From the NCBI RefSeq assembly GCF_000510645.1, contig NZ_KI783301.1, positions 2,673,151 through 2,737,150 on the forward strand: 64,000 nucleotides of DNA. Direction: 5' to 3'. Below are positions 1 to 64,000 of the stretch, one piece after another (position 1 is the first letter of the stretch; every line of letters begins with the position of its first letter). The DNA is from Thermicanus aegyptius DSM 12793 (GTDB lineage: Bacteria; Bacillota; Bacilli; Thermicanales; Thermicanaceae). The translations under genes were made by a program, and so were the position numbers. Under the pieces are notes generated by a model, which was not told the origin of the DNA, did no database searches, and was given only the letters and a program-made list of their open reading frames with translations.

Positions 1-158
1 TCGGCAAACACCTCGACTTTTGACCGTTCCTTTCCGAACAACACCCAACCGGCGCCTCCAAAAACTTCCACATAGCACGTATGAGGGGGAAAACGACGGA
101 TGATTTCTTTCCGCAAGCGGGATTTTCCCCCTTGCCAACGAATCGGGCTTTTGAGCAT
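1..158 (-). CDS. D12-class DNA adenine-N6 methyltransferase, N-terminal part only
   Basis: The gene starts with ATG at 158 on the minus strand, behind a GGAGGA ribosome-binding site, and runs off the left edge. The 52 visible residues read LKSPIRWQGGKSRLRKEI, then FPPHTCYVEVFGGAGWVLFGKE. This is the N-terminal SAM-binding signature of Dam/D12-class adenine methylases (W.GGK followed by a F.GG.G..LF loop). Known members methylate adenine N6 in short DNA motifs and are common cargo of conjugative elements and phages, where they protect the incoming DNA. It lies downstream of the small cargo genes of the transfer region. The catalytic (D/N)PPY motif is outside the window, so activity and specificity cannot be judged. 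Confidence 0.85.
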   Translation of the reverse strand, partial: MLKSPIRWQGGKSRLRKEIIRRFPPHTCYVEVFGGAGWVLFGKERSKVEVFA

Positions 159-175
159 ACCGATTCCTCCTTTGC

Positions 176-427
176 CTAGACGCTGTTTCTGTCGATGGAA
201 GGATGGCTGTTGCCATTCCCCATTCCTTGTGACAAATAAGTCCGCAATGTCTTTCCCCGGTAAAAAATGCGATCATCCGGTACACTCAGGTCTTTCGCAT
301 ACTGAAAAACTTTGTCCAGGATACATTTCCATTGGGAACTCTGTCCCAGAAAATAGATTTCTTTCCCCGGTACAACCCCTACGAGATAAAATTCACCCTG
401 GTCTTTGATATACAACTGTAAATCCAT
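176..427 (-). CDS. Small hypothetical protein, 83 aa
   Basis: This 83-residue frame lies between the methylase start and the DUF960-like gene, in the same direction. The composition looks protein-like (KDQGEFYLVGVVPGKE, then FLGQSSQWKCILDKVFQYAKDL), with no membrane segment or signal peptide. I do not recognise a family. No good ribosome-binding site precedes the ATG at 427, so either it is translated by coupling or the start is wrong. It is probably conjugative-element cargo. Its reality rests on frame length and the tight packing of genes on this strand. Confidence 0.45.
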   Translation of the reverse strand: MDLQLYIKDQGEFYLVGVVPGKEIYFLGQSSQWKCILDKVFQYAKDLSVPDDRIFYRGKTLRTYLSQGMGNGNSHPSIDRNSV

Positions 428-464
428 GGCACAACCGACGCTTTTTTTAGAAAAAAGAAACGGG

Positions 465-740
465 TTAGTATTCCCTCGGAAGCAAAGCCGTGGCTACGAG
501 ATAATCACCGTAATTATCGAAAATCACCCATATTTTTTCAGGTAAATGGAGATTCACGGTGTCCAGGATTTTGTCGTTCCCATCGGTAATCTCTACCCGC
601 CCATTTTTCGGTTGAAAGGAAATAAACGGCGATTTGTCTTTATGGGCGATCGCTTTGTCAAACAACGTCCGTAGCACATGAGGGGGCAAATCCAGTCTTT
701 CAACGCCCCTTGTCATCACCGTTTGAATCGGCTTTCCCAT
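465..740 (-). CDS. DUF960-like small protein, 91 aa
   Basis: The start is the ATG at 740, because AGGAGG lies six bases upstream; an earlier in-frame start at 761 lacks such a site. The protein opens MGKPIQTVMTRGVERLDLPPHV and ends IWVIFDNYGDYLVATALLPREY. From memory, this resembles the DUF960 family of Firmicute mobile elements, which has a TRGV..LP opening and an IWVID.GD....LLP.EY ending. No function is established for that family. It is probably accessory cargo of the conjugative element, transcribed towards the methylase gene. The family call is from pattern recall and is moderate. Confidence 0.6.
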   Translation of the reverse strand: MGKPIQTVMTRGVERLDLPPHVLRTLFDKAIAHKDKSPFISFQPKNGRVEITDGNDKILDTVNLHLPEKIWVIFDNYGDYLVATALLPREY

Positions 741-783
741 ACGAATCCTCCTCATTTCCAAAATTCAAAATGGTCAAATGGCA

Positions 784-810
784 TAAAAAAACGACTTCGT
801 TTCCGAAGCC
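784..810 (-). terminator. Rho-independent terminator downstream of the transfer operon
   Basis: On the minus strand a seven-pair stem with a GAAA tetraloop (GGCTTCG-GAAA-CGAAGTC, with one wobble pair) is followed directly by seven Ts. It lies just after the stop of the 73-residue gene and separates the long transfer operon from the downstream DUF960-like and methylase genes. Confidence 0.8.
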
Positions 811-838
811 GTACTTGCCCTTATGCTGTTACCAGCGT

Positions 839-1060
839 CTAGAACAAAAAATCATAAGAACTCGTTTTCCTGAACTTGCGATAAAATTCTTCCGGGTCGT
901 GGCAATTCAGTTTGACGGTTAAGTACCCTTTTTCGGCCAACGGGTCGACCATGCGATCCAGCACGATACCGCCGCACTTCACCACATCCGAAGCATACGC
1001 ATCCAGATCTCCGTTGTGCTCACATTCCCGAAAACGCAATATGACTCTAATCTTTCTCAC
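839..1060 (-). CDS. Small hypothetical protein, 73 aa, end of transfer operon
   Basis: It starts with GTG at 1060, whose first bases overlap the stop of the preceding gene by four bases (GTGA), a sign of translational coupling. The product (MRKIRVILRFRECEHNGDLD, ending SSYDFLF) is soluble, mixed alpha/beta in character, with no recognised domain. It is the last gene before a strong terminator. Coupling to the neighbouring small gene argues that both are real and co-expressed. Function unknown. Confidence 0.55.
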   Translation of the reverse strand: MRKIRVILRFRECEHNGDLDAYASDVVKCGGIVLDRMVDPLAEKGYLTVKLNCHDPEEFYRKFRKTSSYDFLF

Positions 1061-1335
1061 CCCTGTTTTTTACGGGCTATGTTGACCGGAGGCATTTTTT
1101 GAGATCGCAGAAGAAACAAGCCGTTGTACAGAATTTGTATCAGATCCCGATGGACCACCCAAGGTTCGACAACCATTCTGCCCGTTTTCACATTGACAAC
1201 CCGGAATGCGACCGATTGCGGAGCGGTCGGAAGAAATTTCATTTGTACAGCATACATGGGAGGGGTCCCTTTTCTTCCAACCTCCTCCCACCCGTCTTTA
1301 AGCAAAGAATAACTCTGCGTCTTCTTCCAAATCAT
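1057..1335 (-). CDS. Small hypothetical protein, 92 aa
   Basis: The ATG at 1335 follows an AAAGGAAAGAG ribosome-binding site. The protein (MIWKKTQSYSLLKDGWEEVG, with a basic tail ending ARKKQG) has no membrane segment and no domain I recognise. It lies 54 bases downstream of the M23 peptidase gene and overlaps the next gene by four bases, so it is most likely co-transcribed with the secretion genes. It may be a transfer accessory protein or simple cargo; nothing in the sequence decides between them. Confidence 0.55.
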   Translation of the reverse strand: MIWKKTQSYSLLKDGWEEVGRKGTPPMYAVQMKFLPTAPQSVAFRVVNVKTGRMVVEPWVVHRDLIQILYNGLFLLRSQKMPPVNIARKKQG

Positions 1336-1389
1336 GATATCTCTTTCCTTTCCACTGCAGCGGTTCCCGAGTATATATCTGTTTTCTAA

Positions 1390-2316
1390 CTACGGAATCC
1401 ATTTTTCCATCGGGTCGACCGATTGACCGTGCTCTGTCATCCCCAGATGGAGATGCGGTCCAGTGGAACGGCCCGTTGATCCGACCGCTCCGATCATTTG
1501 GCCGGTATAAACGAACTGACCGGCTTCCACACCGATCACCGACAGATGCCCGTAAAAACTATCGACTCCATTTTGATGGTCGATGCGAATGTAATGGCCA
1601 TACCCTCCGTAATTCAACGAAGCGGCCGTGACGAACCCGTCCCGAATGGCCAATACGGGTGTTCCTACCGGAGCGGGCAAATCGATCCCGTCATGGAACG
1701 CGGTTTCCTCTGTAAATGGATCGCTGCGTAGGCCGTATGAGCTTGAGACCGTGGTATGGCCGATCAACGGCCACAGCCAACCGTCCACCCGAATCAAGGC
1801 GGATCGGTACTTCGCTTCCACATCGACAATTTTCGCGATTTCGTCTTCTCCCAGCCGAAGCGAACGAAGCGCATCATCAAAGGATCCCTGCCAGTGGGAT
1901 ACGGTTGCCGCAAGCGAAAAGATGGCATCTTCGGGATTGTCGGGATCCATCGCTCCATCTCCATCGCCGTCGCGGTGAAATTGCTCCCAAAGAAAGTCGG
2001 GAAGACCTGAAAAACCAACCCCTTCATTCACGGCGGGATGGCGGCCGAAATCCGTATTCACTTTGACGATGGCCGCAAGCTGCGACCAGGAAACGAAGCC
2101 GTTTTCCGCCCGCAGAAAGACCGTTAGCAGCGGAAGGGGAACGTCGAGTTGTTCCACATGGCCCAAAGGTGTCCCTTTGTAAGTGGCTTCCGATGAAGCA
2201 ACCAGCATTCCCATCAGCGCCACGCCCAACAACAGAAACAGCATCACCAGCATCACGCCGCCGATGCCGACGGAACCGATGATCCAGTACACCCGCTTTT
2301 TATTCGTCTGCGGCAT
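1390..2316 (-). CDS. Membrane-anchored M23 peptidoglycan hydrolase of the conjugation machinery
   Basis: This protein probably cuts the donor cell wall so the transfer channel can pass. Residues 10-40 form one membrane helix. Residues about 45-175 hold a region with a lysozyme-like pattern (LTVFLRAENGFVSWSQLAAI), of less certain fold. Residues 180-308 are an M23 metallopeptidase with zinc ligands H208 and D212 (FHDGIDLP), H257 (YGHL) and H288/H290 (GPHLHLG). All M23 metal ligands are present, so it should be active. The two-part layout parallels the wall hydrolases of Tn916 and ICEBs1, though those usually end in NlpC/P60 rather than M23. It follows the VirB6-like gene by 33 bases in the same operon. 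Confidence 0.9.
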   Translation of the reverse strand: MPQTNKKRVYWIIGSVGIGGVMLVMLFLLLGVALMGMLVASSEATYKGTPLGHVEQLDVPLPLLTVFLRAENGFVSWSQLAAIVKVNTDFGRHPAVNEGVGFSGLPDFLWEQFHRDGDGDGAMDPDNPEDAIFSLAATVSHWQGSFDDALRSLRLGEDEIAKIVDVEAKYRSALIRVDGWLWPLIGHTTVSSSYGLRSDPFTEETAFHDGIDLPAPVGTPVLAIRDGFVTAASLNYGGYGHYIRIDHQNGVDSFYGHLSVIGVEAGQFVYTGQMIGAVGSTGRSTGPHLHLGMTEHGQSVDPMEKWIP

Positions 2317-2349
2317 TCATGGAAGCCTCCTGTCGATGTTCCATTCCCA

Positions 2350-3906
2350 TCACTCCGTCTCCTCGTCGCTTTCCGGTTTCGGCTTTCGTTTGGGCCACCA
2401 TTGCTTGGCCTTGTCTTTGGTCCTGTTCCAGGATTCCTTCGTCTTATTCCAGGATTCTTTCGTTTCGTTCCAGTGCTGCGTCACTTCGGCTTTGGTGGTT
2501 TGGTACATCTGATGCGGCGTCGGCGCTTCAAAAAAGCTGAGGATGTGCTGCAAAATCTTTTTGCGGAACAGGAAGGCGCAGAAAAACAAAAGGCCGACAA
2601 AGATTTGCTGGATGACCAGCAGCCCCGAGCCCCTTGCCACAATGTCGGAAATCAGCAACGTGAGTCCCAAATAAAAGCCGTAAACCACCTTTGTCCCCAG
2701 CGTCCCGATGAGCCACGTAACCCACTTGCGGGTGAATGCAAAACCCCTTTCGGGAAAAACACCGAGCAGAAACACGATTGGCGCAAGGATGATGATGGCC
2801 AGCGCCATCTCCTGCGCCAGAACCAAAATGAGCGAAATCGTCCCGACAAAGAGCAGCAACGTCAAGGTGGCAAGCAAAGCAAGCAAGGCGATCAGAAAAC
2901 GGGTTCCGGCGGAACCTCCCCAAAAATGACCGACCAGATCGTCGTGATTGCCGTGGTCGATGTTGGGAGAACCCAGCACTTTGCGAAGGATATCCCGCTG
3001 CGGCATGCTGGGCGCGTATTGCCGGAGCAGGTGCGACCACTCCTCCCCGGGCCGAACGTTCAGTTCCACTTCCTCGTCCCGCGCCAACTTTTGAATTTCT
3101 TCGGCCTCCTCTTCGGTCACACGGACGTCATCGGCATTTTCCCGGTTCAATTCGCCGATGGTCCAAGGGCGATCCACAAACAGTTTCCAGATCCGGTTGG
3201 ACGTATTGATCAATTGCTGATCGGCCGCGGACAACAAGCCTCCCTCATGAACCTGATCGCCGGTGACGGCCTGATACGGCGCGGCGAGCGATCCCATCGT
3301 AATCTGGGTAAGCTGGTCCATTGTTTTTGACACCCATCCGATGCTTTGACCCGCATTGGCCATGAACCAGAGCCCGCCGGCCAGGACCAACACGGCGCCG
3401 ATCGTTCCCGACGTAAGCCTTGTCGTCTGGTTTTTCCAGTACCCGACCGCGATCATCCATGCCGCCAGTAGCAAAAGAATGAACGGAAGAAAACGAAAAA
3501 ACAAACTCGTTTTCAAACCGTCCATAATCGGCAGGATGATGGATAACTGCGCATTCACCAGGTCCGTATGAAAACCGAGTTGCATCAGAAATATTCCGAA
3601 GCGGACCATCAGCGTATTGAGATAGAACAGGAAATTGGACAGACCGTTGAGCAAGATCGGGAACGGGTTATGCATGACCGGCTTCCAGCCTTTCCATTCG
3701 ATGAAGTCATAACCCAGATCCCACGCATAGTTGTCGGGAGGATACGCTTTGTAATCCAGCGTTTTCTCGCCGGGGACGATCCCCATCTCCTGTTCGTTCG
3801 GGATGATGCGATCCATGGGATCCCCCTGCCCGGCATATGCAATCGCCGTATCTTCCGCAAACAGAAGGCAGAAACAGAGAAACAATAGAGCCGCCCGTTT
3901 GCTCAT
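2350..3906 (-). CDS. VirB6-like polytopic conjugation channel protein
   Basis: This 518-residue protein has a signal peptide (residues 1-25), a hydrophilic stretch, and several membrane helices around residues 75-185. A long charged loop at about 210-320 is rich in E and D, and a second helix block spans about 330-450. The basic tail repeats WN.TKESWNRTK. Position between the VirB4 ATPase and the wall hydrolase, plus this topology, matches the VirB6-like proteins of Gram-positive conjugative elements (Tn916 Orf15, ICEBs1 ConG). It would form the inner-membrane part of the DNA channel. Its start overlaps the stop of the VirB4 gene by four bases. The sequence itself is divergent, so the call rests on topology and synteny. 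Confidence 0.8.
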   Translation of the reverse strand: MSKRAALLFLCFCLLFAEDTAIAYAGQGDPMDRIIPNEQEMGIVPGEKTLDYKAYPPDNYAWDLGYDFIEWKGWKPVMHNPFPILLNGLSNFLFYLNTLMVRFGIFLMQLGFHTDLVNAQLSIILPIMDGLKTSLFFRFLPFILLLLAAWMIAVGYWKNQTTRLTSGTIGAVLVLAGGLWFMANAGQSIGWVSKTMDQLTQITMGSLAAPYQAVTGDQVHEGGLLSAADQQLINTSNRIWKLFVDRPWTIGELNRENADDVRVTEEEAEEIQKLARDEEVELNVRPGEEWSHLLRQYAPSMPQRDILRKVLGSPNIDHGNHDDLVGHFWGGSAGTRFLIALLALLATLTLLLFVGTISLILVLAQEMALAIIILAPIVFLLGVFPERGFAFTRKWVTWLIGTLGTKVVYGFYLGLTLLISDIVARGSGLLVIQQIFVGLLFFCAFLFRKKILQHILSFFEAPTPHQMYQTTKAEVTQHWNETKESWNKTKESWNRTKDKAKQWWPKRKPKPESDEETE

Positions 3907-6386
3907 GGCATTCCCTCCCGTGCCCCGGAACTCGGCGTGGTATGAAAGATGCGAAGCAAATCATCCGGGGTCGGTTCGATCCGGACTCTTCCGATCCGGC
4001 CCGAAATATCTTTCATGAAGCAGTCCCCGGATTTCAGCTCCCGAAACGCATGGATCATCTCCTCGTCCTGCGGGTCCAGACCAAGCAGCGTCAAATTGTC
4101 CGCGATCGCCCGCGGGTCCTCCGTCCGGAAACAGAAAATGCAGCCGAGATTGTTGCGTGTCTCTTCTTCGGCCACATCGGAAGGATTTTGCGTGACGATG
4201 AGCGGAACGACATCAAAGGAGCGGCCCATGCGAATAATTTCATCGATCAGGAGCGCGCCTTCCGGAAAAGCTTTCAGCATCCAGCTTTCATCGATGCCGA
4301 ACACTTTGAGCACATCATGGGGGCTGTAAAACATAAACTCCCGCCCCAGAGCGGCCACCAGATACATAATCCCCAATCCGAACCGCTCGTTCGGGGTCAT
4401 CCCCCCTTGCAGCCGGTCGTTTCCCCGCCTTTTCGGCAACGGAAGACCGGCCAGGGTAATGACCACAAAACGCGCATGGGTCAACCGGGTCTGCTCCTCG
4501 CCGTCGCGGGCAAACACAAATTTGCCGTAAGGGCTTTTGGAGTACGACTGCAACCGGTTGACACACCTTCTCGCTTCCACCCGCATCGCTTCCACCGGCG
4601 CTTCGTCCGCCAGGTGTTGCATTTCCCTGATGAGTTGAAACAAATCCCGTTTTTCACCGGCAAACGTTCGCTCCACCGCTTCCATAATGACATCCGCCCG
4701 CTCGTCGTTTTTCGTCCCTTCAAGGAGCAAACTCAAAAAGTCCAGGACAATCCCGTGGTTCCGCTCCTCACTCTGCGACATCCGAAACGGGTTGAACCGG
4801 GTGTTGGAGTCCGCGGCGAAATTGAGCAGCACCATCTGCCGGCGGATTTCGGGAATAAACATAAAACAGGCGTCTTCCCCTTTGGGATCGATCGCAAACA
4901 CGATGCCTCCCTGGTTAAACGCCTGATAATACAACGTCTTTTTCAATACCGATTTTCCGGATCCGAGGGTGCCGACGACGACCATCGCCCCGGAACGGTT
5001 CAACGCTTTCATGGGCCGCTGGAGATCGAGCAACACCGGAATGTTGTGCACCGTGCGGCCGATATACTCCCCGTCCGGGTCGCCGATTTCGCGGCTGCCA
5101 TGCAGAACGGCCGCGGCCAAATATTTCGGGTCCATCGGGATTCGGCGTTGTTCGTCCATCCGCGAGCCGGGCAGAAAAAGCTGAAACGCTTTTGCCTGAT
5201 CGGCCGGCGAACGAACGATGCGCACGTGGCGCGCCGCGTACAATTGCAACAGTTGGGACACCCGCTCTTCCAGTTCCTTGCGGTTTGCCCCGGATACGTT
5301 CAGCCAGGCGGACATCCAGACGAGCGGCATCCCTTTCTGGAGCTTGTTTTCCAATACCCGCCCCCGTTTTCCCGCCCATTCCAGCGTAAGCGGCGCTTCT
5401 TCGGAAGCCTCCCGGTACTCCCTGCGTTGATCCCGCAGCACTTTGCGGCTTCTCTGCAAACCGCCGGCCGCCTCGTGCGGTGTCTCGACCTTGAAGTGTA
5501 GACTCACTTCCGCCGGAAACGGAAGATCTTCCAGCATGTAGAGCCACTCATTTCCGACGGTCGGGATATCCTCCGGCACATCGACGACGGCGAAAAACGC
5601 CTGATAGCTTTTCACCCCGTCTTCCCGGTCATCGTGATGGACAATCCACGTTTTCATTTTTTCCTCGCCAACCAGATCCCCGGAAAGCTGCAGAGGCATC
5701 GATTTTTTCGGGCGCAGGCTCACTTTTTCGCCTTTGACGATCACTTCGTGAACCGAATCGGCCCGCAGCGCAAGTTCCGGTTCCCGTGTCAGCCCCCGGT
5801 AAAACCCGCGGCGGATCAGCCATTCGATGTCTTTCGGTTGGCAGCGCTCGCCTTGCAAATGGCTGAACACATGGGCATATTGCAGCGCCTCCGCGGCCCT
5901 CGCCTGGATGACCCGTTCCATCTCCAGTTCGCCGCGCGGCCGGTACCAGAACTGTTCCTGCACGCTCCGGACCAAATAGCCGAGGACACGCTTTATCGTT
6001 TCCATCGTATGGCGAAGCCCGGAAAAATCGATTTCGGGCATGTCGCGGAATCCCGAGGAAAGCCGAAGCAGCAAATAGAGGGAACGCTGCCAGGGCCGGC
6101 GTTCGGCGAACCGTTGCATGACGGCCTGAACATACCGCTCGTATTCGGGGCCCGTTCCCTTTCTTCCGGCCCTCCACTGTTCCGCATCCATCATGCGGGT
6201 CACGGACAACAGCTGACCTTCCCCATGAAAGCCGTGCAGAAAATGCTGAAAGCTGGCCACCGTTCCCCGCTTTTTTTCCAATGACTGATAAGCATAAGGT
6301 TTTAACGGGATCTGGTACACCGCCCAAGGCTGCAGCAGGTGATCGAACAGAAGGTTTTGTTCCCAGTAGAGGATCGGAAATTTCAC
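3903..6386 (-). CDS. VirB4-family conjugation ATPase
   Basis: This 827-residue ATPase powers assembly and function of the type IV secretion channel. The Walker A motif GTLGSGKS is at residues 472-479, followed by AIDPKGED, and a Walker B-type segment VFGIDESWML lies near residue 710. The N-terminal 400 residues match the TcpF/ConE type of Gram-positive VirB4 protein. Length is usual for the family. It overlaps the TcpE gene upstream and the VirB6-like gene downstream by four bases each, so the three are translationally coupled. It matches Tn916 Orf16 and ICEBs1 ConE in position. No disruption is visible. Confidence 0.93.
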   Translation of the reverse strand: MKFPILYWEQNLLFDHLLQPWAVYQIPLKPYAYQSLEKKRGTVASFQHFLHGFHGEGQLLSVTRMMDAEQWRAGRKGTGPEYERYVQAVMQRFAERRPWQRSLYLLLRLSSGFRDMPEIDFSGLRHTMETIKRVLGYLVRSVQEQFWYRPRGELEMERVIQARAAEALQYAHVFSHLQGERCQPKDIEWLIRRGFYRGLTREPELALRADSVHEVIVKGEKVSLRPKKSMPLQLSGDLVGEEKMKTWIVHHDDREDGVKSYQAFFAVVDVPEDIPTVGNEWLYMLEDLPFPAEVSLHFKVETPHEAAGGLQRSRKVLRDQRREYREASEEAPLTLEWAGKRGRVLENKLQKGMPLVWMSAWLNVSGANRKELEERVSQLLQLYAARHVRIVRSPADQAKAFQLFLPGSRMDEQRRIPMDPKYLAAAVLHGSREIGDPDGEYIGRTVHNIPVLLDLQRPMKALNRSGAMVVVGTLGSGKSVLKKTLYYQAFNQGGIVFAIDPKGEDACFMFIPEIRRQMVLLNFAADSNTRFNPFRMSQSEERNHGIVLDFLSLLLEGTKNDERADVIMEAVERTFAGEKRDLFQLIREMQHLADEAPVEAMRVEARRCVNRLQSYSKSPYGKFVFARDGEEQTRLTHARFVVITLAGLPLPKRRGNDRLQGGMTPNERFGLGIMYLVAALGREFMFYSPHDVLKVFGIDESWMLKAFPEGALLIDEIIRMGRSFDVVPLIVTQNPSDVAEEETRNNLGCIFCFRTEDPRAIADNLTLLGLDPQDEEMIHAFRELKSGDCFMKDISGRIGRVRIEPTPDDLLRIFHTTPSSGAREGMP

Positions 6387-7132
6387 AACGTCTCACCTCC
6401 CCTTGGACGACAGGACGATGAATCGGGCAAAAGGTTTGAATTCCGGGACGGTTTTGGAAGTCGCCGGATGTGCCAATGGCCGGAATCCGTCACATGCACT
6501 TCCACCGCATCTTTCGTCGTCCAATGTTGGTTCCGGGATTTCTCCCATGAAGCCGGCGCCCGGGACCGGAAGTGGAGCCGCCCCGTTTCCACGGGGATGA
6601 CGGCCAATCGCCCACGCTTCCCTTTCCATTTCACTCGCACGCCGCCGGGCAATTTTGCATACACCATCCGTTTCACGCGTCCCTGAAAAGGGGTTCGCCC
6701 GCCAATCCATTCCTCCAGCCCGTCCGCGCATGACTGAAGCGTATACGGCCTGCACCATCCTTCCAAACGGAGACGCCCCTTTCTTTCGGAAAACCGGACT
6801 TCCCGCCACCCGATCAGCCATTTCGGACGCAGCAAAAATTTCAGCACATCGAGCAAAAATCCCGGCACGCTTTTCCCAGCCGGGTCGAGTTTGACACTGT
6901 AATACGCGGCGGCAATGGGTCCCGCCAGCATTACAACGAGGGGATCCAACGGGATCAGCCAGGCCAGAACGGGTATCACGTAGCAAAACACGAAAAAGAT
7001 GAACACATAGACGAACCAGAGGATAATCCCATCCTGCCGGATCGGGACCCAGAGCCGGATATCCCCGATGTGATAAATGAGCGGGCGAACCCGGTACAAC
7101 GCCCGGTACGATTCCGCCTTTTCTTCCTCCAT
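6383..7132 (-). CDS. TcpE-family conjugation membrane protein
   Basis: Residues 10-110 match the TcpE family: RALYRVRPLIYHIGDIRLW, two membrane helices (about 30-55 and 58-80), then a cytoplasmic stretch ending VLKFLLRPKWL. TcpE members (Tn916 Orf17, ICEBs1 ConD) are essential membrane components of Gram-positive conjugation machines. This protein is longer than the usual 130 residues; the extra 140 residues are basic and soluble and may be lineage-specific. It lies seven bases downstream of a small two-helix protein gene and overlaps the VirB4 gene by four bases, as in the known systems. Confidence 0.82.
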   Translation of the reverse strand: MEEEKAESYRALYRVRPLIYHIGDIRLWVPIRQDGIILWFVYVFIFFVFCYVIPVLAWLIPLDPLVVMLAGPIAAAYYSVKLDPAGKSVPGFLLDVLKFLLRPKWLIGWREVRFSERKGRLRLEGWCRPYTLQSCADGLEEWIGGRTPFQGRVKRMVYAKLPGGVRVKWKGKRGRLAVIPVETGRLHFRSRAPASWEKSRNQHWTTKDAVEVHVTDSGHWHIRRLPKPSRNSNLLPDSSSCRPRGGETL

Positions 7133-7138
7133 CCCGCA

Positions 7139-7411
7139 TCACCCCGGCAACGTGTCGGTCAATCCGTCGATTTCAATATTCAGTTTCCTGAGCACGTACA
7201 GTGCCAAATATTTCGCGATGCCGGGGAAGAATACGAAGACCCCGAGGATGACCGACAGGACAATATGGCTCCATAACCGGTTGTTCTCCCCGTTGGCATA
7301 CATTTTGACACCGCGGTAAATGGCGATGGTCAAAAAAATCGCCTGGAGGATGCGTTTGATCACGAGAAGACCGGTATCGATAAAATCTCCGTTCACTTCC
7401 CCCACCCCCAA
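7139..7411 (-). CDS. Small two-helix membrane protein of the conjugation operon
   Basis: This 90-residue protein has two predicted membrane helices (about residues 12-32 and 45-65), joined by a short loop containing YANGENNRLW. Proteins of this size and topology occur at this place in Gram-positive transfer operons (ICEBs1 ConC-like) and resemble VirB2/VirB3-type components in shape. It lies between the TcpC gene (nine bases upstream) and the TcpE gene (six bases downstream). The role as a channel subunit is inferred from position, since the sequence is too short and divergent for a firm family call. Confidence 0.7.
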   Translation of the reverse strand: MGVGEVNGDFIDTGLLVIKRILQAIFLTIAIYRGVKMYANGENNRLWSHIVLSVILGVFVFFPGIAKYLALYVLRKLNIEIDGLTDTLPG

Positions 7412-7420
7412 ACCAACTTC

Positions 7421-8239
7421 TTATCCGATCGACTGAACAAAAAACTTTTGATTGTCCTCCTTTACCCGAAGTTTCCACACTTGCGGAAACACGGTACCGG
7501 TAGCCGCATCCCGCACCGTGAACATCGCCCTTACGGTGTAAGGACCGCTGCCGTACACTTGCATGTCGTCCAGGGAAACCCACTGAACGCGGCCCTGCAA
7601 GGGGATCAAAGTGCGGTCGCTGTCCACATAATTCGCCAAATTCCCCGGCACGGCTTCCGCGCACATCGCCTTTAAAAATCCCTCGATCGAAGGACGCATT
7701 CTGAGTTTCACTTCACTCGCCGCGTGAGGCTCGGCTTGTCCTTCATCGGGCAGTTCCGGCGGCTCTTGCACGGGAAGAAGGACAGGGAGATCCATAACGG
7801 CTGCTCCCTGTTCCGGCCGCACTCCCACCGGCACTTCCACGTACCAGATGCTGCGGGCCGGATTCAAAACAACCGCCCGAAGTCGGACCGTATACCTGCC
7901 GTTCCCTTGCCGTTGTAAAGAGACGAACTCCACCGCCAGGACCGTTTGTTTGGTTTCTTTCCCCGCCGGCTGAAGGAAACTGAAACGGGCAACATCCGAC
8001 CGGTTGACGTAAGGTTTCAATCTTCCGCCGCGTTCCTCGGATGTTTCCTCTCCGCTCCAGGTCATCCACTCGCGGATAAAATTCGCCGCCGTGCTGATGG
8101 CCATCTGTTGCTCCAGCATCATTTGTTCGGCTTGTTGGGATTCCTCCGCCTCCGGCCGGATCCACAGGGAAATGGAGCCGAGCGCGGATACCGTGAGCAT
8201 GATCCAGAGCAGGATTCTGGGTACCAGTCGCAGGCCCAT
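7421..8239 (-). CDS. TcpC-family (VirB8-like) conjugation protein
   Basis: This 272-residue protein has one N-terminal membrane helix (residues 5-27), then two domains of the NTF2-like fold typical of TcpC and VirB8: residues about 45-145 and 180-272. The second domain ends in the family-like phrase WKLRVKEDNQKFFVQSIG. A proline-rich linker at about 155-175 joins them. TcpC and ICEBs1 ConB form the ring on the outer membrane face that scaffolds the transfer channel. The gene lies six bases downstream of the replication-relaxation gene, in the same operon. Length fits the family. Confidence 0.88.
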   Translation of the reverse strand: MGLRLVPRILLWIMLTVSALGSISLWIRPEAEESQQAEQMMLEQQMAISTAANFIREWMTWSGEETSEERGGRLKPYVNRSDVARFSFLQPAGKETKQTVLAVEFVSLQRQGNGRYTVRLRAVVLNPARSIWYVEVPVGVRPEQGAAVMDLPVLLPVQEPPELPDEGQAEPHAASEVKLRMRPSIEGFLKAMCAEAVPGNLANYVDSDRTLIPLQGRVQWVSLDDMQVYGSGPYTVRAMFTVRDAATGTVFPQVWKLRVKEDNQKFFVQSIG

Positions 8240-8245
8240 CCGGCT

Positions 8246-9145
8246 TCACCTCTTTTTCTTCCACTTTTCCGCCGGCGATCGTTCCCGCTGCTGCTTGCCC
8301 AAAAGGGGTAGCGCGTGGGACACGGGGGAGAGGAGATCCATTTCCCACAAGGTCTGCCGCTTGCCTCCCGCCCCCAGCCAGAGCGCTTGTAGCGGCCCGT
8401 GTGCGATCCAATCCGGCTCGCTGATCGCCCAGACTTTCGGCACACGCTGTCCAAACAACACACCATGTAACAGCGGATCCCAGACGTCTTCCAGAATGTG
8501 CCGGGTTCGCCCCGGAATTTTCGTCAGCACCAGCACGTGCACCGACTCCACACGTTCCCAAATACCCGCCAGTACCCGCGCATAGTTGAGCAATTTGTCT
8601 TGCAACCGGCTCAAATTTTCCGATCCGGTATCGTACTCCAGGTGAAACACCAATCTCCCCTGGGGCCTGACGTACAGGCCGCAACCATCCGGACGAAGCG
8701 GATAATATTTGGCACCGGAACTTTTAAAGTGGGCATAACGTTCCGCCGCATCCCGGGCGGACAACCATTCCGCCATTCCTTCCTGTTCCCGGGAAAGGCT
8801 GTGGCGAATTAGCGAAATGAAAAACTCGTTGGCCCCGTATTCGTGCTCCAATTGCACCGGCGGGTCCTGCCACGATTTCTGCCGAAAATGCTGCTCTTCC
8901 CCGGACAATACCGCCGCGACTTTCGCTCCGTCCGGCAAAAGGGCATACCCGACACGGTGATTTCGCAAAAACGTGAGCGGAACCCGCCGCACCAGCCCTT
9001 GGCGCTTCAATTCCACCATCATTCCGTAAATGCTTGATTTCCGGTAATGGAGCAGCACTTCCAACTGACCGGCCGTCAGGACGGTATGTTGGTACAGCGC
9101 CAGCAGCACTTCCTTTTTTGCTGCCTCATACATGTGCGGCATCAT
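8246..9145 (-). CDS. Replication-relaxation family protein of the mobile element
   Basis: The N-terminal 70 residues form a winged helix-turn-helix (AAKKEVLLALYQHTVLTAGQ, then RKSSIYGMMVELKRQGLVRR). The centre carries the HEYGANEFFISLIRHS and FHLEYDTGSE segments typical of the Replic_Relax family. Members are encoded beside conjugation genes and are thought to act in replication or DNA processing at the transfer origin, but the biochemistry is not settled. The GGGAGG site allows any of three closely spaced ATGs as start; 9145 is the first. A 170-base gap separates it from the coupling-protein gene, a usual place for oriT. Confidence 0.8.
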   Translation of the reverse strand: MMPHMYEAAKKEVLLALYQHTVLTAGQLEVLLHYRKSSIYGMMVELKRQGLVRRVPLTFLRNHRVGYALLPDGAKVAAVLSGEEQHFRQKSWQDPPVQLEHEYGANEFFISLIRHSLSREQEGMAEWLSARDAAERYAHFKSSGAKYYPLRPDGCGLYVRPQGRLVFHLEYDTGSENLSRLQDKLLNYARVLAGIWERVESVHVLVLTKIPGRTRHILEDVWDPLLHGVLFGQRVPKVWAISEPDWIAHGPLQALWLGAGGKRQTLWEMDLLSPVSHALPLLGKQQRERSPAEKWKKKR

Positions 9146-9315
9146 TCCTCCCTTCTTTCGGGGGGCGGAGTGGAGATGTGATTGTCTCGTTTTCTTCAGC
9201 GGTGCGATGCCGCGTTGTTTCGCGCTTTGTTGGCACTGAACAATGAATGGGTTTTATGTCTCATGTTGTGTCTGTTTTTATGTCCGGTTCGATGTCGGGT
9301 TTATGGTGCGTACGG
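9146..9315. other. Candidate transfer origin (oriT) region
   Basis: This 170-base gap lies between the coupling-ATPase and replication-relaxation genes, in an operon that is otherwise packed with gaps under 35 bases. It contains two copies of TTTTATGTC (9252-9260 and 9276-9284), 24 bases apart, and GC-rich flanks. In ICEBs1 the transfer origin lies in the equivalent gap. No nick-site consensus can be proven here, so this is inference from position and the direct repeat. Confidence 0.35.
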
Positions 9316-11616
9316 TCACTTTCTCCTCCCCCGGTTTCGGTCTGTCAGTTTCGCTTCGTCAAGGCGATGCAACATGAGCTCCCGGTCGACGTCCTCCACG
9401 GGGCGGCCGTCATGCCGATCGGAATAGGCCCAGGCTTTGCGGATCCATTCTTCGTGCAAAATCGGTACCATGTCGTTCTTCATCGTAAAAAGTTCCAACT
9501 TTCCGTTTTGTCCTTTGGTCCTCACGATGGCGTTCAATTCGGGCAAATTCATCAGGTCGCCCGGGGTAATCTGCGGTTTTAACCAGCGCGTCAGCCGATC
9601 GGCATCCGGACCGCCAAGCTGCAGCAAAATAAGCGTCCCCACGTTGCCCAAAATGGCTTCAAGGATGCGGTCAGACAACTGGGTTAAATATTGGGTGGCC
9701 AAAAAGAGCGAAAGACCGAACTTCCGGTCTTCCGACAAAATTTTGGCCACAATCTCCGTGGCGAATAGGTGCACCTCATCGGCAAAAAAGAAATGCGCGC
9801 GGGAGCGGTGCGGCGGCCGCCTGCGGCATGTAAAGTGATAATCGATCATAAACAGGCTGGCCAGTATCCTGAGCAGATCCGGAACACATCCTGAACCGTC
9901 AATCAGGACCATGTGTCCTTCATCCATCACCTGACGGGTATGGATGCTGCTCTGAAGTTGTCCCAGCATCCGGCGGGACGTCGGGTAGGTCGTCAGCGCT
10001 CCGAGCTTGTTGAGAATCGGTCCCAGATGCTCCCCGATATTATGGATTTGCTGAAACTCCGTCGTCCAGAAATGCAGCAAGTGCGGAGACAGGTGCGGCA
10101 GGATTTGAGCCCGGTACGAATCGTTCAAAAAGATCTGGACGATCCCAAGCACCGTTTGCGGAGGAGCGGAAAGCAGGCTGAGCACGGCATTGCGCAGGTA
10201 ATGTTCCGCACGGGGACGGGAACCCGGAAACAGTTGCTGCAAGGTTGCAACAAACTCCCCCGTGAGCGATTCCGCTTCTACCTGATGGTCGTTTTGGAAC
10301 AAGTTAAACCCGCGCGGCCGATCCGTCGGACCGAGCGGGATGATATGCAGACGCGGATACAAGGATTCGGGAATGTAACTGAGCAGCGTTTCAATCCCTC
10401 CGCCATGCGGATCGAGAAAGGTAAACCCCGGCGCTTTCTCCGGATTCCGCTCCAGTTCCCGCACCATTCGGACCATGATCGACAGCAGCGTGGACGTTTT
10501 TCCCGAACCGGTGGTTCCCGCCAAAAAAGTGTGCTTCAGCAATTGATTCACCGGCATCCGGATGTCCCGTTCCATGCCCGGCACATTGCTCTTGCCGATG
10601 AAAATCCCTTCGTTCAAATCGTGCGGCGGCGCGATCATCTTGGTTGTCACGGACTGAATATGAGCCGCTGACGTTGTGCCCGCATCCGGCAACCGAAGCC
10701 AGGCAGCAAGTTCGGAAGCGGTCAGCAAAACCGGCCGGGATGGCGTTCCGCCAGCGAAGCGATGCTGGATTTTTTCCGCGGCAACCGGGTGTAAAAAAAT
10801 CCCGTTGAGTTCCCGCATCGATTGGAGGGCGGCATTCATCGTTTGCAGCCGGGCTTTCGAAGAAAAGGAATGAATATATGCCCGAAAGCTTGTCCAAAAA
10901 CCCGGTTCCTCCTCTGATCGTTTGCCCTGCAATGCCCTTAGCAGACTCGATTGATGTTCGGTGAGCTGGCGTTGTTTCGGCCTCGTCTTCGAATCTGTGC
11001 TCATTTCCCGCCAGATGGCTTTCAACGAAACCGGTTCATTGGCCGGCGATTGCAGCCATTTTTCCGCTTTCACGATTCGCTTGCGCAGGTCGCTTCCGGC
11101 GGCTGGAGCAAAGGTCATGTCCAGCCACACTTCTTCCCCGTCCCGGAGTTCTCCCGCTCCCATCGCCATCATCATGGCGTTTAGCGGGTCCTTAAAGGCA
11201 AAGGGCACGACAGAAAGCAGGCCGCGGTTCACTGTCCGCCCTTCCGCTCCCAGTGCGGATTCCTGGACTTCCGGAAGAAAAAGGGCATCTTCAGACGCAG
11301 GCAACAAATAGATGCCTGAAAAATGGGTCTGAAATGCCGCCGTAAAGCCCATCACCCGAATATCCGGAACGGCATAAAACAGGCGAATCCGGCCAGCCGG
11401 CCCTTTGCACTGAACCAGAAAACGGAAATAAAGCTGACCGTAACGCCAGCGAAGGGAAAGGGGTAATCCCAGGTGAGCAATGTGCCTGACAAATGACGCA
11501 ACTTCACCGGGACCGGCTGAAGACAAGTCCGCTGTCGGGCAAATCTCGAAAACTTTCATCCGGCCTACCGGCCCCTTGCCCGGCTTGCACCATTTCGGAA
11601 ACAAAAAAGAGAGCAT
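9316..11616 (-). CDS. Type IV coupling ATPase (VirD4/TraG/HerA-like)
   Basis: This 766-residue ATPase would bring the DNA to the secretion channel. Walker A GTTGSGKT is at residues 367-374. The segment FTFLDPHGGG follows, and a Walker B-type FFFADEVHLF lies near residue 625, then LATQYLTQL and a TraG/TraD-like C-terminal part (LPELNAIVRT). Unlike classical VirD4, it has no clear N-terminal membrane helices; the first 330 residues look soluble. The start at 11616 has a GGGGGAG site. It is the first gene of the transfer operon, with an inverted repeat and short repeats upstream that may hold the promoter. Confidence 0.88.
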   Translation of the reverse strand: MLSFLFPKWCKPGKGPVGRMKVFEICPTADLSSAGPGEVASFVRHIAHLGLPLSLRWRYGQLYFRFLVQCKGPAGRIRLFYAVPDIRVMGFTAAFQTHFSGIYLLPASEDALFLPEVQESALGAEGRTVNRGLLSVVPFAFKDPLNAMMMAMGAGELRDGEEVWLDMTFAPAAGSDLRKRIVKAEKWLQSPANEPVSLKAIWREMSTDSKTRPKQRQLTEHQSSLLRALQGKRSEEEPGFWTSFRAYIHSFSSKARLQTMNAALQSMRELNGIFLHPVAAEKIQHRFAGGTPSRPVLLTASELAAWLRLPDAGTTSAAHIQSVTTKMIAPPHDLNEGIFIGKSNVPGMERDIRMPVNQLLKHTFLAGTTGSGKTSTLLSIMVRMVRELERNPEKAPGFTFLDPHGGGIETLLSYIPESLYPRLHIIPLGPTDRPRGFNLFQNDHQVEAESLTGEFVATLQQLFPGSRPRAEHYLRNAVLSLLSAPPQTVLGIVQIFLNDSYRAQILPHLSPHLLHFWTTEFQQIHNIGEHLGPILNKLGALTTYPTSRRMLGQLQSSIHTRQVMDEGHMVLIDGSGCVPDLLRILASLFMIDYHFTCRRRPPHRSRAHFFFADEVHLFATEIVAKILSEDRKFGLSLFLATQYLTQLSDRILEAILGNVGTLILLQLGGPDADRLTRWLKPQITPGDLMNLPELNAIVRTKGQNGKLELFTMKNDMVPILHEEWIRKAWAYSDRHDGRPVEDVDRELMLHRLDEAKLTDRNRGRRK

Positions 11617-11688
11617 CGCCGCTCCCCCTTTCCATCGCCGATACCCTTTTCCGAAGACAGGTTGATTTCTCCCTCCTTTCCGAAAACG

Positions 11689-11731
11689 AAAAAGGAACGA
11701 ACTCCCGACGGCGGGATTTCGTCCCTTTTTT
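11689..11731. terminator. Imperfect inverted repeat, probable bidirectional terminator
   Basis: Arms AAAAAGGAACGAACTCCC and GGGATTTCGTCCCTTTTT pair with two mismatches around a short loop, with A and T tracts on either side. Either strand would give a hairpin followed by Ts. It lies about 70 bases upstream of the coupling ATPase start, where it could end transcription from upstream or attenuate the transfer operon. Confidence 0.55.
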
Positions 11732-11758
11732 CTTACGATACCATCTTAACAGGATTCC

Positions 11759-11806
11759 ATTACAATTTCGACACAATTTCGTAACAATTTAGGCCCAATT
11801 TCGGCG
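11759..11806. repeat. Short direct repeats upstream of the transfer operon
   Basis: Four imperfect copies of (A)CAATTT(C/A)G follow each other at about 11-12 base spacing; on the minus strand they read GAAATTGT. Spacing close to one helical turn suggests a protein-binding array on one DNA face. It is the last clear feature upstream of the transfer genes, so it could be a regulator site or an iteron-like replication site. Confidence 0.4.
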
Positions 11807-11858
11807 CATGTTTGTACCAAAAAATCCCCATTTTCGTTACATGAAAATCACATTTTTG

Positions 11859-12008
11859 TTACATATCCCGTGTTGATGGCCGTTTCCGCTTCATCCATCG
11901 GGCCATCTCCTCGACTTGCCGCATGACAAAAAATTGATCCTCTTCTGCAATCCCTTCAAGCAATAAGTGTAAAAAATGCCAACTTGATGATCGAAAAACC
12001 ACTGTCAT
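11859..12008 (-). CDS. Small frame or 3' gene remnant, 49 aa
   Basis: On the minus strand a frame open from just after a TGA near 12055 to a TAA at 11859 has protein-like composition. From the ATG at 12008 it gives 49 residues, beginning MTVVFRSSSWHFLHLLLEG and ending in a basic helix ARWMKRKRPSTRDM. The coding look extends upstream of that ATG (QPLLWTVNLERP), and there is no good ribosome-binding site. It may therefore be the 3' end of a truncated gene rather than an intact small gene. No family recognised. Confidence 0.35.
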   Translation of the reverse strand: MTVVFRSSSWHFLHLLLEGIAEEDQFFVMRQVEEMARWMKRKRPSTRDM

Positions 12009-12071
12009 TGGCCGTTCCAAATTCACCGTCCATAACAGTGGCTGATGTCAAATACTAACGATCAGTCCGCT

Positions 12072-13748
12072 TTAATTGATAATATAGGATACATCGAATT
12101 GAACAGTAGATTGAGACGGGTTTCCTACATAAATAGAATATTCTTCAGTAGTGTTAACCTGAAGCGTCGCCGAATCTTCACCTCCTGTGAGCGTTGCGTA
12201 ATAAATCGTGTTTGTTGATTGGGACAGAAGCCCAACCTGAAGATCAGAAGTGGTCGGAGTCCAAGATGCATTAATCGTCACTTGCGATCCCTTGCCAATC
12301 GTTTGTCTGTCAAATGTGTATCCCTTACCCGGACTTAGATTTCCGGTACCCAATGGTTCTATACCGCTCGGTTGAACAGAGGCCGTCATTTTTGTCGTTG
12401 TAACGGCTGGATTAGGGCTGTTTAAGCCATTCTCAGGAAGAGCGCTCAAAAACCGATGATCCCCGGAGCTCTCATTTAAAGTAACGGTATCATCACTTCC
12501 CAGACCATTGATGAGGGAGCCATTTTGAATCACCTCGATTGATCCCGATTTCACAGCCGCTTCAACCTCTGCACCTTCACTTCCCAGGCCATTAACAGCA
12601 GGGGTAGGGACAGATTCGAAATAAGAATCAAGAAAAATGTGTTTACTTTCATTATTCTTAATCGATCCGCCAACTTTCTCAGAAGCTATGTTAAGTTTCC
12701 TTTCAGCAGTAATAGCTGGCTGAGTGGCATTTTCATTTCCGGCATATGCAGCGGCCGTACCTATGAATACCATGGCAAGCGTCATTGCAAAGGCAAGCAT
12801 GCGAACCGATTTTTTTCTCTTTGAACCTTCACTTTTCAAGATCATATCAATTCTCCTCTCAAGATATTTACGATGGTCACTGAATGCGGAATATAATTTG
12901 GCCTGCCGATCTGCTACATTCCAAAGAACGTTAAGGATTAATCCGCAATATCTCCTCCTTTCCTGAGGATCCATTGATTTAACCACGTTTTCGTCACAGG
13001 AAAATTCACAGAACCGATCCAAGTCCCGCCGGGCCATGCATGCAAAAGGGTTAAACCAATGAATCGCATTGATCAACATCATCAGGCCTTTTACCCATGG
13101 GTCACGTCGCTTGTAATGCGTCAATTCGTGAAGAAACACATGGCGGTATTCTTCCGGTGTAAATTCCATGTCGGGCAACACAATGCGCGGCTTAAACAAT
13201 CCATAGAGAAAAGGTGTTGTGATGTGGGGCGATATGTAAACCGGAATGACTTTTTTGATGCCCAGTTCCTGTCTGCATTCCGAAAGCGCATTGAATAATG
13301 GTCCATCACTGGTTAACCGGCACATTTGAACCATGCGGAGATGCAACCTGAAATGCTGTGTAAGTACGACACTGATAAAAACAATCGTCCCCGCCATGAA
13401 AATAAAAGGTGAAATTTGAAAAATAAATGACGCTATCCCCTGGTGAATGCTTTCCACGGCGGGATTAAGATGATCTGCGGGAATCGAAACAAGAGGTTGA
13501 AGCGGCCCAGTAACAGAGACTCCTTCTGTACCCCTGACCCCGCCTCTTGTCGCAAAGTCCAGATCCATCGCGGGAACCAGTTTATAGTAGGGAACAAGGA
13601 AAAACGAGTAGAGGATAAGGTAAGAATAATAATGCCATCTTGCCGTGAAATATTTTCCGGTTAGCTTGTTGAGAATTTTGAGTATTAGATACAAAGCCCC
13701 CGCCACAACCGACATAAGGAACAATTCGTCATACGCATGAGTCCACAT
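12072..13748 (-). CDS. BlaR1-type M56 membrane metalloprotease with unusual sensor tail
   Basis: This 558-residue protein has N-terminal membrane helices (about 8-25, 38-60, 105-130). The M56 zinc protease motif HELTHYKRRDP is at residues 207-217, and a further helix lies at about 315-340, followed by a 220-residue outside domain. In BlaR1 and MecR1 the outside domain is a penicillin-binding domain with SxxK. Here it is a Thr/Ser-rich region with NGLGSEG, NGLGSDD and NGLNSPN repeats and a beta-rich end (ATLQVNTTEEYSIYVGN), with no SxxK context. So it senses something other than beta-lactams by this mechanism. It lies seven bases downstream of the BlaI-type repressor gene and would cleave that repressor. 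Confidence 0.85.
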   Translation of the reverse strand: MWTHAYDELFLMSVVAGALYLILKILNKLTGKYFTARWHYYSYLILYSFFLVPYYKLVPAMDLDFATRGGVRGTEGVSVTGPLQPLVSIPADHLNPAVESIHQGIASFIFQISPFIFMAGTIVFISVVLTQHFRLHLRMVQMCRLTSDGPLFNALSECRQELGIKKVIPVYISPHITTPFLYGLFKPRIVLPDMEFTPEEYRHVFLHELTHYKRRDPWVKGLMMLINAIHWFNPFACMARRDLDRFCEFSCDENVVKSMDPQERRRYCGLILNVLWNVADRQAKLYSAFSDHRKYLERRIDMILKSEGSKRKKSVRMLAFAMTLAMVFIGTAAAYAGNENATQPAITAERKLNIASEKVGGSIKNNESKHIFLDSYFESVPTPAVNGLGSEGAEVEAAVKSGSIEVIQNGSLINGLGSDDTVTLNESSGDHRFLSALPENGLNSPNPAVTTTKMTASVQPSGIEPLGTGNLSPGKGYTFDRQTIGKGSQVTINASWTPTTSDLQVGLLSQSTNTIYYATLTGGEDSATLQVNTTEEYSIYVGNPSQSTVQFDVSYIIN

Positions 13749-13755
13749 AGTCCAC

Positions 13756-14124
13756 CTATTCTTCCAATCTCTTCATCAGTTTTTCAATATCTTCTCTTGT
13801 CAGATCACCGCTGTCGCACAAAGTACTGATCAAGCCCAGCACGGAGCCTTTATGAACATCCTTGATAAATTGCCTGGTTTCAAAGTTCCGGTATTCCTGT
13901 TCCGTAATGCACGGCTCGTAATGGTTCGCTTTTCCGACTCTAATGGCCTTGATGATTCCTTTTTCCATTAAGCGGGCCAAAAACGTGATCACTGTGTTTT
14001 GCTTCCACGTGTTGCCCTCGGGCAAACGTTGAATGATTTCCGACGTCGTTACCGGTCGTGAAGCCTCCCAAATAATCTCCATGATTTGTTTTTCCGCGTC
14101 GGATATTTGTTGAATTTTCTTCAT
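13756..14124 (-). CDS. BlaI/MecI/CopY-family transcriptional repressor
   Basis: This 122-residue protein has the family winged helix: ISDAEKQIMEIIWEASRPVT, then TWKQNTVITFLARLMEKGII. The dimer tail follows, with the region around residues 90-105 where M56 partners cut. Length is standard. The start ATG at 14124 has an AGGAGG site. Two perfect TACA/TGTA-type palindromes lie directly upstream, so the pair is very likely autorepressed and derepressed when the downstream M56 protease cleaves the repressor. Confidence 0.92.
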   Translation of the reverse strand: MKKIQQISDAEKQIMEIIWEASRPVTTSEIIQRLPEGNTWKQNTVITFLARLMEKGIIKAIRVGKANHYEPCITEQEYRNFETRQFIKDVHKGSVLGLISTLCDSGDLTREDIEKLMKRLEE

Positions 14125-14144
14125 GCAAATCCTCCTGTTTTAAT

Positions 14145-14182
14145 CTACATTGTGTAGGTTAATTTCATTCTACATATTGTAG
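14145..14182 (-). promoter_or_regulatory. Two BlaI-type operators
   Basis: CTACATTGTGTAG (14145-14157) and CTACATATTGTAG (14170-14182) are near-perfect dyads with the TACA...TGTA core bound by the BlaI/MecI family. Their centres are 25 bases apart, and they lie 20-58 bases upstream of the repressor start. They overlap the likely promoter. Confidence 0.9.
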
Positions 14183-14440
14183 GTTGAAATGTCAATCCCC
14201 ATTGAACTCCAACTCTGAAAAGGTGTCCGAGCACTAAAAGCAGCCGCTGGCGAATCGGATTGCAGAACGGGACCTGATGCGGAACGTAACAGTCATCCAT
14301 GCGAAGTTCAGCGCCAGGCAGATCTAATTTCCCCTGATCCAGTGCACAGACCCTGCTGAACACAATACACTGAAACACCAACATAAGTTCCATGCGCAAG
14401 CCTTGCGTCAATTTCAAAAGTTTTGTTGGACAACCATTGG
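14183..14440. other. Intergenic stretch with possible old coding remnant
   Basis: No intact gene is seen. On the minus strand, frames across this stretch have protein-like pieces (LDLPGAELRMD, then VPHQVPFCNPIRQRLL) without a start site, cut at 14440 by the insertion sequence. This may be the rest of a gene that the transposon interrupted. I do not recognise it. Confidence 0.3.
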
Positions 14441-14571
14441 CCCGAGTTCGACAGTAAATCGGCATTTTGGGGCACATGAAAAATCAAGAATCGCATAATA
14501 GCAAGGGTCTTCGGGTTTGCCAATAGAAAAAATACGAATTTTCATAGGCACACGTTTTGGTTTATGTTTTC

Positions 14572-14600
14572 TTGTATATAGCGATTTTTTATGTTATTAT
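14572..14600 (+). promoter_or_regulatory. IS1634 transposase promoter
   Basis: TTGTAT (14572-14577) and TATTAT (14595-14600) are spaced by 17 bases. The ATG lies only seven bases after the -10 box, so transcription should begin at or next to the start codon. No ribosome-binding site is present. Confidence 0.6.
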
Positions 14601-14606
14601 ATAGGC

Positions 14607-16271
14607 ATGTACATACGCCGCGTTTCTCGAAAAAATAAAAATGGATCCACAACCGCTTACCTCCAATTAGCACACAATGAATGGGATCCCATCGCTAAAC
14701 ACGCCAAAGCCAAGGTCATTTATTCGTTCGGTCGGGAAGATGAAATCGATCGCTCAGTCCTGGAACGCTTGGTGCAAAGCATCGCCCGCTATCTTACGCC
14801 GGAAGCGGCTTTGCAAGCACAGAATGCGATCGGCGAAACGGCCCAGTTCCTGTTCCAGTCCAGCAAACGTCTGGGTGGGGCCTGGTTGCTCCATCAACTG
14901 TGGCACAAGATCGGCCTGGATGTAATCCTCGAGAAACTGTTCAGCGATCGCAAGCATCAAGCGTCGATTGAACGTCTGATCTTCGCCATGGTGGCGAATC
15001 GGGCGCTGAATCCCTCGAGCAAGCTGGCCATGGAAGATTGGGTGAAGGAAGATGTGTATCTGCCAGGCATAAGCGAGGTAAGCAGTCAGCAACTGTACCG
15101 GGCGATGGATGAACTGCTGGACGTTCAGTCGGAGCTGGAGCACCAGGTGTATTGCTCTGTCTCAGATTTGCTGAATCTGGAGGTCGATCTGCTCTACTTC
15201 GACACCACCTCCTCTTACTTCGAAGTCGATCCGTTCGATGTACCGGAAGACGACACTTTGCGCAAGCAGGGATTTTCGAAGGACAAACGTCCGGATCTGG
15301 TTCAGGTCGTCATCGGATTGGCTGTCACCCGTCAAGGAATTCCGATCCGCTCGTGGGTATGGCCGGGCAATACGTCGGATATGTCCGTCGTCGATCAGGT
15401 CAAGCGCGACTTGGTCGGCTGGAAACTCGGCAGAGTGATCAGCGTCATGGATCGGGGATTCTCCTCCGAAGACAACTTGCGCACATTGCAGCGCACAGGC
15501 GGCCATTATATTGTTGGGGAGAAAATGCGATCCGGCAAAGAAACGACGGACGCAGCGATGAGCCGCAAAGGCCGATACCATCATGTTCGCGAGAATCTGC
15601 AAGTCAAGGACATCGTCGTCGGTGATGGAGAAGCACGCAAGCGCTATGTCTTGGTTCACAATCCCAGGGAAGCTGAGCGGGATCGCCTTCGCCGTGAACA
15701 GATGATCGACCACCTGCAAGTGGAACTGAATGCACTCAAGCAGTTGAGCGGCCAAGCCCATACGAAGGCAACGTGTAAGTTGCGCTCCCATCCGACCTAC
15801 GGAAAGTATTTGCGCCAGCTCAAGGACGGGACGCTCAAGCTGGATAAGCAGGCGATCCGCGATGCGGAGAAGTACGACGGCAAGTATTTGATCCGAACTT
15901 CGGATGACACGCTTTCCGCGGAAGATGTGGCGCTTGGCTACAAGCAACTCGTCGATGTGGAGGATGCGTTCCGTACGCTGAAGACGACACTAGAACTTCG
16001 CCCGATGTTTCATCGTCTGGAGGAGCGCATTCGCGCGCATATTCTACTCAGTTGGCTGGCGTTGCTGCTGGTGCGCATTGTCGAGGTGGAAACCGGCGAA
16101 ACTTGGAGTGCATTTCGCAAGGAACTGGATCGCATCCATCTCGGACATTTTTCTTCGAAAAACGGAGACGTGTACCAGAGCACCGAATTGACCGCCAAAC
16201 AACGAAAAACCTTTGATACGCTTGGGATTGAGGCTCCTCCGAGGTTCCTCGAAATCCAACCCAAGTCATAG
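14607..16271 (+). CDS. IS1634-family DDE transposase
   Basis: The 554-residue product begins MYIRRVSRKNKNGSTTAYLQ, a typical IS1634 opening. An upstream in-frame extension exists, but the ATG at 14607 fits both the family start and the promoter. The catalytic region includes LLYFDTTSSYFE, then GRVISVMDRGFSSEDNL, and a C-terminal YDGKYLIRTSDDTLSAEDV/LRPMFHRLEERIRAH block, the segments that carry the DDE residues. It appears intact, so this copy may be active and may mobilise the related partial copy at 22877-23645. Confidence 0.92.
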   Translation: MYIRRVSRKNKNGSTTAYLQLAHNEWDPIAKHAKAKVIYSFGREDEIDRSVLERLVQSIARYLTPEAALQAQNAIGETAQFLFQSSKRLGGAWLLHQLWHKIGLDVILEKLFSDRKHQASIERLIFAMVANRALNPSSKLAMEDWVKEDVYLPGISEVSSQQLYRAMDELLDVQSELEHQVYCSVSDLLNLEVDLLYFDTTSSYFEVDPFDVPEDDTLRKQGFSKDKRPDLVQVVIGLAVTRQGIPIRSWVWPGNTSDMSVVDQVKRDLVGWKLGRVISVMDRGFSSEDNLRTLQRTGGHYIVGEKMRSGKETTDAAMSRKGRYHHVRENLQVKDIVVGDGEARKRYVLVHNPREAERDRLRREQMIDHLQVELNALKQLSGQAHTKATCKLRSHPTYGKYLRQLKDGTLKLDKQAIRDAEKYDGKYLIRTSDDTLSAEDVALGYKQLVDVEDAFRTLKTTLELRPMFHRLEERIRAHILLSWLALLLVRIVEVETGETWSAFRKELDRIHLGHFSSKNGDVYQSTELTAKQRKTFDTLGIEAPPRFLEIQPKS

Positions 16272-16362
16272 ATACACGCCGTTTCACATGCTTATGCCCG
16301 AAAACCCAGACTGCGCAAGGGATGACGGGCATTTTATTTACCTAGCAACTGTCGAACTCGGG

Positions 16363-16454
16363 ATCGATGGGAGAGCGATTGGATCATGAGTATCCTGGAT
16401 CGCGAATATTTTCAGTTGCATGGAGCAACGGGGACATCGAATGACGAACAGTAG
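16363..16454 (+). pseudogene. 3' remnant of a gene cut by the insertion sequence
   Basis: Directly after the IS end, an open frame reads ESDWIMSILDREYFQLHGATG and stops at 16454, just before the ribosome-binding site of the HAD gene. It has no start of its own other than an internal ATG without a binding site. It looks like the end of a gene truncated at its 5' side. The family is not recognised. Confidence 0.3.
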
Positions 16455-16479
16455 CGGCCGCTGTCAGGAGGCATCCTGA

Positions 16480-17148
16480 ATGATATTTTTTGATCTGGAT
16501 GACACCCTGTTGGATTTCAAAAAAGCGGAACGAAATGCCATAAAAGCGTTCTATCGTCAATTCGGCGGCAGACTGAAACGGTCTGAGGAAAAGTTTGTCG
16601 AAGATTGGATGGAAATCGGCAAAATTCACTTCAATCGATTTTTGCGCGGAGAACTTACATTTGAACAGCAGAAGATCGAGCGGATGATGGATCTTCTTTC
16701 GGGAACCGATATTGAAATAAACCGGGATCGTGCACTGGAATATTTCGGGATATACCTTCATCATTTTGAAGAAAACTGGATTTCGTTTGAGGATGTTGTC
16801 TCCTGTTTGGATTCATTGAAGGGCTATAAACTCGGGATCATCACAAATGGCGATCCAGTTCAGCAACGAAGAAAACTGGAAAAGCTCCGGATATCGGATT
16901 ATTTTCAAGTTGTCGTTGCTTCCGGGGATATTGGCGTATCAAAGCCTGATCCCGAGATCTTCCTGGAGGCCTGCAAGGTTGCTCGGCGAAAGCCGGAGCA
17001 GTGTATCATGATCGGCGATAGTTTGGAAACCGATGTATTGGCTTGCGAGAAGGTTGGAATGAAAGGCGTCTGGCTGAATCGCAAGAATGATGAACGTCAT
17101 GCCAGAACCATAAGAAGTCTGACGGAGATTCATCAATATTTGGGATGA
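16480..17148 (+). CDS. HAD-superfamily (subclass IA) hydrolase
   Basis: The 222-residue protein has all HAD motifs: nucleophile D5 and acid D7 in FFDLDDTLLD, motif II in IITNGDP, the motif III lysine in VSKPDPEIF, and motif IV in MIGDSLETDVLACEKVG. The helical cap lies between residues 20 and 90, as in YjjG-type nucleotide phosphatases. The start has a CAGGAGG site ten bases upstream. Substrate cannot be read from the sequence; a small phosphate ester such as a nucleoside monophosphate is likely. It is cargo of the putative composite transposon. Confidence 0.9.
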   Translation: MIFFDLDDTLLDFKKAERNAIKAFYRQFGGRLKRSEEKFVEDWMEIGKIHFNRFLRGELTFEQQKIERMMDLLSGTDIEINRDRALEYFGIYLHHFEENWISFEDVVSCLDSLKGYKLGIITNGDPVQQRRKLEKLRISDYFQVVVASGDIGVSKPDPEIFLEACKVARRKPEQCIMIGDSLETDVLACEKVGMKGVWLNRKNDERHARTIRSLTEIHQYLG

Positions 17149-17173
17149 CGGGTAGCGGTGTGACCGCCGCACG

Positions 17174-17473
17174 ATGTCCCACGTCCAGTTCATGACCGGG
17201 AAAGTGATCTTCGATCCGCACGGCGTTGTGGGGCAGCTCAAGCAAGAAGCAAAGGAATGGAAAGCGAAAAAAAATAACGGGATCGCTCCGTCACGGATCG
17301 AGCTGAAGAAATACGGGTTATGGGACGCGTATGACAACCTGTCGGATTGCTTTGAATCGGGCAGGAGCGATTTTGATTACGTCTATTATCAATCGCTGTA
17401 CCTTGTCTTCAACGAATACTGCGCGCTGCTGAATATCGAGAGGATACGCAAAGTTGTTCATGACGGCTGTTGA
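17174..17473 (+). pseudogene. C-terminal remnant of a nucleotidyltransferase-like protein
   Basis: This 99-residue frame (VQFMTGKVIFDPHGVVGQLK, then LKKYGLWDAYDNLSDCFESG) resembles the region after the catalytic domain in minimal nucleotidyltransferases, which often read TGE.LYDP.G....L. The catalytic GS.A.G..D.DSD part is absent. The coding look extends a few codons upstream of the ATG (RCDRRT) to a stop, and no ribosome-binding site is seen. It is best read as a 5'-truncated gene. The family call is tentative. Confidence 0.4.
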
Positions 17474-17849
17474 GGTCGAGTCGGACCGGACTTAAGGTCT
17501 GCTGAACAAGCCAGCTTGGCAGTGTAAAATCTTCGCGGGAGTAAGAAGATGGAGGAAGCGAGCATTAGAAAAAGAGCTTCTCCCTTGGTGAAGCGAGTTT
17601 GCCGAAATACGCACCGAAAGGAGGAAGCTCCATAAGCAACTTGACCCCAACGATTCCGCAGATGAAAGAACTGGAGCGATGGTTGTTTCGAAAAATGCAT
17701 CTAAACGGCTGTTCAGCTGACCCATGCCGCCAAAGACGCGCGAGCGAGGGGATCTGCCTTGTAGACGGCTTTCGGGATCGCCGGCACGCGGTCACGGTTG
17801 AAAAGCCGTTTTCGGGCGAGCAGATCGGTGTCTTGCGTCCGCGCAGAAT
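17474..17849 (+). other. Remnant-rich intergenic region, possible UPF0236/ISLre2 transposase scrap
   Basis: No intact gene is seen. At about 17630-17715 the plus strand reads LTPTIPQMKELERWLFRKMH, similar to the N-terminal opening of UPF0236/ISLre2 transposases as I recall it, and then breaks off. The rest shows no gene on either strand. Confidence 0.3.
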
Positions 17850-20729
17850 TTATTTCCGAACCTCCAACGCCCGAAGCAGCATCACCACGGCTTCGACCCG
17901 CGTGGCGGTAGCGCCGGGCGCGAAGCGCAAACCGTCGCGGCCGAGGACAATGCCCGTTTCCCGCAGCGCTTCCGCCGCGCCTTTCGCCCAGGCCGGAATG
18001 GCTTCGTCATCGGTAAAGTCGGTCCGTACCACGTTGCGGTCGGCCATCCCCAGTGCTCTGGCGATCATCACCGCCATCTCCGCGCGGGTGACGGGCTTAT
18101 CCGGGCGGAAGCTGCCGTCTGCGTACCCGGACACGATGCCTTTCTCAACGGCCAGCGCCACCGCTTCCTTGGCCCACTTAGCGATCCGGTCCTTATCGGC
18201 GAAGGGCGGCGCCTTGGAGCCGGATGCGCCGGCGGCTGTTCCCTTGGTATCACCCAGCCCCAGGGCCTGAACCAGCATGACGAGAAACTCGGCGCGGGTG
18301 ATGGGGTGGTTCGGCCGGAATGTCCCGTCCGGATAGCCTTTCACCCAACTTTTCGCCGCCGCTTCCCGAATGAACGATTCCCCCCAGTGGCCGGCGATGT
18401 CGGTAAAGCTCGGCGCCGGTGTTGCCGGAGGCGTCTCGATTGGCGGCTCTTTCTCCGCTTCGGTCGCCAGAATGGCAAACTTCGCGAAACGGTCCGTCTC
18501 CGCCGTCACCCATTCGCCCTCCACCTTGCCGCCCATGCTGATCCACTTCTGCTGTTCTTCGTCATAGTAGAAGATGGAGACCTTCCGGTTGTCTTCCGAT
18601 TTGGCGGGATCAAACTTGATCGAGATTGTCACTGGTTTCCCGAGAGGAACGGGCTTGTCTCCGGCAATCTCGAACACGGCGCTGGCGAAGGTCTGCCCCT
18701 CGCCGGCCGATGCCGCATCGGCCGCTTTCGTGATGGTCACGAACAGGGGTTGTTCAGTGGTGCCAGCCGGGATTGAAAGGACGAAATCATTCCCCAAGCG
18801 GATCGTTTTCCCTTCCCCCGCGGCAACGAACCACTGGTTCAGAGGCAGAACTGAACCTCCTCCGCTTCCTCCTCCGCTTCCTCCTCCGCTTCCTCCTCCG
18901 CTTCCTCCCCCGCTTTCTCCTCCACTTCCCGCGGAAGGGTCATAGACGCGCACCGTGCGCCGTACCTGGTCCGCGGCGTTGCCCGCCGAATCCGTCACGT
19001 CATACAGAATCGTATACGTCCCCAACTTGGCCGTATCGACCCTATCGCCGGAGACGACCACCCTGGCCGTGACGTCGCCGTCCAAGTCATCCGTGGCGGT
19101 GTAGCCCGGGTCTGCAAAGGCGGAACCCAGCGGCGCCTGCATCGCCGCGTCGCCGCGCAAGGTAATAACGGGTTTGACGCGATTGATGTTCGTGATCTCG
19201 ATTTGTTGAACCGCCTCGTGGCCGGCCTGATCTTTCGCATAGACACTGAGCCAGCCGTTGTCCGTTACGAGGATTTGCGCGTTCAGGGTCGACGGATCCG
19301 ACAGATCCAGCGGAGTGCCTTTGCCGCTTGCAAAGTACGTTTGATCGTGCTGACCGTCTTCATATTTGACCTCAGCCAAGTCGCCATCTTGGTCTTCAAC
19401 TTCTACTGTAACGCTGACAGCCTGATTGGTCGGGGCTTGCGGAGCGCTCAAGCGGATGCTCGGAGAAGAGACGTCGATGTAGAACGGTTCGGAATGACGG
19501 GACCAATGTCCGGTCCTGCCATTGTCAACTTCGATCTCGGCCATGACGTGCAAATACCAGATGCCCGTCTTATCAGGCGCGAGGATTTCGGCCCCGCTGT
19601 TGAAAGAAGTCCAGTTTTCGGAAGCCGGATCTGCGGAATCCCATACGGGCAGCGCGTCAGATTCGCTCCACTGATAATACGCGCCCATGAACGAGGAATT
19701 TACCGTTACCTGTGTCTTCGCGCTTCGCACCCAGACGTGTCCGCTCCCGTCCGGATTGAACGCGATGTCGCTCGGATCTATGGACTCGATGGGGATAAAT
19801 GGATAAGTGCCGGCAAATTGAGTTGCATATTTTTCGGGAGCGATGATGTTTACGGAGGAATTCCATTTGCCAGAAGGGGCAAATACATCTATGCCAAAGG
19901 TTGTGTGATCTCCCTCAATCACCACAATCGATATCAGGTTATATGCGAAGGCTCTATAATCGATATAACCGACATTCTCCGGAATGGTCACGCTGGTGAG
20001 TTGATTACTGTAAAAAGCAAAACCGCCAATCTCCGTGACGCTGTCCGGAATGGTCACGCTGGTGAGTTCATTATTGTAAAAAGCCATTTGGTCAATCTTC
20101 CTGACGCTGTCCGGAATCGTCACGCTGGTGAGTTGGTTGGACCGAAAAGCCCCAATGCCGATCTCCGTGACGCTGTCCGGAATCGTCACGCTGGTGAGTT
20201 GATTATTGTAAAAGAGATCAAACGCAATCGTTGTCATATTGTTCGAAAGTTTCACGCTTTTGAGCTGGTTGTTGGCAAACGCAGAACTGCCTATCGTTGT
20301 CACGCTGTCCGGAATGGTCACACTGGTGAGTTGATTACGGTTAAAAGCATATGGGCCAATCTCTGTTACGCTGTCCGGGATGGTCACGCTGGTGAGTTGA
20401 TTATTGGCAAAAGTATATGTACCAATCTTCGTGACGCTGTTCGGAATCGTCACCTTTGTCAGCTTGTTTGGATTAGAGGTACGATCAAATGCCCTATCCC
20501 CGATTTTGGTCACGGTCAGTCCGTTGATCGTTTCGGGAATGTCCACTTCCGTGTCGGCTCCATCGTATCCCGTAATTACCGCCTCATTAGACCCCAAAAC
20601 AATGTAATGAAAACCTTCAAACACCAATTCGTCGGCCCTCACCTGTCCCGCGTGCGAGCCAACGGCCAGCAGCGTCACGAATGCAAGCATCCATGCGCAC
20701 TTGGCGAGAAAACGCGATTCGACCTTCAT
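17850..20729 (-). CDS. Secreted leucine-rich-repeat and SLH-domain surface protein
   Basis: This 959-residue surface protein uses the ATG at 20729, behind AAAGGTGG; an upstream in-frame start at 20765 lacks a site. Residues 1-33 form a signal peptide. Residues about 45-275 hold BspA-type leucine-rich repeats of 23 residues (SVTIPDSVTEIG.(Y)AF..NQLT). Two Ig/cadherin-like regions follow, at about 385-515 and 515-595, the latter with a DDLDGDVTARV motif. A GGGS linker at about 600-625 precedes a domain at about 630-750. Three SLH domains (FTDIAGHWGESFI, FADKDRIAKWAKEA, FTDDEAIPAWAKGA) tether it to the cell wall polymer. It probably mediates adhesion or binds extracellular polymers. Confidence 0.9.
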   Translation of the reverse strand: MKVESRFLAKCAWMLAFVTLLAVGSHAGQVRADELVFEGFHYIVLGSNEAVITGYDGADTEVDIPETINGLTVTKIGDRAFDRTSNPNKLTKVTIPNSVTKIGTYTFANNQLTSVTIPDSVTEIGPYAFNRNQLTSVTIPDSVTTIGSSAFANNQLKSVKLSNNMTTIAFDLFYNNQLTSVTIPDSVTEIGIGAFRSNQLTSVTIPDSVRKIDQMAFYNNELTSVTIPDSVTEIGGFAFYSNQLTSVTIPENVGYIDYRAFAYNLISIVVIEGDHTTFGIDVFAPSGKWNSSVNIIAPEKYATQFAGTYPFIPIESIDPSDIAFNPDGSGHVWVRSAKTQVTVNSSFMGAYYQWSESDALPVWDSADPASENWTSFNSGAEILAPDKTGIWYLHVMAEIEVDNGRTGHWSRHSEPFYIDVSSPSIRLSAPQAPTNQAVSVTVEVEDQDGDLAEVKYEDGQHDQTYFASGKGTPLDLSDPSTLNAQILVTDNGWLSVYAKDQAGHEAVQQIEITNINRVKPVITLRGDAAMQAPLGSAFADPGYTATDDLDGDVTARVVVSGDRVDTAKLGTYTILYDVTDSAGNAADQVRRTVRVYDPSAGSGGESGGGSGGGSGGGSGGGSGGGSVLPLNQWFVAAGEGKTIRLGNDFVLSIPAGTTEQPLFVTITKAADAASAGEGQTFASAVFEIAGDKPVPLGKPVTISIKFDPAKSEDNRKVSIFYYDEEQQKWISMGGKVEGEWVTAETDRFAKFAILATEAEKEPPIETPPATPAPSFTDIAGHWGESFIREAAAKSWVKGYPDGTFRPNHPITRAEFLVMLVQALGLGDTKGTAAGASGSKAPPFADKDRIAKWAKEAVALAVEKGIVSGYADGSFRPDKPVTRAEMAVMIARALGMADRNVVRTDFTDDEAIPAWAKGAAEALRETGIVLGRDGLRFAPGATATRVEAVVMLLRALEVRK
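18856..18926. repeat. Short tandem repeat encoding the Gly-Ser linker
   Basis: A 12-base unit (TTCCTCCTCCGC on the plus strand) is repeated about five times and encodes GGGS on the minus strand. Slippage would change linker length by four residues and keep the frame. Confidence 0.8.
19990..20460. repeat. 69-bp coding repeats of the leucine-rich region
   Basis: Around seven imperfect copies of a 69-base unit containing GTCACGCTGTCCGGAAT and GGTGAGTTG lie within the surface protein gene. Each encodes one 23-residue repeat. High DNA identity between neighbours points to recent duplication or gene conversion. Confidence 0.8.
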
Positions 20730-20794
20730 GTTGCAAACGCCCCACCTTTCGAAACGTGTCGACAAATTATTTCATAGATTAATAATTTAACTAA

Positions 20795-20823
20795 AATATA
20801 GCAGAAATCGGGAAAGTTGTCAC
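20795..20823 (-). promoter_or_regulatory. Promoter of the SLH surface protein gene
   Basis: On the minus strand GTGACA (20823-20818) and TATATT (20800-20795) are spaced by 17 bases. The -35 box lies only seven bases from the end of the IS21-type element, so the insertion left the core promoter intact but cut away anything upstream. Confidence 0.65.
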
Positions 20824-20890
20824 GCTACCTGTCAACGCCGGGTTGAAATTGACCCGCTAGCGCCGACTTAAAATTGACCCACCCACGGTC

Positions 20891-21646
20891 TCAAGTTTCC
20901 TTGTCGGCAAGTTGCCGCCGTTCTTTCAGGCGGTAGCTGTTGCCGCGAATGTTCAGGATGTGCGCATGGTGTAACAGCCGATCTAGCACGGCCGTTGCCA
21001 GTGCGCGATCCCCTGGCAGCTCGCCCCATTCGCCGAAGCTTTTGTTGCTCGTGATGACAAGGCTTCCACGTTCGTAACGTGCGCTCACGATGTGAAAGAA
21101 CAAGTTGGCGGCCACCGCGTCCAGCGGCATATACCCGACCTCATCCACGATGACCAGTTTCGGTCGAAGGTAGACGCGCATGCGGCGATCCAGGAGATTC
21201 TCCTCGTACGCCTTGCGTAAGTCGCTCATCATCCGGGTCAGACTGACGAAATAGACCGACAGCCCTTGCCGGATCGCTTCCACACCGAGCGCCACAGCCA
21301 GATGGCTCTTACCAACGCCGGGAGGCCCGAGCAACATCACGTTTTCTTGCCTTCCCACAAACGTCATCGTCGCCAATTCCCGAACCATCCGCTCATCAAT
21401 GCTGGGCTGAAACGAAAAGTCGAATTCCTCCAGCGTTTTGCGATAGGGCAAGTGCGCCAGCTTCGTCCGCACTTCGAGATTACGCTGCCTCCGCTTTGCG
21501 CGCTCGTAATCGAGCAGCGTCTGCACAAAGGTCAGGTAGTCGCTTTTATCGCGTGTGGCCCTCCGCAACGCATCCTCCAGAATCGTCGCCGCGTGTTCCA
21601 GTCCCAGTTCGGCCAGGCGTTCGCGAACGTCAATCACGGCACTCAC
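20891..21646 (-). CDS. istB: IstB-type transposition ATPase of IS21 copy 1
   Basis: This 251-residue AAA+ helper protein has Walker A GPPGVGKSHLAV at about residues 107-118 and Walker B LVIVDEVGYMP. IstB remodels target DNA and activates the IstA transposase. Length is normal for the family. The start at 21646 overlaps the istA stop by four bases, the usual coupling. A related fragment of the same 3' end occurs at 37188-37326. Confidence 0.93.
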   Translation of the reverse strand: MSAVIDVRERLAELGLEHAATILEDALRRATRDKSDYLTFVQTLLDYERAKRRQRNLEVRTKLAHLPYRKTLEEFDFSFQPSIDERMVRELATMTFVGRQENVMLLGPPGVGKSHLAVALGVEAIRQGLSVYFVSLTRMMSDLRKAYEENLLDRRMRVYLRPKLVIVDEVGYMPLDAVAANLFFHIVSARYERGSLVITSNKSFGEWGELPGDRALATAVLDRLLHHAHILNIRGNSYRLKERRQLADKET

Positions 21647-22765
21647 GCGCTCACCTCCGCCAGTCGGTCATAAAGATCGAGCGAGAGAGTTTCCACCGTT
21701 TCCATCGGGACTTGTCGCGCGCACGGCCGAGCGGCGGCGTGGCCTTGGGCAGCCTGAAGGCCGGCGTACTGACCAGGCAGCATGACGACAGCACGCGAAC
21801 GGTGCACCTGGGAATGTTCGGCGACCAGCCGGCCGTCGAACCACACCTCAAGGCGGCCCCGCAGCAAGCGTACGGCGACTTCCCGACCGCTGTAGGCCCA
21901 CGGCACGCCATAGCGCACCCCGTCGAAGCTGACAAAGCCATCCTGACTGACGCGCCGCGTCTCGAAGCGAAACGGAGCGAGTTTCTCCTCAGCGGGCAAG
22001 TCCTGGAGCTTCTCCCGCGGCAGCCGGTCACAAGGGCGTTCGCCCGTGGTGCCGTGCACACGGCGATTTTTCTCGTCACACCACCTCCGAGCCTGCGCGT
22101 TCAAGTCTCCGAGATCGGTGAATGTGCGTCCGGGCAAGAAGTTGTCTTTGACGAAGCGAACGCCGCGCTCCACCTTGCCTTTTGTTTGCGGACGCCGTGC
22201 GCGACAGACTCTCGGTACCCTGCCAATGGCAGCGGCGAAATCGGCAAACAACGGATGCCACCGCGGCTTGCGATCGTCGCCCATCCCCAGGATCACCGTC
22301 TTCATCCGGTCGGTGAGCATGACGTTCGGAACACCGCCAAAGTACTCCAGCGCATGAATGAGGCAATGCAGGAAGCTGCGGATGTCGCAGCGTTTGGCGA
22401 ATTCGACGTATATCGCCCGCGAATAGCCGAGCACCATGACGAACACCGGTACCTTATGGAGGACACCCTGTTCATCGATGTACTCGCCTATAGTCTTGCC
22501 ACCTGTATAGCCTTGAAGCTGGATGCGTTCCCACAGCATCTCGCAATTGGTGATGCCTTGGGCTATGTAGTCGTCGAGCAAAGGTTTGAACGGATCCAGT
22601 TTCGAGCCGCGTTTGGGGCGCGGCTGGCGCTCGGGGATGCCGTCTGAGCGCAAATATTTGCGTACCGTGTTGCGAGCGATAACCGGTCTCTCGGACGATT
22701 TCGCGAATGCTCTTGCCCATAGCTTTGAGTTCGTGTAAGCTAATCACTGTCCCACTCCTGAGCAT
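21643..22765 (-). pseudogene. istA: IstA transposase of IS21 copy 1, frameshifted
   Basis: The reading frame starts at the ATG at 22765 behind GAGGAGAC and gives MLRSGTVISLHELKAMGKSI, then REIVRETG. The match then moves to another frame (IARNTVRKYLRSDGIPERQ) that continues with the rve/DDE domain (KTVILGMGDDRKP, RRPQTKGKVERGV) to the stop at 21643. One extra base at about 22679-22683 explains the shift. Unless recoding occurs, the N-terminal DNA-binding helix-turn-helix is separated from the catalytic domain and the element cannot move by itself. Confidence 0.82.
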
Positions 22766-22876
22766 AAACAGTCTCCTCTGCGTATCTTGGTCGATATCCT
22801 CAGAGGGCTTTTATTCTACAGGGGTGGGTCATTTTCTTTCCGGCGATCCCGGGTCAATTATACTCCGGCGGCAACA

Positions 22877-23554
22877 AATCTGCAAGTCAAGGACATCGTC
22901 GTCGGTGATGGAGAAGCACGCAAGCGCTATGTCTTGGTTCACAATCCCAGGGAAGCTGAGCGGGATCGCCTTCGCCGTGAACAGATGATCGACCACCTGC
23001 AAGTGGAACTGAATGCACTCAAGCAGTTGAGCGGCCAAGCCCATACGAAGGCAACGTGTAAGTTGCGCTCCCATCCGACCTACGGAAAGTATTTGCGCCA
23101 GCTCAAGGACGGGACGCTCAAGCTGGATAAGCAGGCGATCCGCGATGCGGAGAAGTACGACGGCAAGTATTTGATCCGAACTTCGGATGACACGCTTTCC
23201 GCGGAAGATGTGGCGCTTGGCTACAAGCAACTCGTCGATGTGGAGGATGCGTTCCGTACGCTGAAGACGACACTAGAACTTCGCCCGATGTTTCATCGTC
23301 TGGAGGAGCGCATTCGCGCGCATATTCTACTCAGTTGGCTGGCGTTGCTGCTGGTGCGCATTGTCGAGGTGGAAACCGGCGAAACTTGGAGTGCATTTCG
23401 CAAGGAACTGGATCGCATCCATCTCGGACATTTTTCTTCGAAAAACGGAGACGTGTACCAGAGCACCGAATTGACCGCCAAACAACGAAAAACCTTTGAT
23501 ACGCTTGGGATTGAGGCTCCTCCGAGGTTCCTCGAAATCCAACCCAAGTCATAG
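22877..23554 (+). pseudogene. Truncated IS1634 transposase
   Basis: Only the C-terminal part remains, from NLQVKDIVVGDGEARKRYV to the stop at 23554. The frame runs upstream into IS21 sequence without a genuine start. It carries only the last part of the DDE core and cannot be functional. Confidence 0.88.
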
Positions 23555-23645
23555 ATACACGCCGTTTCACATGCTTATGCCCGAAAACCCAGACTGCGCA
23601 AGGGATGACGGGCATTTTATTTACCTAGCAACTGTCGAACTCGGG
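22877..23645 (+). mobile_element. Partial IS1634-family copy (right part only)
   Basis: The 769 bases correspond to 15594-16362 of the complete copy, with identical encoded protein over the shared part. The left edge is exactly the IS21 right end, and the right edge keeps the inverted repeat ACTGTCGAACTCGGG followed by ATTGG. Confidence 0.9.
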
Positions 23646-23703
23646 ATTGGGATTCTCTTCTATAATGTTCTTGTGTGCTTTTGAAGTAGTATGGGAAATA
23701 AAA

Positions 23704-23742
23704 TAAAAAAGAGACACATTCGCTGTCCGAATGTATCTCTCT
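23704..23742 (-). terminator. Terminator of the sigma-like regulator gene
   Basis: On the minus strand a 13-pair stem (AGAGATACATTCG with its partner, one mismatch) is followed by TTTTTTATTTTATTT. It lies six bases after the stop of the regulator gene. Confidence 0.88.
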
Positions 23743-23747
23743 TCCCT

Positions 23748-24239
23748 TTATGAACATGTCTGCAGATCCGGACCCGTTGTTTCATTGTTCATCGTTTCTT
23801 TACCGTCCAGAAAATCGGGCAAACATGTTTCACCGCCCATGGCTTGGTAGATCTTGTCCAAGATTTTATTGCGCCGCCAGTAATACATCCTTTTCGATAA
23901 GTGCAAGCGATCCATGGTCAAAGAACTGGCCAGTTGACTGAAATAACGAATTTCCACAAACTCTCTTTCCTCCGGGGTGAGCGTGGGGAGAGAGACGTCG
24001 ATCAGGCGAATTCGCCTTTCCAGTTTGAACATCTCGTTTTCCAATTCCGAACGATGCACAACCGTTTTTAAAACGGGATCTTTCTTCCGGCCCTTTCCAT
24101 GGATCGCTACCAAATCAAAGTGCTGTGCCAGGTTCGGGATGTCTTCCAGTTGAATTTTCAATGCTTCAATTCTGGATTTCCACAGATTGTAGGACAGCAA
24201 CCAGGATTCGACCAAACCGTAAGGGGTCGTTTGTGTCAT
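23748..24239 (-). CDS. Sigma-region-4-like (ArpU/RinA-type) regulator
   Basis: The ATG at 24239 has a GGGGGAGGAGGGA site; a longer frame from 24440 has none. The 163-residue protein has an N-terminal coiled-coil region (WKSRIEALKIQLEDI, then SELENEMFKLERRIRLIDV) and a C-terminal helix-turn-helix like sigma factor region 4 (LTPEEREFVEIRYFSQLASS, LHLSKRMYYWRRNKIL). This layout is that of ArpU/RinA-type late-gene activators of phages and mobile elements. It overlaps the stop of a 52-residue gene by three bases (ATGA), so the two are coupled. Target genes are unknown. Confidence 0.65.
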   Translation of the reverse strand: MTQTTPYGLVESWLLSYNLWKSRIEALKIQLEDIPNLAQHFDLVAIHGKGRKKDPVLKTVVHRSELENEMFKLERRIRLIDVSLPTLTPEEREFVEIRYFSQLASSLTMDRLHLSKRMYYWRRNKILDKIYQAMGGETCLPDFLDGKETMNNETTGPDLQTCS

Positions 24240-24394
24240 TCCCTCCTCCCCCATCCTTGCTGCCGTATGCTTCCCTCCACTCGAAAACGCGAATCGTGAC
24301 GTATCCTTCCTTCCAAAAAGCAAAATTGACTTTCTTCGCGGCCGCGAATCGGCTCGAACAAATGGCCGTGGTGAGGCAAAACGCCAAGGCTCAT
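24236..24394 (-). CDS. Small basic protein, 52 aa, coupled to the regulator gene
   Basis: The minus strand has a very good site (AAAGGAGGG, seven-base spacing) before the ATG at 24394. The 52-codon frame begins MSLGVLPHHGHLFEPIRGRE and ends GWGRRE. Its TGA shares bases with the next gene's ATG, giving an ATGA junction. No domain is recognised; it is basic and soluble. The site and the coupling are better evidence than the sequence itself. Confidence 0.55.
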   Translation of the reverse strand: MSLGVLPHHGHLFEPIRGREESQFCFLEGRIRHDSRFRVEGSIRQQGWGRRE

Positions 24395-24510
24395 CGTCAT
24401 CCCTCCTTTCCGTAATCAGGGACTTCGGAGGTAAAATCAACTGAAGCCGAAACGGAGGGTCCCTGTCAGACGTTTACCGTCACCAAAAAACCGTTTTTCT
24501 CCAAACCTGC

Positions 24511-24573
24511 TTAGGAAGGGCTTGAGCGGAAATGCGGGGCAGGCCTGTCCACTTTGATGCGATTCTTCTTCAT
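24511..24573 (-). CDS. Possible 20-residue peptide gene (alternative 47-residue frame)
   Basis: AGAAGGGAGGTGATGAGGA precedes an ATG at 24573 with ideal spacing. The frame gives a 20-residue basic peptide (MKKNRIKVDRPAPHF, ending SSPS). A second ATG at 24580, two bases after the same site, opens a 47-residue frame ending at 24437. The first has the better spacing. Either could be a leader or signal peptide for the downstream coupled genes. Confidence 0.4.
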   Translation of the reverse strand: MKKNRIKVDRPAPHFRSSPS

Positions 24574-24615
24574 TCCTCATCACCTCCCTTCTGATTCAGC
24601 ACCATTTTACAGGTG

Positions 24616-24640
24616 AAAAAGAAGCCAATGACTTGGCTTC
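24616..24640 (-). terminator. Terminator downstream of the two-component genes
   Basis: A perfect eight-pair stem GAAGCCAA-TGAC-TTGGCTTC (24621-24640) is followed on the minus strand by TTTTTC. It separates the two-component genes from the small-gene/regulator unit. Confidence 0.85.
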
Positions 24641-24662
24641 TGCTGAATCCTGCATATGCTTT

Positions 24663-24875
24663 TTAACGCTTCCTTCTTCGCTCCCACCTCCATTTTCGCT
24701 GATTAAGGTGAACATATCGAATTTCGATAAACGTGATGCAAAGCGTCAGTCCCACAATCATCCATACAATGACCCAGGCACACAACTTCCCATCCAACAC
24801 AGATCCCGTAAGCGCTCCCTTCCAGTCAACCGAAAATCCCAAGCAAAATAGGTCAAACGATCCAGTCTGTATTTT
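24663..24875 (-). CDS. Possible small one-helix membrane protein without clear start
   Basis: A 70-codon open frame on the minus strand has a hydrophobic stretch (LCAWVIVWMIVGLTLCITF) followed by a very basic end (NQRKWRWERRRKR). That is a classic single-span, positive-inside layout. It lies between the response regulator and the terminator. No ATG with a ribosome-binding site is present; only TTG or GTG starts would serve. It could be a genuine small protein of the operon or a decayed gene. Confidence 0.3.
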   Translation of the reverse strand, partial: KIQTGSFDLFCLGFSVDWKGALTGSVLDGKLCAWVIVWMIVGLTLCITFIEIRYVHLNQRKWRWERRRKR

Positions 24876-24946
24876 TTATGATACGGGACTCGACAAAATA
24901 TGGAAGGATGATTTTTTCGTCATCCCCCTTGAATTGGGCCTCTCCT

Positions 24947-25585
24947 TTAAAACAGCCCTTTTCGTTTCGCGATTTGCGCCGCTTCCTGGCCCGAGGTGGC
25001 CCCCAATTTCTTCATGATATGTCGAATATGGGTTCTGACGGTGTTCGTTGATATTTGCAGATATTCGGCAATGCCGGATCGGGTATATCCCTGGGCCAGT
25101 AATTGAAGAATTTCTTTTTCCATGGATGTGATCCGTTGCTGCAATTCACTTTGTCTCAGCCGGTGCAATTCCCCCAGGATCACGCCCGCCACTTCTTCCG
25201 GGATCACCGTCACGTTTTGATGGGCCTGACGGATCGCTTCCGGAAGTTTTTCATATTTCGTCTTTGGGATATAATTGACGGCCCCGGCGGTGAAGGCATC
25301 CAGAATCACTTCACTTTCTTCCACGGAAGTCAGCATCATCATTTTGACAGCCGGTTTTTGTCGCAACATGTCCAAAGCCGCATCCAGCCCGTCGTACTTT
25401 CCGGGAGTCAGCACGATATCTATAAGAACGACATCCACTTCCGTCTGTTGGAAGATCGAAAGGGCTTCTTCCTTGGTTGCCGCGGCATGCACCAGACAAA
25501 AATCCGGTTGTTTCCCCAAATACGCGGCCAAAGCGTGTTGCCACACCGGATCATCCTCCACGAGCAAAATTCTGATTTTCTCCAA
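24947..25585 (-). CDS. NarL/LuxR-family response regulator
   Basis: This 212-residue protein has a receiver domain (MEKIRILLVEDDPVWQ with acidic residues about 10-11, the phospho-acceptor Asp near residue 56 in VDVVLIDIVLTP, and MMLTSVEES). A LuxR-type helix-turn-helix follows at about 150-205 (GYTRSGIAEYLQISTNTVRT, HIRHIMKKLGA). It lies 17 bases downstream of the histidine kinase gene and is its obvious partner. The receiver has the unusual insertion TPGKYDG after the phospho-acceptor region. Confidence 0.92.
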   Translation of the reverse strand: MEKIRILLVEDDPVWQHALAAYLGKQPDFCLVHAAATKEEALSIFQQTEVDVVLIDIVLTPGKYDGLDAALDMLRQKPAVKMMMLTSVEESEVILDAFTAGAVNYIPKTKYEKLPEAIRQAHQNVTVIPEEVAGVILGELHRLRQSELQQRITSMEKEILQLLAQGYTRSGIAEYLQISTNTVRTHIRHIMKKLGATSGQEAAQIAKRKGLF

Positions 25586-25602
25586 ACCCGTTCACCTCCT
25601 AT

Positions 25603-26982
25603 TCAACACTCGGGATTAGACCTGTTTTTCGGCTTTGGAAAAAAGAGCGTCACCGTCGTGCCTTCGTTTAAAACACTTTCAACCTCAATAAACCCCTCAT
25701 GTTTTTGCATGACGTTGTAGCAAAATGACAATCCCAATCCAAAATTTCCGGATTCCTTCTTGGTCGAATAAAACGGTTCCATCACATGCGGCAAATCTTC
25801 CGGTGAAATACCTACCCCGTTGTCCATGACTTCCACAATGACGTGTTTTTGCGTCTCATAAAGAGAAAGGTACAGCCTCCCCCTTTCTTCCATCGCCTCC
25901 ATCGCGTTGGTGAAAAGATTTTTCAATACTTCCCGGATCAACACTTCGTCACAAAACACCGAAGTGTTTCCCGTCGAATCTACGATTACCTGAAATTGTT
26001 TCTGTTCCAAATAAGGCCGGATATGCGACAGGCTCATTTGGATGATGTCTTCCAGGTTGCACCATCGTTTTTTCACTTCGTCGTCCCGAAGTTGGCTTTG
26101 AATGCGGGAAACCAACGTAAGCAAATGTTCCGAAGAATCCAAAATGGCGCGGCCATATTGCTGGATTTCCGTTTGGTGGTTGGCTGCGGCAGCGGATTGA
26201 ATCAGTTCTGCCATGATTTTAATCTTCCCCATCTCATTTTTTATTGCATGGTTGATGATGGACGTTCCCGCTGTTGTCGCCCGAAGAGCATGATGCAAAC
26301 TGTTTTTTTCAAACCGAAAGCGGACACCGAGAATGCCATGCTTGGACAACAGCAAAAAAGTGAAAAACATCACTCCGATCACCACGGGCGCATATCTCCA
26401 GATTTCGGGCCACCCGGGAAAGAAAGCCTCCGTCGTATAGAGGGCTGTCGCCTGAAACACCACGGGCGGAATCACCAAAATATTCGTATGCATTCGGTCC
26501 CGCCTGAACCAACCGTTTTTTTCGATTCTCGTACTGTACAGCAAAAGAAGCGTTCCGATGATGAAATATGGAACGCACCAAACGAAATACATCCGGTAAT
26601 CCGGCTGAATGTCCGGAGCAAAGGGAGTGATCCAAAACATGACGGGAATCGGTAAAAATAATAGGAAGGAGATGACTTTTTTGATTCTCTCCCGAAACAA
26701 TTCAGAGTAACAAATCGCGAACATCAGGAAACAATAAGGGGTTCCCACCAGATTCAGAAAGGAACCCGCCAAATGGATTTTGAACAAGATCAGCTCCAAA
26801 GCGTTTGTGCCAATCTGAAAATGATGCAAATACGGCAATATGTTTTCCGTAATGGTTAGGGAAAGTGCTCCGCCGCCGGCGACAAAAAGCGTAAGCGAGA
26901 TCCACCTGGCCGCTTCATATTTGGGATTGGTAATGAGCAATATGGCAGCCAACGTCCATAATACAATAAGAACTAATACCAT
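25603..26982 (-). CDS. Multi-span sensor histidine kinase
   Basis: The 459-residue kinase has about seven membrane helices in residues 1-220 with little outside sequence, like ComP-type kinases that sense small or membrane-linked signals. A phospho-acceptor histidine lies in SIINHAIKNEMGKIK at about residue 250. The ATP-binding domain shows the N box (LFTNAMEAM), G1 (DNGVGI) and G2 (GLGLSF). The ATG at 26982 has a GGAAGG site eight bases upstream. A 7-bp inverted repeat upstream and a c-di-GMP riboswitch farther upstream, both in this orientation, suggest layered control. Confidence 0.9.
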   Translation of the reverse strand: MVLVLIVLWTLAAILLITNPKYEAARWISLTLFVAGGGALSLTITENILPYLHHFQIGTNALELILFKIHLAGSFLNLVGTPYCFLMFAICYSELFRERIKKVISFLLFLPIPVMFWITPFAPDIQPDYRMYFVWCVPYFIIGTLLLLYSTRIEKNGWFRRDRMHTNILVIPPVVFQATALYTTEAFFPGWPEIWRYAPVVIGVMFFTFLLLSKHGILGVRFRFEKNSLHHALRATTAGTSIINHAIKNEMGKIKIMAELIQSAAAANHQTEIQQYGRAILDSSEHLLTLVSRIQSQLRDDEVKKRWCNLEDIIQMSLSHIRPYLEQKQFQVIVDSTGNTSVFCDEVLIREVLKNLFTNAMEAMEERGRLYLSLYETQKHVIVEVMDNGVGISPEDLPHVMEPFYSTKKESGNFGLGLSFCYNVMQKHEGFIEVESVLNEGTTVTLFFPKPKNRSNPEC

Positions 26983-27029
26983 ACCATCATCCTTCCCCCT
27001 TTCACGAAACGTCTTATTCCTTCAACAAC

Positions 27030-27055
27030 TATACTAAGCGATATCAAGTAGTATA
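27030..27055 (-). promoter_or_regulatory. Inverted repeat upstream of the kinase, possible operator
   Basis: TATACTA and TAGTATA form a perfect 7-bp dyad separated by 12 bases, 48 bases upstream of the kinase start. The size fits a dimeric LuxR-type regulator site, so autoregulation by the cognate response regulator is possible. Confidence 0.45.
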
Positions 27056-27391
27056 TGACCTTGTTTTACTGGTGCTCGCAGCGCTGAACAATACGATTAT
27101 CAGCTTTATGAAGGCATCGTTGAAATGAATGAAACCTATTCTGCACTCTGAGAAGGGAACGAAGTGCAAACCTCGTAAAAGCAGCAGTGTCCCAGAGCAA
27201 ACCTGGCAATACTTAACAACGCAGTGTACTTTTATGCGTAAGATTGTCAATGATTAACAAGCGTCTTAAAGTCGTGGAAGAAGGATCGTACCAAGAAGTT
27301 AGATGAAGTCCTCGGTGCGAAATTGTAAAGAATGTACTGATGTGTGGCGAAGAATTCAGTACATACGCCAAACCTAAGTTGTAAATAAAGA
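27056..27391. other. Intergenic stretch between terminator and kinase operator
   Basis: No gene is recognised on either strand. Plus-strand fragments such as KSWKKDRTKKLDEVLGAKL suggest decayed coding sequence, but stops interrupt every frame. Confidence 0.3.
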
Positions 27392-27420
27392 CAAAAAAGA
27401 CACGTACCCAAGAGGTAGTG
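27392..27420 (-). terminator. Terminator in the riboswitch expression platform
   Basis: On the minus strand CACTACC-TCTT-GGGTACGTG forms a stem with one bulge, followed by TCTTTTTTG. It begins about 18 bases after the riboswitch aptamer. Confidence 0.8.
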
Positions 27421-27432
27421 CCTAGCTGTCAT

Positions 27433-27536
27433 TACAATAGGGTAACCCGGCGATCATTGCATTGATAGCAATGCATTAGACCCGTGGCTTTGCGCCCCTG
27501 TCTTTCGAACAGGTTTGCCATTTTTCCTATTTTGTT
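27433..27536 (-). ncRNA. Cyclic di-GMP-I (GEMM) riboswitch
   Basis: The minus strand reads GGCAAACC, CGAAAG, GGCGCAAAGCC, GGGTCTAA, then GATCGCCGGGTTACC, the conserved GEMM-I order including the GAAA tetraloop and its receptor region. Outer stem P1 is formed by AAAATAGG (27534-27527) and CCTATTGT (27441-27434). A terminator follows, so ligand binding probably controls read-through. The next gene in this direction is the histidine kinase 450 bases away, with no intact gene between, so the natural target may be lost or may be the kinase operon. Confidence 0.93.
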
Positions 27537-27620
27537 CGACATTTTTATAGGATTATTTTACCATGAAGAAACATAAAAATGAAATTGATAAATAGTACAT
27601 CCAGATAGTTTCATAGTAGG

Positions 27621-27651
27621 TTGACATTGTTACCGTAACGATAAGTATTAT
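27621..27651 (+). promoter_or_regulatory. MerR-type promoter without its gene
   Basis: TTGACA (27621-27626) and TATTAT (27646-27651) are separated by 19 bases rather than 17. The spacer holds a near-perfect dyad (ATTGTTAC-C-GTAACGAT). A long spacer with internal dyad is the hallmark of MerR-family activated promoters. Seventeen bases downstream an insertion sequence begins, so the controlled gene is missing. Confidence 0.65.
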
Positions 27652-27668
27652 AGAAAATTTTTTACCTG

Positions 27669-29286
27669 GTGCCCCCTGAAAAATTCCGGGGTTTCGAATA
27701 ACAAATAAAAGGAATTCAGCACCTTGATCCGGGAAAAGGTTATTGTCCAGACAACCAAACCCCTATCGAGGTGAATGACTGAATTCCTATGTATCATGAA
27801 TTCAACATTCGCCTCGAAAATCCTGTTTGAGGTGAATGAAATGTTAAAGCTTCGCGAAGATCAACTCACACTCTGGGATGCGATTCTACCGGAACCGTTC
27901 CGTTCTTTACCGGAGGAGCTTGCCAAAATCGATGCTTTGTTGGATGATCCCGCCTTTATGAAGCCATTCATCGAAAAACATCCTTCTCAGCGTGGGCGGC
28001 CAACCATTCCGGCAGAAACGTATCTGCGTTTGATGGTTCTCAAATTTCGCTACAACCTGGGATATGAGACGTTGGTTAAAGAAGTGGGCGACAGCATCAC
28101 GTGGGGAAGATTTTGCCGCATTGCCATCGATGCGAACATGCCCGATGCCAGTACGCTGATCAAAGCCCGTAAGCGCTATGGTGACGACATGATCGAGCAA
28201 CTCAATGAAGCCTTGCTCCTAAAGCTGCAAGAGAAAGAACTTCTGAAAACCAGAAAGATTCGGATCGATACCACCGTCGTGGAATCTGACGTCCATCATC
28301 CCACCGATGCGACCCCTGCTTAGGATGGCGTTAACGTTATCACGCGGTTGGTCAACCGGATTCGTAAAGTCGCTTCTCAAGCGGTTCAAGGGTTTCAAGA
28401 CCGCACGCTGAGGTCAAAAAGAAATTTTGTCCATCGCCAAGCTGCTTCGCCGTCGAACTCGGCAAACTTGGAACGAAATCAATACCATTACCGAGAGAGC
28501 GACCCACATCTCGGAGAGCGTCTGCGATCAAGCCCAGGAAGTGGCGAAAAACATAAGCGAAAAAAGCAAGGCGGCCGCTCAAGCACTCAAGACGAAGCTG
28601 TGTGATGCGATAGATCTGACACGCAAGCTGATCGCCCAAGCCCAAGAAGTGGTCGCCGGCAATCGGGTCATTCCCGATCGGATAATCAGCTTCTTCGATC
28701 CGGAAGCTCGCCCGATCAAAAAAGGCAAGCTGTCGAAAACCGTGGAATTCGGCTACAAACTGTGGATCGACGAAAATGAGGATGGTTTGATCACGGGCTA
28801 TGAACTGTACCAAGGGAATCCATCGGAGGATGATCTTCTGGTACCAGCCGTGGAGAAACACATCGCCCGATTCGGGAAAGCACCGAACGCCATCGCGACG
28901 GACCGGGGATTCGGAAGCCGAAAGAATGAAACTGCGATTCAAGGGCTTGGTGTTCAGCGTGTGAGTATTCCGGCCAAAGGTAAGAAGAGCAAGGCCCGAA
29001 CCGAACATAAAAAGCAGTTATGGTTTCAGGACCTGCAACGCTTCCGTGCTGCGGGCGAAGCAAAAATTAGTTTGCTCAAACGCAAGTACGGATTGAATCG
29101 CAGCCGGTACAGGGGCTTTTTCGGCTCAAAATCATGGATCGGCCTAGGGATTTTGACTCATAACCTCGTAAGAGCGGTTCAAATGGTCAAGTAAGGAACA
29201 GCAACAGGAACAAACTGGTAATCCCCCCTGTAAAAATTCAAGCGAGGGAAGAGCTCTTCTCAAAATCCGATTTTTTCAGGGGACAC
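27669..29286 (+). mobile_element. Decayed insertion sequence with inverted repeats
   Basis: The ends GTGCCCCCTGAAAAA (27669) and, on the other strand, GTGTCCCCTGAAAAA (29286) form imperfect inverted repeats 1618 bp apart. The single transposase gene inside is broken. No clear target duplication is visible. Confidence 0.8.
27841..29194 (+). pseudogene. Inactivated DDE transposase (IS1182/IS5-like type)
   Basis: The start ATG at 27841 has a GAGGTG site. The first part (MLKLREDQLTLWDAILPEPF, then IPAETYLRLMVLKFRYNLGY) matches transposases with a DUF772-like N-terminus, and IRIDTTVVESDVHHPTDAT carries the first catalytic Asp. A TAG at 28321 stops the frame. The matching sequence continues (DGVNVITRLVNRIRKVA), then shifts frame at about 28400-28420, and goes on in another frame (LSIAKLLRRRTRQ to VRAVQMVK). 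At least one nonsense mutation and one frameshift make it dead. Family naming differs between schemes. Confidence 0.85.
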
Positions 29287-29294
29287 TAATTAAC

Positions 29295-29912
29295 TTAACT
29301 CACAGCCTCTCTTACTTTCTCTATGGTCATGCGTTCTAAAAACCTGGAGAATTTTTCTTTCTTTTTCCCATTTTGCCGGAACAACTCGATGAGTTTGCGT
29401 ACGACTGGAACCAGCTGTTGCTCCGTTAACCCCGAAAGGAACAATACACCTAGCGTCGGTTTCAGCGATTTGCCGTCGCCGCCGACATAAATATCGTAGG
29501 TGTCTCTCATTTTGACGATCCCAATATCTTTTAATAAAGGCTCGCTCGTGCCTAACGCGCAGCCGGCATACCCGATTTTCAGAGGACTCGGCACTTCATG
29601 GCCGGAAATCGCTTCATCCAGCGATCGCGCCACATCCAAACCGGCGTCTTCTGCGCCGCGGCAAAAATTACAAGCAATAAGGCTCTTCGTTACAAATCCT
29701 GCGGGGTGGATTTGCAAACCCGCTTCCTTCAGTTTTTCTTTGATTTCCTCTGCTCTTGCTTCGTCCACTTCGACATATAGCTGCTTGAATGCGGTTAATT
29801 CGATTTTGGCGTTTTCCCCAACCGTGGCCCCTAGAGCAGCTAAATGCTCCGGTTTAAATAAGGTTCCCCCGACTTCAAATCCGGGAGTGACCGCGAACTT
29901 CACAAAGCCCAT
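29295..29912 (-). CDS. Nitrite/sulfite reductase-like protein in the copper operon
   Basis: The ATG at 29912 is preceded by GGGGAGG; longer frames lack a site and overlap copA. The 205-residue protein has an N-terminal ferredoxin-like half-domain (VKFAVTPGFEVGGTLFKPEH) and a siroheme/4Fe-4S-type half (IACNFCRGAEDAG, then IGYAGCALGTSEP, DIYVGGDG). Classical enzymes bind the cluster with CxxxxxC and CxxxC; here one sees CxxC and a single later Cys, so the fourth ligand is missing. It lies 32 bases after copA and is probably co-transcribed. A role in copper-stress redox chemistry is only an inference. Confidence 0.75.
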   Translation of the reverse strand: MGFVKFAVTPGFEVGGTLFKPEHLAALGATVGENAKIELTAFKQLYVEVDEARAEEIKEKLKEAGLQIHPAGFVTKSLIACNFCRGAEDAGLDVARSLDEAISGHEVPSPLKIGYAGCALGTSEPLLKDIGIVKMRDTYDIYVGGDGKSLKPTLGVLFLSGLTEQQLVPVVRKLIELFRQNGKKKEKFSRFLERMTIEKVREAVS

Positions 29913-29944
29913 TTCCCTCAACCTCCCCATGAAAAACAAGATTT

Positions 29945-32392
29945 TTACACCTTTACTCGCTGTAACCGCAATGCGTTCAATACGACAGAAACAGAGCTTA
30001 GCGCCATTGCCGCTCCGGCCACCCACGGAACGAGAAAACCCGCGGCGGCGACAGGGATGCCAAGCGAATTGTAGGCGAGCGCCCAGAACAAGTTTTGTTT
30101 GATGTTCGTCATCGTTTTGCGACTCATGTAGATCGCATCGGGAATGCTGTTCAGGTCGCCGCGCATTAAGGTAACGTCCGCCGCTTCCATCGCCACATCC
30201 GTTCCGGTGCCGATGGCCATCCCGATGTCGGCTGTCGCCAGTGCGGGCGCATCGTTGATCCCGTCGCCCACCATCGCCACCTTTTTGCCCTGAGACTGCA
30301 GTTTCTTCACTTCCTCCGCTTTCCCTTCCGGTAACACTTCCGCCAGAACATGGTCGATGCCGACCTGCCGCGCAATCGCCCGCGCCGTTCGTTCATTGTC
30401 TCCCGTTATCATGATGACTTCGATGCCCATTTGTTTTAAACGCGATACCGCTACCCGCGACGTTTCCTTAATCGTATCGGCCACTGCAACGATTCCGGCA
30501 TATCGGCGGTCGATGGCGATCAGCATCGCGGTCTTTCCCGCTTCCTCCAATTGCTCCATCGTCGCCAACGCCTGATCCACCGACACCTCATATTTGGCCA
30601 TCAGTTTGCGGGTACCCGCGAGAACTTCCCTCCCTTCCACGACGGCACGGATCCCGTAACCGGGAATCGCCTCGAATTCGTCAGCCTTAGGCAGTTCGAT
30701 CCCTTTGGCGACAATGCCCGATACGATCGCCTCGGCAAGGGGATGTTCGGAAGGTTTCTCCGCGGCGCCGACCAAACGCAAAAATGCGGTCTCATCCGGA
30801 ATCTCGGAGATCACGTCCGTCAATTCAGGCTTGCCTTTTGTAATCGTGCCGGTTTTATCCAAAACGATGGTATCGATGCGATGCGTCAATTCCAGGTGCT
30901 CGCCGCCTTTGAACAATATGCCGAGTTCAGCCGAGCGGCCCGATCCCGCCATAATGGATGTGGGGGTCGCCAGACCGAGCGCACAAGGACAGGCAATGAC
31001 AAGGACGGCGATTGCCTTTTGCAAAGCGCCCGCAAAATCGCCGGGAGCAGCCCAAAAATACCAGATCAGGAACGTCAGAAGCGCGATGCCGACGACAATC
31101 GGAACAAATATGCCCGAGATGACGTCAGCCACCCGCTGGATCGGCGCCTTGGAACCTTGCGCCTCTTCCACGACCTTTATGATTTGTGCCAGAGCCGTTT
31201 CTTTGCCGACTTTTGTCGCTCTTATTTTGAGAATTCCGTTTTTATTAACGGTCGCGCCAATTACGGTATCTCCCGCGCTTTTTTCCACTGGAATGCTTTC
31301 CCCGGTCAACATCGACTCATCCACCGAGGAGTTGCCTTCCAGAACTTCCCCGTCAACCGGTACTTTCTCTCCCGGTTTGACAAGCACGATGTCCCCTACA
31401 ACCACTTCTTCTACAGGGACACGGATTTCTTGGCCGTTTCGTATCACCAGCGCAGTTTTTGCGCGCAAACCCATCAACTTTTTGATCGCTTCGGACGTAC
31501 GCCCCTTGGCAAGAGCTTCAAAGAGTTTCCCGAGGACGATCAGGGTAATTAAAATGGCACTCGTTTCGTAATACATGGCCGGGGCATGATGTCGCTCGGC
31601 CATATTGGCCCATTGCGCAGTCAGAAACAAGCTGTAAAAATAAGCGGCCGATGTGCCGAGTGCGACAAGCACATCCATATTGGCGCTTTTGTTGCGCAAC
31701 GCTTTGTAAGCACCGACATAAAACGGTTTGCCGATCACAAACTGAACGGGGGTAGCCAGCGCAAGCTGGACCCAAGGATTCATAAACCATGATGGCACCC
31801 AAATAAAAGACGTAAACGAAAAGTGGCCGACCATCGACCAAAGCAAAGGGAAGGAAAGAATAGCCGAGAGCACAAACCTGCGTTTTTGCCGGTCAATTTC
31901 CTGCTGCCGATGGTCTTTCGCATCATTCTGCTCTTCTTTTGGAATCGCTTTGTATCCCAGTTGTTCCACCTTGCGAATCATTTCTTCAACTGAAACAGCT
32001 GAAGGCGAATATTCCACATGCGCCGTTTCCAAAGCGAAGTTCACATTGGCTCTGGTTACACCAGACAGCTTGTTGAGCCCTTTTTCAATTCGGTTGGCAC
32101 AGGCTGCGCATGTCATTCCGCTGATTTGTAAATCGACAGCCTCTTTTGCTGTTCCGTAACCTAATTTTTCTATACTTTGCTCCATTTTGCTTAGATCCAC
32201 TTTGCTTGGATCGTAAATGACCGTTGCTTTTTCCAAAGCGAAGTTTACATTCGCTTCCGCGACCCCTTCCAGTTTGCTCAAACTCTTTTCAATCCGGTTT
32301 GCGCAAGCTGCACAAGTCATTCCGGTGATTTGGATTTGAGCCTGGTTCATTTCCTTGGCCTGGTTCATTTCCTTGGCCTGGTTCATTTCCAT
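29945..32392 (-). CDS. copA: Copper-exporting P1B-type ATPase
   Basis: This 815-residue ATPase has two N-terminal metal-binding domains (both [15 protein letters not shown]-like), membrane helices, the copper-site CPC ([13 protein letters not shown]), phosphorylation motif DKTGTITKG, the HP motif SEHPLAEA, and [12 protein letters not shown]. All catalytic residues are present, so it should export Cu(I). The start is the ATG at 32392 behind AGAGGTG; a GTG nine bases earlier is less likely. The N-terminus repeats EMNQAK, from an 18-bp DNA duplication. A CsoR-type operator lies just upstream. Confidence 0.95.
32338..32392. repeat. 18-bp tandem repeat at the copA 5' end
   Basis: The unit ATGAACCAGGCCAAGGAA (minus strand) occurs twice in a row, plus a diverged third copy, encoding repeated MNQAKE at the very N-terminus of CopA. 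Each copy contains an in-frame ATG. Confidence 0.85.
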
Positions 32393-32410
32393 AAAAAGCA
32401 CCTCTGAAAT

Positions 32411-32427
32411 ATACCCCTATAGGGTAT
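32411..32427 (-). promoter_or_regulatory. CsoR-type operator upstream of copA
   Basis: ATACCCCTATAGGGTAT has six-base dyad arms (ATACCC/GGGTAT) and lies 18 bases upstream of the copA start. It resembles the second site upstream of csoR, so copA probably has its own CsoR-controlled promoter. Confidence 0.75.
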
Positions 32428-32510
32428 AAAATTAATCAAAAAAAAATAAGGTTTGTAATAATGATAGGGCCGCTCGACTCATCTGAACCGAACGGCTTTG
32501 GCCGGTTAGA

Positions 32511-32711
32511 TTAAACAACGTCGTAACCTTGATCTTCAATGGCCTGCTTCAACTTTTCCAAAGAAACTTTGTTTTCGTCATATTCAATCGTCACAGTCCC
32601 ATTTGCCAGATCAACCGAACCTTTGGCCCCAACTTGTTTCAATGCATTCTCCACAGCGTTTACACAATGCCCGCAGGACATTCCTTCCACCTTCAACGTA
32701 ACTTTTTGCAT
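32511..32711 (-). CDS. copZ: CopZ copper chaperone
   Basis: This 66-residue protein is a single heavy-metal-associated domain with the copper-binding GMSCGHCVNAVE (CxxC) loop and the usual ending AIEDQGYDVV. It carries Cu(I) to the N-terminal domains of CopA. It lies 34 bases downstream of csoR and 118 bases upstream of copA. The ribosome-binding site is AGGAGAAGAGG. Confidence 0.95.
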   Translation of the reverse strand: MQKVTLKVEGMSCGHCVNAVENALKQVGAKGSVDLANGTVTIEYDENKVSLEKLKQAIEDQGYDVV

Positions 32712-32745
32712 ATATCCTCTTCTCCTTTACCCGTTATTGTAAATC

Positions 32746-33072
32746 TCATTTTAACAACTTATTCACTGTGGTGAGCAACTCGTCGATGACATCGAGATCG
32801 CCTTCCTGAATCCGTTCCACCACACAACTTCTCATATGTCCGGCAAGCAGTAGCTTACCTACACCATTCAGAGCTGACTGAACTGCGGATATTTGATTGA
32901 GCACGTGATCGCAATACGTATCTTTTTCAATCATGCCTTTTATGCCGCGGATCTGTCCCTCAATACGATTCAACCGAGTAATGAGATCCGTTTTTACTTT
33001 CTCGGAGTGGTGGCTTTTCCTGTGATCTCCATGAGGACAAATTTCTTCTTCTGCATCATGAATGGTTTCCAT
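32746..33072 (-). CDS. csoR: CsoR copper-sensing repressor
   Basis: The ATG at 33072 has an AAGGAAGGTG site; a longer frame from 33123 overlaps the promoter. The 108-residue all-helical protein has the CsoR copper ligands: Cys in TYCDHVLNQ and His/Cys in AGHMRSCVV. Copper binding releases it from DNA, switching on csoR-copZ and copA. The N-terminal His-rich stretch (CPHGDHRKSHHSEK) may be an added metal contact. The gene sits first in the operon, behind its own operator. Confidence 0.95.
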   Translation of the reverse strand: METIHDAEEEICPHGDHRKSHHSEKVKTDLITRLNRIEGQIRGIKGMIEKDTYCDHVLNQISAVQSALNGVGKLLLAGHMRSCVVERIQEGDLDVIDELLTTVNKLLK

Positions 33073-33094
33073 TACATTCACCTTCCTTGTTTTT

Positions 33095-33123
33095 ATAGTA
33101 TACCCCTGTATAGTATTTGTCAA
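33095..33123 (-). promoter_or_regulatory. csoR promoter with overlapping CsoR operator
   Basis: On the minus strand TTGACA (33123-33118) and TACTAT (33100-33095) are 17 bases apart, a near-consensus promoter. The spacer contains the dyad ATACTATACAGGGGTATACTAT. Repressor binding would block RNA polymerase directly. Confidence 0.88.
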
Positions 33124-33244
33124 GGTTCAAATTGAACTACGATATCGGTTTTCGGTTGTCAACATTTTTTCAATCTGTTTTAATTTCGGTATATTATTAA
33201 ATATCGGGTGAAATCCAATTAAACGTGGTAAAACGCCTTTAGGA

Positions 33245-34778
33245 CACTAGCGTTGCACTAAAGCTACCATTGGATTCCTTATAAAGGAGGTTTCGTCTAT
33301 ACCAACAAAGAGAGCAAAATATTTACATTTGCATTTCCTGGTCCAGCGCCAAAAGGTGAATGACGCCATAAACGTAGAGCATGTTACCAGGAAATGTAAA
33401 TCTCGGTTGTGCTATTTCACAATCAGTCGTGCCGGTTTTAGCTTCAGCGGATGCTTGCGTGGTCGGCCTCGCTTGCCTTTCTTCACGCGCCCTCTGCTGG
33501 TGCGACTCGGCTGACGATTCAACGCCTGCAGAAACGCTTCCCAACTCAGGCTCATGTAAAGCCTGAGCAACCGGAGCACTTGCCATGGTGTACGCGTTGT
33601 TCCGGTCATGTGTTTGACGATGAGCACCAGCGCGTAGGCCGTCAGGGCAAGGTACATCTGCGTCCAGACCGCTTCCGGATCATAGCTGTACAGTTTCACC
33701 AGCTTCAGATGGCCTTTGATCCATTTGAAGAACAGCTCGATCATCCAGCGGTGTCGGTAGACTTCGCAGATTTGCTCCGACGTAAGGTCTTGCACATTGG
33801 TGAGCAAGCGGTACGTCTTGCCCTGGTCATCGGTGAATTCCACCAGGCGAAGGTCCGCTGTTTTCACCTCGTGGTTCCATCGGAACGCCATGCGGACATC
33901 CGCATCGCGCAACACCTTCGCCCCTTCCGGAACCGGCCGTTCGCGCAGGATCTCCACCCTGTTGCGCTGCTGGATGCGCGCCACAAACCGCTTGTTTTGC
34001 TCGGTCCAGCGCGCGAAGTTGCCGTACACGATATACCCGCGGTCCATCACATGGATGGCATCATCGTCCACCACCAGATCCATCACGACTTCGGAGTCGG
34101 CTACATCCGCCGTGGAAGCGATGATTCGCTCCGGGTAAACCGTGTCGGGATCGGTGACGATGAGCCGGGTATGCATCTTCACCGCATTTTTGTGTTTCGA
34201 GCAGTACGCCCAGCGGCCGACAATTTCCGGCAGAGCGAGCTCCGTGGAATCGATGATGCGCAGTCGGCCGAGTCCCGGGATGCCCTTGCCGTCTCGGGTG
34301 AGCTCTTGCAGTTTGCAAACGGCATTTAGAAACAACTGCTGGCAGTAGATGTACGGCAAGGTCCGCAGCTTGCGGGAGATTTGGGACTCGCTGATCGACG
34401 GAAGCCCGAGGTACTCTTGAAGCACGCTTGAGGAACGCAGATGTTCGGTGATGACCGCATAGCTGCTGTGTTGCTTCAACTGAGCTTCGATCATCAATTT
34501 CACGAAAATTGCGACCGTGAGCTTCTGCGTGCGAAAATCTAAGAAATCATGGCGTTTGCTATCGATGTCGAGCAAATCGAGACATTTACAAATCACCTGG
34601 TCGCTTGGTATGTTACCCATGCGTTTGACTCCTTTGTTGTGGAGTAGGGTAACATGCCTACACCTCAACAATAGGAGCTTTTTTATGCCTTGAACAGGTG
34701 AAATGCATCTTTATCTTGCAGAAATAGGAATTTATTCAACCTAACTTTCTTGATGTGAAGTTTGATGCAACGCTAGTG
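33245..34778 (-). mobile_element. IS4-family insertion sequence with target duplication
   Basis: Length is 1534 bp. The ends CACTAGCGTTGCA are perfect inverted repeats. The flanks CCTTTAGGA at 33236-33244 and 34779-34787 are an exact 9-bp target duplication, so the element is probably recent. It lies between csoR and the methyltransferase gene. Confidence 0.93.
33412..34620 (-). CDS. IS4-family transposase
   Basis: The ATG at 34620 has an AAAGGAG site; the longer frame does not. The 402-residue protein has the IS4-type DDE core: RIIDSTELALPEI (first Asp), AIHVMDRGYIVYG (second Asp), and the YREK-like signature YRHRWMIELFFKWIKGHLKL with the catalytic Glu. The C-terminus is very basic. No defect is visible, so the element may be active. 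Confidence 0.93.
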   Translation of the reverse strand: MGNIPSDQVICKCLDLLDIDSKRHDFLDFRTQKLTVAIFVKLMIEAQLKQHSSYAVITEHLRSSSVLQEYLGLPSISESQISRKLRTLPYIYCQQLFLNAVCKLQELTRDGKGIPGLGRLRIIDSTELALPEIVGRWAYCSKHKNAVKMHTRLIVTDPDTVYPERIIASTADVADSEVVMDLVVDDDAIHVMDRGYIVYGNFARWTEQNKRFVARIQQRNRVEILRERPVPEGAKVLRDADVRMAFRWNHEVKTADLRLVEFTDDQGKTYRLLTNVQDLTSEQICEVYRHRWMIELFFKWIKGHLKLVKLYSYDPEAVWTQMYLALTAYALVLIVKHMTGTTRTPWQVLRLLRLYMSLSWEAFLQALNRQPSRTSRGRVKKGKRGRPRKHPLKLKPARLIVK

Positions 34779-34864
34779 CCTTTAGGAACCAAGTTGTTGA
34801 TTATTTTTTCGTATATTCATAATAAAACCTTAAAACCTTTGTTTACTTTTCTTTTAAGAAGGAG

Positions 34865-35506
34865 ATGATAAACTTTATCGAAATCGGGGAGGCAGGAATC
34901 CATGGAGAAAATAAATTAGTTCAAAAGTTTGATAAGCAAGCGGCCAAATATGCCAGAAAGCGAAAAAAACAAGAACAAAATAAATGGCGAAGGCAAATTT
35001 TTCAATTTGTCAGAGGAAAGACTCTTGAAGTGGCTGTTGGAGCCGGAATGAATTTCGCCTTCTATCCTAAAGACATTGAATATATAGGTGTTGATTTCAG
35101 TCCCAAAATGATTGATGAAGCCAAAGAAGCGGCAAAAATTTATGGGATCAAAGCCGATTTTATCTTATCCGATGTTGAAAGCCTTGACTTCCCGGAAAAT
35201 ACCTTTGATACAATTGTATCGGCAGGTTCTTTATGCGGTTATGACAATCCTGTCCATGTTTTAAATCTTTTCAATCGATGGTGTAAAGAAGACGGGCAAA
35301 TCTTGCTTATGGAGCATGGGTTATTTTCTGTGCCAGCACTGGCCTGGATTCAAAAAAAATTGGATTCTCTGGCCTTCCAAGTTATCGGCTGCCATCAAAA
35401 CCGGGATATCTTAGATATTATAAAGCAATCCAATCTAATAATTAAAAGGGTTGAACGTGCTTTGTTGGGATACCTTTATTTGATCTGGGCAAAACCACAA
35501 AAATAG
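34865..35506 (+). CDS. Class I SAM-dependent methyltransferase
   Basis: The 213-residue protein has a Rossmann methyltransferase fold: motif I TLEVAVGAGMNFAFYP, acidic loop IGVDFSPKMIDEAK, and ILSDVESLDFPENTFDTIVS. The N-terminal helix FDKQAAKYARKRKKQEQNKW is typical of small methyltransferases found near metal-resistance genes. The substrate is unknown. The ATG at 34865 immediately follows AGAAGGAG, which is too close for normal initiation, so the real start may be a non-ATG codon a little downstream. The IS4 element lies just upstream and may have changed its promoter. Confidence 0.82.
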   Translation: MINFIEIGEAGIHGENKLVQKFDKQAAKYARKRKKQEQNKWRRQIFQFVRGKTLEVAVGAGMNFAFYPKDIEYIGVDFSPKMIDEAKEAAKIYGIKADFILSDVESLDFPENTFDTIVSAGSLCGYDNPVHVLNLFNRWCKEDGQILLMEHGLFSVPALAWIQKKLDSLAFQVIGCHQNRDILDIIKQSNLIIKRVERALLGYLYLIWAKPQK

Positions 35507-35529
35507 TACGAAATGTATCCCTTCATTAT

Positions 35530-35772
35530 TTATTTCAACTCATTAATGGTTTTTCTTATTCGCGCATAATCTTCATCGCTAATCTCGCCTTTCACGTAAC
35601 GCAGTTTCAGCATCATTAAAGGTCGGTCCACAACCCTGCTCTTCATCATGAGCCATCGGGCAACAACATAAACCGTCGCCCCGATAATAATGATAAACAT
35701 CAGTCCTCCAATCCACATCATCATGCACATCATGAACATCATCGAATTATCGATTATCATGCCATCCATCAT
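35530..35772 (-). CDS. Small membrane protein with SHOCT-type tail
   Basis: The ATG at 35772 is eight bases after GGGAGG; a GTG nine bases earlier is less likely. The 80-residue protein starts with a Met-rich segment (SMMFMMCMMMW), has one membrane helix, and ends with a short oligomerisation motif LKLRYVKGEISDEDYARIRK, the SHOCT pattern. Met-rich segments can bind copper, which would fit the surrounding metal genes, but this is inference. Confidence 0.75.
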   Translation of the reverse strand: MMDGMIIDNSMMFMMCMMMWIGGLMFIIIIGATVYVVARWLMMKSRVVDRPLMMLKLRYVKGEISDEDYARIRKTINELK

Positions 35773-36099
35773 CGCATACACCTCCCATCTTAGGATTTTT
35801 ATTTTTTAAATAATTATTCGTCTTAGCTAGCGGCCCTCTTTCAAATTCATTAATGGATAACGGATCGTATGAATAACCCACTTTTCGCACAAATTTTTTC
35901 GCGCAGCTGAATTATCCGAGGCGCCTGGGGCGTTTTGAAAGCGATCGGGAAAAATCGAGAAGTTTTTGTGACCGTGGTCAACGTCAGACACTTTCGAATG
36001 CCATTTGCCTTTCCTTAAGTGGATCGCTCCTTGAAGCGGGTTCAGATATGGGCTGTTTCGACAAGCCCGGTCATATAGCTCAACAAGTCATAGCCGGCC

Positions 36100-36830
36100 A
36101 GGCCAAGACGCGCTTCACCTGGTCGCTGAACGTTCGCCGACACCGTTCGGATTACCCGACCATCTTCCATCTAAAGCAAGATCACCTGAATGGTTTTCAG
36201 CAAAATCAGCGCATTTCGCCGGTAGGGGTAAAGCCTTACGGGTAAGACGAGTGGTTCGTTTTCCTGTTTCAGATTCGTACTCACGCGCCATTCCAAAATT
36301 CCGAACAAGAAAAGGGCAGGACGAATACGATGCCCAAGACATCGATTTGGTTCGGCTTGTCCAGATACAACGCATCCAGAATCGCCGGATCTTTCAGCAG
36401 CCGAAAATGCATTTCCGCCGCTTCTTGCCCCTTGCAGGTTTCCAAGTTCCGAAGCGCGTCCCATCCTTCTCCCTTCGTCCGGTTGGTCATCAAGATGAAC
36501 ATGCCCGCATTTCGAGGTTTCCGTATGGCGAGTTCGTTTCGTTTGTGGCTCTTGCAGGGTGATTTCCCATCGAATCGTTTTCCGCAGGAAGCTCTCCCAT
36601 TCTTGGACGACTTTTACCGGTGCGTTTGAGGACGGTGCGTTCCGTCTAAAATCTCATAAGGCGAACCAGGCCGAGCCGTGTTCTTTCTTAAAGGCGGTCA
36701 GCGCTTGTTCCCATGGCGCAATCAAAACGTTCTTTTTTCCAACCCGTTGACGTTGAACCGTTTGCGTCAGCTTGCTTCTTCCTTTGGCAGGCGCTGTTCG
36801 GAAAATGTGGGATGTGGGTGAATAAAAGAG
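36100..36830 (-). pseudogene. Degenerate transposase remnant (IS1634/IS4-like)
   Basis: On the minus strand, pieces of one transposase appear in different frames: WEQALTAFKKEHGSAWFA, then LMTNRTKGEGWDAL followed by AAEMHFRLLKDPAILDALYL, then FWNGA and LKQENEPLVLPVR. This is the C-terminal half of an IS1634-like transposase (the KDP...DALYL block is characteristic). Several frameshifts and stops separate the parts. It differs from the intact IS1634 copy in this window, so it marks an older insertion. The remaining bases from 35773 to 36100 show no gene. Confidence 0.65.
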
Positions 36831-36885
36831 CCAAAGTTGCTTAAGATACAACCGGATACCTAAAACCGAGGAGGGAAAATTTTCA

Positions 36886-37218
36886 ATGGCTACCGTAGTA
36901 AATTCAACCATTCAACAATATCAAACCTGTATTGATGCTTGTAACAAATGTATGCAAGCATGTGAAGAGTGTTTAACTTCATGCTTAAAAGAACCCGATG
37001 TACAAGCCAGAATCCATTGTATCAATCTGCTGAGGGATTGCATCGATGTCTGCGCTTTAGCCGCTCAATTTATGGCGCGCGACAGCGCATACGCCAAGCA
37101 AATTTGCAACTTGTGCGCAACAATCTGTGATGCATGCGGAGCAGAATGCGCAAAATTTCAGGACACTCATTGTAAGCAATGCGCTGATGTCAACGCCGGG
37201 TTTAAATTGACCCGCTAG
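36886..37218 (+). CDS. Cys-rich four-helix-bundle copper-binding protein, C-terminus replaced
   Basis: The ATG at 36886 has a GAGGAGGG site. The first 100 residues form a Cys-rich helical bundle (TCIDACNKCMQACEECLTSC, then QICNLCATICDACGAECAKF) of the DUF326/Csp type that stores or buffers Cu(I). The normal ending would add another Cys-rich helix. Here an IS21 end starts at 37188, and the last ten residues (NAGFKLTR region) are IS-encoded. Most metal-binding Cys remain, so partial function is possible. Confidence 0.85.
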   Translation: MATVVNSTIQQYQTCIDACNKCMQACEECLTSCLKEPDVQARIHCINLLRDCIDVCALAAQFMARDSAYAKQICNLCATICDACGAECAKFQDTHCKQCADVNAGFKLTR

Positions 37219-37326
37219 CGCCGACTTAAAATTGACCCACCCACAGTCTCACGTTTCCTTGTTGGCAAGTTGCAGACGGTCTTTCAAGCGGTAGCTGTTG
37301 CCGCGAATGTTCAGGATGTGCGCATG
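37188..37326 (-). mobile_element. IS21-family end fragment
   Basis: These 139 bases match the left end of IS21 copy 1 (20830 onwards) at about 90 percent or better by eye, including TGTCAACGCCGGGTT and the istB 3' end, and stop abruptly after GTGCGCATG. The rest of the element is missing. It joins two truncated genes. Confidence 0.88.
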
Positions 37327-37353
37327 TAATATGTACACGAATATAAGCGTAAG

Positions 37354-37476
37354 CTACACCAATGTTAAAGGGATCATACCTAACAGGAACCTCCAACGAA
37401 GTATCGAATCATAAAATGTAAGCCAATGAAATCGTAGAGCAGGAATATAATCGGTTCCTATCTTCCCCTTTTTCAT
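37354..37476 (-). pseudogene. N-terminal fragment of a methyltransferase
   Basis: The minus strand has ATG at 37476 and 40 codons reading KIGTDYIPALRFHWLTFYDS, ending at a TAG. YIPALR..WLT.LYD is the typical opening of a family of SAM-dependent methyltransferases; the catalytic Rossmann domain that should follow is gone. The gene was cut near the IS21 fragment, probably by the same deletion that truncated the copper-binding protein gene. Confidence 0.55.
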
Positions 37477-37518
37477 CCCAGAACCCCTCTTAATCCGGTC
37501 TTTAGGTCAGAACTCCAA

Positions 37519-38232
37519 TTAAAATCCCGTAAACCCTCCGTATAGTTGGATGAGCCAGATGGTTATCTTGGTCATCTTATCTGTGTACAAAAGAACACCC
37601 GTCAAAACCATTAGCCCCCCGCCCAATTTCATCATCAAACGGGAATATTTTATCATCCACTTCATGCTTCCTATAAAGAAAGCCATGATAAAAAAAGGAA
37701 TGCTGAAGCCGAAAGTATAAGCGAACACATACCATAATGCTTTATCCGGATTTGTAACCCCTAATGCAAATATGGCGGATAATATCGGTCCAACGCATGG
37801 AGTCCACCCTGCTGCATAGATAATCCCTACCAAAACCGAACCCAAATACCCCGTTGGCTTGCTCTTCAAATCTAGTCGGATCTCTTTCATCAAAAAATGC
37901 GGTTGAAAGATTCCTAGCATCACAAGTCCCATAACGATGACAACAACAGCGCCCAGTTGGCGTATCAAATTCCGGTTATTCGAAAACATCTCACCCACTA
38001 AGCTGGCTGACAGTCCCAAGGCAAGAAAGATCACTGAAAAGCCAAGGACGAAAAATAACGTATGTGATAAGGCCTGGCGTTGAAGCATGCCTTTTTGTTC
38101 GGTTAAATCTTTCACCGATACGCCTGTAATATAGGATAGAAATGATGGATACAGCGGCAGACAGCATGGAGATATGAATGATAAGAATCCTGCACCGAAA
38201 GCCAGCCATATCGTGATGTCGGTCGTGTTCAT
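37519..38232 (-). CDS. ccdA: CcdA-type thiol-disulfide membrane protein
   Basis: The 237-residue protein has six membrane helices and the paired redox motifs SFISPCCLPLYPSF near residue 22 and GWTPCVGPIL near residue 142, the two PC sites that pass electrons across the membrane. CcdA keeps outside thioredoxin-like proteins reduced, for cytochrome c maturation or metal-stress repair. The site is AGAAAGGGG. No thioredoxin-like partner lies next to it. The cytochrome gene nearby and the metal context both give plausible roles. Confidence 0.92.
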   Translation of the reverse strand: MNTTDITIWLAFGAGFLSFISPCCLPLYPSFLSYITGVSVKDLTEQKGMLQRQALSHTLFFVLGFSVIFLALGLSASLVGEMFSNNRNLIRQLGAVVVIVMGLVMLGIFQPHFLMKEIRLDLKSKPTGYLGSVLVGIIYAAGWTPCVGPILSAIFALGVTNPDKALWYVFAYTFGFSIPFFIMAFFIGSMKWMIKYSRLMMKLGGGLMVLTGVLLYTDKMTKITIWLIQLYGGFTGF

Positions 38233-38438
38233 AATAAACCCCTTTCTGGCAACTAAAAGAGAAAAAAAACAGACCCTACGCTCATTCAGTCGACGAGCAC
38301 GGGAACATCGCTTACTGGGGGAACCCGAATCTCGGCTTTATCTGTACGTAGCGGCACAAAAGGTACAGCAGCATAAAGTAACTAAGTCGATATGTTTTCC
38401 GATAAGGTGACCCTCCTTTTCCAGTTTTGACAGCATGG

Positions 38439-39197
38439 TTAATGTAGAGAAGGGGCAAGCCAGTTTGAACCCCATTGAAGCAGATAGTATAAAAGAATAC
38501 CAACGAAAAAAAATAGGGCCGATCGACGGTCCCCGGCAGTATTCACTACCGGAAGTAAATCCGTCGCCGCAACATACAGGAAGATCCCCGAAGAGAATGC
38601 AATGGAGACAGCGGCTATCTGTTCGCCCGGCAAATAAAAATCCGATAGAACAAATGCAGCAACGGCTCCCGTAAGAGTGGATATCCCTAATAAGAGAGCG
38701 GCTCCTATTGCCTTTTTTCGGTCTTGAAGAAGGGTAAAAATGATGGACGAAATGGTTAATCCGTCGGGAATTTTATGAAGAAGTACAGCAATAAACACCG
38801 TAATTCCCAAGCTAAAATCAACCTCAAAGCTGGCCGCGATCGATAACCCGTCAAAAAAGGTATGGATGAGCATTCCCGTCATAGCTCCCACGGTAGTACT
38901 TTTGACGTGGTCATGAACATGAGTTTCCTCGCCAAAATGAAAATGCCCGGCTACATACTGTTGAAAAAAATAAACGGCAATCACGCCCAAGAGTATAAAT
39001 ACCGGGCTTGATGATTCGTGCTCCAAAGCGTCGGGAATGAAATCCAAAATAGCGATCGCCATCAAGAGACCCGCGCTCAATGCCATCAAAGCATGGATTC
39101 CCCTTCTCGACCAGCTTTGTTTCATCACAAACATCAGCCCGCCCACCACATTGGCGCAGGCAGTCAGCATAACAAACAGAAAAATGCTCCAATTCAT
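38439..39197 (-). CDS. ZIP-family metal transporter
   Basis: The 252-residue protein has about eight membrane helices and the ZIP metal-site helices HTFFDGLSIAAS and HKIPDGLTISS, where His, Asp and Gly line the binuclear centre (bacterial relatives have HNxPEG). A His-rich loop HFHFGEETHVHDH lies between. It moves Zn(II) or a similar divalent ion across the membrane. It lies 72 bases downstream of lspA and may share the cadC-cadA-lspA transcript. Direction of transport cannot be read from sequence. Confidence 0.88.
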   Translation of the reverse strand: MNWSIFLFVMLTACANVVGGLMFVMKQSWSRRGIHALMALSAGLLMAIAILDFIPDALEHESSSPVFILLGVIAVYFFQQYVAGHFHFGEETHVHDHVKSTTVGAMTGMLIHTFFDGLSIAASFEVDFSLGITVFIAVLLHKIPDGLTISSIIFTLLQDRKKAIGAALLLGISTLTGAVAAFVLSDFYLPGEQIAAVSIAFSSGIFLYVAATDLLPVVNTAGDRRSALFFFVGILLYYLLQWGSNWLAPSLH

Positions 39198-39269
39198 TCC
39201 ACCACTCCATTATTCGTGCGACAGTGCCGTGATAATCTCTTCAATTCATGGCTTGAGCTTTGTACGCTA

Positions 39270-39737
39270 TCATTCTGTGGTGCGCTTTTTTTCCATTCTC
39301 GCCTCCAAGAATGTATGGAGGAAAATGATGGCCACACCAATAACGATAAAGCAATCCGCCATGTTAAAAATGGGATAGTCAATCAAGCGAAAATCAAGCA
39401 TATCAACGACTTCCCCTTTGATGGCTCGGTCAACAAAATTTCCAAGGGTTCCGCCTAAAACAAAAGATAATCCGTAAGAAAAGAACTTTTTCTCGCGGTA
39501 AACTTTACGTAAATAAACGATGATTCCGATGATGACAATGATCGTGATGACGATCAAAAACACTCGTTGGTTTTGCAAAATCCCAAAAGCTGCTCCCCGG
39601 TTTCGATGAGAGGTCAGATGAAAAACGCCTGGAATGAGAGGAATCGTTTGTCCCATGTTCATGTACGTAGCGACAGCCCGCTTGGTTAATTGATCGACCG
39701 TTAGAACGAAGATGGCAAGTATATAATAACGAAGCAA
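39270..39737 (-). CDS. lspA: Lipoprotein signal peptidase (LspA/LspB type)
   Basis: The 155-residue membrane aspartyl protease has four helices and the conserved LspA blocks: DQLTKRAV, NRGAAFGIL, GGTLGNFVDRAIKGEV with the first catalytic Asp, and FNMADCFIVIG with the second. It removes lipoprotein signal peptides. It lies 32 bases downstream of cadA. A second lspA linked to cadA-cadC is known from Gram-positive cadmium-resistance elements, so this copy is probably an accessory, metal-linked one. Confidence 0.93.
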   Translation of the reverse strand: MLRYYILAIFVLTVDQLTKRAVATYMNMGQTIPLIPGVFHLTSHRNRGAAFGILQNQRVFLIVITIIVIIGIIVYLRKVYREKKFFSYGLSFVLGGTLGNFVDRAIKGEVVDMLDFRLIDYPIFNMADCFIVIGVAIIFLHTFLEARMEKKRTTE

Positions 39738-39769
39738 TTTATCACCCCTATATAGAAGGAGTTAGGGGA

Positions 39770-41887
39770 TTACCCCCTAACTCGCATTAAACGCAGTCCG
39801 TTCAACGTTACAATCAGCGTCGCCCCCATATCGGCGAAAATTGCCATCCATAACGTAAGCATGCCGGGGATTATGAGAAGCAGCGCCAATGCCTTGATGA
39901 GCAAAGAGAATGTAATATTTTGCTTAATGATTTGCAACGCTTTACGGCTAAGCTTAATCGTAAACGGAAGTTTGGTCAGGTCATCCGCCATGAGGGCAAT
40001 ATCGGCTGTTTCAAGTGCTGTATCCGTACCGGCCCCACCCATCGCGATGCCTACGTTGGCGCTGGCCAAGGCGGGAGCATCATTGACGCCGTCACCTACC
40101 ATCCCGACGCGTCCAGTTGTTTTTAACTTCTTGATGGCCTCCAGTTTATCCTGCGGCATAAGCTCCGCTTGAACCTCGCGAATGCCAACTTGCTTCCCGA
40201 TTGCTTCCGCCGTGGCTCGGTTATCGCCGGTTAGCATAACCGTTTTTTGCACGCCCAGTTCGTGAAGTTTCCGTACGACTTCGCGGCTGCTTTCACGAAT
40301 TTCGTCAGCGACTGCAATGAGGGCAAGCGCCTCGCTTTCGGTTCCAAGCACCATCACCGTTTTGCCTTCCCCTTGCAGGTGATGGATCTGTTCCTTAACT
40401 TCGTTATTCAGTCCCATCATTTCTTCAAACAATTTCGGACTTCCGATGTAATATAACGTTCCGTTGACAACGGCTTTCGCGCCTTTACCGGTAATGGACG
40501 AAAAATCATCCGCGGTCCATTTTTCCGAAGAAATGTTCTCTTCATCCGCTTTACGCACAATCGCGGAAGCGAGCGGATGCTGGGACCATTTTTCAATCGC
40601 CGCGGCGATTCCCAACAGGTCGCCCTCTTCAGGACCTTTCAGACGGATCAGATCGGTTACGACAGGGACTCCTCGGGTCAATGTGCCGGTTTTATCAAAT
40701 GCGATCACGGAGAGTTTACCCGTTTCTTCCAGGTGGATACCACCTTTAATTAGTACACCGTTTTTAGCCGCATTCCCAATTGCTGTAACGATGGAAACCG
40801 GGGTCGAGATGACCAAGGCGCACGGACACCCTACTACAAGCAAAGCCAATCCCCTATAAATCCAATCGCTCCAAACACCATCGAATAAAAGTGGTGGAAC
40901 GACCGCAATGACAAGTGCTGTAAACATAATGGCCGGAGTGTAATACTTGGCGAACTTATCTACAAATGCTTGAGAAGGCGCTTTTTCCGCCTGCGCTTCT
41001 TCCACAAGGTGAATGATCTTGGCGATAGTGGTGTCTTCCACTCGCTTGGTGACTTCGACTTCCAGCAAGCCCTCTTCGTTTAAAGTCCCTGCGAACACTT
41101 CATCGCCCGGCGTTTTAGATACCGGGACGGATTCGCCCGTAATGGCCGCCTGATTTACCGCTGAATTCCCTTTGATGACTTTGCCGTCCATGGCGATCTT
41201 TTGACCCGGTTTTACAATCATGATGTCACCAATCTGAATGTCATCGACAGGGATCTGCATCTCCTGATTTCCTCTGCGGATCGTCGCTTCTTTCGGCGCC
41301 ACGTCCATGAGCGAGCGAATGGATTGACGGGCTTTCTCCATCGAAAATGACTCCAACGCTTCACTGATGGCAAATAACAATACAACCGTTGCGCCTTCGC
41401 CCCACTCCCCGATGGCTGCCGCTCCCAAAATAGCCACGGTCATCAATGTGTTCATGTTAAAGTTGAGGCGCACGAGACCTTTGATGCCCTTTATAAATAA
41501 TTCATAACCGCCAATAAGGATGGATAAACCGTAGAACAAGGTCGATACGGTTTGTCCTTCACCGGCAAGGTAACCTGCAAGCAGAAAAATGGCGGAAACA
41601 GCGGCGGTTATCGTGGATTTCCGCTTCCAAAAAGGTACGCGTTCGATCGCTCGTTTTTCACTTTCAGGATATACTTTTAATCCTTCGAAAGAACCGGCTT
41701 CCTCCAATTCCTGAACGCTGACTTCCCCATATACCGTAATTTTGGAAGCCCCAAAATTGACTTTCGCATCAACCACTTTGGGCAAAGCCTTCACGTTTTG
41801 TTCGAACTTGGCCGCACAGTTCGTACAGGTAAAGCCCTGAACACGATAGACGCTTTTTTTATTCACGCTATTTTCCAAGTGAAACAC
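39770..41887 (-). CDS. cadA: Zn/Cd/Pb-exporting P1B-type ATPase
   Basis: The roughly 705-residue ATPase has one N-terminal metal-binding domain ([14 protein letters not shown]) and the CPC site [12 protein letters not shown], typical for Zn/Cd/Pb pumps. [16 protein letters not shown] and [12 protein letters not shown] are all present. It exports divalent toxic metals. The gene overlaps cadC by 20 bases. The frame opens with GTG at 41887, but a TTG nine bases later sits at better distance from AGAAGG, so the exact start is uncertain. Confidence 0.94.
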
Positions 41888-42239
41888 CTTCTTTCTGATG
41901 GGTTACCGCCAATAAAATTAACTGTTTGACGTTCTCGTCTTCCAGTGAATAGAAAACCAGTTTTCCTTCTTTCCGATATTTAGCCAATCCCATATTGCCA
42001 AGCAGACGCAAATGATGTGAAGCAGTAGCGACGGTAGAACCGATAATGTTGGCAACATCACATACACATAATTCGTCCTCGCCACTCAAGGCGAATGCAA
42101 TTTTTAGCCGCGTTTCGTCAGCAAGCGATTTGAATACTTTAGCCATGTCTTGAAAGTTATTTTTACATAGTTTTTCCTTGACCCGGTTGACTTTATCCTC
42201 GTCAAAGCAAAATATTTCGCATGCATCTTCTCGTTTCAT
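41868..42239 (-). CDS. cadC: ArsR/SmtB-family metal-sensing repressor, CadC type
   Basis: The 123-residue winged-helix repressor carries CadC metal ligands: N-terminal Cys residues ([10 protein letters not shown]) and [10 protein letters not shown] in the recognition region, giving the thiol-rich site used for Cd/Pb/Zn. The helix-turn-helix is [20 protein letters not shown]. Metal binding releases the operator. The start has a TTGAGGTG site and is preceded by a strong promoter and a cadO-like operator. Confidence 0.94.
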
Positions 42240-42260
42240 GGATTCACCTCAAGTCGACGT

Positions 42261-42313
42261 TATTCTTATATTTATTTGAATATTAGTGTATTCCGGTTTA
42301 TTGCAATTGTCAA
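42261..42313 (-). promoter_or_regulatory. cadC promoter and operator
   Basis: On the minus strand TTGACA (42313-42308) and TACACT (42290-42285) are 17 bases apart. TATTCAAATAAATATAAGAATA follows the -10 box and resembles the staphylococcal cadO (TCAAATAAATA core). A second TTCAAATATTTA motif lies upstream at about 42320. Confidence 0.85.
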
Positions 42314-42364
42314 GAGATTGTTCAAATATTTATTTTAACATTTAACAAATGGACATGGTATGGC

Positions 42365-42520
42365 TCAGCCCAAACAGCCCAAACGGAAGATTTTTAATAT
42401 GGAGTCTATTGGCCAGCAGAAAGTCCAGGTTGAAGCTTCCAGAGCTTCCAGATGGCCCGTACTCTCCATCGCGACGTAGTACAGCTTCCATGACTAGACA
42501 TTGCCCGAGTTACATCAGTT
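42365..42520 (-). pseudogene. IS110-family transposase scrap
   Basis: The minus strand reads YVAMESTG, then in another frame SFNLDFLLANRLHIKNLPFG. VAMESTG.YW and LLVNA.H.KNLPGRKTD are adjacent signature blocks of IS110 transposases. Only about 50 codons remain, with a frameshift. The rest of the 42240-42619 gap holds only the cadC promoter. Confidence 0.5.
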
Positions 42521-42619
42521 AGTCCGTTATGGTTCCTTGAACTCTTTGAATAAAGAAGCGCTGTAGTAATCAAAATACCCCATGATTGATACTTTTGGTT
42601 ATGAAAGAGGGAAATACTA

Positions 42620-44107
42620 ATGAAAAAAGCCGTATATCTAATGAAAATGGCCAGACGGTTATTTTTTTCGATTTTTGCTTTGGCTGTAATTATCTTGATA
42701 ACCGTTTATGTCATTGAACCCGAATACGCTTATGTTCCTCCGGAAAAGAAGTTAAAAAGTGATTCAGCGATTAGCATAGCACAAAAAAATAACGCTTCCG
42801 GATTTGATGTTTGGGGAAAAACCATAACACAACAAGAAGCGGATCAACTGAGGCAAACTCAAAACGGGCGTGAACTCTTATCGCCCGATCACGGTGCAAT
42901 AGAAGTAAATCAATCCTTATTGCAATTAGGTCGTAAAGCCTTTTACCAAGAAACTTTCGGCAATGAAGTTTTCTTGACCGACATTATGGGAATCGTCGAC
43001 GGGGCACTGACCATTCCCAATATGATGAAAGCCATTCTTCAGCTCAAAGGGCAAGGTACCACCAATTTGCAAGTGGAATTGGCGAAGGATGTAACGATTG
43101 GCAACAAATTTTTCAAAAAAGGTATGAAAATTGATACAGGCATTGATGTGCCCAAGGGAGCCTATGCTCCTTTAGGAATGCCAGTTAAACTTTCTGAAGG
43201 AAGGATGAAAGTAGGCATTAGTTGTGCCGCATGCCATGCCACGGTAGACCGGGAAACCAAACGGGTTATTGAGGGGGCTCCCAACGCAGATCTTAACGTT
43301 GGGCTTATTATGGCTCTTGCAACCAATTCGGCCGCATACTTCACTCATGCTCAAATTGAGGGGTTAACCCAATACATCAAGAATTTGGACAGAACCGTCG
43401 TTACCTCTGATGGTAATACGGAACCGCTGCCCGATCCCGAAGCCATCGAAAAAGCCGTTGACGAAACATTTGTCAAATGGCCGCAGGGGAATTTTGATTC
43501 CACCATCGATATGAAAAGCAATCCTTCACAGATTCCCGATTCATTCACGCTGGGCGACCATCCGTATGGTTGGAGTGGCTTTGCAATGGCTGGACCGTTC
43601 AAGGGATTAAGTACGTTCAGTCAAAACGTCCATGCCCAAAATTCGGATTCCCTATCCCAGGCAGACGTCAGCAAAGAGCTTTTTGGGATGGATAAAGAAG
43701 TATATCTCGGGACGATATTACAAAATGCTGCAAATCCCAAATACCGTTTTGACCCAAAAAAAGGGCAAAAACCCTCGGAATTTTTCGCAACCGTTGACCC
43801 GACACCCGGTTCCCCCGGGGTCAATGAACTGATTCCGTCTCCGACATTCCCCAAAGTATCGTTGATTGCCCCCGACGGTTTATTGGCAAGTTCTCCGGGG
43901 TATAGGGTATGGGAACAGATCAACGGAATATCGGCATGGCAAAATACGATTGTACCACCAAAGCCTGAAGAACAAATCGATTCCCGGACACTTGCATTGG
44001 GCAAAACCGTATTTCAGCGTGCAGGGTGTATTCGTTGTCATGCAGGGGACGCTTTTACCAATAACCGCATCATATCAGTAAAAGACATCGGAACCGAACC
44101 TTCAAGG
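42620..44107 (+). pseudogene. Di-haem cytochrome c gene, 5' part (split by IS21)
   Basis: The first 496 residues have an N-terminal membrane anchor (residues 10-32), haem site CAACH in VGISCAACHATVDRE, and a second haem site CIRCH in QRAGCIRCHAGDAF. The fold resembles large di-haem cytochromes of the peroxidase/RoxA-like group, acting outside the membrane. The frame is cut at 44107 by an IS21 element; the other part lies at 48062-48559. The CAAGG flanks show where the gene was opened. The 3' part carries an additional one-base insertion, so excision alone would not restore it. Confidence 0.85.
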
Positions 44108-44157
44108 TGTAACCGTCAAGTACTTTTGAGCAAATTCCGCTAAATAAGTTTCAACAC

Positions 44158-44913
44158 CTAGAAATCTCCAAATATGGTTTCTCTGTGTTTGAGGCGAAAA
44201 CTGTCCCCATCCAATTTAATCACCTCGCTCTTATGCAAAATCCGATCAAGAATCGCTGTTGTAATCGCTGGATCACCTAGCAGCTCTCCCCAATCCTCCG
44301 GACCTTTATTTGAGGTTAGAATAATGGAGGCTTGGCCATAGAGTTGATTCACAAATTGAAAAAATAAATTCGATTCGCTTTTGTCCATGGCCATAAACAT
44401 GAGATCATCGATGATCACAAGATCTGACCGTAAGATCCGTTTCATGCGAGTCTGTGACGTCCGTGCAATCTCTTGAGTCTTCATCAGATGGACCAGGTTA
44501 CCCATGGAAACAAAGCTGACCCGGTAGCCTCGTTCCAATGCTTCCAATCCCAGTCCCACTGACAAATGCGTCTTACCAACGCCGGGCGGGCCCAACAGAA
44601 TCAGGTTATATGTATGCTCCAGCCACAACATCTCCCGAAGTTGTTCCATCTGTCTTTTAGTAAGGGATTGCTGTTCTTCCAGCCGAAATTCATCCAGGGA
44701 CTTAATGAAGGGGAAGGCCGCCCATTTCAGGCGTTTCAATCGCTGCTTTTCTTCCCGTCGCTGCAGTTCATGCCTCAAGATATGATGCAGGAATTGACCA
44801 CAGCTCCAATCCTTCGTTTGAGCGTCCATGAGACTTTCCTCCAAGATCTGTGCCGCCTCCGTCAGGTGGAGTGCGCTCATCCATTGCTTCAATTCGCCCG
44901 TAGATGCTGACAT
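44158..44913 (-). CDS. istB: IstB-type transposition ATPase of IS21 copy 2
   Basis: The 251-residue AAA+ protein has Walker A GPPGVGKTHLSV and Walker B LVIIDDLMFMAMDK. It is about as long as copy 1 IstB but only distantly similar, so the two IS21 elements are different types. It starts one base after the istA stop. The gene itself looks intact, though its partner istA is interrupted. Confidence 0.93.
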   Translation of the reverse strand: MSASTGELKQWMSALHLTEAAQILEESLMDAQTKDWSCGQFLHHILRHELQRREEKQRLKRLKWAAFPFIKSLDEFRLEEQQSLTKRQMEQLREMLWLEHTYNLILLGPPGVGKTHLSVGLGLEALERGYRVSFVSMGNLVHLMKTQEIARTSQTRMKRILRSDLVIIDDLMFMAMDKSESNLFFQFVNQLYGQASIILTSNKGPEDWGELLGDPAITTAILDRILHKSEVIKLDGDSFRLKHRETIFGDF

Positions 44914-44914
44914 C

Positions 44915-45500
44915 CTATCTACCTCCCAAGATGCGTTTATATGTCTCGTATCCCCGTATTTGGGGCTTTATTTTTAGCTTTGCGGGATCCACCTGAGCCA
45001 GCAATTGAATATTGCTTTCATTCGGCTTCTCAACGATTTGCCTCTGCGCCGTATCCATGTAGTATTTAACGGCATCTGCAAAGTCTGCAGCACGGTACAG
45101 GCTGCGCTTTAGACAATAAGCTAGAGCTTGATCGGCCGATTCGGTGGTCGCCTCCGAGACGCTCCGTTCTATCGCTTGCAGTTGATCGCGTATGTATCTA
45201 GGTTTCTGTCGGCGAATCTCCTCTAGGTAACGCCTAGCTCCATGAGAATCCGTGAATCTTTCCGCAACATGATCCATGTATGCTTGAATGCCCTTCGTTC
45301 GATCCCGGCCATGGTTATTATTACGGATGAGTTCTCCCTTTCGATGGAGGCTAAGTGGATGCTCTGCCAAAATTTCTCCTGTATCCCCATCATAGATGAG
45401 AAGGCGATTGTCCTCTGTTACCTGCACAGCCACTTCTTTATCGGTTCCATCGTATGTGCCGAGGGGAACAGTGTATCGATTGGATTGATACCAGATGGTA
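44915..45500 (-). pseudogene. istA: IstA transposase of IS21 copy 2, C-terminal part
   Basis: From the IS junction the frame reads WYQSNRYTVPLGTYDGTDKE and continues to the stop at 44915 (TYKRILGGR). An internal start allows a 172-residue product from 45433, but it would lack the DDE core. Joined to the other part at 46944-47946 across the duplicated 17 bases, a single continuous IstA of about 520 residues is restored, showing that the nested insertion is the only visible defect. Confidence 0.88.
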
Positions 45501-46960
45501 TGTCAAGCGTCTGTGAATATGTCAGGTTAACTGTTCTATGAAAATGTCAGGGAGATGATAGCTGATTAAACAGCCGCCGTCCTCTTGCAGACTAGCCGGA
45601 TGCTGTGCTACGCTGTAACTGCTTGCTGGAGAATGGTTTTCTCCAGGGATGGTTTGCAGCGGGCTTGCGCGGGGACGCAGGCGCCGCTTCTTTTTTGGCC
45701 GTTGTTGGCGCCGGGGTCTGTGTGGCCTGTGTCTCCACACAAGGCCAGGCCCGCCCTTGATCCCACAGCCACACTTGTCCATCCATGCCGACACGCACTT
45801 CGACGACGCTCTTCGCTTCCCAGCGCGGAACACCGGGGACGGGCTTTGGCATGTAGCATTTCCCTTTCCAGAAGAACGTCTGCCCGCCGCTGATGCGCCG
45901 GTATTCCCGACGCGTGAAGATATGCTCCAAAGGCGTTTCGGGCAGCGGCCGGTAGGCCGGTTCAGCTTCTTGCGGCGCGACGGCAAACTGACGATTGTGC
46001 TTGGCGATAAGTTCCGGTAACACGCGATTGGCTTCCTCCATCGTGCACACGTTGCGCAGCCTAAGTTCGATCACCAGGCGATCCTGAAAGGTTTGCCAGA
46101 GCCGTTCGATCCGTCCTTTGGCTTGGGGTGACAGCGCCTCGATATGGGTAATGCCCAGATCGGCGAGGGCCTGTCCGAAGGTGGAAAGCGACGGCGGCTC
46201 ACCGGCCAATTCCTGCTCGAGGGTTGGCTTGCCCTTGGGCGGGTGAAAAATGGAGTGTTGGTCGCTGTAGAGCGCAAGCGGTACGCCTTTGCGCCTAAGC
46301 CCCTCGATCATGACGGTCACGTAGCCCTCCAGTGTTTCGGTCGGGCGGAAGGTGGCCGCGACCACTTCCCCGGTGGCGTCATCGATGATGCCGTGCAGGG
46401 TGAGCATGGGACCGCGATCCTCCAGCCAGGCATAGGGAGAAGCATCGATCTGCCACAGCATGCCCGCCTGAGGTTTGCGGGGCCGGGGTCGGTGAGCCTT
46501 CGGACGACGGCGCAGCCGCGCGGGACGCAACCCGCCTTCCAGCAGAATGCGGCGGACCGAAGAGACGCTTAAATGGATGTTTTCGTGTTCGGCCAACAGC
46601 TCGGCAAAGTGGGTGGCATTGCTTCCGAAGTAGCGCTCCTGATACAGGAGCATAACGCGTTGTTTGAGCGAATCGGTCAAGGTGTGAGCCGGCTTACGGC
46701 CCCGATTCCCATGTGCGATCGCTTGTGCACCTCCGTGACGATATTTGGCCTTGAGCCGATACGCTTGACGGACACTGATGCCCAGGTTGCGTGCAACATC
46801 CTGTTCCGTGAGATGGCCGTCGATCCATTTTTCAATGACCATAACGCGTTTCAGTTCGTTCTTTGTCAAGGTGATCTGCTCCTTGCTCATACTGACATTT
46901 TCTCGGATCAGTTACACCCTGACAATATCACAGAACAACAACAATTGATACCAGATGGTA
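45484..46960 (-). mobile_element. IS1202/ISNCY-type element nested in istA
   Basis: The element spans 45501-46943 (1443 bp). The ends begin TGT and share TCTGTGA and TGTCAGG in inverted orientation. The 17-bp sequence ATTGATACCAGATGGTA occurs at 45484-45500 and 46944-46960, an unusually long target duplication as known for the IS1202 group. Confidence 0.92.
45592..46890 (-). CDS. IS1202/ISNCY-type transposase with integrase core
   Basis: The 432-residue protein has an N-terminal helix-turn-helix (LTEQDVARNLGISVRQAYRL), an HTH_32-like region, and an rve-type DDE core: LWQIDASPYAWLED (first Asp), PLALYSDQHSIF (second Asp), and HIEALSPQAKGRIERLWQTF (Glu). The C-terminal 60 residues are Pro/Ala/Lys-rich. 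All catalytic residues are present and the target duplication is exact, so it is probably recent and may be active. Confidence 0.92.
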   Translation of the reverse strand: MSKEQITLTKNELKRVMVIEKWIDGHLTEQDVARNLGISVRQAYRLKAKYRHGGAQAIAHGNRGRKPAHTLTDSLKQRVMLLYQERYFGSNATHFAELLAEHENIHLSVSSVRRILLEGGLRPARLRRRPKAHRPRPRKPQAGMLWQIDASPYAWLEDRGPMLTLHGIIDDATGEVVAATFRPTETLEGYVTVMIEGLRRKGVPLALYSDQHSIFHPPKGKPTLEQELAGEPPSLSTFGQALADLGITHIEALSPQAKGRIERLWQTFQDRLVIELRLRNVCTMEEANRVLPELIAKHNRQFAVAPQEAEPAYRPLPETPLEHIFTRREYRRISGGQTFFWKGKCYMPKPVPGVPRWEAKSVVEVRVGMDGQVWLWDQGRAWPCVETQATQTPAPTTAKKEAAPASPRKPAANHPWRKPFSSKQLQRSTASG

Positions 46961-47946
46961 TTGTCCTTTCGCACGGTTCTCGTTATACTAGAGTTAACAT
47001 TAATTTCTATCTTTTTGTGGATCGGGCGAAGATACACTTTTTCTATGGCGTATACTTCGGCCGGTATTTTTTTGGTCGTTTGGTGCATTTTCGCATTTCC
47101 CGTTCGGTGTAACCAGGCGATGCATTGCTCATTCAACTTGTCCACGTTGGTGAAAGGGCGGTGCCGGGCGAAGTTTCGTTTGATGTATTTCACTACGCTC
47201 TCAATTTTGCCTTTGCTCTCGGGATCGCCTTTGCGGCACATGTGTATCCGGAAGTTTCGTTCTTCCACATACTTTGCAAATTCGTGGGTTAGAATGAGAT
47301 CGCCGTGGTTTTCGCTGGTTAGCAGCAAATGATCCTGATCGTAGACGATTTCCTCTGGCAAACCGCCGTAGAACTCAAAGGCTTCTTCATGGGCATGCAC
47401 GACATCCGCCGTTGTGAACGGCCGGTCTTGCCATTTCGCGTATTTGTACCGAGACCGGGATAGAACAAAAGTGATGAACCAAAGCCTGACCAGATAACCT
47501 TCCGGGTGCCGAAGCTTGGCTTCCCCGAAGTCCACCTGCATCTGCTTTCCCATTGGCAGCTCTTCAACTGCTTCATACTGTCTCATGCGCTTTTCTTTCG
47601 GTATTCCATACTCCATTCGCAGACCGCTCACATAATTTCGGACGGTGCTTTCAGCGATCTTCACATCCTTGTAACGTTCCTGCAGCCAGTCCATCACCTG
47701 AGCACCAGATAGGTCTGGGTATTTACGCAACCAACTGAGGATCTCTGTTTCGAATGAGTCCAACTTTTTGGATCGAGTTTCGAGACTCTCTAAGAACTGC
47801 TTATACTCATCGACGGACATGTTCCAGTATTTCATCACCGTATTCCGGGATAGATTTAAGTTTCGGGCCACCTGCGATTTTCTCAACCCTAGTTTTTTCT
47901 GCTCCTGAATGGCGAAGTACATAGGCCACCTTTCCTTCTTCCTCAT
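46944..47946 (-). pseudogene. istA: IstA transposase of IS21 copy 2, N-terminal part
   Basis: The start at 47946 gives MRKKERWPMYFAIQEQKKLG, a helix-turn-helix (SQVARNLNLSRNTVMKYWNM), and the DDE core (MQVDFGEAKLRHPEG, LPEEIVYDQDHLLL, GDPESKGKIESVVKYIK). The native frame ends at DNTIWYQ; the remaining codons to 46912 come from the nested element. As it stands the protein lacks the C-terminal region that contacts IstB. Confidence 0.9.
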
Positions 47947-48061
47947 ACCTCTTCCTCCTGGTGCTAAATTACCAGTTCTATGATAGCTTAATAGGAAGGG
48001 TATGGTAAATGTTGCTCATTCTTATTTAGCGGAATCTGTTGATTCTATTCTAGCGGTTACA

Positions 48062-48559
48062 CAAGGGCTAAAGCATTAAAGAAAACGGAGAAAATTTTTG
48101 GAGAATCCTACATGTATTCGCCTAAACACTCCTGTACCCCTTCCTAATGGAGCACGTGCGCTGAAGGTTCCTACGGATCTATTCGACAAAGAGCAAATCA
48201 AACTTGCTTTTGCCCACGGGGATTCCGAGGGAGGATACAAGGTGCCAAGCCTTATCGGTCTTTATTGGACTGCCCCTTACCTGCATGATGGGGGTGTAGC
48301 CGTTGGTAAGGACGCCAAAACCCAACTTGGAGTAACGGCAACCCTAATGAAGGGCATTCAACCGGACCCAACGAACAGCATCCGGGCACTCGTGGACAAA
48401 AAACTGAGGGAACAAGTGGTAAACGCCAATCGCTCATCAAAAGATTTACAATCCGTTCACGTTCAAGGAATTGGGCATGAATTTTGGGTGGATTCCTCCA
48501 CCGGATTTACGGAGAAGGAACAGGAAGCCTTAATCAAATATTTGCTGTCGTTAAAATAA
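48062..48559 (+). pseudogene. Di-haem cytochrome c gene, 3' part
   Basis: After the IS21 end the original frame continues RAKALKKTEKIFGESYMYSP, then needs a shift at the AAA of 48124-48126 to reach NTPVPLPNGARALKVPTDLF, SLIGLYWTAPYLHDGGVAVG and the end KYLLSLK. A single added A explains this. The segment PYLHDGG holds the region near the distal haem ligand in related cytochromes. A frame starting at 48098 with TTG is open but has no binding site and would not make a working protein. Confidence 0.82.
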
Positions 48560-48570
48560 CCGTTTTTTTT

Positions 48571-48604
48571 CAAAACGAGGGAGCCAAAGGGCTCTCTTTT
48601 GTTT
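48571..48604 (+). terminator. Terminator of the cytochrome gene
   Basis: GAGGGAGCC-AAA-GGGCTCTC followed by TTTTG lies about 20 bases after the cytochrome stop on the plus strand. Confidence 0.75.
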
Positions 48605-48878
48605 TAGGTCTAAAATCCACGTCCTCTTGGGTAGGTGATTTGACCGATCCACGTGGCATCACCCCAAAGTTTGGATATGAGCCCCCTAGTCCGAGTCACA
48701 GCGGAACTTTAACCCGCCTGATAATCTGATGATAGTAGTACCAGCGTAGTCAATTTGAAAGCGATTTTTACTTGAAAATTCAATCTGCGTCATGTTATTG
48801 ATTTTGCGGATATGTTTGATTCTCTGCCCAATATCATCCATTTACATGTCCCCTCTTTAAAATGCTTGCTGGAATATA
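48605..48878. other. Intergenic stretch with no recognised gene
   Basis: I see no gene on either strand. Short hydrophilic frames are interrupted by stops. Confidence 0.5.
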
Positions 48879-48909
48879 CAAAGAAGCCCTCAAAATGAGG
48901 ACTTCTTTG
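48879..48909. terminator. Bidirectional-type hairpin
   Basis: CAAAGAAGCCCTCA-AAA-TGAGGACTTCTTTG pairs over 14 positions with one mismatch, between the cytochrome and monooxygenase genes, which converge here. Confidence 0.7.
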
Positions 48910-48961
48910 TATGTGGCGTAGTCTCGTCTGCCATTAAAGCATTTGTTTGCCGGGAGTTTTT

Positions 48962-49002
48962 TAAAGCATATACTTGCCACAACGGCAAAAATATGCTTTA
49001 AC
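48962..49002. repeat. Inverted repeat at the end of the truncated monooxygenase gene
   Basis: AAAGCATATACTTGCC and GGCAAAAATATGCTTT pair with two mismatches around ACAA. It starts right after the stop of the monooxygenase frame. Neither strand has a T run after the hairpin, so a terminator role is doubtful; it may mark a deletion junction or an element end. Confidence 0.55.
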
Positions 49003-49629
49003 TCACACTCGCCCCAGGATTCTTTGTTTGACAAACTTCACGGGCCGCAGTACCGCCAAAGACGTCTTGCTCACCTCCGCCAACTCGACGGCGATCTGAA
49101 CGGCGGAATTTCCGGCCCCGACAACCACCACCCTTTGGTTCACAAACGGAGTCGGGTTGCGGTACTCGGAAGAATGAAGGATATTTCCCCGAAACTCTTC
49201 CCGTCCTTTTATTACGGGCATATATGGATGTTGAAAAGCCCCAGTTGCGTTAATGACGGTTCTGCTCAGATACGTATTTCCGGAAACCGTTCGAATCGTG
49301 AATGTATCGCCGGTTTTCTCCACCGACTTCACCCGCTGATTGGTTTGAATCGGCAGCCGAAATTGTTTGGCATACTTCTGCAAGTAACGAATGACTTCAT
49401 CCCGCAGCGGGTAATGATCACCTGCCCCTGGGAACTTCATGCCGGGCAACGATGAAAACCGCGCGGGAGAAAACAATTTAAGACTGTCATAGTAATTCGG
49501 CCACGATCCGACTGCTCGCTCGTTCGCCTCCAAAATGAGAAACCGCAGTCCATTCTTTTGCAAGTGGTACCCTGAGGCCAGACCAGCCTGACCTCCTCCG
49601 ATGACGATGGTATCCCATAGCTCTTTCAT
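49003..49629 (-). pseudogene. FAD-dependent monooxygenase (CzcO-like), truncated
   Basis: The ATG at 49629 follows GGGGAGGAATCGG. The first 208 residues match flavin monooxygenases: FAD motif TIVIGGGQAGLASGYHL, SWPNYYDSLKLFSPARFSSL, and the NADP motif RVVVVGAGNSAVQIAVELAE. Relatives are about 350-400 residues long and continue after LRPVKFVKQRILG; here a stop follows two residues later. The C-terminal 40 percent is missing, so the enzyme is probably inactive. It is divergent-regulated with a MarR gene through shared operators. Confidence 0.8.
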
Positions 49630-49651
49630 ACCGATTCCTCCCCAGACTTTA

Positions 49652-49695
49652 CTTGCAAATTGCAAGTATTAGAAATTTTATTTGCAAACTGCAAG
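49652..49695. promoter_or_regulatory. Two MarR-type operators upstream of the monooxygenase
   Basis: CTTGCAAATTGCAAG (49652-49666) is a perfect dyad; TTTGCAAACTGCAAG (49681-49695) is a variant. Both share the TTGCA core with a site upstream of the marR gene. Confidence 0.8.
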
Positions 49696-49728
49696 TATGC
49701 GGCAAAACAAGCCATGATTTTCCCGTTG

Positions 49729-50166
49729 TTAACCGCAACAAAACCCCGTTTTCTCCATGCATGCGTTCAACAGCTTCAGCGAGCGGATCACGGTTTCTTT
49801 TTCAAACTCATTCATATGGGAGAAAATTTGACTCAAATATTCTTGCACCTGCTGCTCAATCGCTGCCGCGACAAATTTCCCTTCTGTCGTCAACTCTAAT
49901 ATATATACCCTTCGATCTTGGTCGAAAGGCGTTTTTTTCACGAGCTTTTTCCGAATCAACGATTGAATTTGCCGGCTGAATGTGGTGATATCCATTCCCA
50001 AAGCATCCGCAATCTGTTGCATGGACGGACGATGCTGGCGATCAATCTCATAAAGAATGTGGCTCTGAGTTAAGGAGACACTCATTCCGCCAACCGAACA
50101 ACAATTTTTGTTCAGGAAACCAAAACGCCGGGTAATCAATTGGAGAACATGGCGAACATCTTCCAT
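49729..50166 (-). CDS. MarR-family transcriptional regulator
   Basis: The ATG at 50166 follows GGAGGTGAACTCG; a frame from 50181 lacks a site. The 145-residue protein has a winged helix (SMQQIADALGMDITTFSRQI, QSLIRKKLVKKTPFDQDRRV) flanked by dimer helices. Several Cys (NKNCCSVGG near residue 27, GFCCG at the end) suggest thiol-based sensing, as in OhrR-type members, though this is inference. TTGCAa..TTGCAA dyads lie both upstream of its own gene and upstream of the monooxygenase, implying control of both. Confidence 0.9.
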   Translation of the reverse strand: MEDVRHVLQLITRRFGFLNKNCCSVGGMSVSLTQSHILYEIDRQHRPSMQQIADALGMDITTFSRQIQSLIRKKLVKKTPFDQDRRVYILELTTEGKFVAAAIEQQVQEYLSQIFSHMNEFEKETVIRSLKLLNACMEKTGFCCG

Positions 50167-50201
50167 CGAGTTCACCTCCAATGATCATTATACATTTTTA
50201 T

Positions 50202-50214
50202 TTGCAATTTGCAA
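50202..50214 (-). promoter_or_regulatory. MarR-type operator upstream of marR
   Basis: TTGCAATTTGCAA is a dyad with the same core as the two sites at 49652-49695. It lies about 36 bases upstream of the marR start. Confidence 0.75.
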
Positions 50215-50379
50215 CTATAATGAAGAAGAATTTCGACCCTTTTTCCAAAGCGAAAACAGGGTCAGACTCAGAAACAGTTTCTGGAACCTGAATTTTGTGC
50301 GGTGCAGATCAACACCAAACCACTGAAAAATGTATCAGCCAAACAAAAGACCGGTTTCGTTACCGGTTTGCAAAATAGT

Positions 50380-51021
50380 TCATACTTGGTCGGGATGAAT
50401 ATTAAATTGCTGAATTCCGTGATATGAATTCCGTATATTATCTCTATAAGTTCGTCTCTTTGCTAATTTCAAGTTCCTCTTCATACTTTCGAGCTTTATT
50501 AGCCATTCTTCTTCCGTCCACTTATCCAACATATCCTTGTTTCTGCAATCATTTGTTTCAAAAAAACGACCCGAGGTTTCCCAAAGGGGAATTAAATTGA
50601 TCTTCGCTCTCAATTCAAGCTTTTTCATTCTGTCTTGAGAATCATTCCATCTCCGGCACCTTCCACATCGTTTCCCGCTCAAGAAGTTATTCAAACAAAT
50701 CTCCGTCTCATGTCCATAGGGGCAAATGACTTTAATCGGCGCTTTCCCATTAATGTAAATTGAATCCAAAACTTTATATCCTTCCACCGCGAAAATATTT
50801 ATCACTTGATACAGAGAATATTTCTTTTTTCGTCCACATACGCTACATCTACGTCCAGAACCAAAATTACTCATATTGGTCGTCCATTCATGACCTTTGG
50901 GACACATCACGTTCAAATTACTTTTTGCATTTTTATATTCTGTGGAAAGTAGCTTGTAGCCTTCCTTTTCAAATCTACTCCGTACTTCTTCATACGTAAG
51001 CTTATCCTTAATAAATATCAT
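50380..51021 (-). CDS. Treble-clef zinc-finger repeat protein
   Basis: The 213-residue protein has two zinc-finger repeats: VMCPKGHEWTTNMSNFGSGRRC..C at about residues 39-63 and VICPYGHETEICLNNFLSGKRC..C at about 98-122. Each has a CP.GHE....NF.SG.RC..C treble-clef pattern seen in DUF4379/DUF723-like domains near nucleases and mobile genes. A basic helical C-terminus (MKRNLKLAKRRTYRD) follows. Nucleic-acid binding is likely; no catalytic motif is visible. The start has a GGAAGGGG site. It lies next to the tRNA-Leu(CAG) gene, outside the tRNA-flanked segment. Confidence 0.7.
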   Translation of the reverse strand: MIFIKDKLTYEEVRSRFEKEGYKLLSTEYKNAKSNLNVMCPKGHEWTTNMSNFGSGRRCSVCGRKKKYSLYQVINIFAVEGYKVLDSIYINGKAPIKVICPYGHETEICLNNFLSGKRCGRCRRWNDSQDRMKKLELRAKINLIPLWETSGRFFETNDCRNKDMLDKWTEEEWLIKLESMKRNLKLAKRRTYRDNIRNSYHGIQQFNIHPDQV

Positions 51022-51127
51022 ATTTACCCCTTCCGGGGTCTAGCGCAGCCGTCGTTTTCTATGCGTTATATTTTCTACGTTTGTAGACGCGACACCAATG
51101 CCATGTTATTGTTCAAAAACAATAATA

Positions 51128-51150
51128 AAACCCTCCAGACTCTGAAGGGC
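51128..51150 (-). terminator. Terminator after tRNA-Leu(CAG)
   Basis: On the minus strand CCCTTCA-GAGTC-TGGAGGG (one wobble pair) is followed by TTTTATTATT, 13 bases after the tRNA 3' end. Confidence 0.75.
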
Positions 51151-51163
51151 GTAATAATATGTA

Positions 51164-51251
51164 TGGTGCGGTTGAGAGGACTCGAACCTCCACGGGGTGT
51201 TAGCCCGCACGGACCTGAATCCAGCGCGTCTGCCAATTCCGCCACACCGGC
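51164..51251 (-). tRNA. tRNA-Leu(CAG), chimeric or decayed
   Basis: The 88-nt sequence has leucine-type D-arm, long variable arm, TTCGAGTCC T-loop and encoded CCA, with anticodon CAG. The 5' half is the same as tRNA-Leu(CAA). The acceptor stem GCCGGTG/CAACCGC has two mismatches (pairs 3-70 and 5-68), and the anticodon arm lacks a base compared with the expected GGTTCC. It may be a pseudogene. Confidence 0.8.
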
Positions 51252-51453
51252 ATATTACCGGGCGTAAGTGTAAACACTACGGTAATTATTACAGGCGCAA
51301 ATAATAGGTGTATTCGGGCGAATATTGTCATTCTCTTTCCCGTCACGATATCCGGCAGCACGGCCAGTTTCGCCCATCAACCGATCTGGTCTTTTGGAAT
51401 ACAATCGCAGCCCATTTTGATGTGCTAAAATTGATGAAACCCAGTCTTCCAAG

Positions 51454-54400
51454 CTAGGCTTCTTTCAACATGCAATAATTACCTTGTTTATCAACTACTT
51501 TCTCTTCTATCATCTTGGCTAGATTTTTTTCGATTCGAGTCCTCATCTCCTCCGTTACTCGCATAAAACCGAATAATCTGCAGACTGAAGGAGCGATTTC
51601 ATCTTCTTTCATCCCAAACGCATCGGAAATCACCTTTTCGATGGCAACCCGGATCTCCTCCGTTGAAACCCATTCCAGTTTTTTGGATGAAGCGGGAAGG
51701 TTGCTACGGTCTCGAATAGTAGGTCGATTCATTCCTTTTAACCACAGAAAATCATCTTTAATTACAACTTTTCCCGTTCGGACAAGTAATCTGCATGCCT
51801 TTTCGATAGCTTCCTTAATGCGATTGCCTGCCCGTTTAATACCCGCCGCCTCACAAATTCTTTTTAGGACTTCATGAATATGCACAGGACTTTCGACTTT
51901 CACCACTTCCAAGACCCAGGAAGAAATTTGTTCTAATGGAATCTCGTGAAACTCGTAACCGGGCGCACCTATTCTAAAAGTGGCACATTGATAAGGAGTT
52001 ACAGCATGTTGTTCTTCACGCGTGCTTTCGTCCCGTTCCAGAGAAAAAACATTCGCTTCTTCCTTCCGAATTTCCTTCGAGCTAGACTTTATATGAAGCC
52101 GCGCCTTCTCTATGGCTTCAGCCAGCCGTTTTCGTTCCCGATCCGGATGACGAAACCAGTCGGTACTCCATATCCGGTGAATGTTCCACCCCAGTCCTTC
52201 CAGCACTTGCTGCCTTAACCGGTCACGATCCCGCGCCGACCTGGCACTGTGATAGGTGGCTCCATCGCATTCCACACCCAAAAGGTATCGGCCAGGCGAT
52301 TCCGGATCCACCACAGCCAAGTCGATGTAAAATCCTCCGGATCCTACCTGTTTTCTGACTTCATATCCCATCGAAAGGATCGCTTCCGCCACCGCTTCCT
52401 CAAATGGCGAATCCGCCGCCCTGTCCGTGGCCTTGGGAATATCCAGGATTCCGGTCCTAGCGTATTTGAGGAATGTTTTCAAGGCTTTCATTCCTTGGGC
52501 TTGCGTGCGGCTTAAATCGATATCATCGTCCGTGATGTTGGTAAACACTTCGCAACGCAAACGAGCACGGGTGATCAGCACGTTTAGTCTCCGCTCTCCT
52601 CCATTGCGATTCAGCGCTCCGAAATCCATGGATACGTACCCGTCTTCCGTTTTGCCGTAACCGATGCTGATGAACATCACGTCGCGTTCGTCGCCCTGGA
52701 CATTTTCCAAATTTTTAACAAAGAACGGTTCATGGGGATGCGCTTGGAAAAACGATTCGCACGACGGGTCTTCCCGGCGCAAAAGTTCCAGCTGATCTTG
52801 AATCGCCTGCATTTGCGCTACACTAAATGCGACGACACCCAAAGTCAAATGGGGATCCCGCTTGGCATGCGCCATGACCGCCTGTGCGACGGCTTTGGCT
52901 TCTTCCATATTGGTTCGGCTGCGTCCCCGGTCATACCGGGTATGTGGCAAGTATTGAAACACAAGGCCCGAACGGTCTTTTTGCAAGTCAGGGCTTGGAA
53001 AAACGACGAGCCGGTTATCGTAAAACTCCAAGTTGGAAACCGCGATTAACGATTCGTGCCGGCTTCGATAATGCCAACGGAGCATCCGCCGCGGCGCATT
53101 TTGAGCCAGAAAGAGCCCCAGGATACTTTCCAGATCGCCAACGGTGTCATCCTCTTCGCTTTCTTCCCCTTTGGTGATAGAGTCGAAAAAATGGGTCGGT
53201 GGCATTTGTTTGCTGTCTCCGACGATCACCACCTGTTTGCCGCGAAGAATGGCTCCGAACGCATCCACCGGCTTGACCTGACTCGCTTCATCAAATATAA
53301 CCAGGTCAAACTTCAAACTTCCCGGCGGAAGATATGTCGCGATCGAGAGTGGCCCCATCATAAACACCGGCTTGAGGGCTTGTATCGCATAGCCCGCATT
53401 TTCCATGAGCCGGCGGATGGGCAAATGTCCCTTTTTCTTTTCAAATTCGCGTTTCAGGACCCCCAACTGTCCTCCTGCTTCGTACTGGGGAATCCTTTTC
53501 CAATGAATTTCGGCCAGTTTCATTTTGTTATGTTCCAAAAGAGCGCGATCCAATTCCTGAAACGTTTCCACGACATGGCGATGCCGATCCCCGTCAAACT
53601 GCACCAATACGGATCGTTCCTGAAAAGCTTGTTTAGTCAGCGCATCATACCATGTAAAGCGAAAAAGATCGGTTAACTGTCGCGAGGCGTGTTCCCAAGT
53701 GCGGCTGAGCGACACAACGGCCCCCATCTCTTCCTTGTTGCATGCGTCGCACAGCAAGTTGTAGGAAGCCAGCGTTTGTATCGAATCAGCATGATCCGCC
53801 CAACGCTGAAACCGTTCATCCAACTCTTGAAACGGTTGATCCGAGAGCGACTGAGAATTCCCGAATACAGTGGAAGTGTCGAGCTCCAGAAGGTTGGCCA
53901 GTTCTGCAACCCATTCCCGGAACTGCTCCAAACGTTGTCCGACTGTTGCCATACTGTTTTCTAATTCCGTACGATTCACGGGTGTAGTTAACAAAGGAAT
54001 GATCCAGCCCGGTAAACGGCCGGTTTGGATTTCTTTGTGCAATGGACACAACCATTGAACCCACTCGTTGATGCGAGTCCAATCCGATTGTTCTTTCTTC
54101 CAGTGCACGCCAAAACAAGATCCCCCCAAGGCATCCATGCTTTGAATGAATTGTTGCTGACGCCTTGCTTCGATGATGTCCTCCACAACTTGGAGGACAT
54201 CCAGTTTTTGATAAGAGACGTCCTTATATAAACGAAAAAGCTTATTCCTTGCTTTCCGATAAGATCCCGATAACCATCGCCACCATTTTTTCTGGTACAT
54301 CATGAGCGTTTGTCGAACATCGAGCAGATCCTGATCCCACGCTTCGGGAATCAGAATGTCCCGATATCGGTGCCGTAATTCCGAAAATTTCAGACCTGAC

Positions 54401-56172
54401 GAAACGAGACGTTGAATTTCTTCAGCTTGTTGAGTCCATTCGTCCGCACTTATCTTGACCCCTTGCAATTCCGGCGCTTCCAGTATTTTGCTTGCGACAA
54501 CACCGACCATTTGGACTTCTTTTACGTCCTGAGGAGTTTCCACATGCAGCATTTGCGCCAACGCTTGGGAAGATTCCTTTAAGGTTTCGAGCGCCCGTTT
54601 CGCTTTGTTCACCATCTCCCTTAATTTGCCCACTTCCGTTGGCAAGAAAACGGTTCGCCCGCTTCCCCAAAACGGATGCTCCTTCGGAATTCCCATCGTG
54701 CCCAGCAGTTTCTGGAGCTCCTCCACGAGCAGAAGACGGCGCTGGAACGTGGAGCGATCCCATTTCTCCATCCCGTTGATTTCCAGGCTGGGGAAAATAA
54801 AGTCGTCACCAATCTTGTGCCCGAACCGCACCAGTTCGCCTAATAGTTGATAAGGGGTGAGCCCGCTTTCCCCCACCGGTGTATGATTCGCCGCGCAATA
54901 ATCATTGAGCCGTCGACGAAAGTCTTCTAGCACATTAACTTTGTCTTCAAACTCTTTCACTTTCGGTTTGCCCAACTCCAACGTTCTGGCCAATTCGCTG
55001 AGGAGCGTTTTTTTGTTGGTCTTATGGCTGTGTAATTCAAGACAAGCGTCTCCCAATCCGACGTGATCCAGCCGCCGTTTGACCACTTCCAGGGCAGCCA
55101 TTTTCTCCGATACGAACAATACCGTTTTCCCGCGTCCCACAGCTTCGGCAATGATATTGGTGATCGTCTGCGATTTCCCCGTTCCCGGCGGACCCTGGAT
55201 GACCAGATTCCGGCCGCTGTTGACGTCGAGAATGGCCTGCAACTGCGAGCTGTCCGCATCCACCACATGATGCACATCATGAAATGAAACATGCGGATCC
55301 ATAAAATCGTCATCTTGAATGACGGAAGCCGGTTCCGAAAATCCTTCATTTAACAAACTGAGCAGGATGGCATGATCGGTAGGTTTGCTTTCTTCCGGCC
55401 AGTTCGTTACGTCCAAATCCCGGTACATCAAAAACTTGCCGAATGAAAAAAATCCCAAAACGATGGCCTGTTTGTCCACCGTCCACCGAGGCTCGCTTTG
55501 AATGGCTTCTTCCACTTGAAGGAAATACTGGACGACATCGATCTCCTCTTCTTCCGGAAGAGGCGGAATGGAAATCCCGAATTCCGCTTTCGCCTTCGCG
55601 ATCAGGGATAAGTTGGATCCGATGTCTTCTTCGGTATAAGAGACTTTGAACCGTTCCCGCGCATTCGTCCGTTCCAGTTTCACCGGGATCAAGATAATGG
55701 GAGCCTTTCGAACCTCTTGACTGCTTTCGGATTCATGCCAGTGCAGCATTCCAAGAGCCATATACAAAATGTTAACGCCCTGTTCTTCGATAAAAGTCCG
55801 GGCTGTGTAATATGTATTTAACAACCTTGCCTGCAATTGTTTTTCGGTCAAATTCGTTTTCAACTTGGATTCAGGAACGCGCTGTTGGGATAGCGAAAAA
55901 TCCTCTTCCGAAGACGGAATTTCGTTTTCAGTTTCTTCAGCTTCCGCTTCAGATGGAAGCAATTCGTTTTTTCCTTTCTCCACGGGCATGAAGGTGACCG
56001 ATTTTTGATTGCAAACCAGAATTTCAAAAACGTCCAGCGGTGACCCGCCTACCACTTCCAAACCACGGGATTTCAAAAGACGGTAATTCAGTAGAGAATT
56101 CCGTAATCCGAGGTCCAATAATTCTTGTCGAGCCATCTCCAATTTATGATGCACGGACGGATTGCCGTTCAC
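51454..56172 (-). CDS. DUF4011-helicase-nuclease-DUF3320 protein (Hhe-like defence candidate)
   Basis: This 1572-residue protein has, in order: a DUF4011 N-terminus (ELLDLGLRNSLLNYRLL at 17-33); a superfamily I helicase with Walker A GPPGTGKSQT at 327-336, DEAS box VIFDEASQVKPVDAF near residue 955, and late motifs LENVQGDERDVMFISIGYG and LNVLITRAR; a Vsr/DUF559-like PD-(D/E)xK domain near 1290-1370 (FYIDLAVVD, LLGVECDGATYH); and a DUF3320-like end (VESPVHIHEVLKRICEAAG). This order is that of the DUF4011-helicase-Vsr (Hhe) anti-phage candidates, as I recall them. It stands alone between two tRNA-Leu genes sharing a direct repeat. Catalytic residues all look present. Confidence 0.88.
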   Translation of the reverse strand: MNGNPSVHHKLEMARQELLDLGLRNSLLNYRLLKSRGLEVVGGSPLDVFEILVCNQKSVTFMPVEKGKNELLPSEAEAEETENEIPSSEEDFSLSQQRVPESKLKTNLTEKQLQARLLNTYYTARTFIEEQGVNILYMALGMLHWHESESSQEVRKAPIILIPVKLERTNARERFKVSYTEEDIGSNLSLIAKAKAEFGISIPPLPEEEEIDVVQYFLQVEEAIQSEPRWTVDKQAIVLGFFSFGKFLMYRDLDVTNWPEESKPTDHAILLSLLNEGFSEPASVIQDDDFMDPHVSFHDVHHVVDADSSQLQAILDVNSGRNLVIQGPPGTGKSQTITNIIAEAVGRGKTVLFVSEKMAALEVVKRRLDHVGLGDACLELHSHKTNKKTLLSELARTLELGKPKVKEFEDKVNVLEDFRRRLNDYCAANHTPVGESGLTPYQLLGELVRFGHKIGDDFIFPSLEINGMEKWDRSTFQRRLLLVEELQKLLGTMGIPKEHPFWGSGRTVFLPTEVGKLREMVNKAKRALETLKESSQALAQMLHVETPQDVKEVQMVGVVASKILEAPELQGVKISADEWTQQAEEIQRLVSSGLKFSELRHRYRDILIPEAWDQDLLDVRQTLMMYQKKWWRWLSGSYRKARNKLFRLYKDVSYQKLDVLQVVEDIIEARRQQQFIQSMDALGGSCFGVHWKKEQSDWTRINEWVQWLCPLHKEIQTGRLPGWIIPLLTTPVNRTELENSMATVGQRLEQFREWVAELANLLELDTSTVFGNSQSLSDQPFQELDERFQRWADHADSIQTLASYNLLCDACNKEEMGAVVSLSRTWEHASRQLTDLFRFTWYDALTKQAFQERSVLVQFDGDRHRHVVETFQELDRALLEHNKMKLAEIHWKRIPQYEAGGQLGVLKREFEKKKGHLPIRRLMENAGYAIQALKPVFMMGPLSIATYLPPGSLKFDLVIFDEASQVKPVDAFGAILRGKQVVIVGDSKQMPPTHFFDSITKGEESEEDDTVGDLESILGLFLAQNAPRRMLRWHYRSRHESLIAVSNLEFYDNRLVVFPSPDLQKDRSGLVFQYLPHTRYDRGRSRTNMEEAKAVAQAVMAHAKRDPHLTLGVVAFSVAQMQAIQDQLELLRREDPSCESFFQAHPHEPFFVKNLENVQGDERDVMFISIGYGKTEDGYVSMDFGALNRNGGERRLNVLITRARLRCEVFTNITDDDIDLSRTQAQGMKALKTFLKYARTGILDIPKATDRAADSPFEEAVAEAILSMGYEVRKQVGSGGFYIDLAVVDPESPGRYLLGVECDGATYHSARSARDRDRLRQQVLEGLGWNIHRIWSTDWFRHPDRERKRLAEAIEKARLHIKSSSKEIRKEEANVFSLERDESTREEQHAVTPYQCATFRIGAPGYEFHEIPLEQISSWVLEVVKVESPVHIHEVLKRICEAAGIKRAGNRIKEAIEKACRLLVRTGKVVIKDDFLWLKGMNRPTIRDRSNLPASSKKLEWVSTEEIRVAIEKVISDAFGMKEDEIAPSVCRLFGFMRVTEEMRTRIEKNLAKMIEEKVVDKQGNYCMLKEA

Positions 56173-56280
56173 TTCCCAAACCCCCGAACCTCTACGTCAA
56201 TCATGGGTATATTTCGACAAATGTTAGCATTTCCCTGTTTGCAGTGTCAAACAATTCTAAAGAAAACAAGGTAAAAATAA

Positions 56281-56298
56281 AAAAAGCCCATCGGGCTG
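56281..56298 (-). terminator. Terminator after tRNA-Leu(CAA)
   Basis: On the minus strand AGCCC-GAT-GGGCT followed by TTTTTTTA lies about 20 bases after the tRNA-Leu(CAA) 3' end. Confidence 0.85.
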
Positions 56299-56317
56299 GG
56301 TTATCCAATATACGTAA

Positions 56318-56400
56318 TGGTGCCGGTGGAGGGACTCGAACCCACACCCTTTCGGACGCGATTTTGAGTCGCGCGCGTCTGCCAATTCCGCCACACCGGC
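56318..56400 (-). tRNA. tRNA-Leu(CAA)
   Basis: Acceptor stem GCCGGTG/CACCGGC is perfect, anticodon stem CGCGA/TCGCG encloses CTCAAAA with anticodon CAA, the T-loop is TTCGAGTCC, and CCA is encoded. It has its own promoter and terminator. Confidence 0.96.
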
Positions 56401-56410
56401 ATATTATTAT

Positions 56411-56440
56411 ATTATAACACAAGTTGAATCATATTGTCCA
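56411..56440 (-). promoter_or_regulatory. Promoter of tRNA-Leu(CAA)
   Basis: On the minus strand TGGACA (56440-56435) and TATAAT (56416-56411) are 18 bases apart, and the tRNA begins 11 bases after the -10 box. Confidence 0.8.
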
Positions 56441-56688
56441 CAATAAAATTTTTACAGATTTTTACATTCGAACAACTTGACTCATTTATCATTTCGAGGT
56501 AATGTCGACACACCAACCGCACACAACTCCACCTCTCAACGTCGCTACAAAAGCGAGGCGGGTCAAAAGCGGTTGAAATTTACGGAGTTTGGCGATGCCT
56601 AACCGGAAAAAGCGAGGTCGACATTTCGCAAACCCCTTATCTATCAAGGCGTCCCGGCATTTCGCGCGAACCAAAACCGCCTCGTACA
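56441..56688. other. Spacer between tRNA-Leu(CAA) and the tRNA fragment
   Basis: No gene is recognised. A minus-strand open frame runs through the tRNA fragment but has the typical look of translated tRNA sequence and is not credible. Confidence 0.5.
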
Positions 56689-56729
56689 ATTTTGAGTCGT
56701 GCGCGTCTGCCAATTCCGCCACACCGGCA
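56689..56729 (-). pseudogene. tRNA-Leu 5'-half fragment
   Basis: This matches the first 40 bases of tRNA-Leu(CAA), from GCCGGTGTGGCGGAATTGGC through the anticodon loop (GACTCAAAAT), then stops and unrelated sequence follows. It is the third copy of the tRNA-Leu 5' half within 5.6 kb. Confidence 0.85.
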
Positions 56730-56814
56730 TAATCTATCGATTTCAATTACTTTCGCAAATCCATTCTATTTCTGATTCCCGTTCTCCGGCATCCGACTTC
56801 TGATTTCCGTAATA

Positions 56815-56891
56815 TGGCGTGCCCGGAGGGATTCGAACCCCCGACCTTCTGATTCGTAGTCAGACACTCTATCCAGCTGAGCTACGGGCAC
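56815..56891 (-). tRNA. tRNA-Arg(ACG)
   Basis: Cloverleaf with acceptor GTGCCCG/CGGGCAC, anticodon loop CTACGAA, T-loop TTCGAATCC and encoded GCCA. Last intact gene of the large minus-strand tRNA cluster. Confidence 0.96.
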
Positions 56892-56930
56892 ATGAAGTAT
56901 TCGAATTGGGGAAATCCCGCATCGATGAAA

Positions 56931-57019
56931 TGGTGCCGAGGACCGGACTTGAACCGGTACGGTAGTCACCTACCGCAGGATTTTAAGTCCTGTGCGTCTG
57001 CCAATTCCGCCACCCCGGC
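56931..57019 (-). tRNA. tRNA-Leu(TAA)
   Basis: 89 nt with a long variable arm. Acceptor GCCGGGG/CCTCGGC, anticodon loop CTTAAAA (TAA), T-loop TTCAAGTCC, encoded ACCA. Confidence 0.96.
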
Positions 57020-57031
57020 ACATGAAGAAAA

Positions 57032-57107
57032 TGGAGCGGATGACGAGGCTCGAACTCGCGACCCCAACCTTGGCAAGGTTGTGCTCTACCAGCTGAGCTA
57101 CATCCGC
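57032..57107 (-). tRNA. tRNA-Gly(GCC)
   Basis: Acceptor GCGGATG/CATCCGC, anticodon loop TTGCCAA around GCC, T-loop TTCGAGCC, encoded TCCA. Confidence 0.96.
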
Positions 57108-57131
57108 AAGTTTATGGCTATTGAAATAAAA

Positions 57132-57206
57132 TGGCTGGGGTGGCTGGATTCGAACCAACGCATGACGGAGTCAAAGTCCGTTGCCTTACCGCTTGGCTAC
57201 ACCCCA
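57132..57206 (-). tRNA. tRNA-Gln(TTG)
   Basis: Acceptor TGGGGTG/CACCCCA, anticodon loop CTTTGAC (TTG), T-loop TTCGAATCC, encoded GCCA. Confidence 0.96.
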
Positions 57207-57241
57207 ATTTGACGATCAACCAAAGAACCCGTACAAAAGTT

Positions 57242-57270
57242 ATTTTATTATTTTTTATTTCTTTTATCAA
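57242..57270 (-). promoter_or_regulatory. Internal promoter for the Gln-Gly-Leu-Arg tRNAs
   Basis: On the minus strand TTGATA (57270-57265) and TAAAAT (57247-57242) are 17 bases apart, in the only long AT-rich gap of the tRNA cluster. Two GC-rich hairpins lie just upstream, between this promoter and tRNA-Phe. Confidence 0.55.
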
Positions 57271-57333
57271 GGGGAGTTCATTCCTTCCCCTTAAAACGAT
57301 GCCCCCGAGCGGGGATCGCTATACGACCTATGG

Positions 57334-57409
<76 letters not shown>

Positions 57410-57422
57410 ATCTGTTCATACA

Positions 57423-57498
57423 TGGCGGTGCTGACGGGATTTGAACCCGCGATCTCCGGTGTGACAGACCGGCATGTTGACCCCTACACCACAGCACC
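57423..57498 (-). tRNA. tRNA-Asp(GTC)
   Basis: Acceptor GGTGCTG/CAGCACC, anticodon loop CTGTCAC (GTC), T-loop TTCAAATCC, encoded GCCA. Confidence 0.96.
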
Positions 57499-57516
57499 AC
57501 GAGTGCGACAATAAAT

Positions 57517-57595
<79 letters not shown>

Positions 57596-57625
57596 ATCTG
57601 AAGGATCACAGAAGATTCATGCGGA

Positions 57626-57701
57626 TGGTGGACGGTGACGGGATCGAACCGCCGACCCCCTGCTTGTAAGGCAGGTGCTCTCCCGGCTGAGCTAACCGTC
57701 C
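57626..57701 (-). tRNA. tRNA-Val(TAC)
   Basis: Acceptor GGACGGT/ACCGTCC, anticodon loop CTTACAA (TAC), T-loop TTCGATCCC, encoded ACCA. Confidence 0.96.
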
Positions 57702-57743
57702 TTTTCAATGTAAATGTAAAAGCGGTGAGGTGTAAGGGAAGAT

Positions 57744-57818
57744 TGGTGACCCGTAGGGGATTCGAACCCCTGTTACCGCCGTGAAAGGGCGGTGTCTTAA
57801 CCACTTGACCAACGGGCC
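57744..57818 (-). tRNA. tRNA-Glu(TTC)
   Basis: Acceptor GGCCCGT/ACGGGTC with one wobble pair, anticodon loop CTTTCAC (TTC), T-loop TTCGAATCC, encoded ACCA. Confidence 0.96.
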
Positions 57819-57879
57819 GTCTCCGAACCGCGCCAAAGTTCCTTACACGAATTTCGTTTACCGTCTTCAACTTCTTAAC

Positions 57880-57955
57880 TGGTGCTCCCGACAGGAATCG
57901 AACCTGCGACCTCATCCTTACCATGGATGCGCTCTGCCTACTGAGCTACAGGAGC
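57880..57955 (-). tRNA. tRNA-Thr(GGT)
   Basis: Acceptor GCTCCTG/CGGGAGC with one wobble pair, anticodon loop ATGGTAA (GGT), T-loop TTCGATTCC, encoded ACCA. Confidence 0.96.
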
Positions 57956-57960
57956 ATAGA

Positions 57961-58053
57961 TGGCGGATAGGGTGGGATTTGAACCCACGGTACGGCTTAT
58001 AACCGCACACACGATTTCCAATCGTGCTCCTTCGGCCACTCGGACACCTATCC
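57961..58053 (-). tRNA. tRNA-Ser(GGA)
   Basis: 93 nt with a long variable arm. Acceptor GGATAGG/CCTATCC, anticodon loop TTGGAAA (GGA), T-loop TTCAAATCC, encoded GCCA. It is a normal serine tRNA, not tRNA-Sec. Confidence 0.96.
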
Positions 58054-58054
58054 A

Positions 58055-58129
58055 TGGCTCCGCAGACAGGACTCGAACCTGTAGCCTACCGGTTAACAGC
58101 CGGTTGCTCCACCATTGAGCTACTGCGGA
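58055..58129 (-). tRNA. tRNA-Asn(GTT)
   Basis: Acceptor TCCGCAG/CTGCGGA, anticodon loop CTGTTAA (GTT), T-loop TTCGAGTCC, encoded GCCA. First gene of the minus-strand cluster, about 100 bases after its promoter. Confidence 0.96.
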
Positions 58130-58227
58130 ATAGTAGGGGCAAGACATATCATACTATGAAACCCATCGGGTTTTCAAGTCTTTTTTCCGAAAAGGGAAAC
58201 ACGATCGATACGGCAGCGACGTTTTTA

Positions 58228-58257
58228 AATATACCATCAATGCACCGGTGAAGTCAA
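58228..58257 (-). promoter_or_regulatory. Main promoter of the tRNA cluster
   Basis: On the minus strand TTGACT (58257-58252) and TATATT (58233-58228) are 18 bases apart, upstream of tRNA-Asn and just after the selA stop. Confidence 0.75.
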
Positions 58258-58276
58258 CAGGTTTTTTCTCCCTAAT

Positions 58277-59749
58277 TTACTCCATTTCCCCATACTCTTC
58301 TCTTTGAACGTTTGCCAACCCATCCAATAAGGAGCGGAAAAGGGCGGGATATTCTTCCTCGCGAATGGTGCGAAAATCGAGGCAGAAGCGGTCTTGCACA
58401 ATCCTTCCGATGACCGGAGGATTTGTTTGGCGAAGGGCTCTTTCTAATTGGACGGGACGGACTTGATCATGGGATAGAAGAAGCGCCCAGCTCGGAATCA
58501 CATGGGTAGGCAGGGTACCTCCACCCACTTCGGATGAGACTTCCCCTAATTCAACCCGCCATTTCCTCTCCTCCATTTCGTTTAGGATGCTTTCAAGAAA
58601 CCTTTCCGCCTTTTTCTTTACCTGGTCTGCGGGAAGGAAGAGATCCCTTACGATCGGAATCTTCTCCATCGCCCGCTTCGAGTTCAAGTAGAGACGAAGG
58701 GTCGCTTCCAAGGCCGCCAATGTAAATTTATCCACCCGGAGAACCCTGGCCAATTGGTTCTTTTTCAACCGCTCGATCCATTTCCGCTTTCCGGCGATAA
58801 TGCCTGCCTGGGGTCCGCCGAGCAATTTATCCCCACTGAAACTGATGAGATCCGCACCGGACGAAAGCGTCTTTCGTGCTGACGGTTCATTTCCAAAGGA
58901 ATGCCCCGGAAACTCATCCAAGATTCCACTTCCTAAATCCTGGTAAACTGGTAAACCGTATTTTTTCCCTATTTCCGCCAAGGCAGAAATCGCCACTTCC
59001 TGGGTGAACCCGACCATGCGGAAATTACTGGGGTGCACTTTAAGTAGAAGAGCGGTCCTCTCGGTAATGGCCTTCTCATAATCGCCTCTATTTGTCTTAT
59101 TCGTGGTTCCCACTTCCACCAGGATGGCGCCGCTCTCTCGCATGATCTCCGATACCCGGAAAGATCCACCGATCTCCACCAGTTCTCCCCGGGAAACGAT
59201 CACTTCCCTCCCGGCCGCCAATTCCCTCAAAACGAGAAAAACGGCGGCCGCATTATTATTTACCACCATCGAGGCTTCCGCCCCGGTGAGACGACAGATT
59301 AATTCCTCCACATGGTCATGACGCGACCCTCTCTCCCCCTTTTCCAAATTATATTCCAAATTGGAATAGGACCGGGCGATTTCCACCATCGCATTGACCG
59401 CTTCATCGGAGAGAGGGGCTCTTCCCAGATTCGTATGAAGGAGAATTCCCGTCCCATTGATCACCCGTTTCAATTGCGGCTGAAACCTCGCCTGAATCGA
59501 GGAAGAGATCTCTCCCATTACTTGCTCCTCGTCTACCACTCTGCGTCTCCCTGCCAAGATCTCCTCACGAATGGTTTGTAGAAGTCCTGCCACTTCTTGG
59601 GCCAAATATTCCCGGGAGCAGATGCCTTCCTCCACCCAACGACGGATCGGCGGATAATCCAGCAGCCGATACACCGCAGGGAGGCGGCGGAGATCAGCCT
59701 CCGTTTTATTTTCATCTCCCCTCTGTATGGGGAAAGACTCCCCCTTCAT
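58277..59749 (-). CDS. selA: L-seryl-tRNA(Sec) selenium transferase
   Basis: The ATG at 59749 has a GGAGG site; the longer frame does not. The 490-residue PLP enzyme turns seryl-tRNA(Sec) into selenocysteinyl-tRNA(Sec) using selenophosphate. It has the SelA N-terminal tRNA-binding region (LRRLPAVYRLLDYPPIRRW), VINGTGILLHTNLGRAPLS, the PLP-lysine segment LISFSGDKLLGGPQAGI, and a C-terminal small domain. Length is normal. It diverges from mnmH, which also uses selenium. No selB or tRNA-Sec gene is in this window. Confidence 0.95.
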   Translation of the reverse strand: MKGESFPIQRGDENKTEADLRRLPAVYRLLDYPPIRRWVEEGICSREYLAQEVAGLLQTIREEILAGRRRVVDEEQVMGEISSSIQARFQPQLKRVINGTGILLHTNLGRAPLSDEAVNAMVEIARSYSNLEYNLEKGERGSRHDHVEELICRLTGAEASMVVNNNAAAVFLVLRELAAGREVIVSRGELVEIGGSFRVSEIMRESGAILVEVGTTNKTNRGDYEKAITERTALLLKVHPSNFRMVGFTQEVAISALAEIGKKYGLPVYQDLGSGILDEFPGHSFGNEPSARKTLSSGADLISFSGDKLLGGPQAGIIAGKRKWIERLKKNQLARVLRVDKFTLAALEATLRLYLNSKRAMEKIPIVRDLFLPADQVKKKAERFLESILNEMEERKWRVELGEVSSEVGGGTLPTHVIPSWALLLSHDQVRPVQLERALRQTNPPVIGRIVQDRFCLDFRTIREEEYPALFRSLLDGLANVQREEYGEME

Positions 59750-59837
59750 TCTGCAGCCTCCTTCCAACCAACCGTTTTTGACAATTCCCCGAAAAAAAGT
59801 AGAATTTATGCTATAAGAGCCTGAAGGCGGTGTGGTT

Positions 59838-60905
59838 ATGCGTGATCTTCCCATCGAAGAAATTTTCCTGAATAAAGCGTATCAATATGTCGATGTAAGG
59901 GCTCCTAAAGAATTTAATGAAGCCCGTATCCCAGGAGCCGTCAACCTCCCTTTGTTTTCAGACGAGGAGAGAGCCGAAATCGGCATCTTATATACGAATA
60001 AAGGACCGGAAGCCGCCAAATGGAGGGCGATGGAGATGGTCTCCCCGAAGATTCCCCACTTGATGGAGGGGCTAAGGAAAATTATCCGGTCGGGAAAAGA
60101 GCCTGCCTTGTACTGTTGGCGGGGAGGAATGCGTTCAAAAGCCGTAGCTACCTTTGCCGGCCTAGTCGGCCTCTCAGGGGTACGCCTGATTGGCGGCTAC
60201 CGAGCCTATCGTCAATATATTCTGGAGCACTTAAACGAAAGCCTCATCCCCGACCATCTCTTTTACCTTCATGGATTAACCGGAGTGGGAAAAACGAAGG
60301 TTCTCCTCGCCTTACAGGAAAAGGGATGGCCAACCGTCGATCTGGAAGCCTTCGCCAATCATCGAGGCTCCGTATTCGGGAATTTTGGCTATGGGGAGGC
60401 TTATAACCAAAAGATGTTCGATTCTCTTCTCTACGAAAGGCTCTTCACTTTAAAAGGAAGCCCCTTTCTGATTCTCGAAGCGGAAAGTCGCCGCATTGGA
60501 AAAGCGACCCAACCTGATTTTCTCTTAGCGGCCCGGGAAAAAGGGGTTCATCTCCTCCTCACTGCCGATCTTGAAACAAGGGTCACACGACTCTATGAAG
60601 AGTATGTAGAGCCATATCTCTCCCACCGTGATTTTAAACCGCGGGTGGAGCATGCCTTAACGCTGATCGCGAAGCGAATCTCCCCGGCAGCTGCCAAAGA
60701 GATGGCGGATGCGCTCAATCGGGAGGATTATCCTTCCTTCATTCGCCTTCTTCTCCTCTACTACTATGATCCCATGTATCGGCATAAACAGCAGGAATAT
60801 GAAAGCTTATATCGCGAATTTGATGTGACCGATCTGGAAAAAGGCGTCGGGGAATTGGAATCCTACTTAAACAGCGAGATTCCTGAACCGCTGCTCCACC
60901 CGTGA
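59838..60905 (+). CDS. mnmH: tRNA 2-selenouridine synthase
   Basis: The ATG at 59838 is preceded by GAAGG; a GTG six bases upstream is possible. The 355-residue protein has an N-terminal rhodanese domain with the catalytic Cys (C93 in YCWRGGMRS) and a C-terminal P-loop domain (GLTGVGKT, residues 146-153). MnmH replaces sulfur by selenium at the wobble uridine of tRNAs for Lys, Glu and Gln. It is divergent from selA with 88 bases between the start codons. Both need selenophosphate made elsewhere. Confidence 0.94.
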   Translation: MRDLPIEEIFLNKAYQYVDVRAPKEFNEARIPGAVNLPLFSDEERAEIGILYTNKGPEAAKWRAMEMVSPKIPHLMEGLRKIIRSGKEPALYCWRGGMRSKAVATFAGLVGLSGVRLIGGYRAYRQYILEHLNESLIPDHLFYLHGLTGVGKTKVLLALQEKGWPTVDLEAFANHRGSVFGNFGYGEAYNQKMFDSLLYERLFTLKGSPFLILEAESRRIGKATQPDFLLAAREKGVHLLLTADLETRVTRLYEEYVEPYLSHRDFKPRVEHALTLIAKRISPAAAKEMADALNREDYPSFIRLLLLYYYDPMYRHKQQEYESLYREFDVTDLEKGVGELESYLNSEIPEPLLHP

Positions 60906-60936
60906 CCGATTAGATCTCGTTTTGATTCTCTCCTCA

Positions 60937-61728
60937 TTATTCCACCAAGAATTTCTCCCGCACTCGCTGCCAAAAGGGGAAAATGCGATACCGGGCAAAG
61001 CGGAGCTTCTCCGGTGCGACCTGCATCCGTACCCGGGTAAGTCCCGTTATGAAATGTTCCTTTCCATCAATCCCAACCAGGATGTCGCGATCCGGGTTTT
61101 TGGGATAGAGGTCGAGGACGTGATGGGCAGGCAAGATAAAGGAGCGGTTTAACGTGCGGAATTCCCGGTTATTGATGGCGGCCAGCTCCGAAACCTGAAT
61201 GGCCTCAATGGAAGGATGAATAATGCTCCCCCCTACGGAATGGTTATAACCGGTGGAACCGGAAGGAGTGGAGACGATGATGCCGTCCCCTCGAAAAGAC
61301 TCGAAGCGCCGCTCGTTGATCCACACTTCCAGCACAAAGGTGGAAAGGGTTTTACTGCGTAAAATCACCTCATTCAAAGCGAGATGGCGGTTTACTTTCC
61401 CTGTGCCCAGCTCAAAACGGGCCTCCACCAAGGGGTAATCCACCATCCGGGGCGTTTTGAACAAAAGATGATGGAGAAAATCCTCCGCTTCATCCCTGTC
61501 CCAGTCTGCATAAAAACCAAGGCGCCCTGTATGAAGACCGACCAAAGCCACCTCAGGACGGTAAAATTGGTGAAAAGCCTCAAGCATCGTCCCATCTCCA
61601 CCGATGGCGATCACCAACTCAGGCTCCTCGCTCCTTTGCCATTGATGCTCTTGGAGTTTTTCTTCGATCCATGCTGCAATTTCCCTGCTCTGGGAGTCTT
61701 CTCGTACCACCAATTGGTATTTCTTCAC
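60937..61728 (-). CDS. nadK: NAD kinase
   Basis: The 263-residue enzyme phosphorylates NAD to NADP. It has the GGDG motif (AIGGDGTMLEAF, residues 41-52) and the second family signature TPSGSTGYNHSVGGSI. The start is GTG at 61728 behind AGGAGG. Length matches the NadK2-type enzymes of Bacilli. The gene converges with mnmH (31 bases apart) and follows the fumarylacetoacetase-family gene by 11 bases. Confidence 0.95.
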   Translation of the reverse strand: MKKYQLVVREDSQSREIAAWIEEKLQEHQWQRSEEPELVIAIGGDGTMLEAFHQFYRPEVALVGLHTGRLGFYADWDRDEAEDFLHHLLFKTPRMVDYPLVEARFELGTGKVNRHLALNEVILRSKTLSTFVLEVWINERRFESFRGDGIIVSTPSGSTGYNHSVGGSIIHPSIEAIQVSELAAINNREFRTLNRSFILPAHHVLDLYPKNPDRDILVGIDGKEHFITGLTRVRMQVAPEKLRFARYRIFPFWQRVREKFLVE

Positions 61729-61739
61729 AACCTATCCTC

Positions 61740-62609
61740 CTAGTTTTTCTCTCCTGGACCCACTTGATTCCTGAGCACCCCGATTTGATCAATATGAACC
61801 TCCACCACATCTCCAGGACGTAAGTAACGGGGAGGAGTAAAGCCCTGTCCTACTCCGCTCGGCGTCCCGGTCGCCAGGATATCGCCGGCTTTTAACGTCA
61901 TGCCTTGGGAGAGAATATGTATAAGTCTGGGAATGGAGAAAATGAGCTGATCGGTCTTTCCGTCCTGCCGTTTCTCACCATTTACGTAAGTTTCAATATG
62001 AAAAGGTTGGGACATAAGATTGCCTTCATTCACGAGAAGGTAGGGCCCAAAGGGGGCAAAGGTATCAAGGCTTTTCCCCTTAAAAAATTGCTGATGCCTC
62101 TTCTGCAGATCCCTCGCCGTCACGTCGTTAAATATGGTGTACGCGAAAATATAGTCAATCGCCTCTTCTTCCAGGATATTTCTCCCCCCCTTACCCAGGA
62201 TGACGGCCAATTCCCCTTCATAATCTATCGCGTTCGTAATCCCGACATGGGGATCAATCTCATCGAGATGGCCGATCACGGTGTTTGGCCCCTTTGTGAA
62301 AAAGAGGGGATATTCCGGGATTTCACCACTGCCTGTAAAGTTGCTCACCTCTTTTACGTGTTCTCTATAATTTTTCCCTACACAGTAGAGATTTCTCTCC
62401 GGGCGATAAGGAGGTTTTAAGCGCACCTCTTCAAAAGGGATTCCTTCTTTCAGGTTTTTTAATACCGAAAGGTCCCTCTCTTCATCCTCGATGTAAGAAA
62501 GGAGTGTGGGATACCCCAGCTCTTCCGGAACCGGAAAAAAGGCCTCTTCTCCCCACAACCCCCATCTTTCTTTCCCTGTTTTTCGATGTAGTACCGTTGC
62601 CAATTTCAT
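61740..62609 (-). CDS. Fumarylacetoacetate hydrolase-family protein
   Basis: The 289-residue protein has the FAH fold signature: NLYCVGKNYREHVKEV, FTKGPNTVIG, metal ligands in YEGELAVILGKGGRNI (with the conserved E.E.D-type acids), and LKAGDILATGTPSGVGQG. Members hydrolyse or decarboxylate beta-diketones, such as oxaloacetate or acylpyruvate. The substrate cannot be predicted. It lies between the pseudouridine synthase and nadK genes on the same strand and may share their transcript. Confidence 0.9.
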   Translation of the reverse strand: MKLATVLHRKTGKERWGLWGEEAFFPVPEELGYPTLLSYIEDEERDLSVLKNLKEGIPFEEVRLKPPYRPERNLYCVGKNYREHVKEVSNFTGSGEIPEYPLFFTKGPNTVIGHLDEIDPHVGITNAIDYEGELAVILGKGGRNILEEEAIDYIFAYTIFNDVTARDLQKRHQQFFKGKSLDTFAPFGPYLLVNEGNLMSQPFHIETYVNGEKRQDGKTDQLIFSIPRLIHILSQGMTLKAGDILATGTPSGVGQGFTPPRYLRPGDVVEVHIDQIGVLRNQVGPGEKN

Positions 62610-62661
62610 ATACGTTCTCCTCCCATTCGATACAAGAGATGAATGACACTTTCAAACTTCC

Positions 62662-63597
62662 TCAACGGGGCGTGAATTTCCCGTCCATCTCTCTCCATTG
62701 CCGGATGACGCTCTCCATATCCTGTGGAAGAGGGGAGGTAAACCTCATCTCCTGTTCCAAAAAGGGGTGGAAGAAAGAAAGTTGATGAGCATGAAGAGCC
62801 TGTCTTCTTATCCATCGTTGATCTCCACCGTAGAGAGGGTCTCCCAGGAGAGGATGACCCAAATGGTTTAAGTGAACCCGGATCTGATGCGTTCTTCCTG
62901 TTTCTAATTCTAAACGAAGGAGGCTGCCTTGGCTATACTCTTCCACCACTTGATAATGCGTAACCGCACGCTCCCCTGTTTTGGAGACTCGCCTTCGGGT
63001 GGGATGATGCCTGTCCCTCCCGATGGGGAAATGGATCGTTTCTTCCTTTTTTGGCAAAGTTCCTGCGATGATGGCTAAGTAGATCCGCTTCACCCGTCTT
63101 TCCCGAAGTTCCTCATCCAAAATGGAATGGGCCAGCGCGTGCTTGGCCACCAGGAGTAGGCCTGAAGTTTCTCGATCCAAACGATGGACATGCCTTACCT
63201 TGGTACGTAAACCCTCTTGGTAGTAATGGTAAGCCAGCGCATTGGCCAGGGTGCCTTTTTGGCCTACTTCAGTGGGATGAACCGATATCCCTGCCGGCTT
63301 ATCCACGATGAGCAGATGTTCATCTTCATAAGGGATGAAGAGGGGCATCTCTTCCGGCTCCACACCATACTCTTCATCGGGGAAGAGGAGGACTTGAAGA
63401 AGATCTCCTTCCCGGATGTTTTTTTGCAGGGAAACCTTTTCACCGTTCAGTCGGATGCCATCCATTCTCGTTAATTTTTGCAATTTCCTGCCGGAGATGT
63501 GCATACGCTCCCGCAAGGCTACTTCAAGGGGAATCCCCCCTTCCCCTTCTTCTACGCGAAGCATCCACCACTTCCCTTTTCGAAAGGGACGACCCAT
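62662..63597 (-). CDS. RluA-family large-subunit-type pseudouridine synthase
   Basis: The 311-residue enzyme has an S4-like N-terminal RNA-binding part (ALRERMHISGRKLQKLTRMD) and the catalytic motif HRLDRETSG with Asp141. DKPAGISVHPT and LETGRTHQIRVHL follow the family order. It converts specific uridines in rRNA or tRNA to pseudouridine. The ATG at 63597 is better spaced from AGAGAGGTGG than the ATG at 63603. RluD-like target choice cannot be shown from sequence. Confidence 0.92.
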   Translation of the reverse strand: MGRPFRKGKWWMLRVEEGEGGIPLEVALRERMHISGRKLQKLTRMDGIRLNGEKVSLQKNIREGDLLQVLLFPDEEYGVEPEEMPLFIPYEDEHLLIVDKPAGISVHPTEVGQKGTLANALAYHYYQEGLRTKVRHVHRLDRETSGLLLVAKHALAHSILDEELRERRVKRIYLAIIAGTLPKKEETIHFPIGRDRHHPTRRRVSKTGERAVTHYQVVEEYSQGSLLRLELETGRTHQIRVHLNHLGHPLLGDPLYGGDQRWIRRQALHAHQLSFFHPFLEQEMRFTSPLPQDMESVIRQWREMDGKFTPR

Positions 63598-63643
63598 TTC
63601 CATCCACCTCTCTCTCCATTATACCTTTTTTAATAGGATAAGA

Positions 63644-63668
63644 AAAAGCCTGAAAAAATCAGGCTTTT
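63644..63668 (-). terminator. Terminator overlapping the upstream gene stop
   Basis: AAAGCCTGA-TTTTT-TCAGGCTTT followed by TTCTT on the minus strand. It overlaps the last bases of the low-complexity gene and separates it from the pseudouridine synthase gene. Confidence 0.88.
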
Positions 63669-64000
63669 ATGGTGATGCGGTATTTCCGGGAGGGACCTCC
63701 CCCCCTCCATTTTGAGGTGGATTTGCCGAAGCAGGCGGCACGGTTCCTTGATCCGGAGGAGTTTGTTCTCCCGGTGTTTCTCCTTGGCCTGAAGGATTCG
63801 TCCCGTCGGTGGAAGGCGCGTTCCCACTCCCCGGGTCATTTCCATCCTTTGATGGGCTGCCCTTCGAGTCGGTAGGGGGTTGAGCTGCCTCCGGACTATT
63901 TCCGGTATTCGTGGAATCCTTTTGATTATCCCCCGCATCATGAGCAGGAGGGTTCGCTTCCTTGGTCGTCTCTTTTTTCGGTTTAGCGGTCGATTTTTTC
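63667..64000 (-). CDS. Low-complexity C-terminal tail, probable penicillin-binding protein
   Basis: The frame enters from the right edge and ends at TAA 63667. The visible 110 residues are disordered and rich in P, G, N, T and S (AKPKKETTKEANPP, DPGSGNAPSTDGTNPSG). Tails of this kind end many class A penicillin-binding proteins of Bacilli outside the cell, and the Lys-rich stretch just before it fits that. No enzyme domain is inside the window, so the identity is a guess from composition. Confidence 0.55.
   Translation of the reverse strand, partial: KKSTAKPKKETTKEANPPAHDAGDNQKDSTNTGNSPEAAQPPTDSKGSPSKDGNDPGSGNAPSTDGTNPSGQGETPGEQTPPDQGTVPPASANPPQNGGGEVPPGNTASP

Follow-up and report, generated by a model that had tools for sequence, protein, structure and literature searches.

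A c-di-GMP-I riboswitch, a sensor/regulator pair and a phage-like activator at the probable regulatory front of an integrative conjugative element in Thermicanus aegyptius

In CTnDOT, a conjugative transposon of Bacteroides, the two-component pair RteA/RteB switches on RteC, a further regulator encoded on the element that governs the genes for excision and transfer (PMC1976400), and a link between integrative conjugative elements (ICEs) and c-di-GMP is known from the SXT/R391 ICEs, which carry diguanylate cyclases (PMC2791158). Class I c-di-GMP riboswitches, in turn, have been described in C. difficile as OFF switches that act on transcription (PMC11477304). In the window analysed here, which is the whole stretch of 64,000 nucleotides from Thermicanus aegyptius DSM 12793, a block of minus-strand genes (Table 1) probably represents the regulatory front of an ICE. 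Its arrangement, namely a c-di-GMP-I riboswitch and a sensor/regulator pair, followed by a phage-like activator with a small partner gene, is well supported. A literature search, in which subscription papers mostly lay outside the scope, returned no mention of a c-di-GMP riboswitch together with an ICE and nothing specific on RinA/ArpU proteins in ICEs.

The likeness to the Rte system consists in a two-component pair feeding a second regulator, with which the gene order of the window is compatible. However, the input is tetracycline there and a probable c-di-GMP riboswitch here, the second regulator of the window resembles RinA and sigma region 4 and comes with a coupled small protein, and both the phylum and the conjugation machinery are different. 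Whereas the SXT/R391 elements make c-di-GMP, the window element appears to read it. With OFF switches such as that of the C. difficile flagellar operon it shares the aptamer family and the terminator-type platform, but its target is a mobile-element regulator instead of flagellar genes. The activator belongs with the RinA/ArpU late activators of phages by its phrog_36 family and sigma-region-4-like fold, and differs from them in that it precedes a conjugation operon, scores below the RinA cut-off and has a coupled small gene. The conjugation genes themselves (TcpC, TcpE, VirB4-like ATPase, coupling protein, Replic_Relax protein and peptidase) resemble those of the Tcp, Tn916 and ICEBs1 systems. 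The control region of the window is unlike the ImmR/RapI-PhrI scheme of ICEBs1 and that of Tn916. A sequence-only reading had likewise found no named system with this gene order, which holds.

Table 1. Features of the window, in order of position.
Feature	Position	Strand	Remarks
M23 peptidase of conjugation row	1390..2316	-	Pfam 3.5e-31
Membrane protein, VirB6/TrbL position	2350..3906	-	62-65% identical in relatives; function from position
VirB4-like conjugation ATPase	3903..6386	-	AAA_10 1e-54
TcpE-like protein	6383..7132	-	Pfam 4.5e-13
Small protein in TcpD position	7139..7411	-	76-82% identical in relatives; no Pfam match
TcpC-like conjugation protein	7421..8239	-	Pfam 1e-15
Replication-relaxation family protein	8246..9145	-	Pfam 8e-20
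Type IV coupling protein (TrwB_AAD_bind)	9316..11616	-	Pfam 1.4e-9
Conjugation operon leader	11689..11790	-	two AATTGTnnCGAAA repeats, 11 bp apart; promoter-like CCTGTTAA..GAT; terminator-like hairpin
XRE regulator gene remnant	11880..11963	-	93% over 28 aa; intact in L034 (3464-3799)
Inserted DNA absent from relatives	12072..23554	.	transposases, M56/BlaI-type pair, repeat/SLH protein
Intrinsic terminator 3' of RinA-like gene	23705..23746	-	fold z -7.1
RinA/ArpU-type activator, sigma-70 region 4-like fold	23748..24239	-	163 aa; phrog_36 1.4e-14
Coupled small gene	24236..24400	-	54 aa, 52 from second ATG; no Pfam/NCBIfam family
20-residue frame	24511..24573	-	behind strong SD GGGAGGTG; unconserved
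Terminator-like hairpin AGAAGCCAAgtcaTTGGCTTCTTTTT	24616..24649	-	fold z -3.6
One-helix membrane protein	24663..24800	-	45 aa from GTG; longer 59-aa frame begins at 24842
NarL/LuxR-type response regulator	24947..25585	-	Response_reg 1e-17, GerE 2e-16
Many-span histidine kinase	25603..26982	-	459 aa; HATPase_c 3e-25
Gene-free stretch	27004..27392	-	no conserved gene between riboswitch terminator and kinase
Riboswitch intrinsic terminator	27393..27422	-	expression platform; 3' arm GGGUA can pair with aptamer tail UACCC
c-di-GMP-I riboswitch aptamer	27438..27529	-	Rfam RF01051, 75.3 bits (gathering score 35)

The Tcp-type conjugation operon spans positions 1390-11616, with the coupling protein, VirB4, TcpC and TcpE in one gene row, the combination by which we recognise a Tcp-type ICE. 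Among the Pfam matches of the row there was a Replic_Relax protein but no MOB-type relaxase, and the lack of a formal relaxase counts against our main model. In relatives, a RinA-like gene stands 0.1-2.1 kb before the coupling protein gene, either heading a complete coupling protein-Replic_Relax-TcpC-TcpE-VirB4 operon (L073, L075, L103 and L105-L107) or followed by the coupling protein (L034 and L104). The closest of these used here, L034 from Cohnella laeviribosi, served as the reference for all dN/dS values; its coupling protein is 87% identical to that of the window at the amino acid level and that of L075 65%, each located after its own RinA-like gene.

The activator's assignment as a sigma-region-4-like regulator, already made from the sequence alone, was confirmed by the phrog_36 match, for which no curated cut-off exists, and by the structural model (AF2, pLDDT 81). 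Foldseek placed the model with phage sigma-r4/activator models (E 5e-5 to 1e-3) and, with weak E-values, with sigma region 4 in the PDB, so that the C-terminal fold is that expected of RinA/ArpU proteins. The protein reaches 24.8 bits against NCBIfam RinA (cut-off 31.9) and is also below the cut-off of DUF1492. Compared with its counterpart in L034, the gene has a dN/dS of 0.16. One could imagine it to be a late activator left over from a decayed phage, given its type and a weak match in a Parageobacillus phage. From our point of view this is highly improbable, as the ICE-type relatives place the gene before conjugation genes and not before packaging genes, the window shows the same kind of neighbourhood, and out of 50,697 phage records just one gave a match (8e-5). 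Synteny and phage search thus led us to reject a prophage remnant, and the unrelated prophage block that the sequence-only reading had named as its refutation was not encountered: the protein is phage-type, yet precedes conjugation genes. That reading had also likened the layout to a peptide-signal module with a dedicated factor last; as a quorum-sensing system, its small genes would make a signal sensed by the ComP-like kinase. A kinase with many spans next to a LuxR-type regulator, adjacent small genes and a one-helix protein under purifying selection (dN/dS 0.15) would fit such a module. However, the 20-residue frame is unconserved, a terminator lies between it and the kinase operon, the kinase lacks HisKA_3, and the one conserved small protein has no hydrophobic stretch (hydropathy) and goes with the RinA-like protein even where there is no kinase. 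The first three of these points led us to reject the peptide-signal interpretation, to which we give hardly any credence. What stands of the proposal is a regulatory module with a dedicated transcription factor at its end. Its signal input is more likely an RNA, namely the c-di-GMP-I riboswitch 5' of the block, which the sequence-only reading had not noticed.

All frames named from the sequence alone are present on the minus strand at the positions given. They are not an uninterrupted run: a terminator hairpin, which is kept in L034, stands between the one-helix gene and the 20-residue frame. The one-helix protein, with its single hydrophobic segment (hydropathy), holds up as a candidate membrane protein and was found, among the relatives compared, only in the window and its nearest relative L034. 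The 20-residue frame does exist behind its strong binding site, but lies 3' of the terminator in DNA that is poorly conserved, and its SD/ATG counterpart in L034 opens an unrelated 51-codon frame. The coupled gene, predicted earlier as a 52-residue frame, is by its sequence conservation a real gene: it was present in all ICE-type relatives, which span four bacterial families, and differs from its L034 counterpart by three indels, each a multiple of three (dN/dS 0.37). Its stop overlaps the start of the RinA-like gene (ATGA), and an NTGA overlap is kept in all ICE-type relatives and in two further families. The protein carries the motif MRHD..RV..RIRQ..W (conserved C-terminal form RHD....V....IRQ..W) and is modelled by AF2 as one low-confidence helix (pLDDT 57). 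It matched no Pfam and no NCBIfam family and, judging from sequence, is an undescribed family found only beside these activators, which it always accompanies.

The kinase has about six membrane segments (hydropathy) and is 87% identical at the amino acid level over the part present in L034. It was called ComP-like, which its many spans support and its phosphoacceptor region does not, since a domain profile search found no HisKA_3 and only a weak HisKA match (E 0.025). The assignment of its partner to the LuxR type was borne out by both domains; the acidic pocket and phospho-aspartate of this regulator are intact in the window and it is conserved in L034 (dN/dS 0.08). In some kinase-less elements the phospho-aspartate is lost. 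A response regulator adjoins the RinA-like gene in four ICE-type loci and, in a second type of element, in 12 loci. The regulators of this second type group in a single clade with those of the window, L034 and L075 (0.975). In 11 of the 12 second-type loci a c-di-GMP-I or c-di-GMP-I-GGC aptamer stands directly 5' of the regulator, and the twelfth (L120) has only the 3' half of the aptamer and the terminator. In two further families (L140 and L141) the aptamer precedes a winged-helix regulator, which in turn precedes the small gene and the RinA-like gene. Chromosomal relatives of the kinase/regulator pair also exist; none of the eight examined has an aptamer nearby. Such aptamers are scarce, with 41 in nine genomes and only one found in G141. 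The same aptamer lies upstream of a related kinase in Cohnella fermenti (82% DNA identity), so that in the window and in C. fermenti it precedes a kinase or a HAD-kinase; the idea that the HAD gene of C. fermenti is an ancestral part was rejected, since the window has no counterpart. On other C. laeviribosi contigs, the N-terminus of the kinase with a riboswitch was not found. The host encodes GGDEF proteins.

As the aptamer tail can pair with the 3' arm of the terminator, ligand should favour termination, and an OFF switch is predicted. Terminator and complementarity were present in all nine leaders tested. Counting against the model, antiterminator pairing as good or better was not rare among 500 shuffled tails (132 for C. 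fermenti, 111 for L108, 92 for L115). The switch could also be of the ON type, such that high c-di-GMP, meaning sessile life and close neighbours, turns on regulators and transfer. This would agree with biofilm formation driving ICEBs1 transfer (PMC6158512), but we hold it to be rather unlikely in view of the tail pairing and of the OFF behaviour of class I switches in C. difficile (PMC11477304). A slightly less likely possibility is that the pair and its riboswitch are cargo at an insertion hot spot and that only the small gene and the RinA-like gene control transfer. These two are indeed the constant part: L104-L107, and L073 as far as its contig reaches, have them without an adjacent kinase/regulator or riboswitch, and in L104-L107 the same place is taken up, in lieu of a regulator, by genes for arsenic or metal homeostasis. 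These loci count against our model and indicate that the upstream input is not obligatory. A regulator beside the RinA-like gene in two element types, mostly of one clade, and the fact that other families again combine a riboswitch with a regulator, there a DNA-binding protein of another kind, nevertheless argue against mere cargo.

We return to an OFF switch that controls transfer through the RinA-like protein, which we consider probable. At low c-di-GMP the terminator would remain unformed and the kinase/regulator operon would be transcribed; the regulator, which here could still be phosphorylated by its own kinase, would turn on the cassette of small gene and RinA-like gene; and the RinA-like protein with its translationally coupled partner would then activate the conjugation operon, in which the coupling protein gene comes first. 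We infer the ligand response and its sign, both regulatory steps and what the small protein does from what was observed directly, namely gene identities, riboswitch, terminators, coding status, and co-occurrence and synteny in relatives. That no promoter was identified for the RinA cassette counts against the model, as does the gene-free gap of about 400 nt that parts the kinase from the riboswitch terminator in the window. More tentatively, and with the chances somewhat against it, there might be a class of Bacilli ICEs whose master input is a c-di-GMP OFF riboswitch. It would gate a response regulator or, in other families, a winged-helix protein, and this regulator would feed an activator of two parts, the RinA-like protein and the new family of coupled small proteins. 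Where the kinase is lost, the regulator would be free of phosphorylation and the RNA switch alone would decide. The findings suggest that ICEs of this kind tie transfer to the motile or sessile state of the host. If true, this would be a direct molecular link between the second messenger of that choice and an element's transfer decision, read via RNA; with arsenic resistance genes on several related elements, the switch may bear on the spread of such cargo.

The copy in the window is itself partly broken up. An IS-rich insertion of about 11 kb splits the RinA-like gene from the conjugation operon, and together with the gene-free stretch this means that the copy may lack proper regulation. The gene-free stretch, possibly a mobile-element remnant when read by eye, is single-copy in the genome, and homology to Cohnella thermotolerans stops near 27004; a multi-copy IS is an unlikely origin of 27010-27380, of which the genome holds only one copy. 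The phased repeats before the conjugation operon occur in the window and in L034, and since other relatives differ in them, we claim no common operator. Tad-like genes and tyrosine recombinases lie further left than the conjugation genes, with three such recombinases about 47-58 kb left of the RinA-like gene in the same genome.

All of the frames proposed in the sequence-only reading are present on the minus strand of the window, and both the many-span character of its kinase and the resemblance of the last, 163-aa protein to sigma region 4 were borne out. The score of the latter protein against the NCBIfam RinA model (24.8 bits) lies under the cut-off of 31.9; its AF2 model (pLDDT 81) matched phage sigma-region-4 and activator models (5e-5 to 1e-3), and matches in the PDB to sigma-factor region 4 were weak. 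Judged from its sequence, it belongs with the phage transcription activators. The regulator starts 17 nt past the kinase, is preceded by AGGAGGTG and retains the acidic pocket, phospho-Asp, Thr and Lys.

Features of the RinA region and of the conjugation operon in the window
Feature	Position	Strand	Remarks
c-di-GMP-I aptamer	27438-27529	minus	75.3 bits; 456 nt upstream of kinase
Kinase	25603-26982	minus	HATPase_c 3e-25; about six hydrophobic segments
Regulator	24947-25585	minus	receiver and LuxR-type domains
One-helix protein	24663-24800	minus	
20-aa frame	24511-24573	minus	
Coupled small gene	24236-24400	minus	54 aa (52 from second ATG)
RinA-like protein	23748-24239	minus	163 aa; phrog_36 1.4e-14
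XRE gene remnant	11880-11963		counterpart of XRE gene in L034
Phased repeats, promoter-like block and hairpin	11689-11790	minus	ahead of conjugation operon
Coupling protein	9316-11616		87% aa identity to that of L034

In the nearest relative of this gene block, a locus of Cohnella laeviribosi (L034), the gene order is as in the window at ~85% DNA identity, and dN/dS between the two is lowest for the regulator (0.08), followed by the one-helix protein (0.15) and the RinA-like protein (0.16), and reaches 0.37 in the coupled gene, where all three indels (3, 9 and 27 nt) are in frame. The frame read as a 20-residue peptide did not survive this comparison: it is not conserved in L034, where the matching ATG, with an SD, opens a different frame of 51 codons. 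A terminator hairpin upstream of that frame (24616-24649, z -3.6), also found in L034, implies that the kinase operon does not simply run on into the RinA cassette. Flanking this terminator, which separates the one-helix gene from the 20-aa frame, is a 9-bp inverted repeat, GATTCAGCA/TGCTGAATC (24593-24649, minus strand), almost intact in L034.

A search through 295 genomes of the Cohnella/Paenibacillus family turned up some two dozen clear relatives of RinA, and the neighbourhoods retrieved fall into two main types. In type A (L034, L073, L075, L103-L107 and, its insertion aside, the window), RinA lies 0.1-2.1 kb upstream of the coupling protein, which is followed, contig permitting, by Replic_Relax-TcpC-TcpD-TcpE-VirB4. 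In type B, an orphan response regulator lies 0.4-0.5 kb upstream of RinA, which is followed by a sigma-70-r4-like protein, DUF6075 and an NlpC/P60 protein, with tyrosine recombinases in L119; a plasmid of Cohnella herbarum carries one copy, its RinA-like protein annotated as hypothetical. RinA has a regulator next to it in 12 type B loci and also in four of type A (window, L034, L103, L075), the latter each with a kinase. A single clade (support 0.975), separate from chromosomal relatives, unites the type B regulators with those of the window, L034 and L075; the regulator of L103 and the second one of C. fermenti lie outside it. Several type B regulators no longer carry the phospho-Asp, which is replaced by N in L108 and L109 and by E in L111; this fits the absence of a kinase. 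Arsenic resistance genes adjoin the RinA region as cargo in both element types (L105, L111, L122).

The coupled gene, described by the sequence-only reading as 52 residues long, holds up as a gene of 54-72 aa directly upstream of RinA in every type A locus, where its stop overlaps the RinA start as NTGA and its C-terminal end reads [FY]Y..LMRHDW..RV.HRIRQRGWG or a variant (RIRHDSRFRVEGSIRQQGWG in the window). It also occurs in two more bacterial families (L139-L141; YE.[LM]M.HDA..[RK]VKGRVRQ.KW), hence in four in total. A motif profile search found it only beside RinA and never in type B, and it has no family in Pfam or NCBIfam. The motif end is the same DNA as the SD of rinA, and part of its conservation may be due to this overlap; the upstream motif part (RHD, IRQ) lies outside the SD.

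Downstream of the RinA-like gene, L034 has an XRE gene and then the conjugative coupling protein. Positions 1390-9145 of the window code for Replic_Relax, TcpC, TcpE, VirB4-like and M23 proteins, and left of these conjugation genes the same genome carries Tad-like genes and three tyrosine recombinases. Together with the coupling protein, these genes make the element very probably an integrative conjugative element (ICE), partly broken up in the window; that no relaxase was identified in it counts as a weak point of the model. The ~11 kb between RinA and the coupling protein, with transposases and other genes, is not present in relatives and is therefore an insertion or rearrangement in the window's copy. 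By kinship labels, the window's genome belongs to another order than the Cohnella/Paenibacillus family, and the ~85% locus identity despite this points to recent horizontal transfer.

The inserted region is flanked by a full-length transposase gene (14517-16271) and an identical C-terminal piece of that gene (22787-23554) in the same orientation. By eye, it contains an M56/BlaR1-like and BlaI-like pair (12072-14124) and a protein of 971 aa that combines leucine-rich surface-type repeats with SLH-like domains at its C-terminus (17850-20765, minus strand). Elsewhere in the window, 13 tRNA genes are clustered (56321-58129, minus strand).

An aptamer homologous to that of the window precedes the HAD-kinase-regulator row of C. 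fermenti, and a c-di-GMP-I or c-di-GMP-I-GGC aptamer lies directly upstream of the regulator in 11 of the 12 type B loci, some of which are close copies of one another and hence not independent (L111-L115 with L118; L116/L120/L122); what a rearrangement has left in the twelfth, L120, is the aptamer's 3' half together with the terminator. In other families (L140, L141), the order is aptamer, winged-helix regulator, divergent XRE gene and small gene-RinA. No aptamer was found near any of the eight chromosomal relatives of the kinase/regulator pair. Such aptamers are few in number, with 41 in nine genomes, and in genome G141 the one at this kind of locus is the only one found; chance adjacency of aptamer and regulator can therefore be excluded for practical purposes, even with the close copies among the type B loci. 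In a further locus (L142, genome G240), a c-di-GMP-I aptamer (5993-6079, 84.5 bits) lies upstream of an 899-aa EAL-PAS-histidine kinase protein (6219-8918), ~9 kb ahead of the genes for kinase, regulator and RinA in that locus, and a second, weak aptamer follows that gene.

Each of the nine leaders examined has a terminator between the aptamer and the gene for the regulator or kinase. The tail of the aptamer, UUACCC(UC), is complementary to (GA)GGGU(A) in the 3' arm of the terminator, and flanking bases covary (CCCUC/GAGGG; CCCA/UGGG). In six of the nine leaders this pairing outdoes 97% or more of the shuffled tails; in C. fermenti, L108 and L115 it falls short of that mark. As c-di-GMP binding should hold the aptamer tail, the ligand should favour termination, and we predict an OFF switch; class I c-di-GMP switches in C. 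difficile are OFF switches (PMC11477304). The host probably makes c-di-GMP, since it has several GGDEF domains.

In the model that best fits these results, the regulator would be made at low c-di-GMP and would turn on small gene-RinA, and these in turn would turn on the conjugation operon. Such a cascade would work like that of CTnDOT, RteA/RteB to RteC (PMC1976400), but with another input and other proteins, and it does not belong to that system. Among the papers accessible to a literature search, none linked a c-di-GMP riboswitch with an integrative and conjugative element. Further weak points of the model are the gene-free stretch between riboswitch and kinase in the window and the existence of type A elements without kinase/regulator, which have other genes in that place.

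A block like CCTGTTAAtctGATAGTGTCA recurs upstream of the coupling protein in several type A members, with a terminator-like hairpin close behind it (in L105, GGACAGGCC..GGCCTGTCTTTT); in the window and L034, an analogous block is preceded by AATTGTnnCGAAA-like repeats 11 bp apart. This promoter-hairpin layout common to relatives suggests attenuation or antitermination, and the block would be a candidate site of action for RinA.

What the first reader, a model, noticed from the sequence alone, without database searches (positions are those of the whole stretch)
51164..56729. A DUF4011-helicase-nuclease gene lies between tRNA-Leu genes sharing a direct repeat
About 35 bases (TAATATGCCGGTGTGGCGGA onward to GACGCGC) are shared, in the same orientation, at both ends of a 5.1-kb segment whose only gene is a 1572-residue helicase/nuclease of Hhe-like architecture. 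A third 5'-half copy lies at 56689-56729. This is what a small defence island inserted by recombination at tRNA-Leu would leave. No integrase is inside, so it may be moved in trans or by homologous recombination between tRNA genes.
Basis: partly seen in the sequence, partly recalled or inferred. Interest (0 to 1): 0.75.

Follow-up and report, generated by a model that had tools for sequence, protein, structure and literature searches.

The report
Mobile element with replacement leucine tRNA
The antiviral-type helicase gene is cargo at the end of a 91-kilobase DNA element that cuts a bacterial leucine tRNA gene in two when it inserts and brings its own complete leucine tRNA as a substitute, so the cell may come to rely on the invader.

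Summary
It is the right end of a ~91.4-kb integrative and conjugative element that splits the host tRNA-Leu(CAA) gene at its anticodon loop. The 5' half is at window 56689-56728; the pairing 3' half lies 91 kb away, about 230 bp from a tyrosine integrase, outside the window. Joined, the halves read as tRNA-Leu(CAA). Neither junction rebuilds a tRNA (shared core 9 bp). Instead the element carries a complete tRNA-Leu(CAA) (56318-56400), 0.3 kb inside its right end; it is the only CAA gene among the 64 tRNAs detected. A second genus has the same anatomy (119 kb; integrase 65%, VirB4 74% identical). Cohnella laeviribosi has the pieces, including an anticodon-matched CAG version. The helicase (PADLOC PDC-S37) is cargo beside the replacement tRNA; Gabija genes sit at the other end. 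The "tRNA" at 51164 is a dead chimera joined exactly within the 7-bp anticodon loop. The logic matches phage "tRNA-dependent lysogeny" (2024); my searches found no report of it for a conjugative element. That the cell needs the replacement tRNA is inferred; the second genus keeps a spare copy.

The parts
1..56697 (.). part of the ~91.4-kb integrative and conjugative element inside the window (whole element G000:C1:2638475-2729839; the left 34.7 kb lie before the window)
   Evidence: split-tRNA halves at both ends, integrase at far end, conjugation genes
1390..2316 (-). M23 peptidase (conjugation cell-wall hydrolase, inferred)
   Evidence: Pfam PF01551
3903..6386 (-). VirB4/ConE-like ATPase (AAA_10)
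   Evidence: Pfam; 74% identical homologue inside the G375 island
6383..7132 (-). TcpE-family conjugation protein
   Evidence: Pfam PF12648
7421..8239 (-). TcpC-like conjugation protein
   Evidence: Pfam PF12642
8246..9145 (-). Replication-relaxation protein, probable relaxase
   Evidence: Pfam PF13814
9316..11616 (-). TrwB-like coupling protein
   Evidence: Pfam PF10412
51087..51163 (-). flank shared with the Cohnella tRNA-Leu(CAG), including a 14-nt scrap (51087-51100) that in Cohnella continues into an N-terminally truncated gene
   Evidence: blastn window 51087-51253 to L058 15655-15485; translation
51164..51251 (-). dead chimeric tRNA-Leu: 5' half of one gene (GCCGGTG..CTGGA) fused to 3' half of the CAG replacement tRNA; fusion point TTCAGGT at 51213-51219
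51454..56172 (-). helicase-nuclease cargo gene (PADLOC PDC-S37), 1572 aa, Walker A, DEAS and nuclease motifs present
56285..56297 (-). terminator-like site of the replacement tRNA
56318..56400 (-). complete replacement ('rescue') tRNA-Leu(CAA) carried by the element; its own loop ACTCAAAAT (56361-56369) is where homology to Cohnella begins
56411..56440 (-). promoter-like site TGGACA-18-TATAAT just upstream of the replacement tRNA
56404..56688 (-). right arm of the attachment site (285 bp), alignable with the right ends in G375 and Cohnella
56689..56728 (-). 5' half of the split host tRNA-Leu(CAA), ending in core ACTCAAAAT (56689-56697); 3' half at G000:C1:2638420-2638475
56815..58129 (-). host tRNA cluster (Asn to Arg) whose last gene, Leu(CAA), is the target
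   Evidence: intact Leu(CAA) after Arg(ACG) in four order relatives

Best explanation
An integrative and conjugative element (~91.4 kb) inserts by a tyrosine integrase into the anticodon loop of the last tRNA gene of a host cluster, tRNA-Leu(CAA). attP and the target share only 9 bp (ACTCAAAAT), so neither junction rebuilds the tRNA and the host gene is left in two dead halves. The element compensates with a complete tRNA-Leu of the same anticodon, with its own promoter-like and terminator-like signals, just inside its right end. In this genome the cell would then have one CAA gene either way: its own when the element is out, the element's when it is in. Because the replacement tRNA contains the same anticodon loop, it can itself be attacked: in Cohnella an element end sits inside that very tRNA, and in the window a crossover between two TTCAGGT loops deleted an arm and left the chimera at 51164. 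The helicase is defence-type cargo next to the replacement tRNA. Shown from sequence: both halves, their pairing, the integrase, the conjugation genes, the anatomy in a second genus, the junction positions. Inferred: that recombination is by this integrase, that the replacement tRNA works and is needed, that the element still transfers, and that the helicase is antiviral.
For: (1) The 3' half of a tRNA-Leu(CAA) at C1:2638420-2638475 lies about 230 bp from an integrase and pairs 7/7 (acceptor) and 5/5 (anticodon stem) with the 5' half at window 56689-56728; joined, ARAGORN reads tRNA-Leu(caa); it finds no tRNA at either junction. (2) G375, in another family: 3' half beside the 65% integrase, 5' half 119 kb away, ~240-bp alignable arm, intact tRNA-Leu(CAA), conjugation ATPase 74% identical inside. 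(3) Cohnella: integrase 95% identical at a CAA 3' half; separately a 5' half ending TTCAGGT, arm, intact tRNA-Leu(CAG). (4) Window/Cohnella homology starts at 56369 (A of ACTCAAAAT) and ends at 51213 (last T of TTCAGGT). (5) Four of the five order relatives have an intact Leu(CAA) after Arg(ACG), with 3' part 91-95% like the split gene; the fifth was not read. (6) Conjugation module. (7) 17 of 30 integrase loci examined have a tRNA-Leu or a piece of one within 800 bp upstream. (8) Of the 64 tRNAs over the Rfam cut-off (150 of 182 candidates scored), all typed by ARAGORN, the element's is the only Leu(CAA).
Against: No empty site with the same two chromosomal flanks was found: the own left flank shows no tblastx similarity to the relatives' loci, and G003/G004 were read for at most 6 kb. 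G375 has a second intact tRNA-Leu(CAA) (L121), so the replacement is not strictly needed there. UUG can probably also be read by tRNA-Leu(TAA) (recalled). Inverted arm sites are no better than shuffles in one element (12 of 14 against shuffle best 10.8 mean, 13 max). The terminator-like site is no more than chance expects (1 found, 0.9 expected). The rescue 5' half also pairs with the host 3' half (with a wobble), so pairing alone does not prove which 5' half belongs to it. Cohnella's pieces are remnants: similarity to the tandem integrase region stops at L058 8392, within the second integrase gene. No excision or transfer data.
Confidence: 0.85

Rival explanations
1. One reading: a small defence island carrying only the helicase, inserted between tRNA-Leu genes by homologous recombination or in trans.
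For: The helicase segment is a discrete unit between two anticodon-loop junctions in window and Cohnella; it may have moved as a unit in the past.
Against: Both tRNA-Leu pieces lie inside a larger element with integrase, conjugation genes and outer split-gene ends; the chimera junction is in a 7-bp loop, not in the 23-bp identical block.
Confidence: 0.08
2. The replacement tRNA is incidental baggage: left over from an earlier island at the same site (accretion), not selected to replace the split gene.
For: tRNA-Leu(CAA) is an insertion hotspot with multiple copies in an order relative (G001 has three copies); G375 keeps a second Leu(CAA).
Against: The tRNA sits at the same place, next to the same alignable arm, in three elements with three different tRNA sequences, each with matching stems and the anticodon of its target.
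Confidence: 0.2
3. The element-borne tRNA is mainly a decoy or back-up against tRNA-cutting antiviral systems.
For: Suggested for phage tRNAs in general (discussion of PMC10865867); the island carries defence-type genes.
Against: Does not explain the matching of split-gene anticodon and replacement anticodon or the location at the attachment arm.
Confidence: 0.04

Closest known systems
tRNA-dependent lysogeny of mycobacteriophages (PMC10865867: abstract, passages and discussion read); a similar tRNA substitution is discussed for Sinorhizobium prophages (PMC11476347, passages)
   Different: here a conjugative element in another bacterial class; the core is the anticodon loop; the replacement tRNA sits next to the attachment arm, occurs in anticodon-matched versions (CAA, CAG) and is itself re-attacked; need for the tRNA untested here
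Standard tRNA-gene islands (Islander, PMC4383910, passages read)
   Same: tyrosine integrase, island between tRNA-gene fragments; anticodon-centred crossovers are a known class
   Different: standard islands restore the target from a fragment in attP; here no junction is restored and a whole separate tRNA is supplied
Gram-positive ICEs with TcpC/TcpE/ConE-type conjugation modules (Tn916/ICEBs1 type; recalled)
   Same: VirB4-like ATPase, TcpC, TcpE, M23 hydrolase, coupling protein, relaxase candidate
   Different: target and tRNA replacement as above
PADLOC PDC-S37 / Hhe helicase-nuclease
   Same: PDC-S37 model matched over nearly its whole length (2078.9 bits); DUF4011-helicase-nuclease order
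   Different: Hhe matches only in part (816 bits; best stretch 697-1346, model 1911 positions)

Membership tests
tRNA-dependent integration (as in tRNA-dependent lysogeny) | insertion into a tRNA gene with a short core, tRNA not rebuilt at either junction | tested here: met
   core ACTCAAAAT, 9 bp; half tRNAs at both junctions, none called intact there
tRNA-dependent integration (as in tRNA-dependent lysogeny) | element carries a complete tRNA of the same isotype | tested here: met
   CAA in the window and G375; CAG in Cohnella
tRNA-dependent integration (as in tRNA-dependent lysogeny) | element tRNA required for viability of integrants | not testable with these tools
   only CAA gene among 64 detected in the own genome, but G375 has a second copy
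tRNA-dependent integration (as in tRNA-dependent lysogeny) | the element is a temperate phage | tested here: not met
   conjugation genes found; no structural phage family among the island proteins scanned with Pfam, nor in 10 proteins scanned with PHROGs; not every ORF was scanned
Integrative and conjugative element | integrase plus defined att ends | tested here: met
Integrative and conjugative element | relaxase, coupling protein, VirB4 ATPase and channel proteins | tested here: met
   Replic_Relax, TrwB-like, AAA_10, TcpC, TcpE; relaxase activity inferred from family name
Integrative and conjugative element | excises and transfers | not testable with these tools
   no reads or mating data
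PDC-S37 defence candidate | full-length match to the PADLOC model | tested here: met
   residues 6-1565 to model 5-1542 of 1550
PDC-S37 defence candidate | protects against phage | not testable with these tools
   no assay; motifs present

The most novel reading that the evidence does not exclude
A family of conjugative elements holds its host hostage through a tRNA: insertion destroys tRNA-Leu at the anticodon loop and the element supplies the only working copy, so any imprecise loss of the element is punished as with a toxin-antitoxin pair. The replacement tRNA doubles as a fresh landing site, letting elements stack, and comes in anticodon-matched versions because the anticodon loop is the crossover site.
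Probability: 0.5. Interest if true: 0.78.

Novelty: new variant of a known kind. Interest (0 to 1): 0.62.

Why it matters
tRNA-dependent lysogeny was described in 2024 for phages of actinobacteria, whose authors asked how widespread it is elsewhere. This is sequence evidence that large conjugative elements use the same trick, in two genera plus Cohnella remnants; the one in the window carries defence-type and metal-transport cargo. It suggests a simple way an island can become hard to lose, explains stray tRNA halves and a mis-called tRNA, and warns that island finders which expect a rebuilt tRNA at one end may miss such elements.

Tried and rejected
Insertion of the helicase alone was rejected. 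Reading 51164-51251 as tRNA-SeC (ARAGORN) was rejected: it is tRNA-Leu DNA matching L058, although selA lies nearby. A general association of the helicase with tRNA genes was not supported: 0 of 9 further helicase loci have a tRNA in the sequence held (about 1.5 kb of flank each), and the own second copy has none in the 19.9 kb of L019. Helicase relatives in other collections: 3 phage records, one covering 92% at 31% identity, and 427 plasmid records, all under 60% identity, 34 of them covering at least 80%; not followed further. Viral contigs gave one weak integrase match and no match to the right-junction pattern. Plasmids: two integrase matches under 60% identity. Arm-type repeats within one element were not above shuffles. 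G111 has integrase genes 35-46% identical with no tRNA-Leu found near L076. The restoring types (5' half at the integrase in G336, G354) were looked at only briefly. The locus-centred Cohnella genus search did not run.

Full report
WHAT IS THERE. The repeats are real: four 43-nt tRNA-Leu 5'-half copies in one orientation. The ORF is real: 51454-56172(-), 1572 aa, with DUF4011, AAA_11/12, MTES_1575 nuclease and DUF3320; PADLOC PDC-S37 matches over nearly the full length at 2078.9 bits and Hhe at 816. ARAGORN finds an intact tRNA-Leu(CAA) at 56318-56400 and calls 51164-51251 'tRNA-SeC'; Rfam gives the latter 28.0 bits, under the 29 cut-off.

THE COHNELLA COMPARISON. A scan of GTDB genomes returned four loci encoding relatives. 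Cohnella laeviribosi (L058) encodes a 93% identical helicase. Homology runs from window 56369 to 51213 in two pieces (93.6% and 96.7%), interrupted only by about 290 bp extra in Cohnella. Both ends are exact: the first base is the A of ACTCAAAAT in the anticodon loop of tRNA-Leu(CAA), the last is the final T of TTCAGGT in a CAG anticodon loop. Outside these points the contexts differ. On the 56369 side the window has the rest of an intact tRNA; Cohnella has the end of another element with a tyrosine integrase, whose tandem partner gene is cut off at L058 8392. On the 51213 side Cohnella has an arm without a called gene and an intact tRNA-Leu(CAG) with a GCGGTTG acceptor; the window jumps straight to the 3' half of that CAG tRNA. 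The two TTCAGGT sites in Cohnella are 269 bp apart. The window chimera keeps the left copy's CTGGA stem, so the joint lies 3' of it, within TTCAGGT, not in the 23-bp identical block. Its stems pair 5/7 and 2/5, so I take it to be dead.

THE ELEMENT. The own genome has an integrase 95% identical to Cohnella's at C1:2638704-2639675, with a second integrase ORF overlapping it (Phage_integrase). Beside the first, at 2638420-2638475, is a tRNA-Leu 3' half starting at ACTCAAAAT. It pairs 7/7 and 5/5 with the 5' half at window 56689-56728; joined in a script they are read as tRNA-Leu(caa). The element between them is ~91.4 kb and includes window 1-56697. It carries VirB4-like, TcpE, TcpC, replication-relaxation, TrwB-like and M23 proteins, two metal-transport-type P-type ATPases, transposases, a GajA/GajB (Gabija) pair beside the integrases (823 and 761 bits) and, at the other end, the helicase.

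THE REPLACEMENT tRNA. Neither junction rebuilds a tRNA: ARAGORN calls none at 56689-56728 or at the left junction (L062, L072). 285 bp inside the right junction lies a complete tRNA-Leu(CAA), with an 11-of-12 promoter-like match (TGGACA-18-TATAAT; 3 sites found in the region against 0.9 expected) and a terminator-like hairpin (1 found against 0.9 expected). 64 tRNAs in the genome pass the Rfam cut-off (where 150 of 182 candidates were scored). ARAGORN typed all 64: Leu TAA, TAG, CAG and GAG occur, and the only CAA is the element's. A DNA search with it found no other full copy.

A SECOND GENUS. Of 398 class genomes, own included, 116 have an integrase match at E<=1e-30; the closest other genome is G375 at 65%. 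There the 3' half sits beside the integrase at 2455830-2455880, the 5' half at 2574944-2574984 next to tRNA-Arg at the end of a tRNA cluster, then an alignable arm and an intact tRNA-Leu(CAA) of different sequence at 2574623-2574705. The joined halves read as tRNA-Leu(caa). The VirB4-like protein (74%) lies inside this 119-kb island. A result against strict dependence: G375 has another intact tRNA-Leu(CAA) at 2906242 (L121).

THE INTEGRASE FAMILY AND THE TARGET. Of the 30 loci taken for the best matches (of a longer list), 17 have a tRNA-Leu or a piece of one within 800 bp upstream of the integrase, 2 had under 100 bp upstream to look at, and downstream only one 13-nt match appeared. 11 of the 30 keep an ARAGORN-intact tRNA-Leu there, as in the standard restoring type; G336 and G354 have a 5' half at the integrase end and an intact gene with the same 5' half far away. 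In the order relatives G001-G004 the cluster ends Leu(TAA), Arg(ACG), intact Leu(CAA), and the 3' part of that Leu resembles the split gene (91-95% over 37-49 nt). G001 and G002 also have an integrase of this family (32%) about 7-8 kb away with further Leu copies or a 3' half, so the site looks like a hotspot. G005's cluster was not fetched. The own left flank shows no similarity to these loci, so the empty site is supported by the tRNA gene and the cluster only.

HOW IT LIKELY WORKS. See Best explanation. The anticodon loop with its stem is the classic core-site shape (passages of PMC8371274). Since the core is the anticodon loop, an element that attacks CAA should carry CAA, and one that attacks CAG should carry CAG, as seen. 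Since the substitute contains the same loop, it is itself a target, as seen in Cohnella.

WHAT IS KNOWN. Islander states the usual rule: island sequences restore the disrupted gene (PMC4383910, passages). tRNA-dependent lysogeny (PMC10865867; abstract, passages, discussion) is the exception, in phages; its authors mention prophage Lj965 and call for surveys elsewhere. For Sinorhizobium prophages one paper discusses a similar tRNA substitution (PMC11476347, passages) and one reports prophages that do not show it (PMC12429752, passages). My searches for a conjugative element of this kind listed none that I recognised; they cover open-access PMC papers only, and most listed papers were seen as listings. 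Four papers in that library hold DUF4011, DUF3320 or PDC-S37. That Hhe was tested as an antiphage gene in E. coli is recalled, not looked up. Against a purely mobile view of the family: a large DUF4011 gene is a conserved core gene flanking a P. aeruginosa defence hotspot (PMC10250203, passages).

THE HELICASE. Walker A (GPPGTGKS, 327), DEAS (961) and nuclease (ECDGATYH, 1301) motifs are present. In an alignment with the second own copy, Cohnella and eight further relatives (of the loci held, four helicase loci were not included), Walker A and DEAS are kept in all eleven; the ECDG..YH nuclease motif is kept in the two close copies and in five of the eight, deviates in the two relatives at 29-30% identity (L173, L174) and is missing from L061's fragment. 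The gene occurs in 10 of 398 class genomes, own included, at E<=1e-150, and in none of the five other order genomes at that level. A second own copy (84%) sits elsewhere, among Rpn-like, DndB, FRG and NB-ARC/Schlafen-type genes and without tRNA. Its antiviral role is inferred from family and company.

CHECK.

Noticed in passing
L019:1756-17428 (G000:C1:1412755-1428427): Second helicase copy (84%) lies between direct repeats of Rpn-like PDDEXK_2 genes, near DndB-, FRG- and NB-ARC/Schlafen-domain genes: a second, different defence-type neighbourhood.
   Followed up: partly
[quoted passage not shown]
   Followed up: partly
L022:1365-1460 (G000:C1:2249364-2249459, -): A 96-nt tRNA-Ile(TAT) with an unusually long variable arm between tRNA-Trp and tRNA-Glu.
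   Followed up: no
L097, L099, L103: Three of the 30 examined integrase loci have a gene called tRNA-SeC upstream, so the family may also target selC.
   Followed up: no
L058:15637 onward: In Cohnella the tRNA-Leu(CAG) is followed by an N-terminally truncated gene with a CHWCRVMERESFED motif (YyaL-like, recalled); 14 nt of it also survive in the window at 51087-51100.
   Followed up: partly
window 50380-51021: A CapR-domain protein, also matching phage HNH-endonuclease families in PHROGs, lies next to the chimeric tRNA.
   Followed up: no
window 58277-59854: selA lies directly beyond the tRNA cluster, which may mislead annotators into accepting the false tRNA-SeC call at 51164.
   Followed up: no
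L161 (G001:C2), L162 (G002:C9): Smaller elements with a 32% integrase at the same tRNA-Leu(CAA): three intact Leu(CAA) copies in G001, an extra 3' half in G002.
   Followed up: partly
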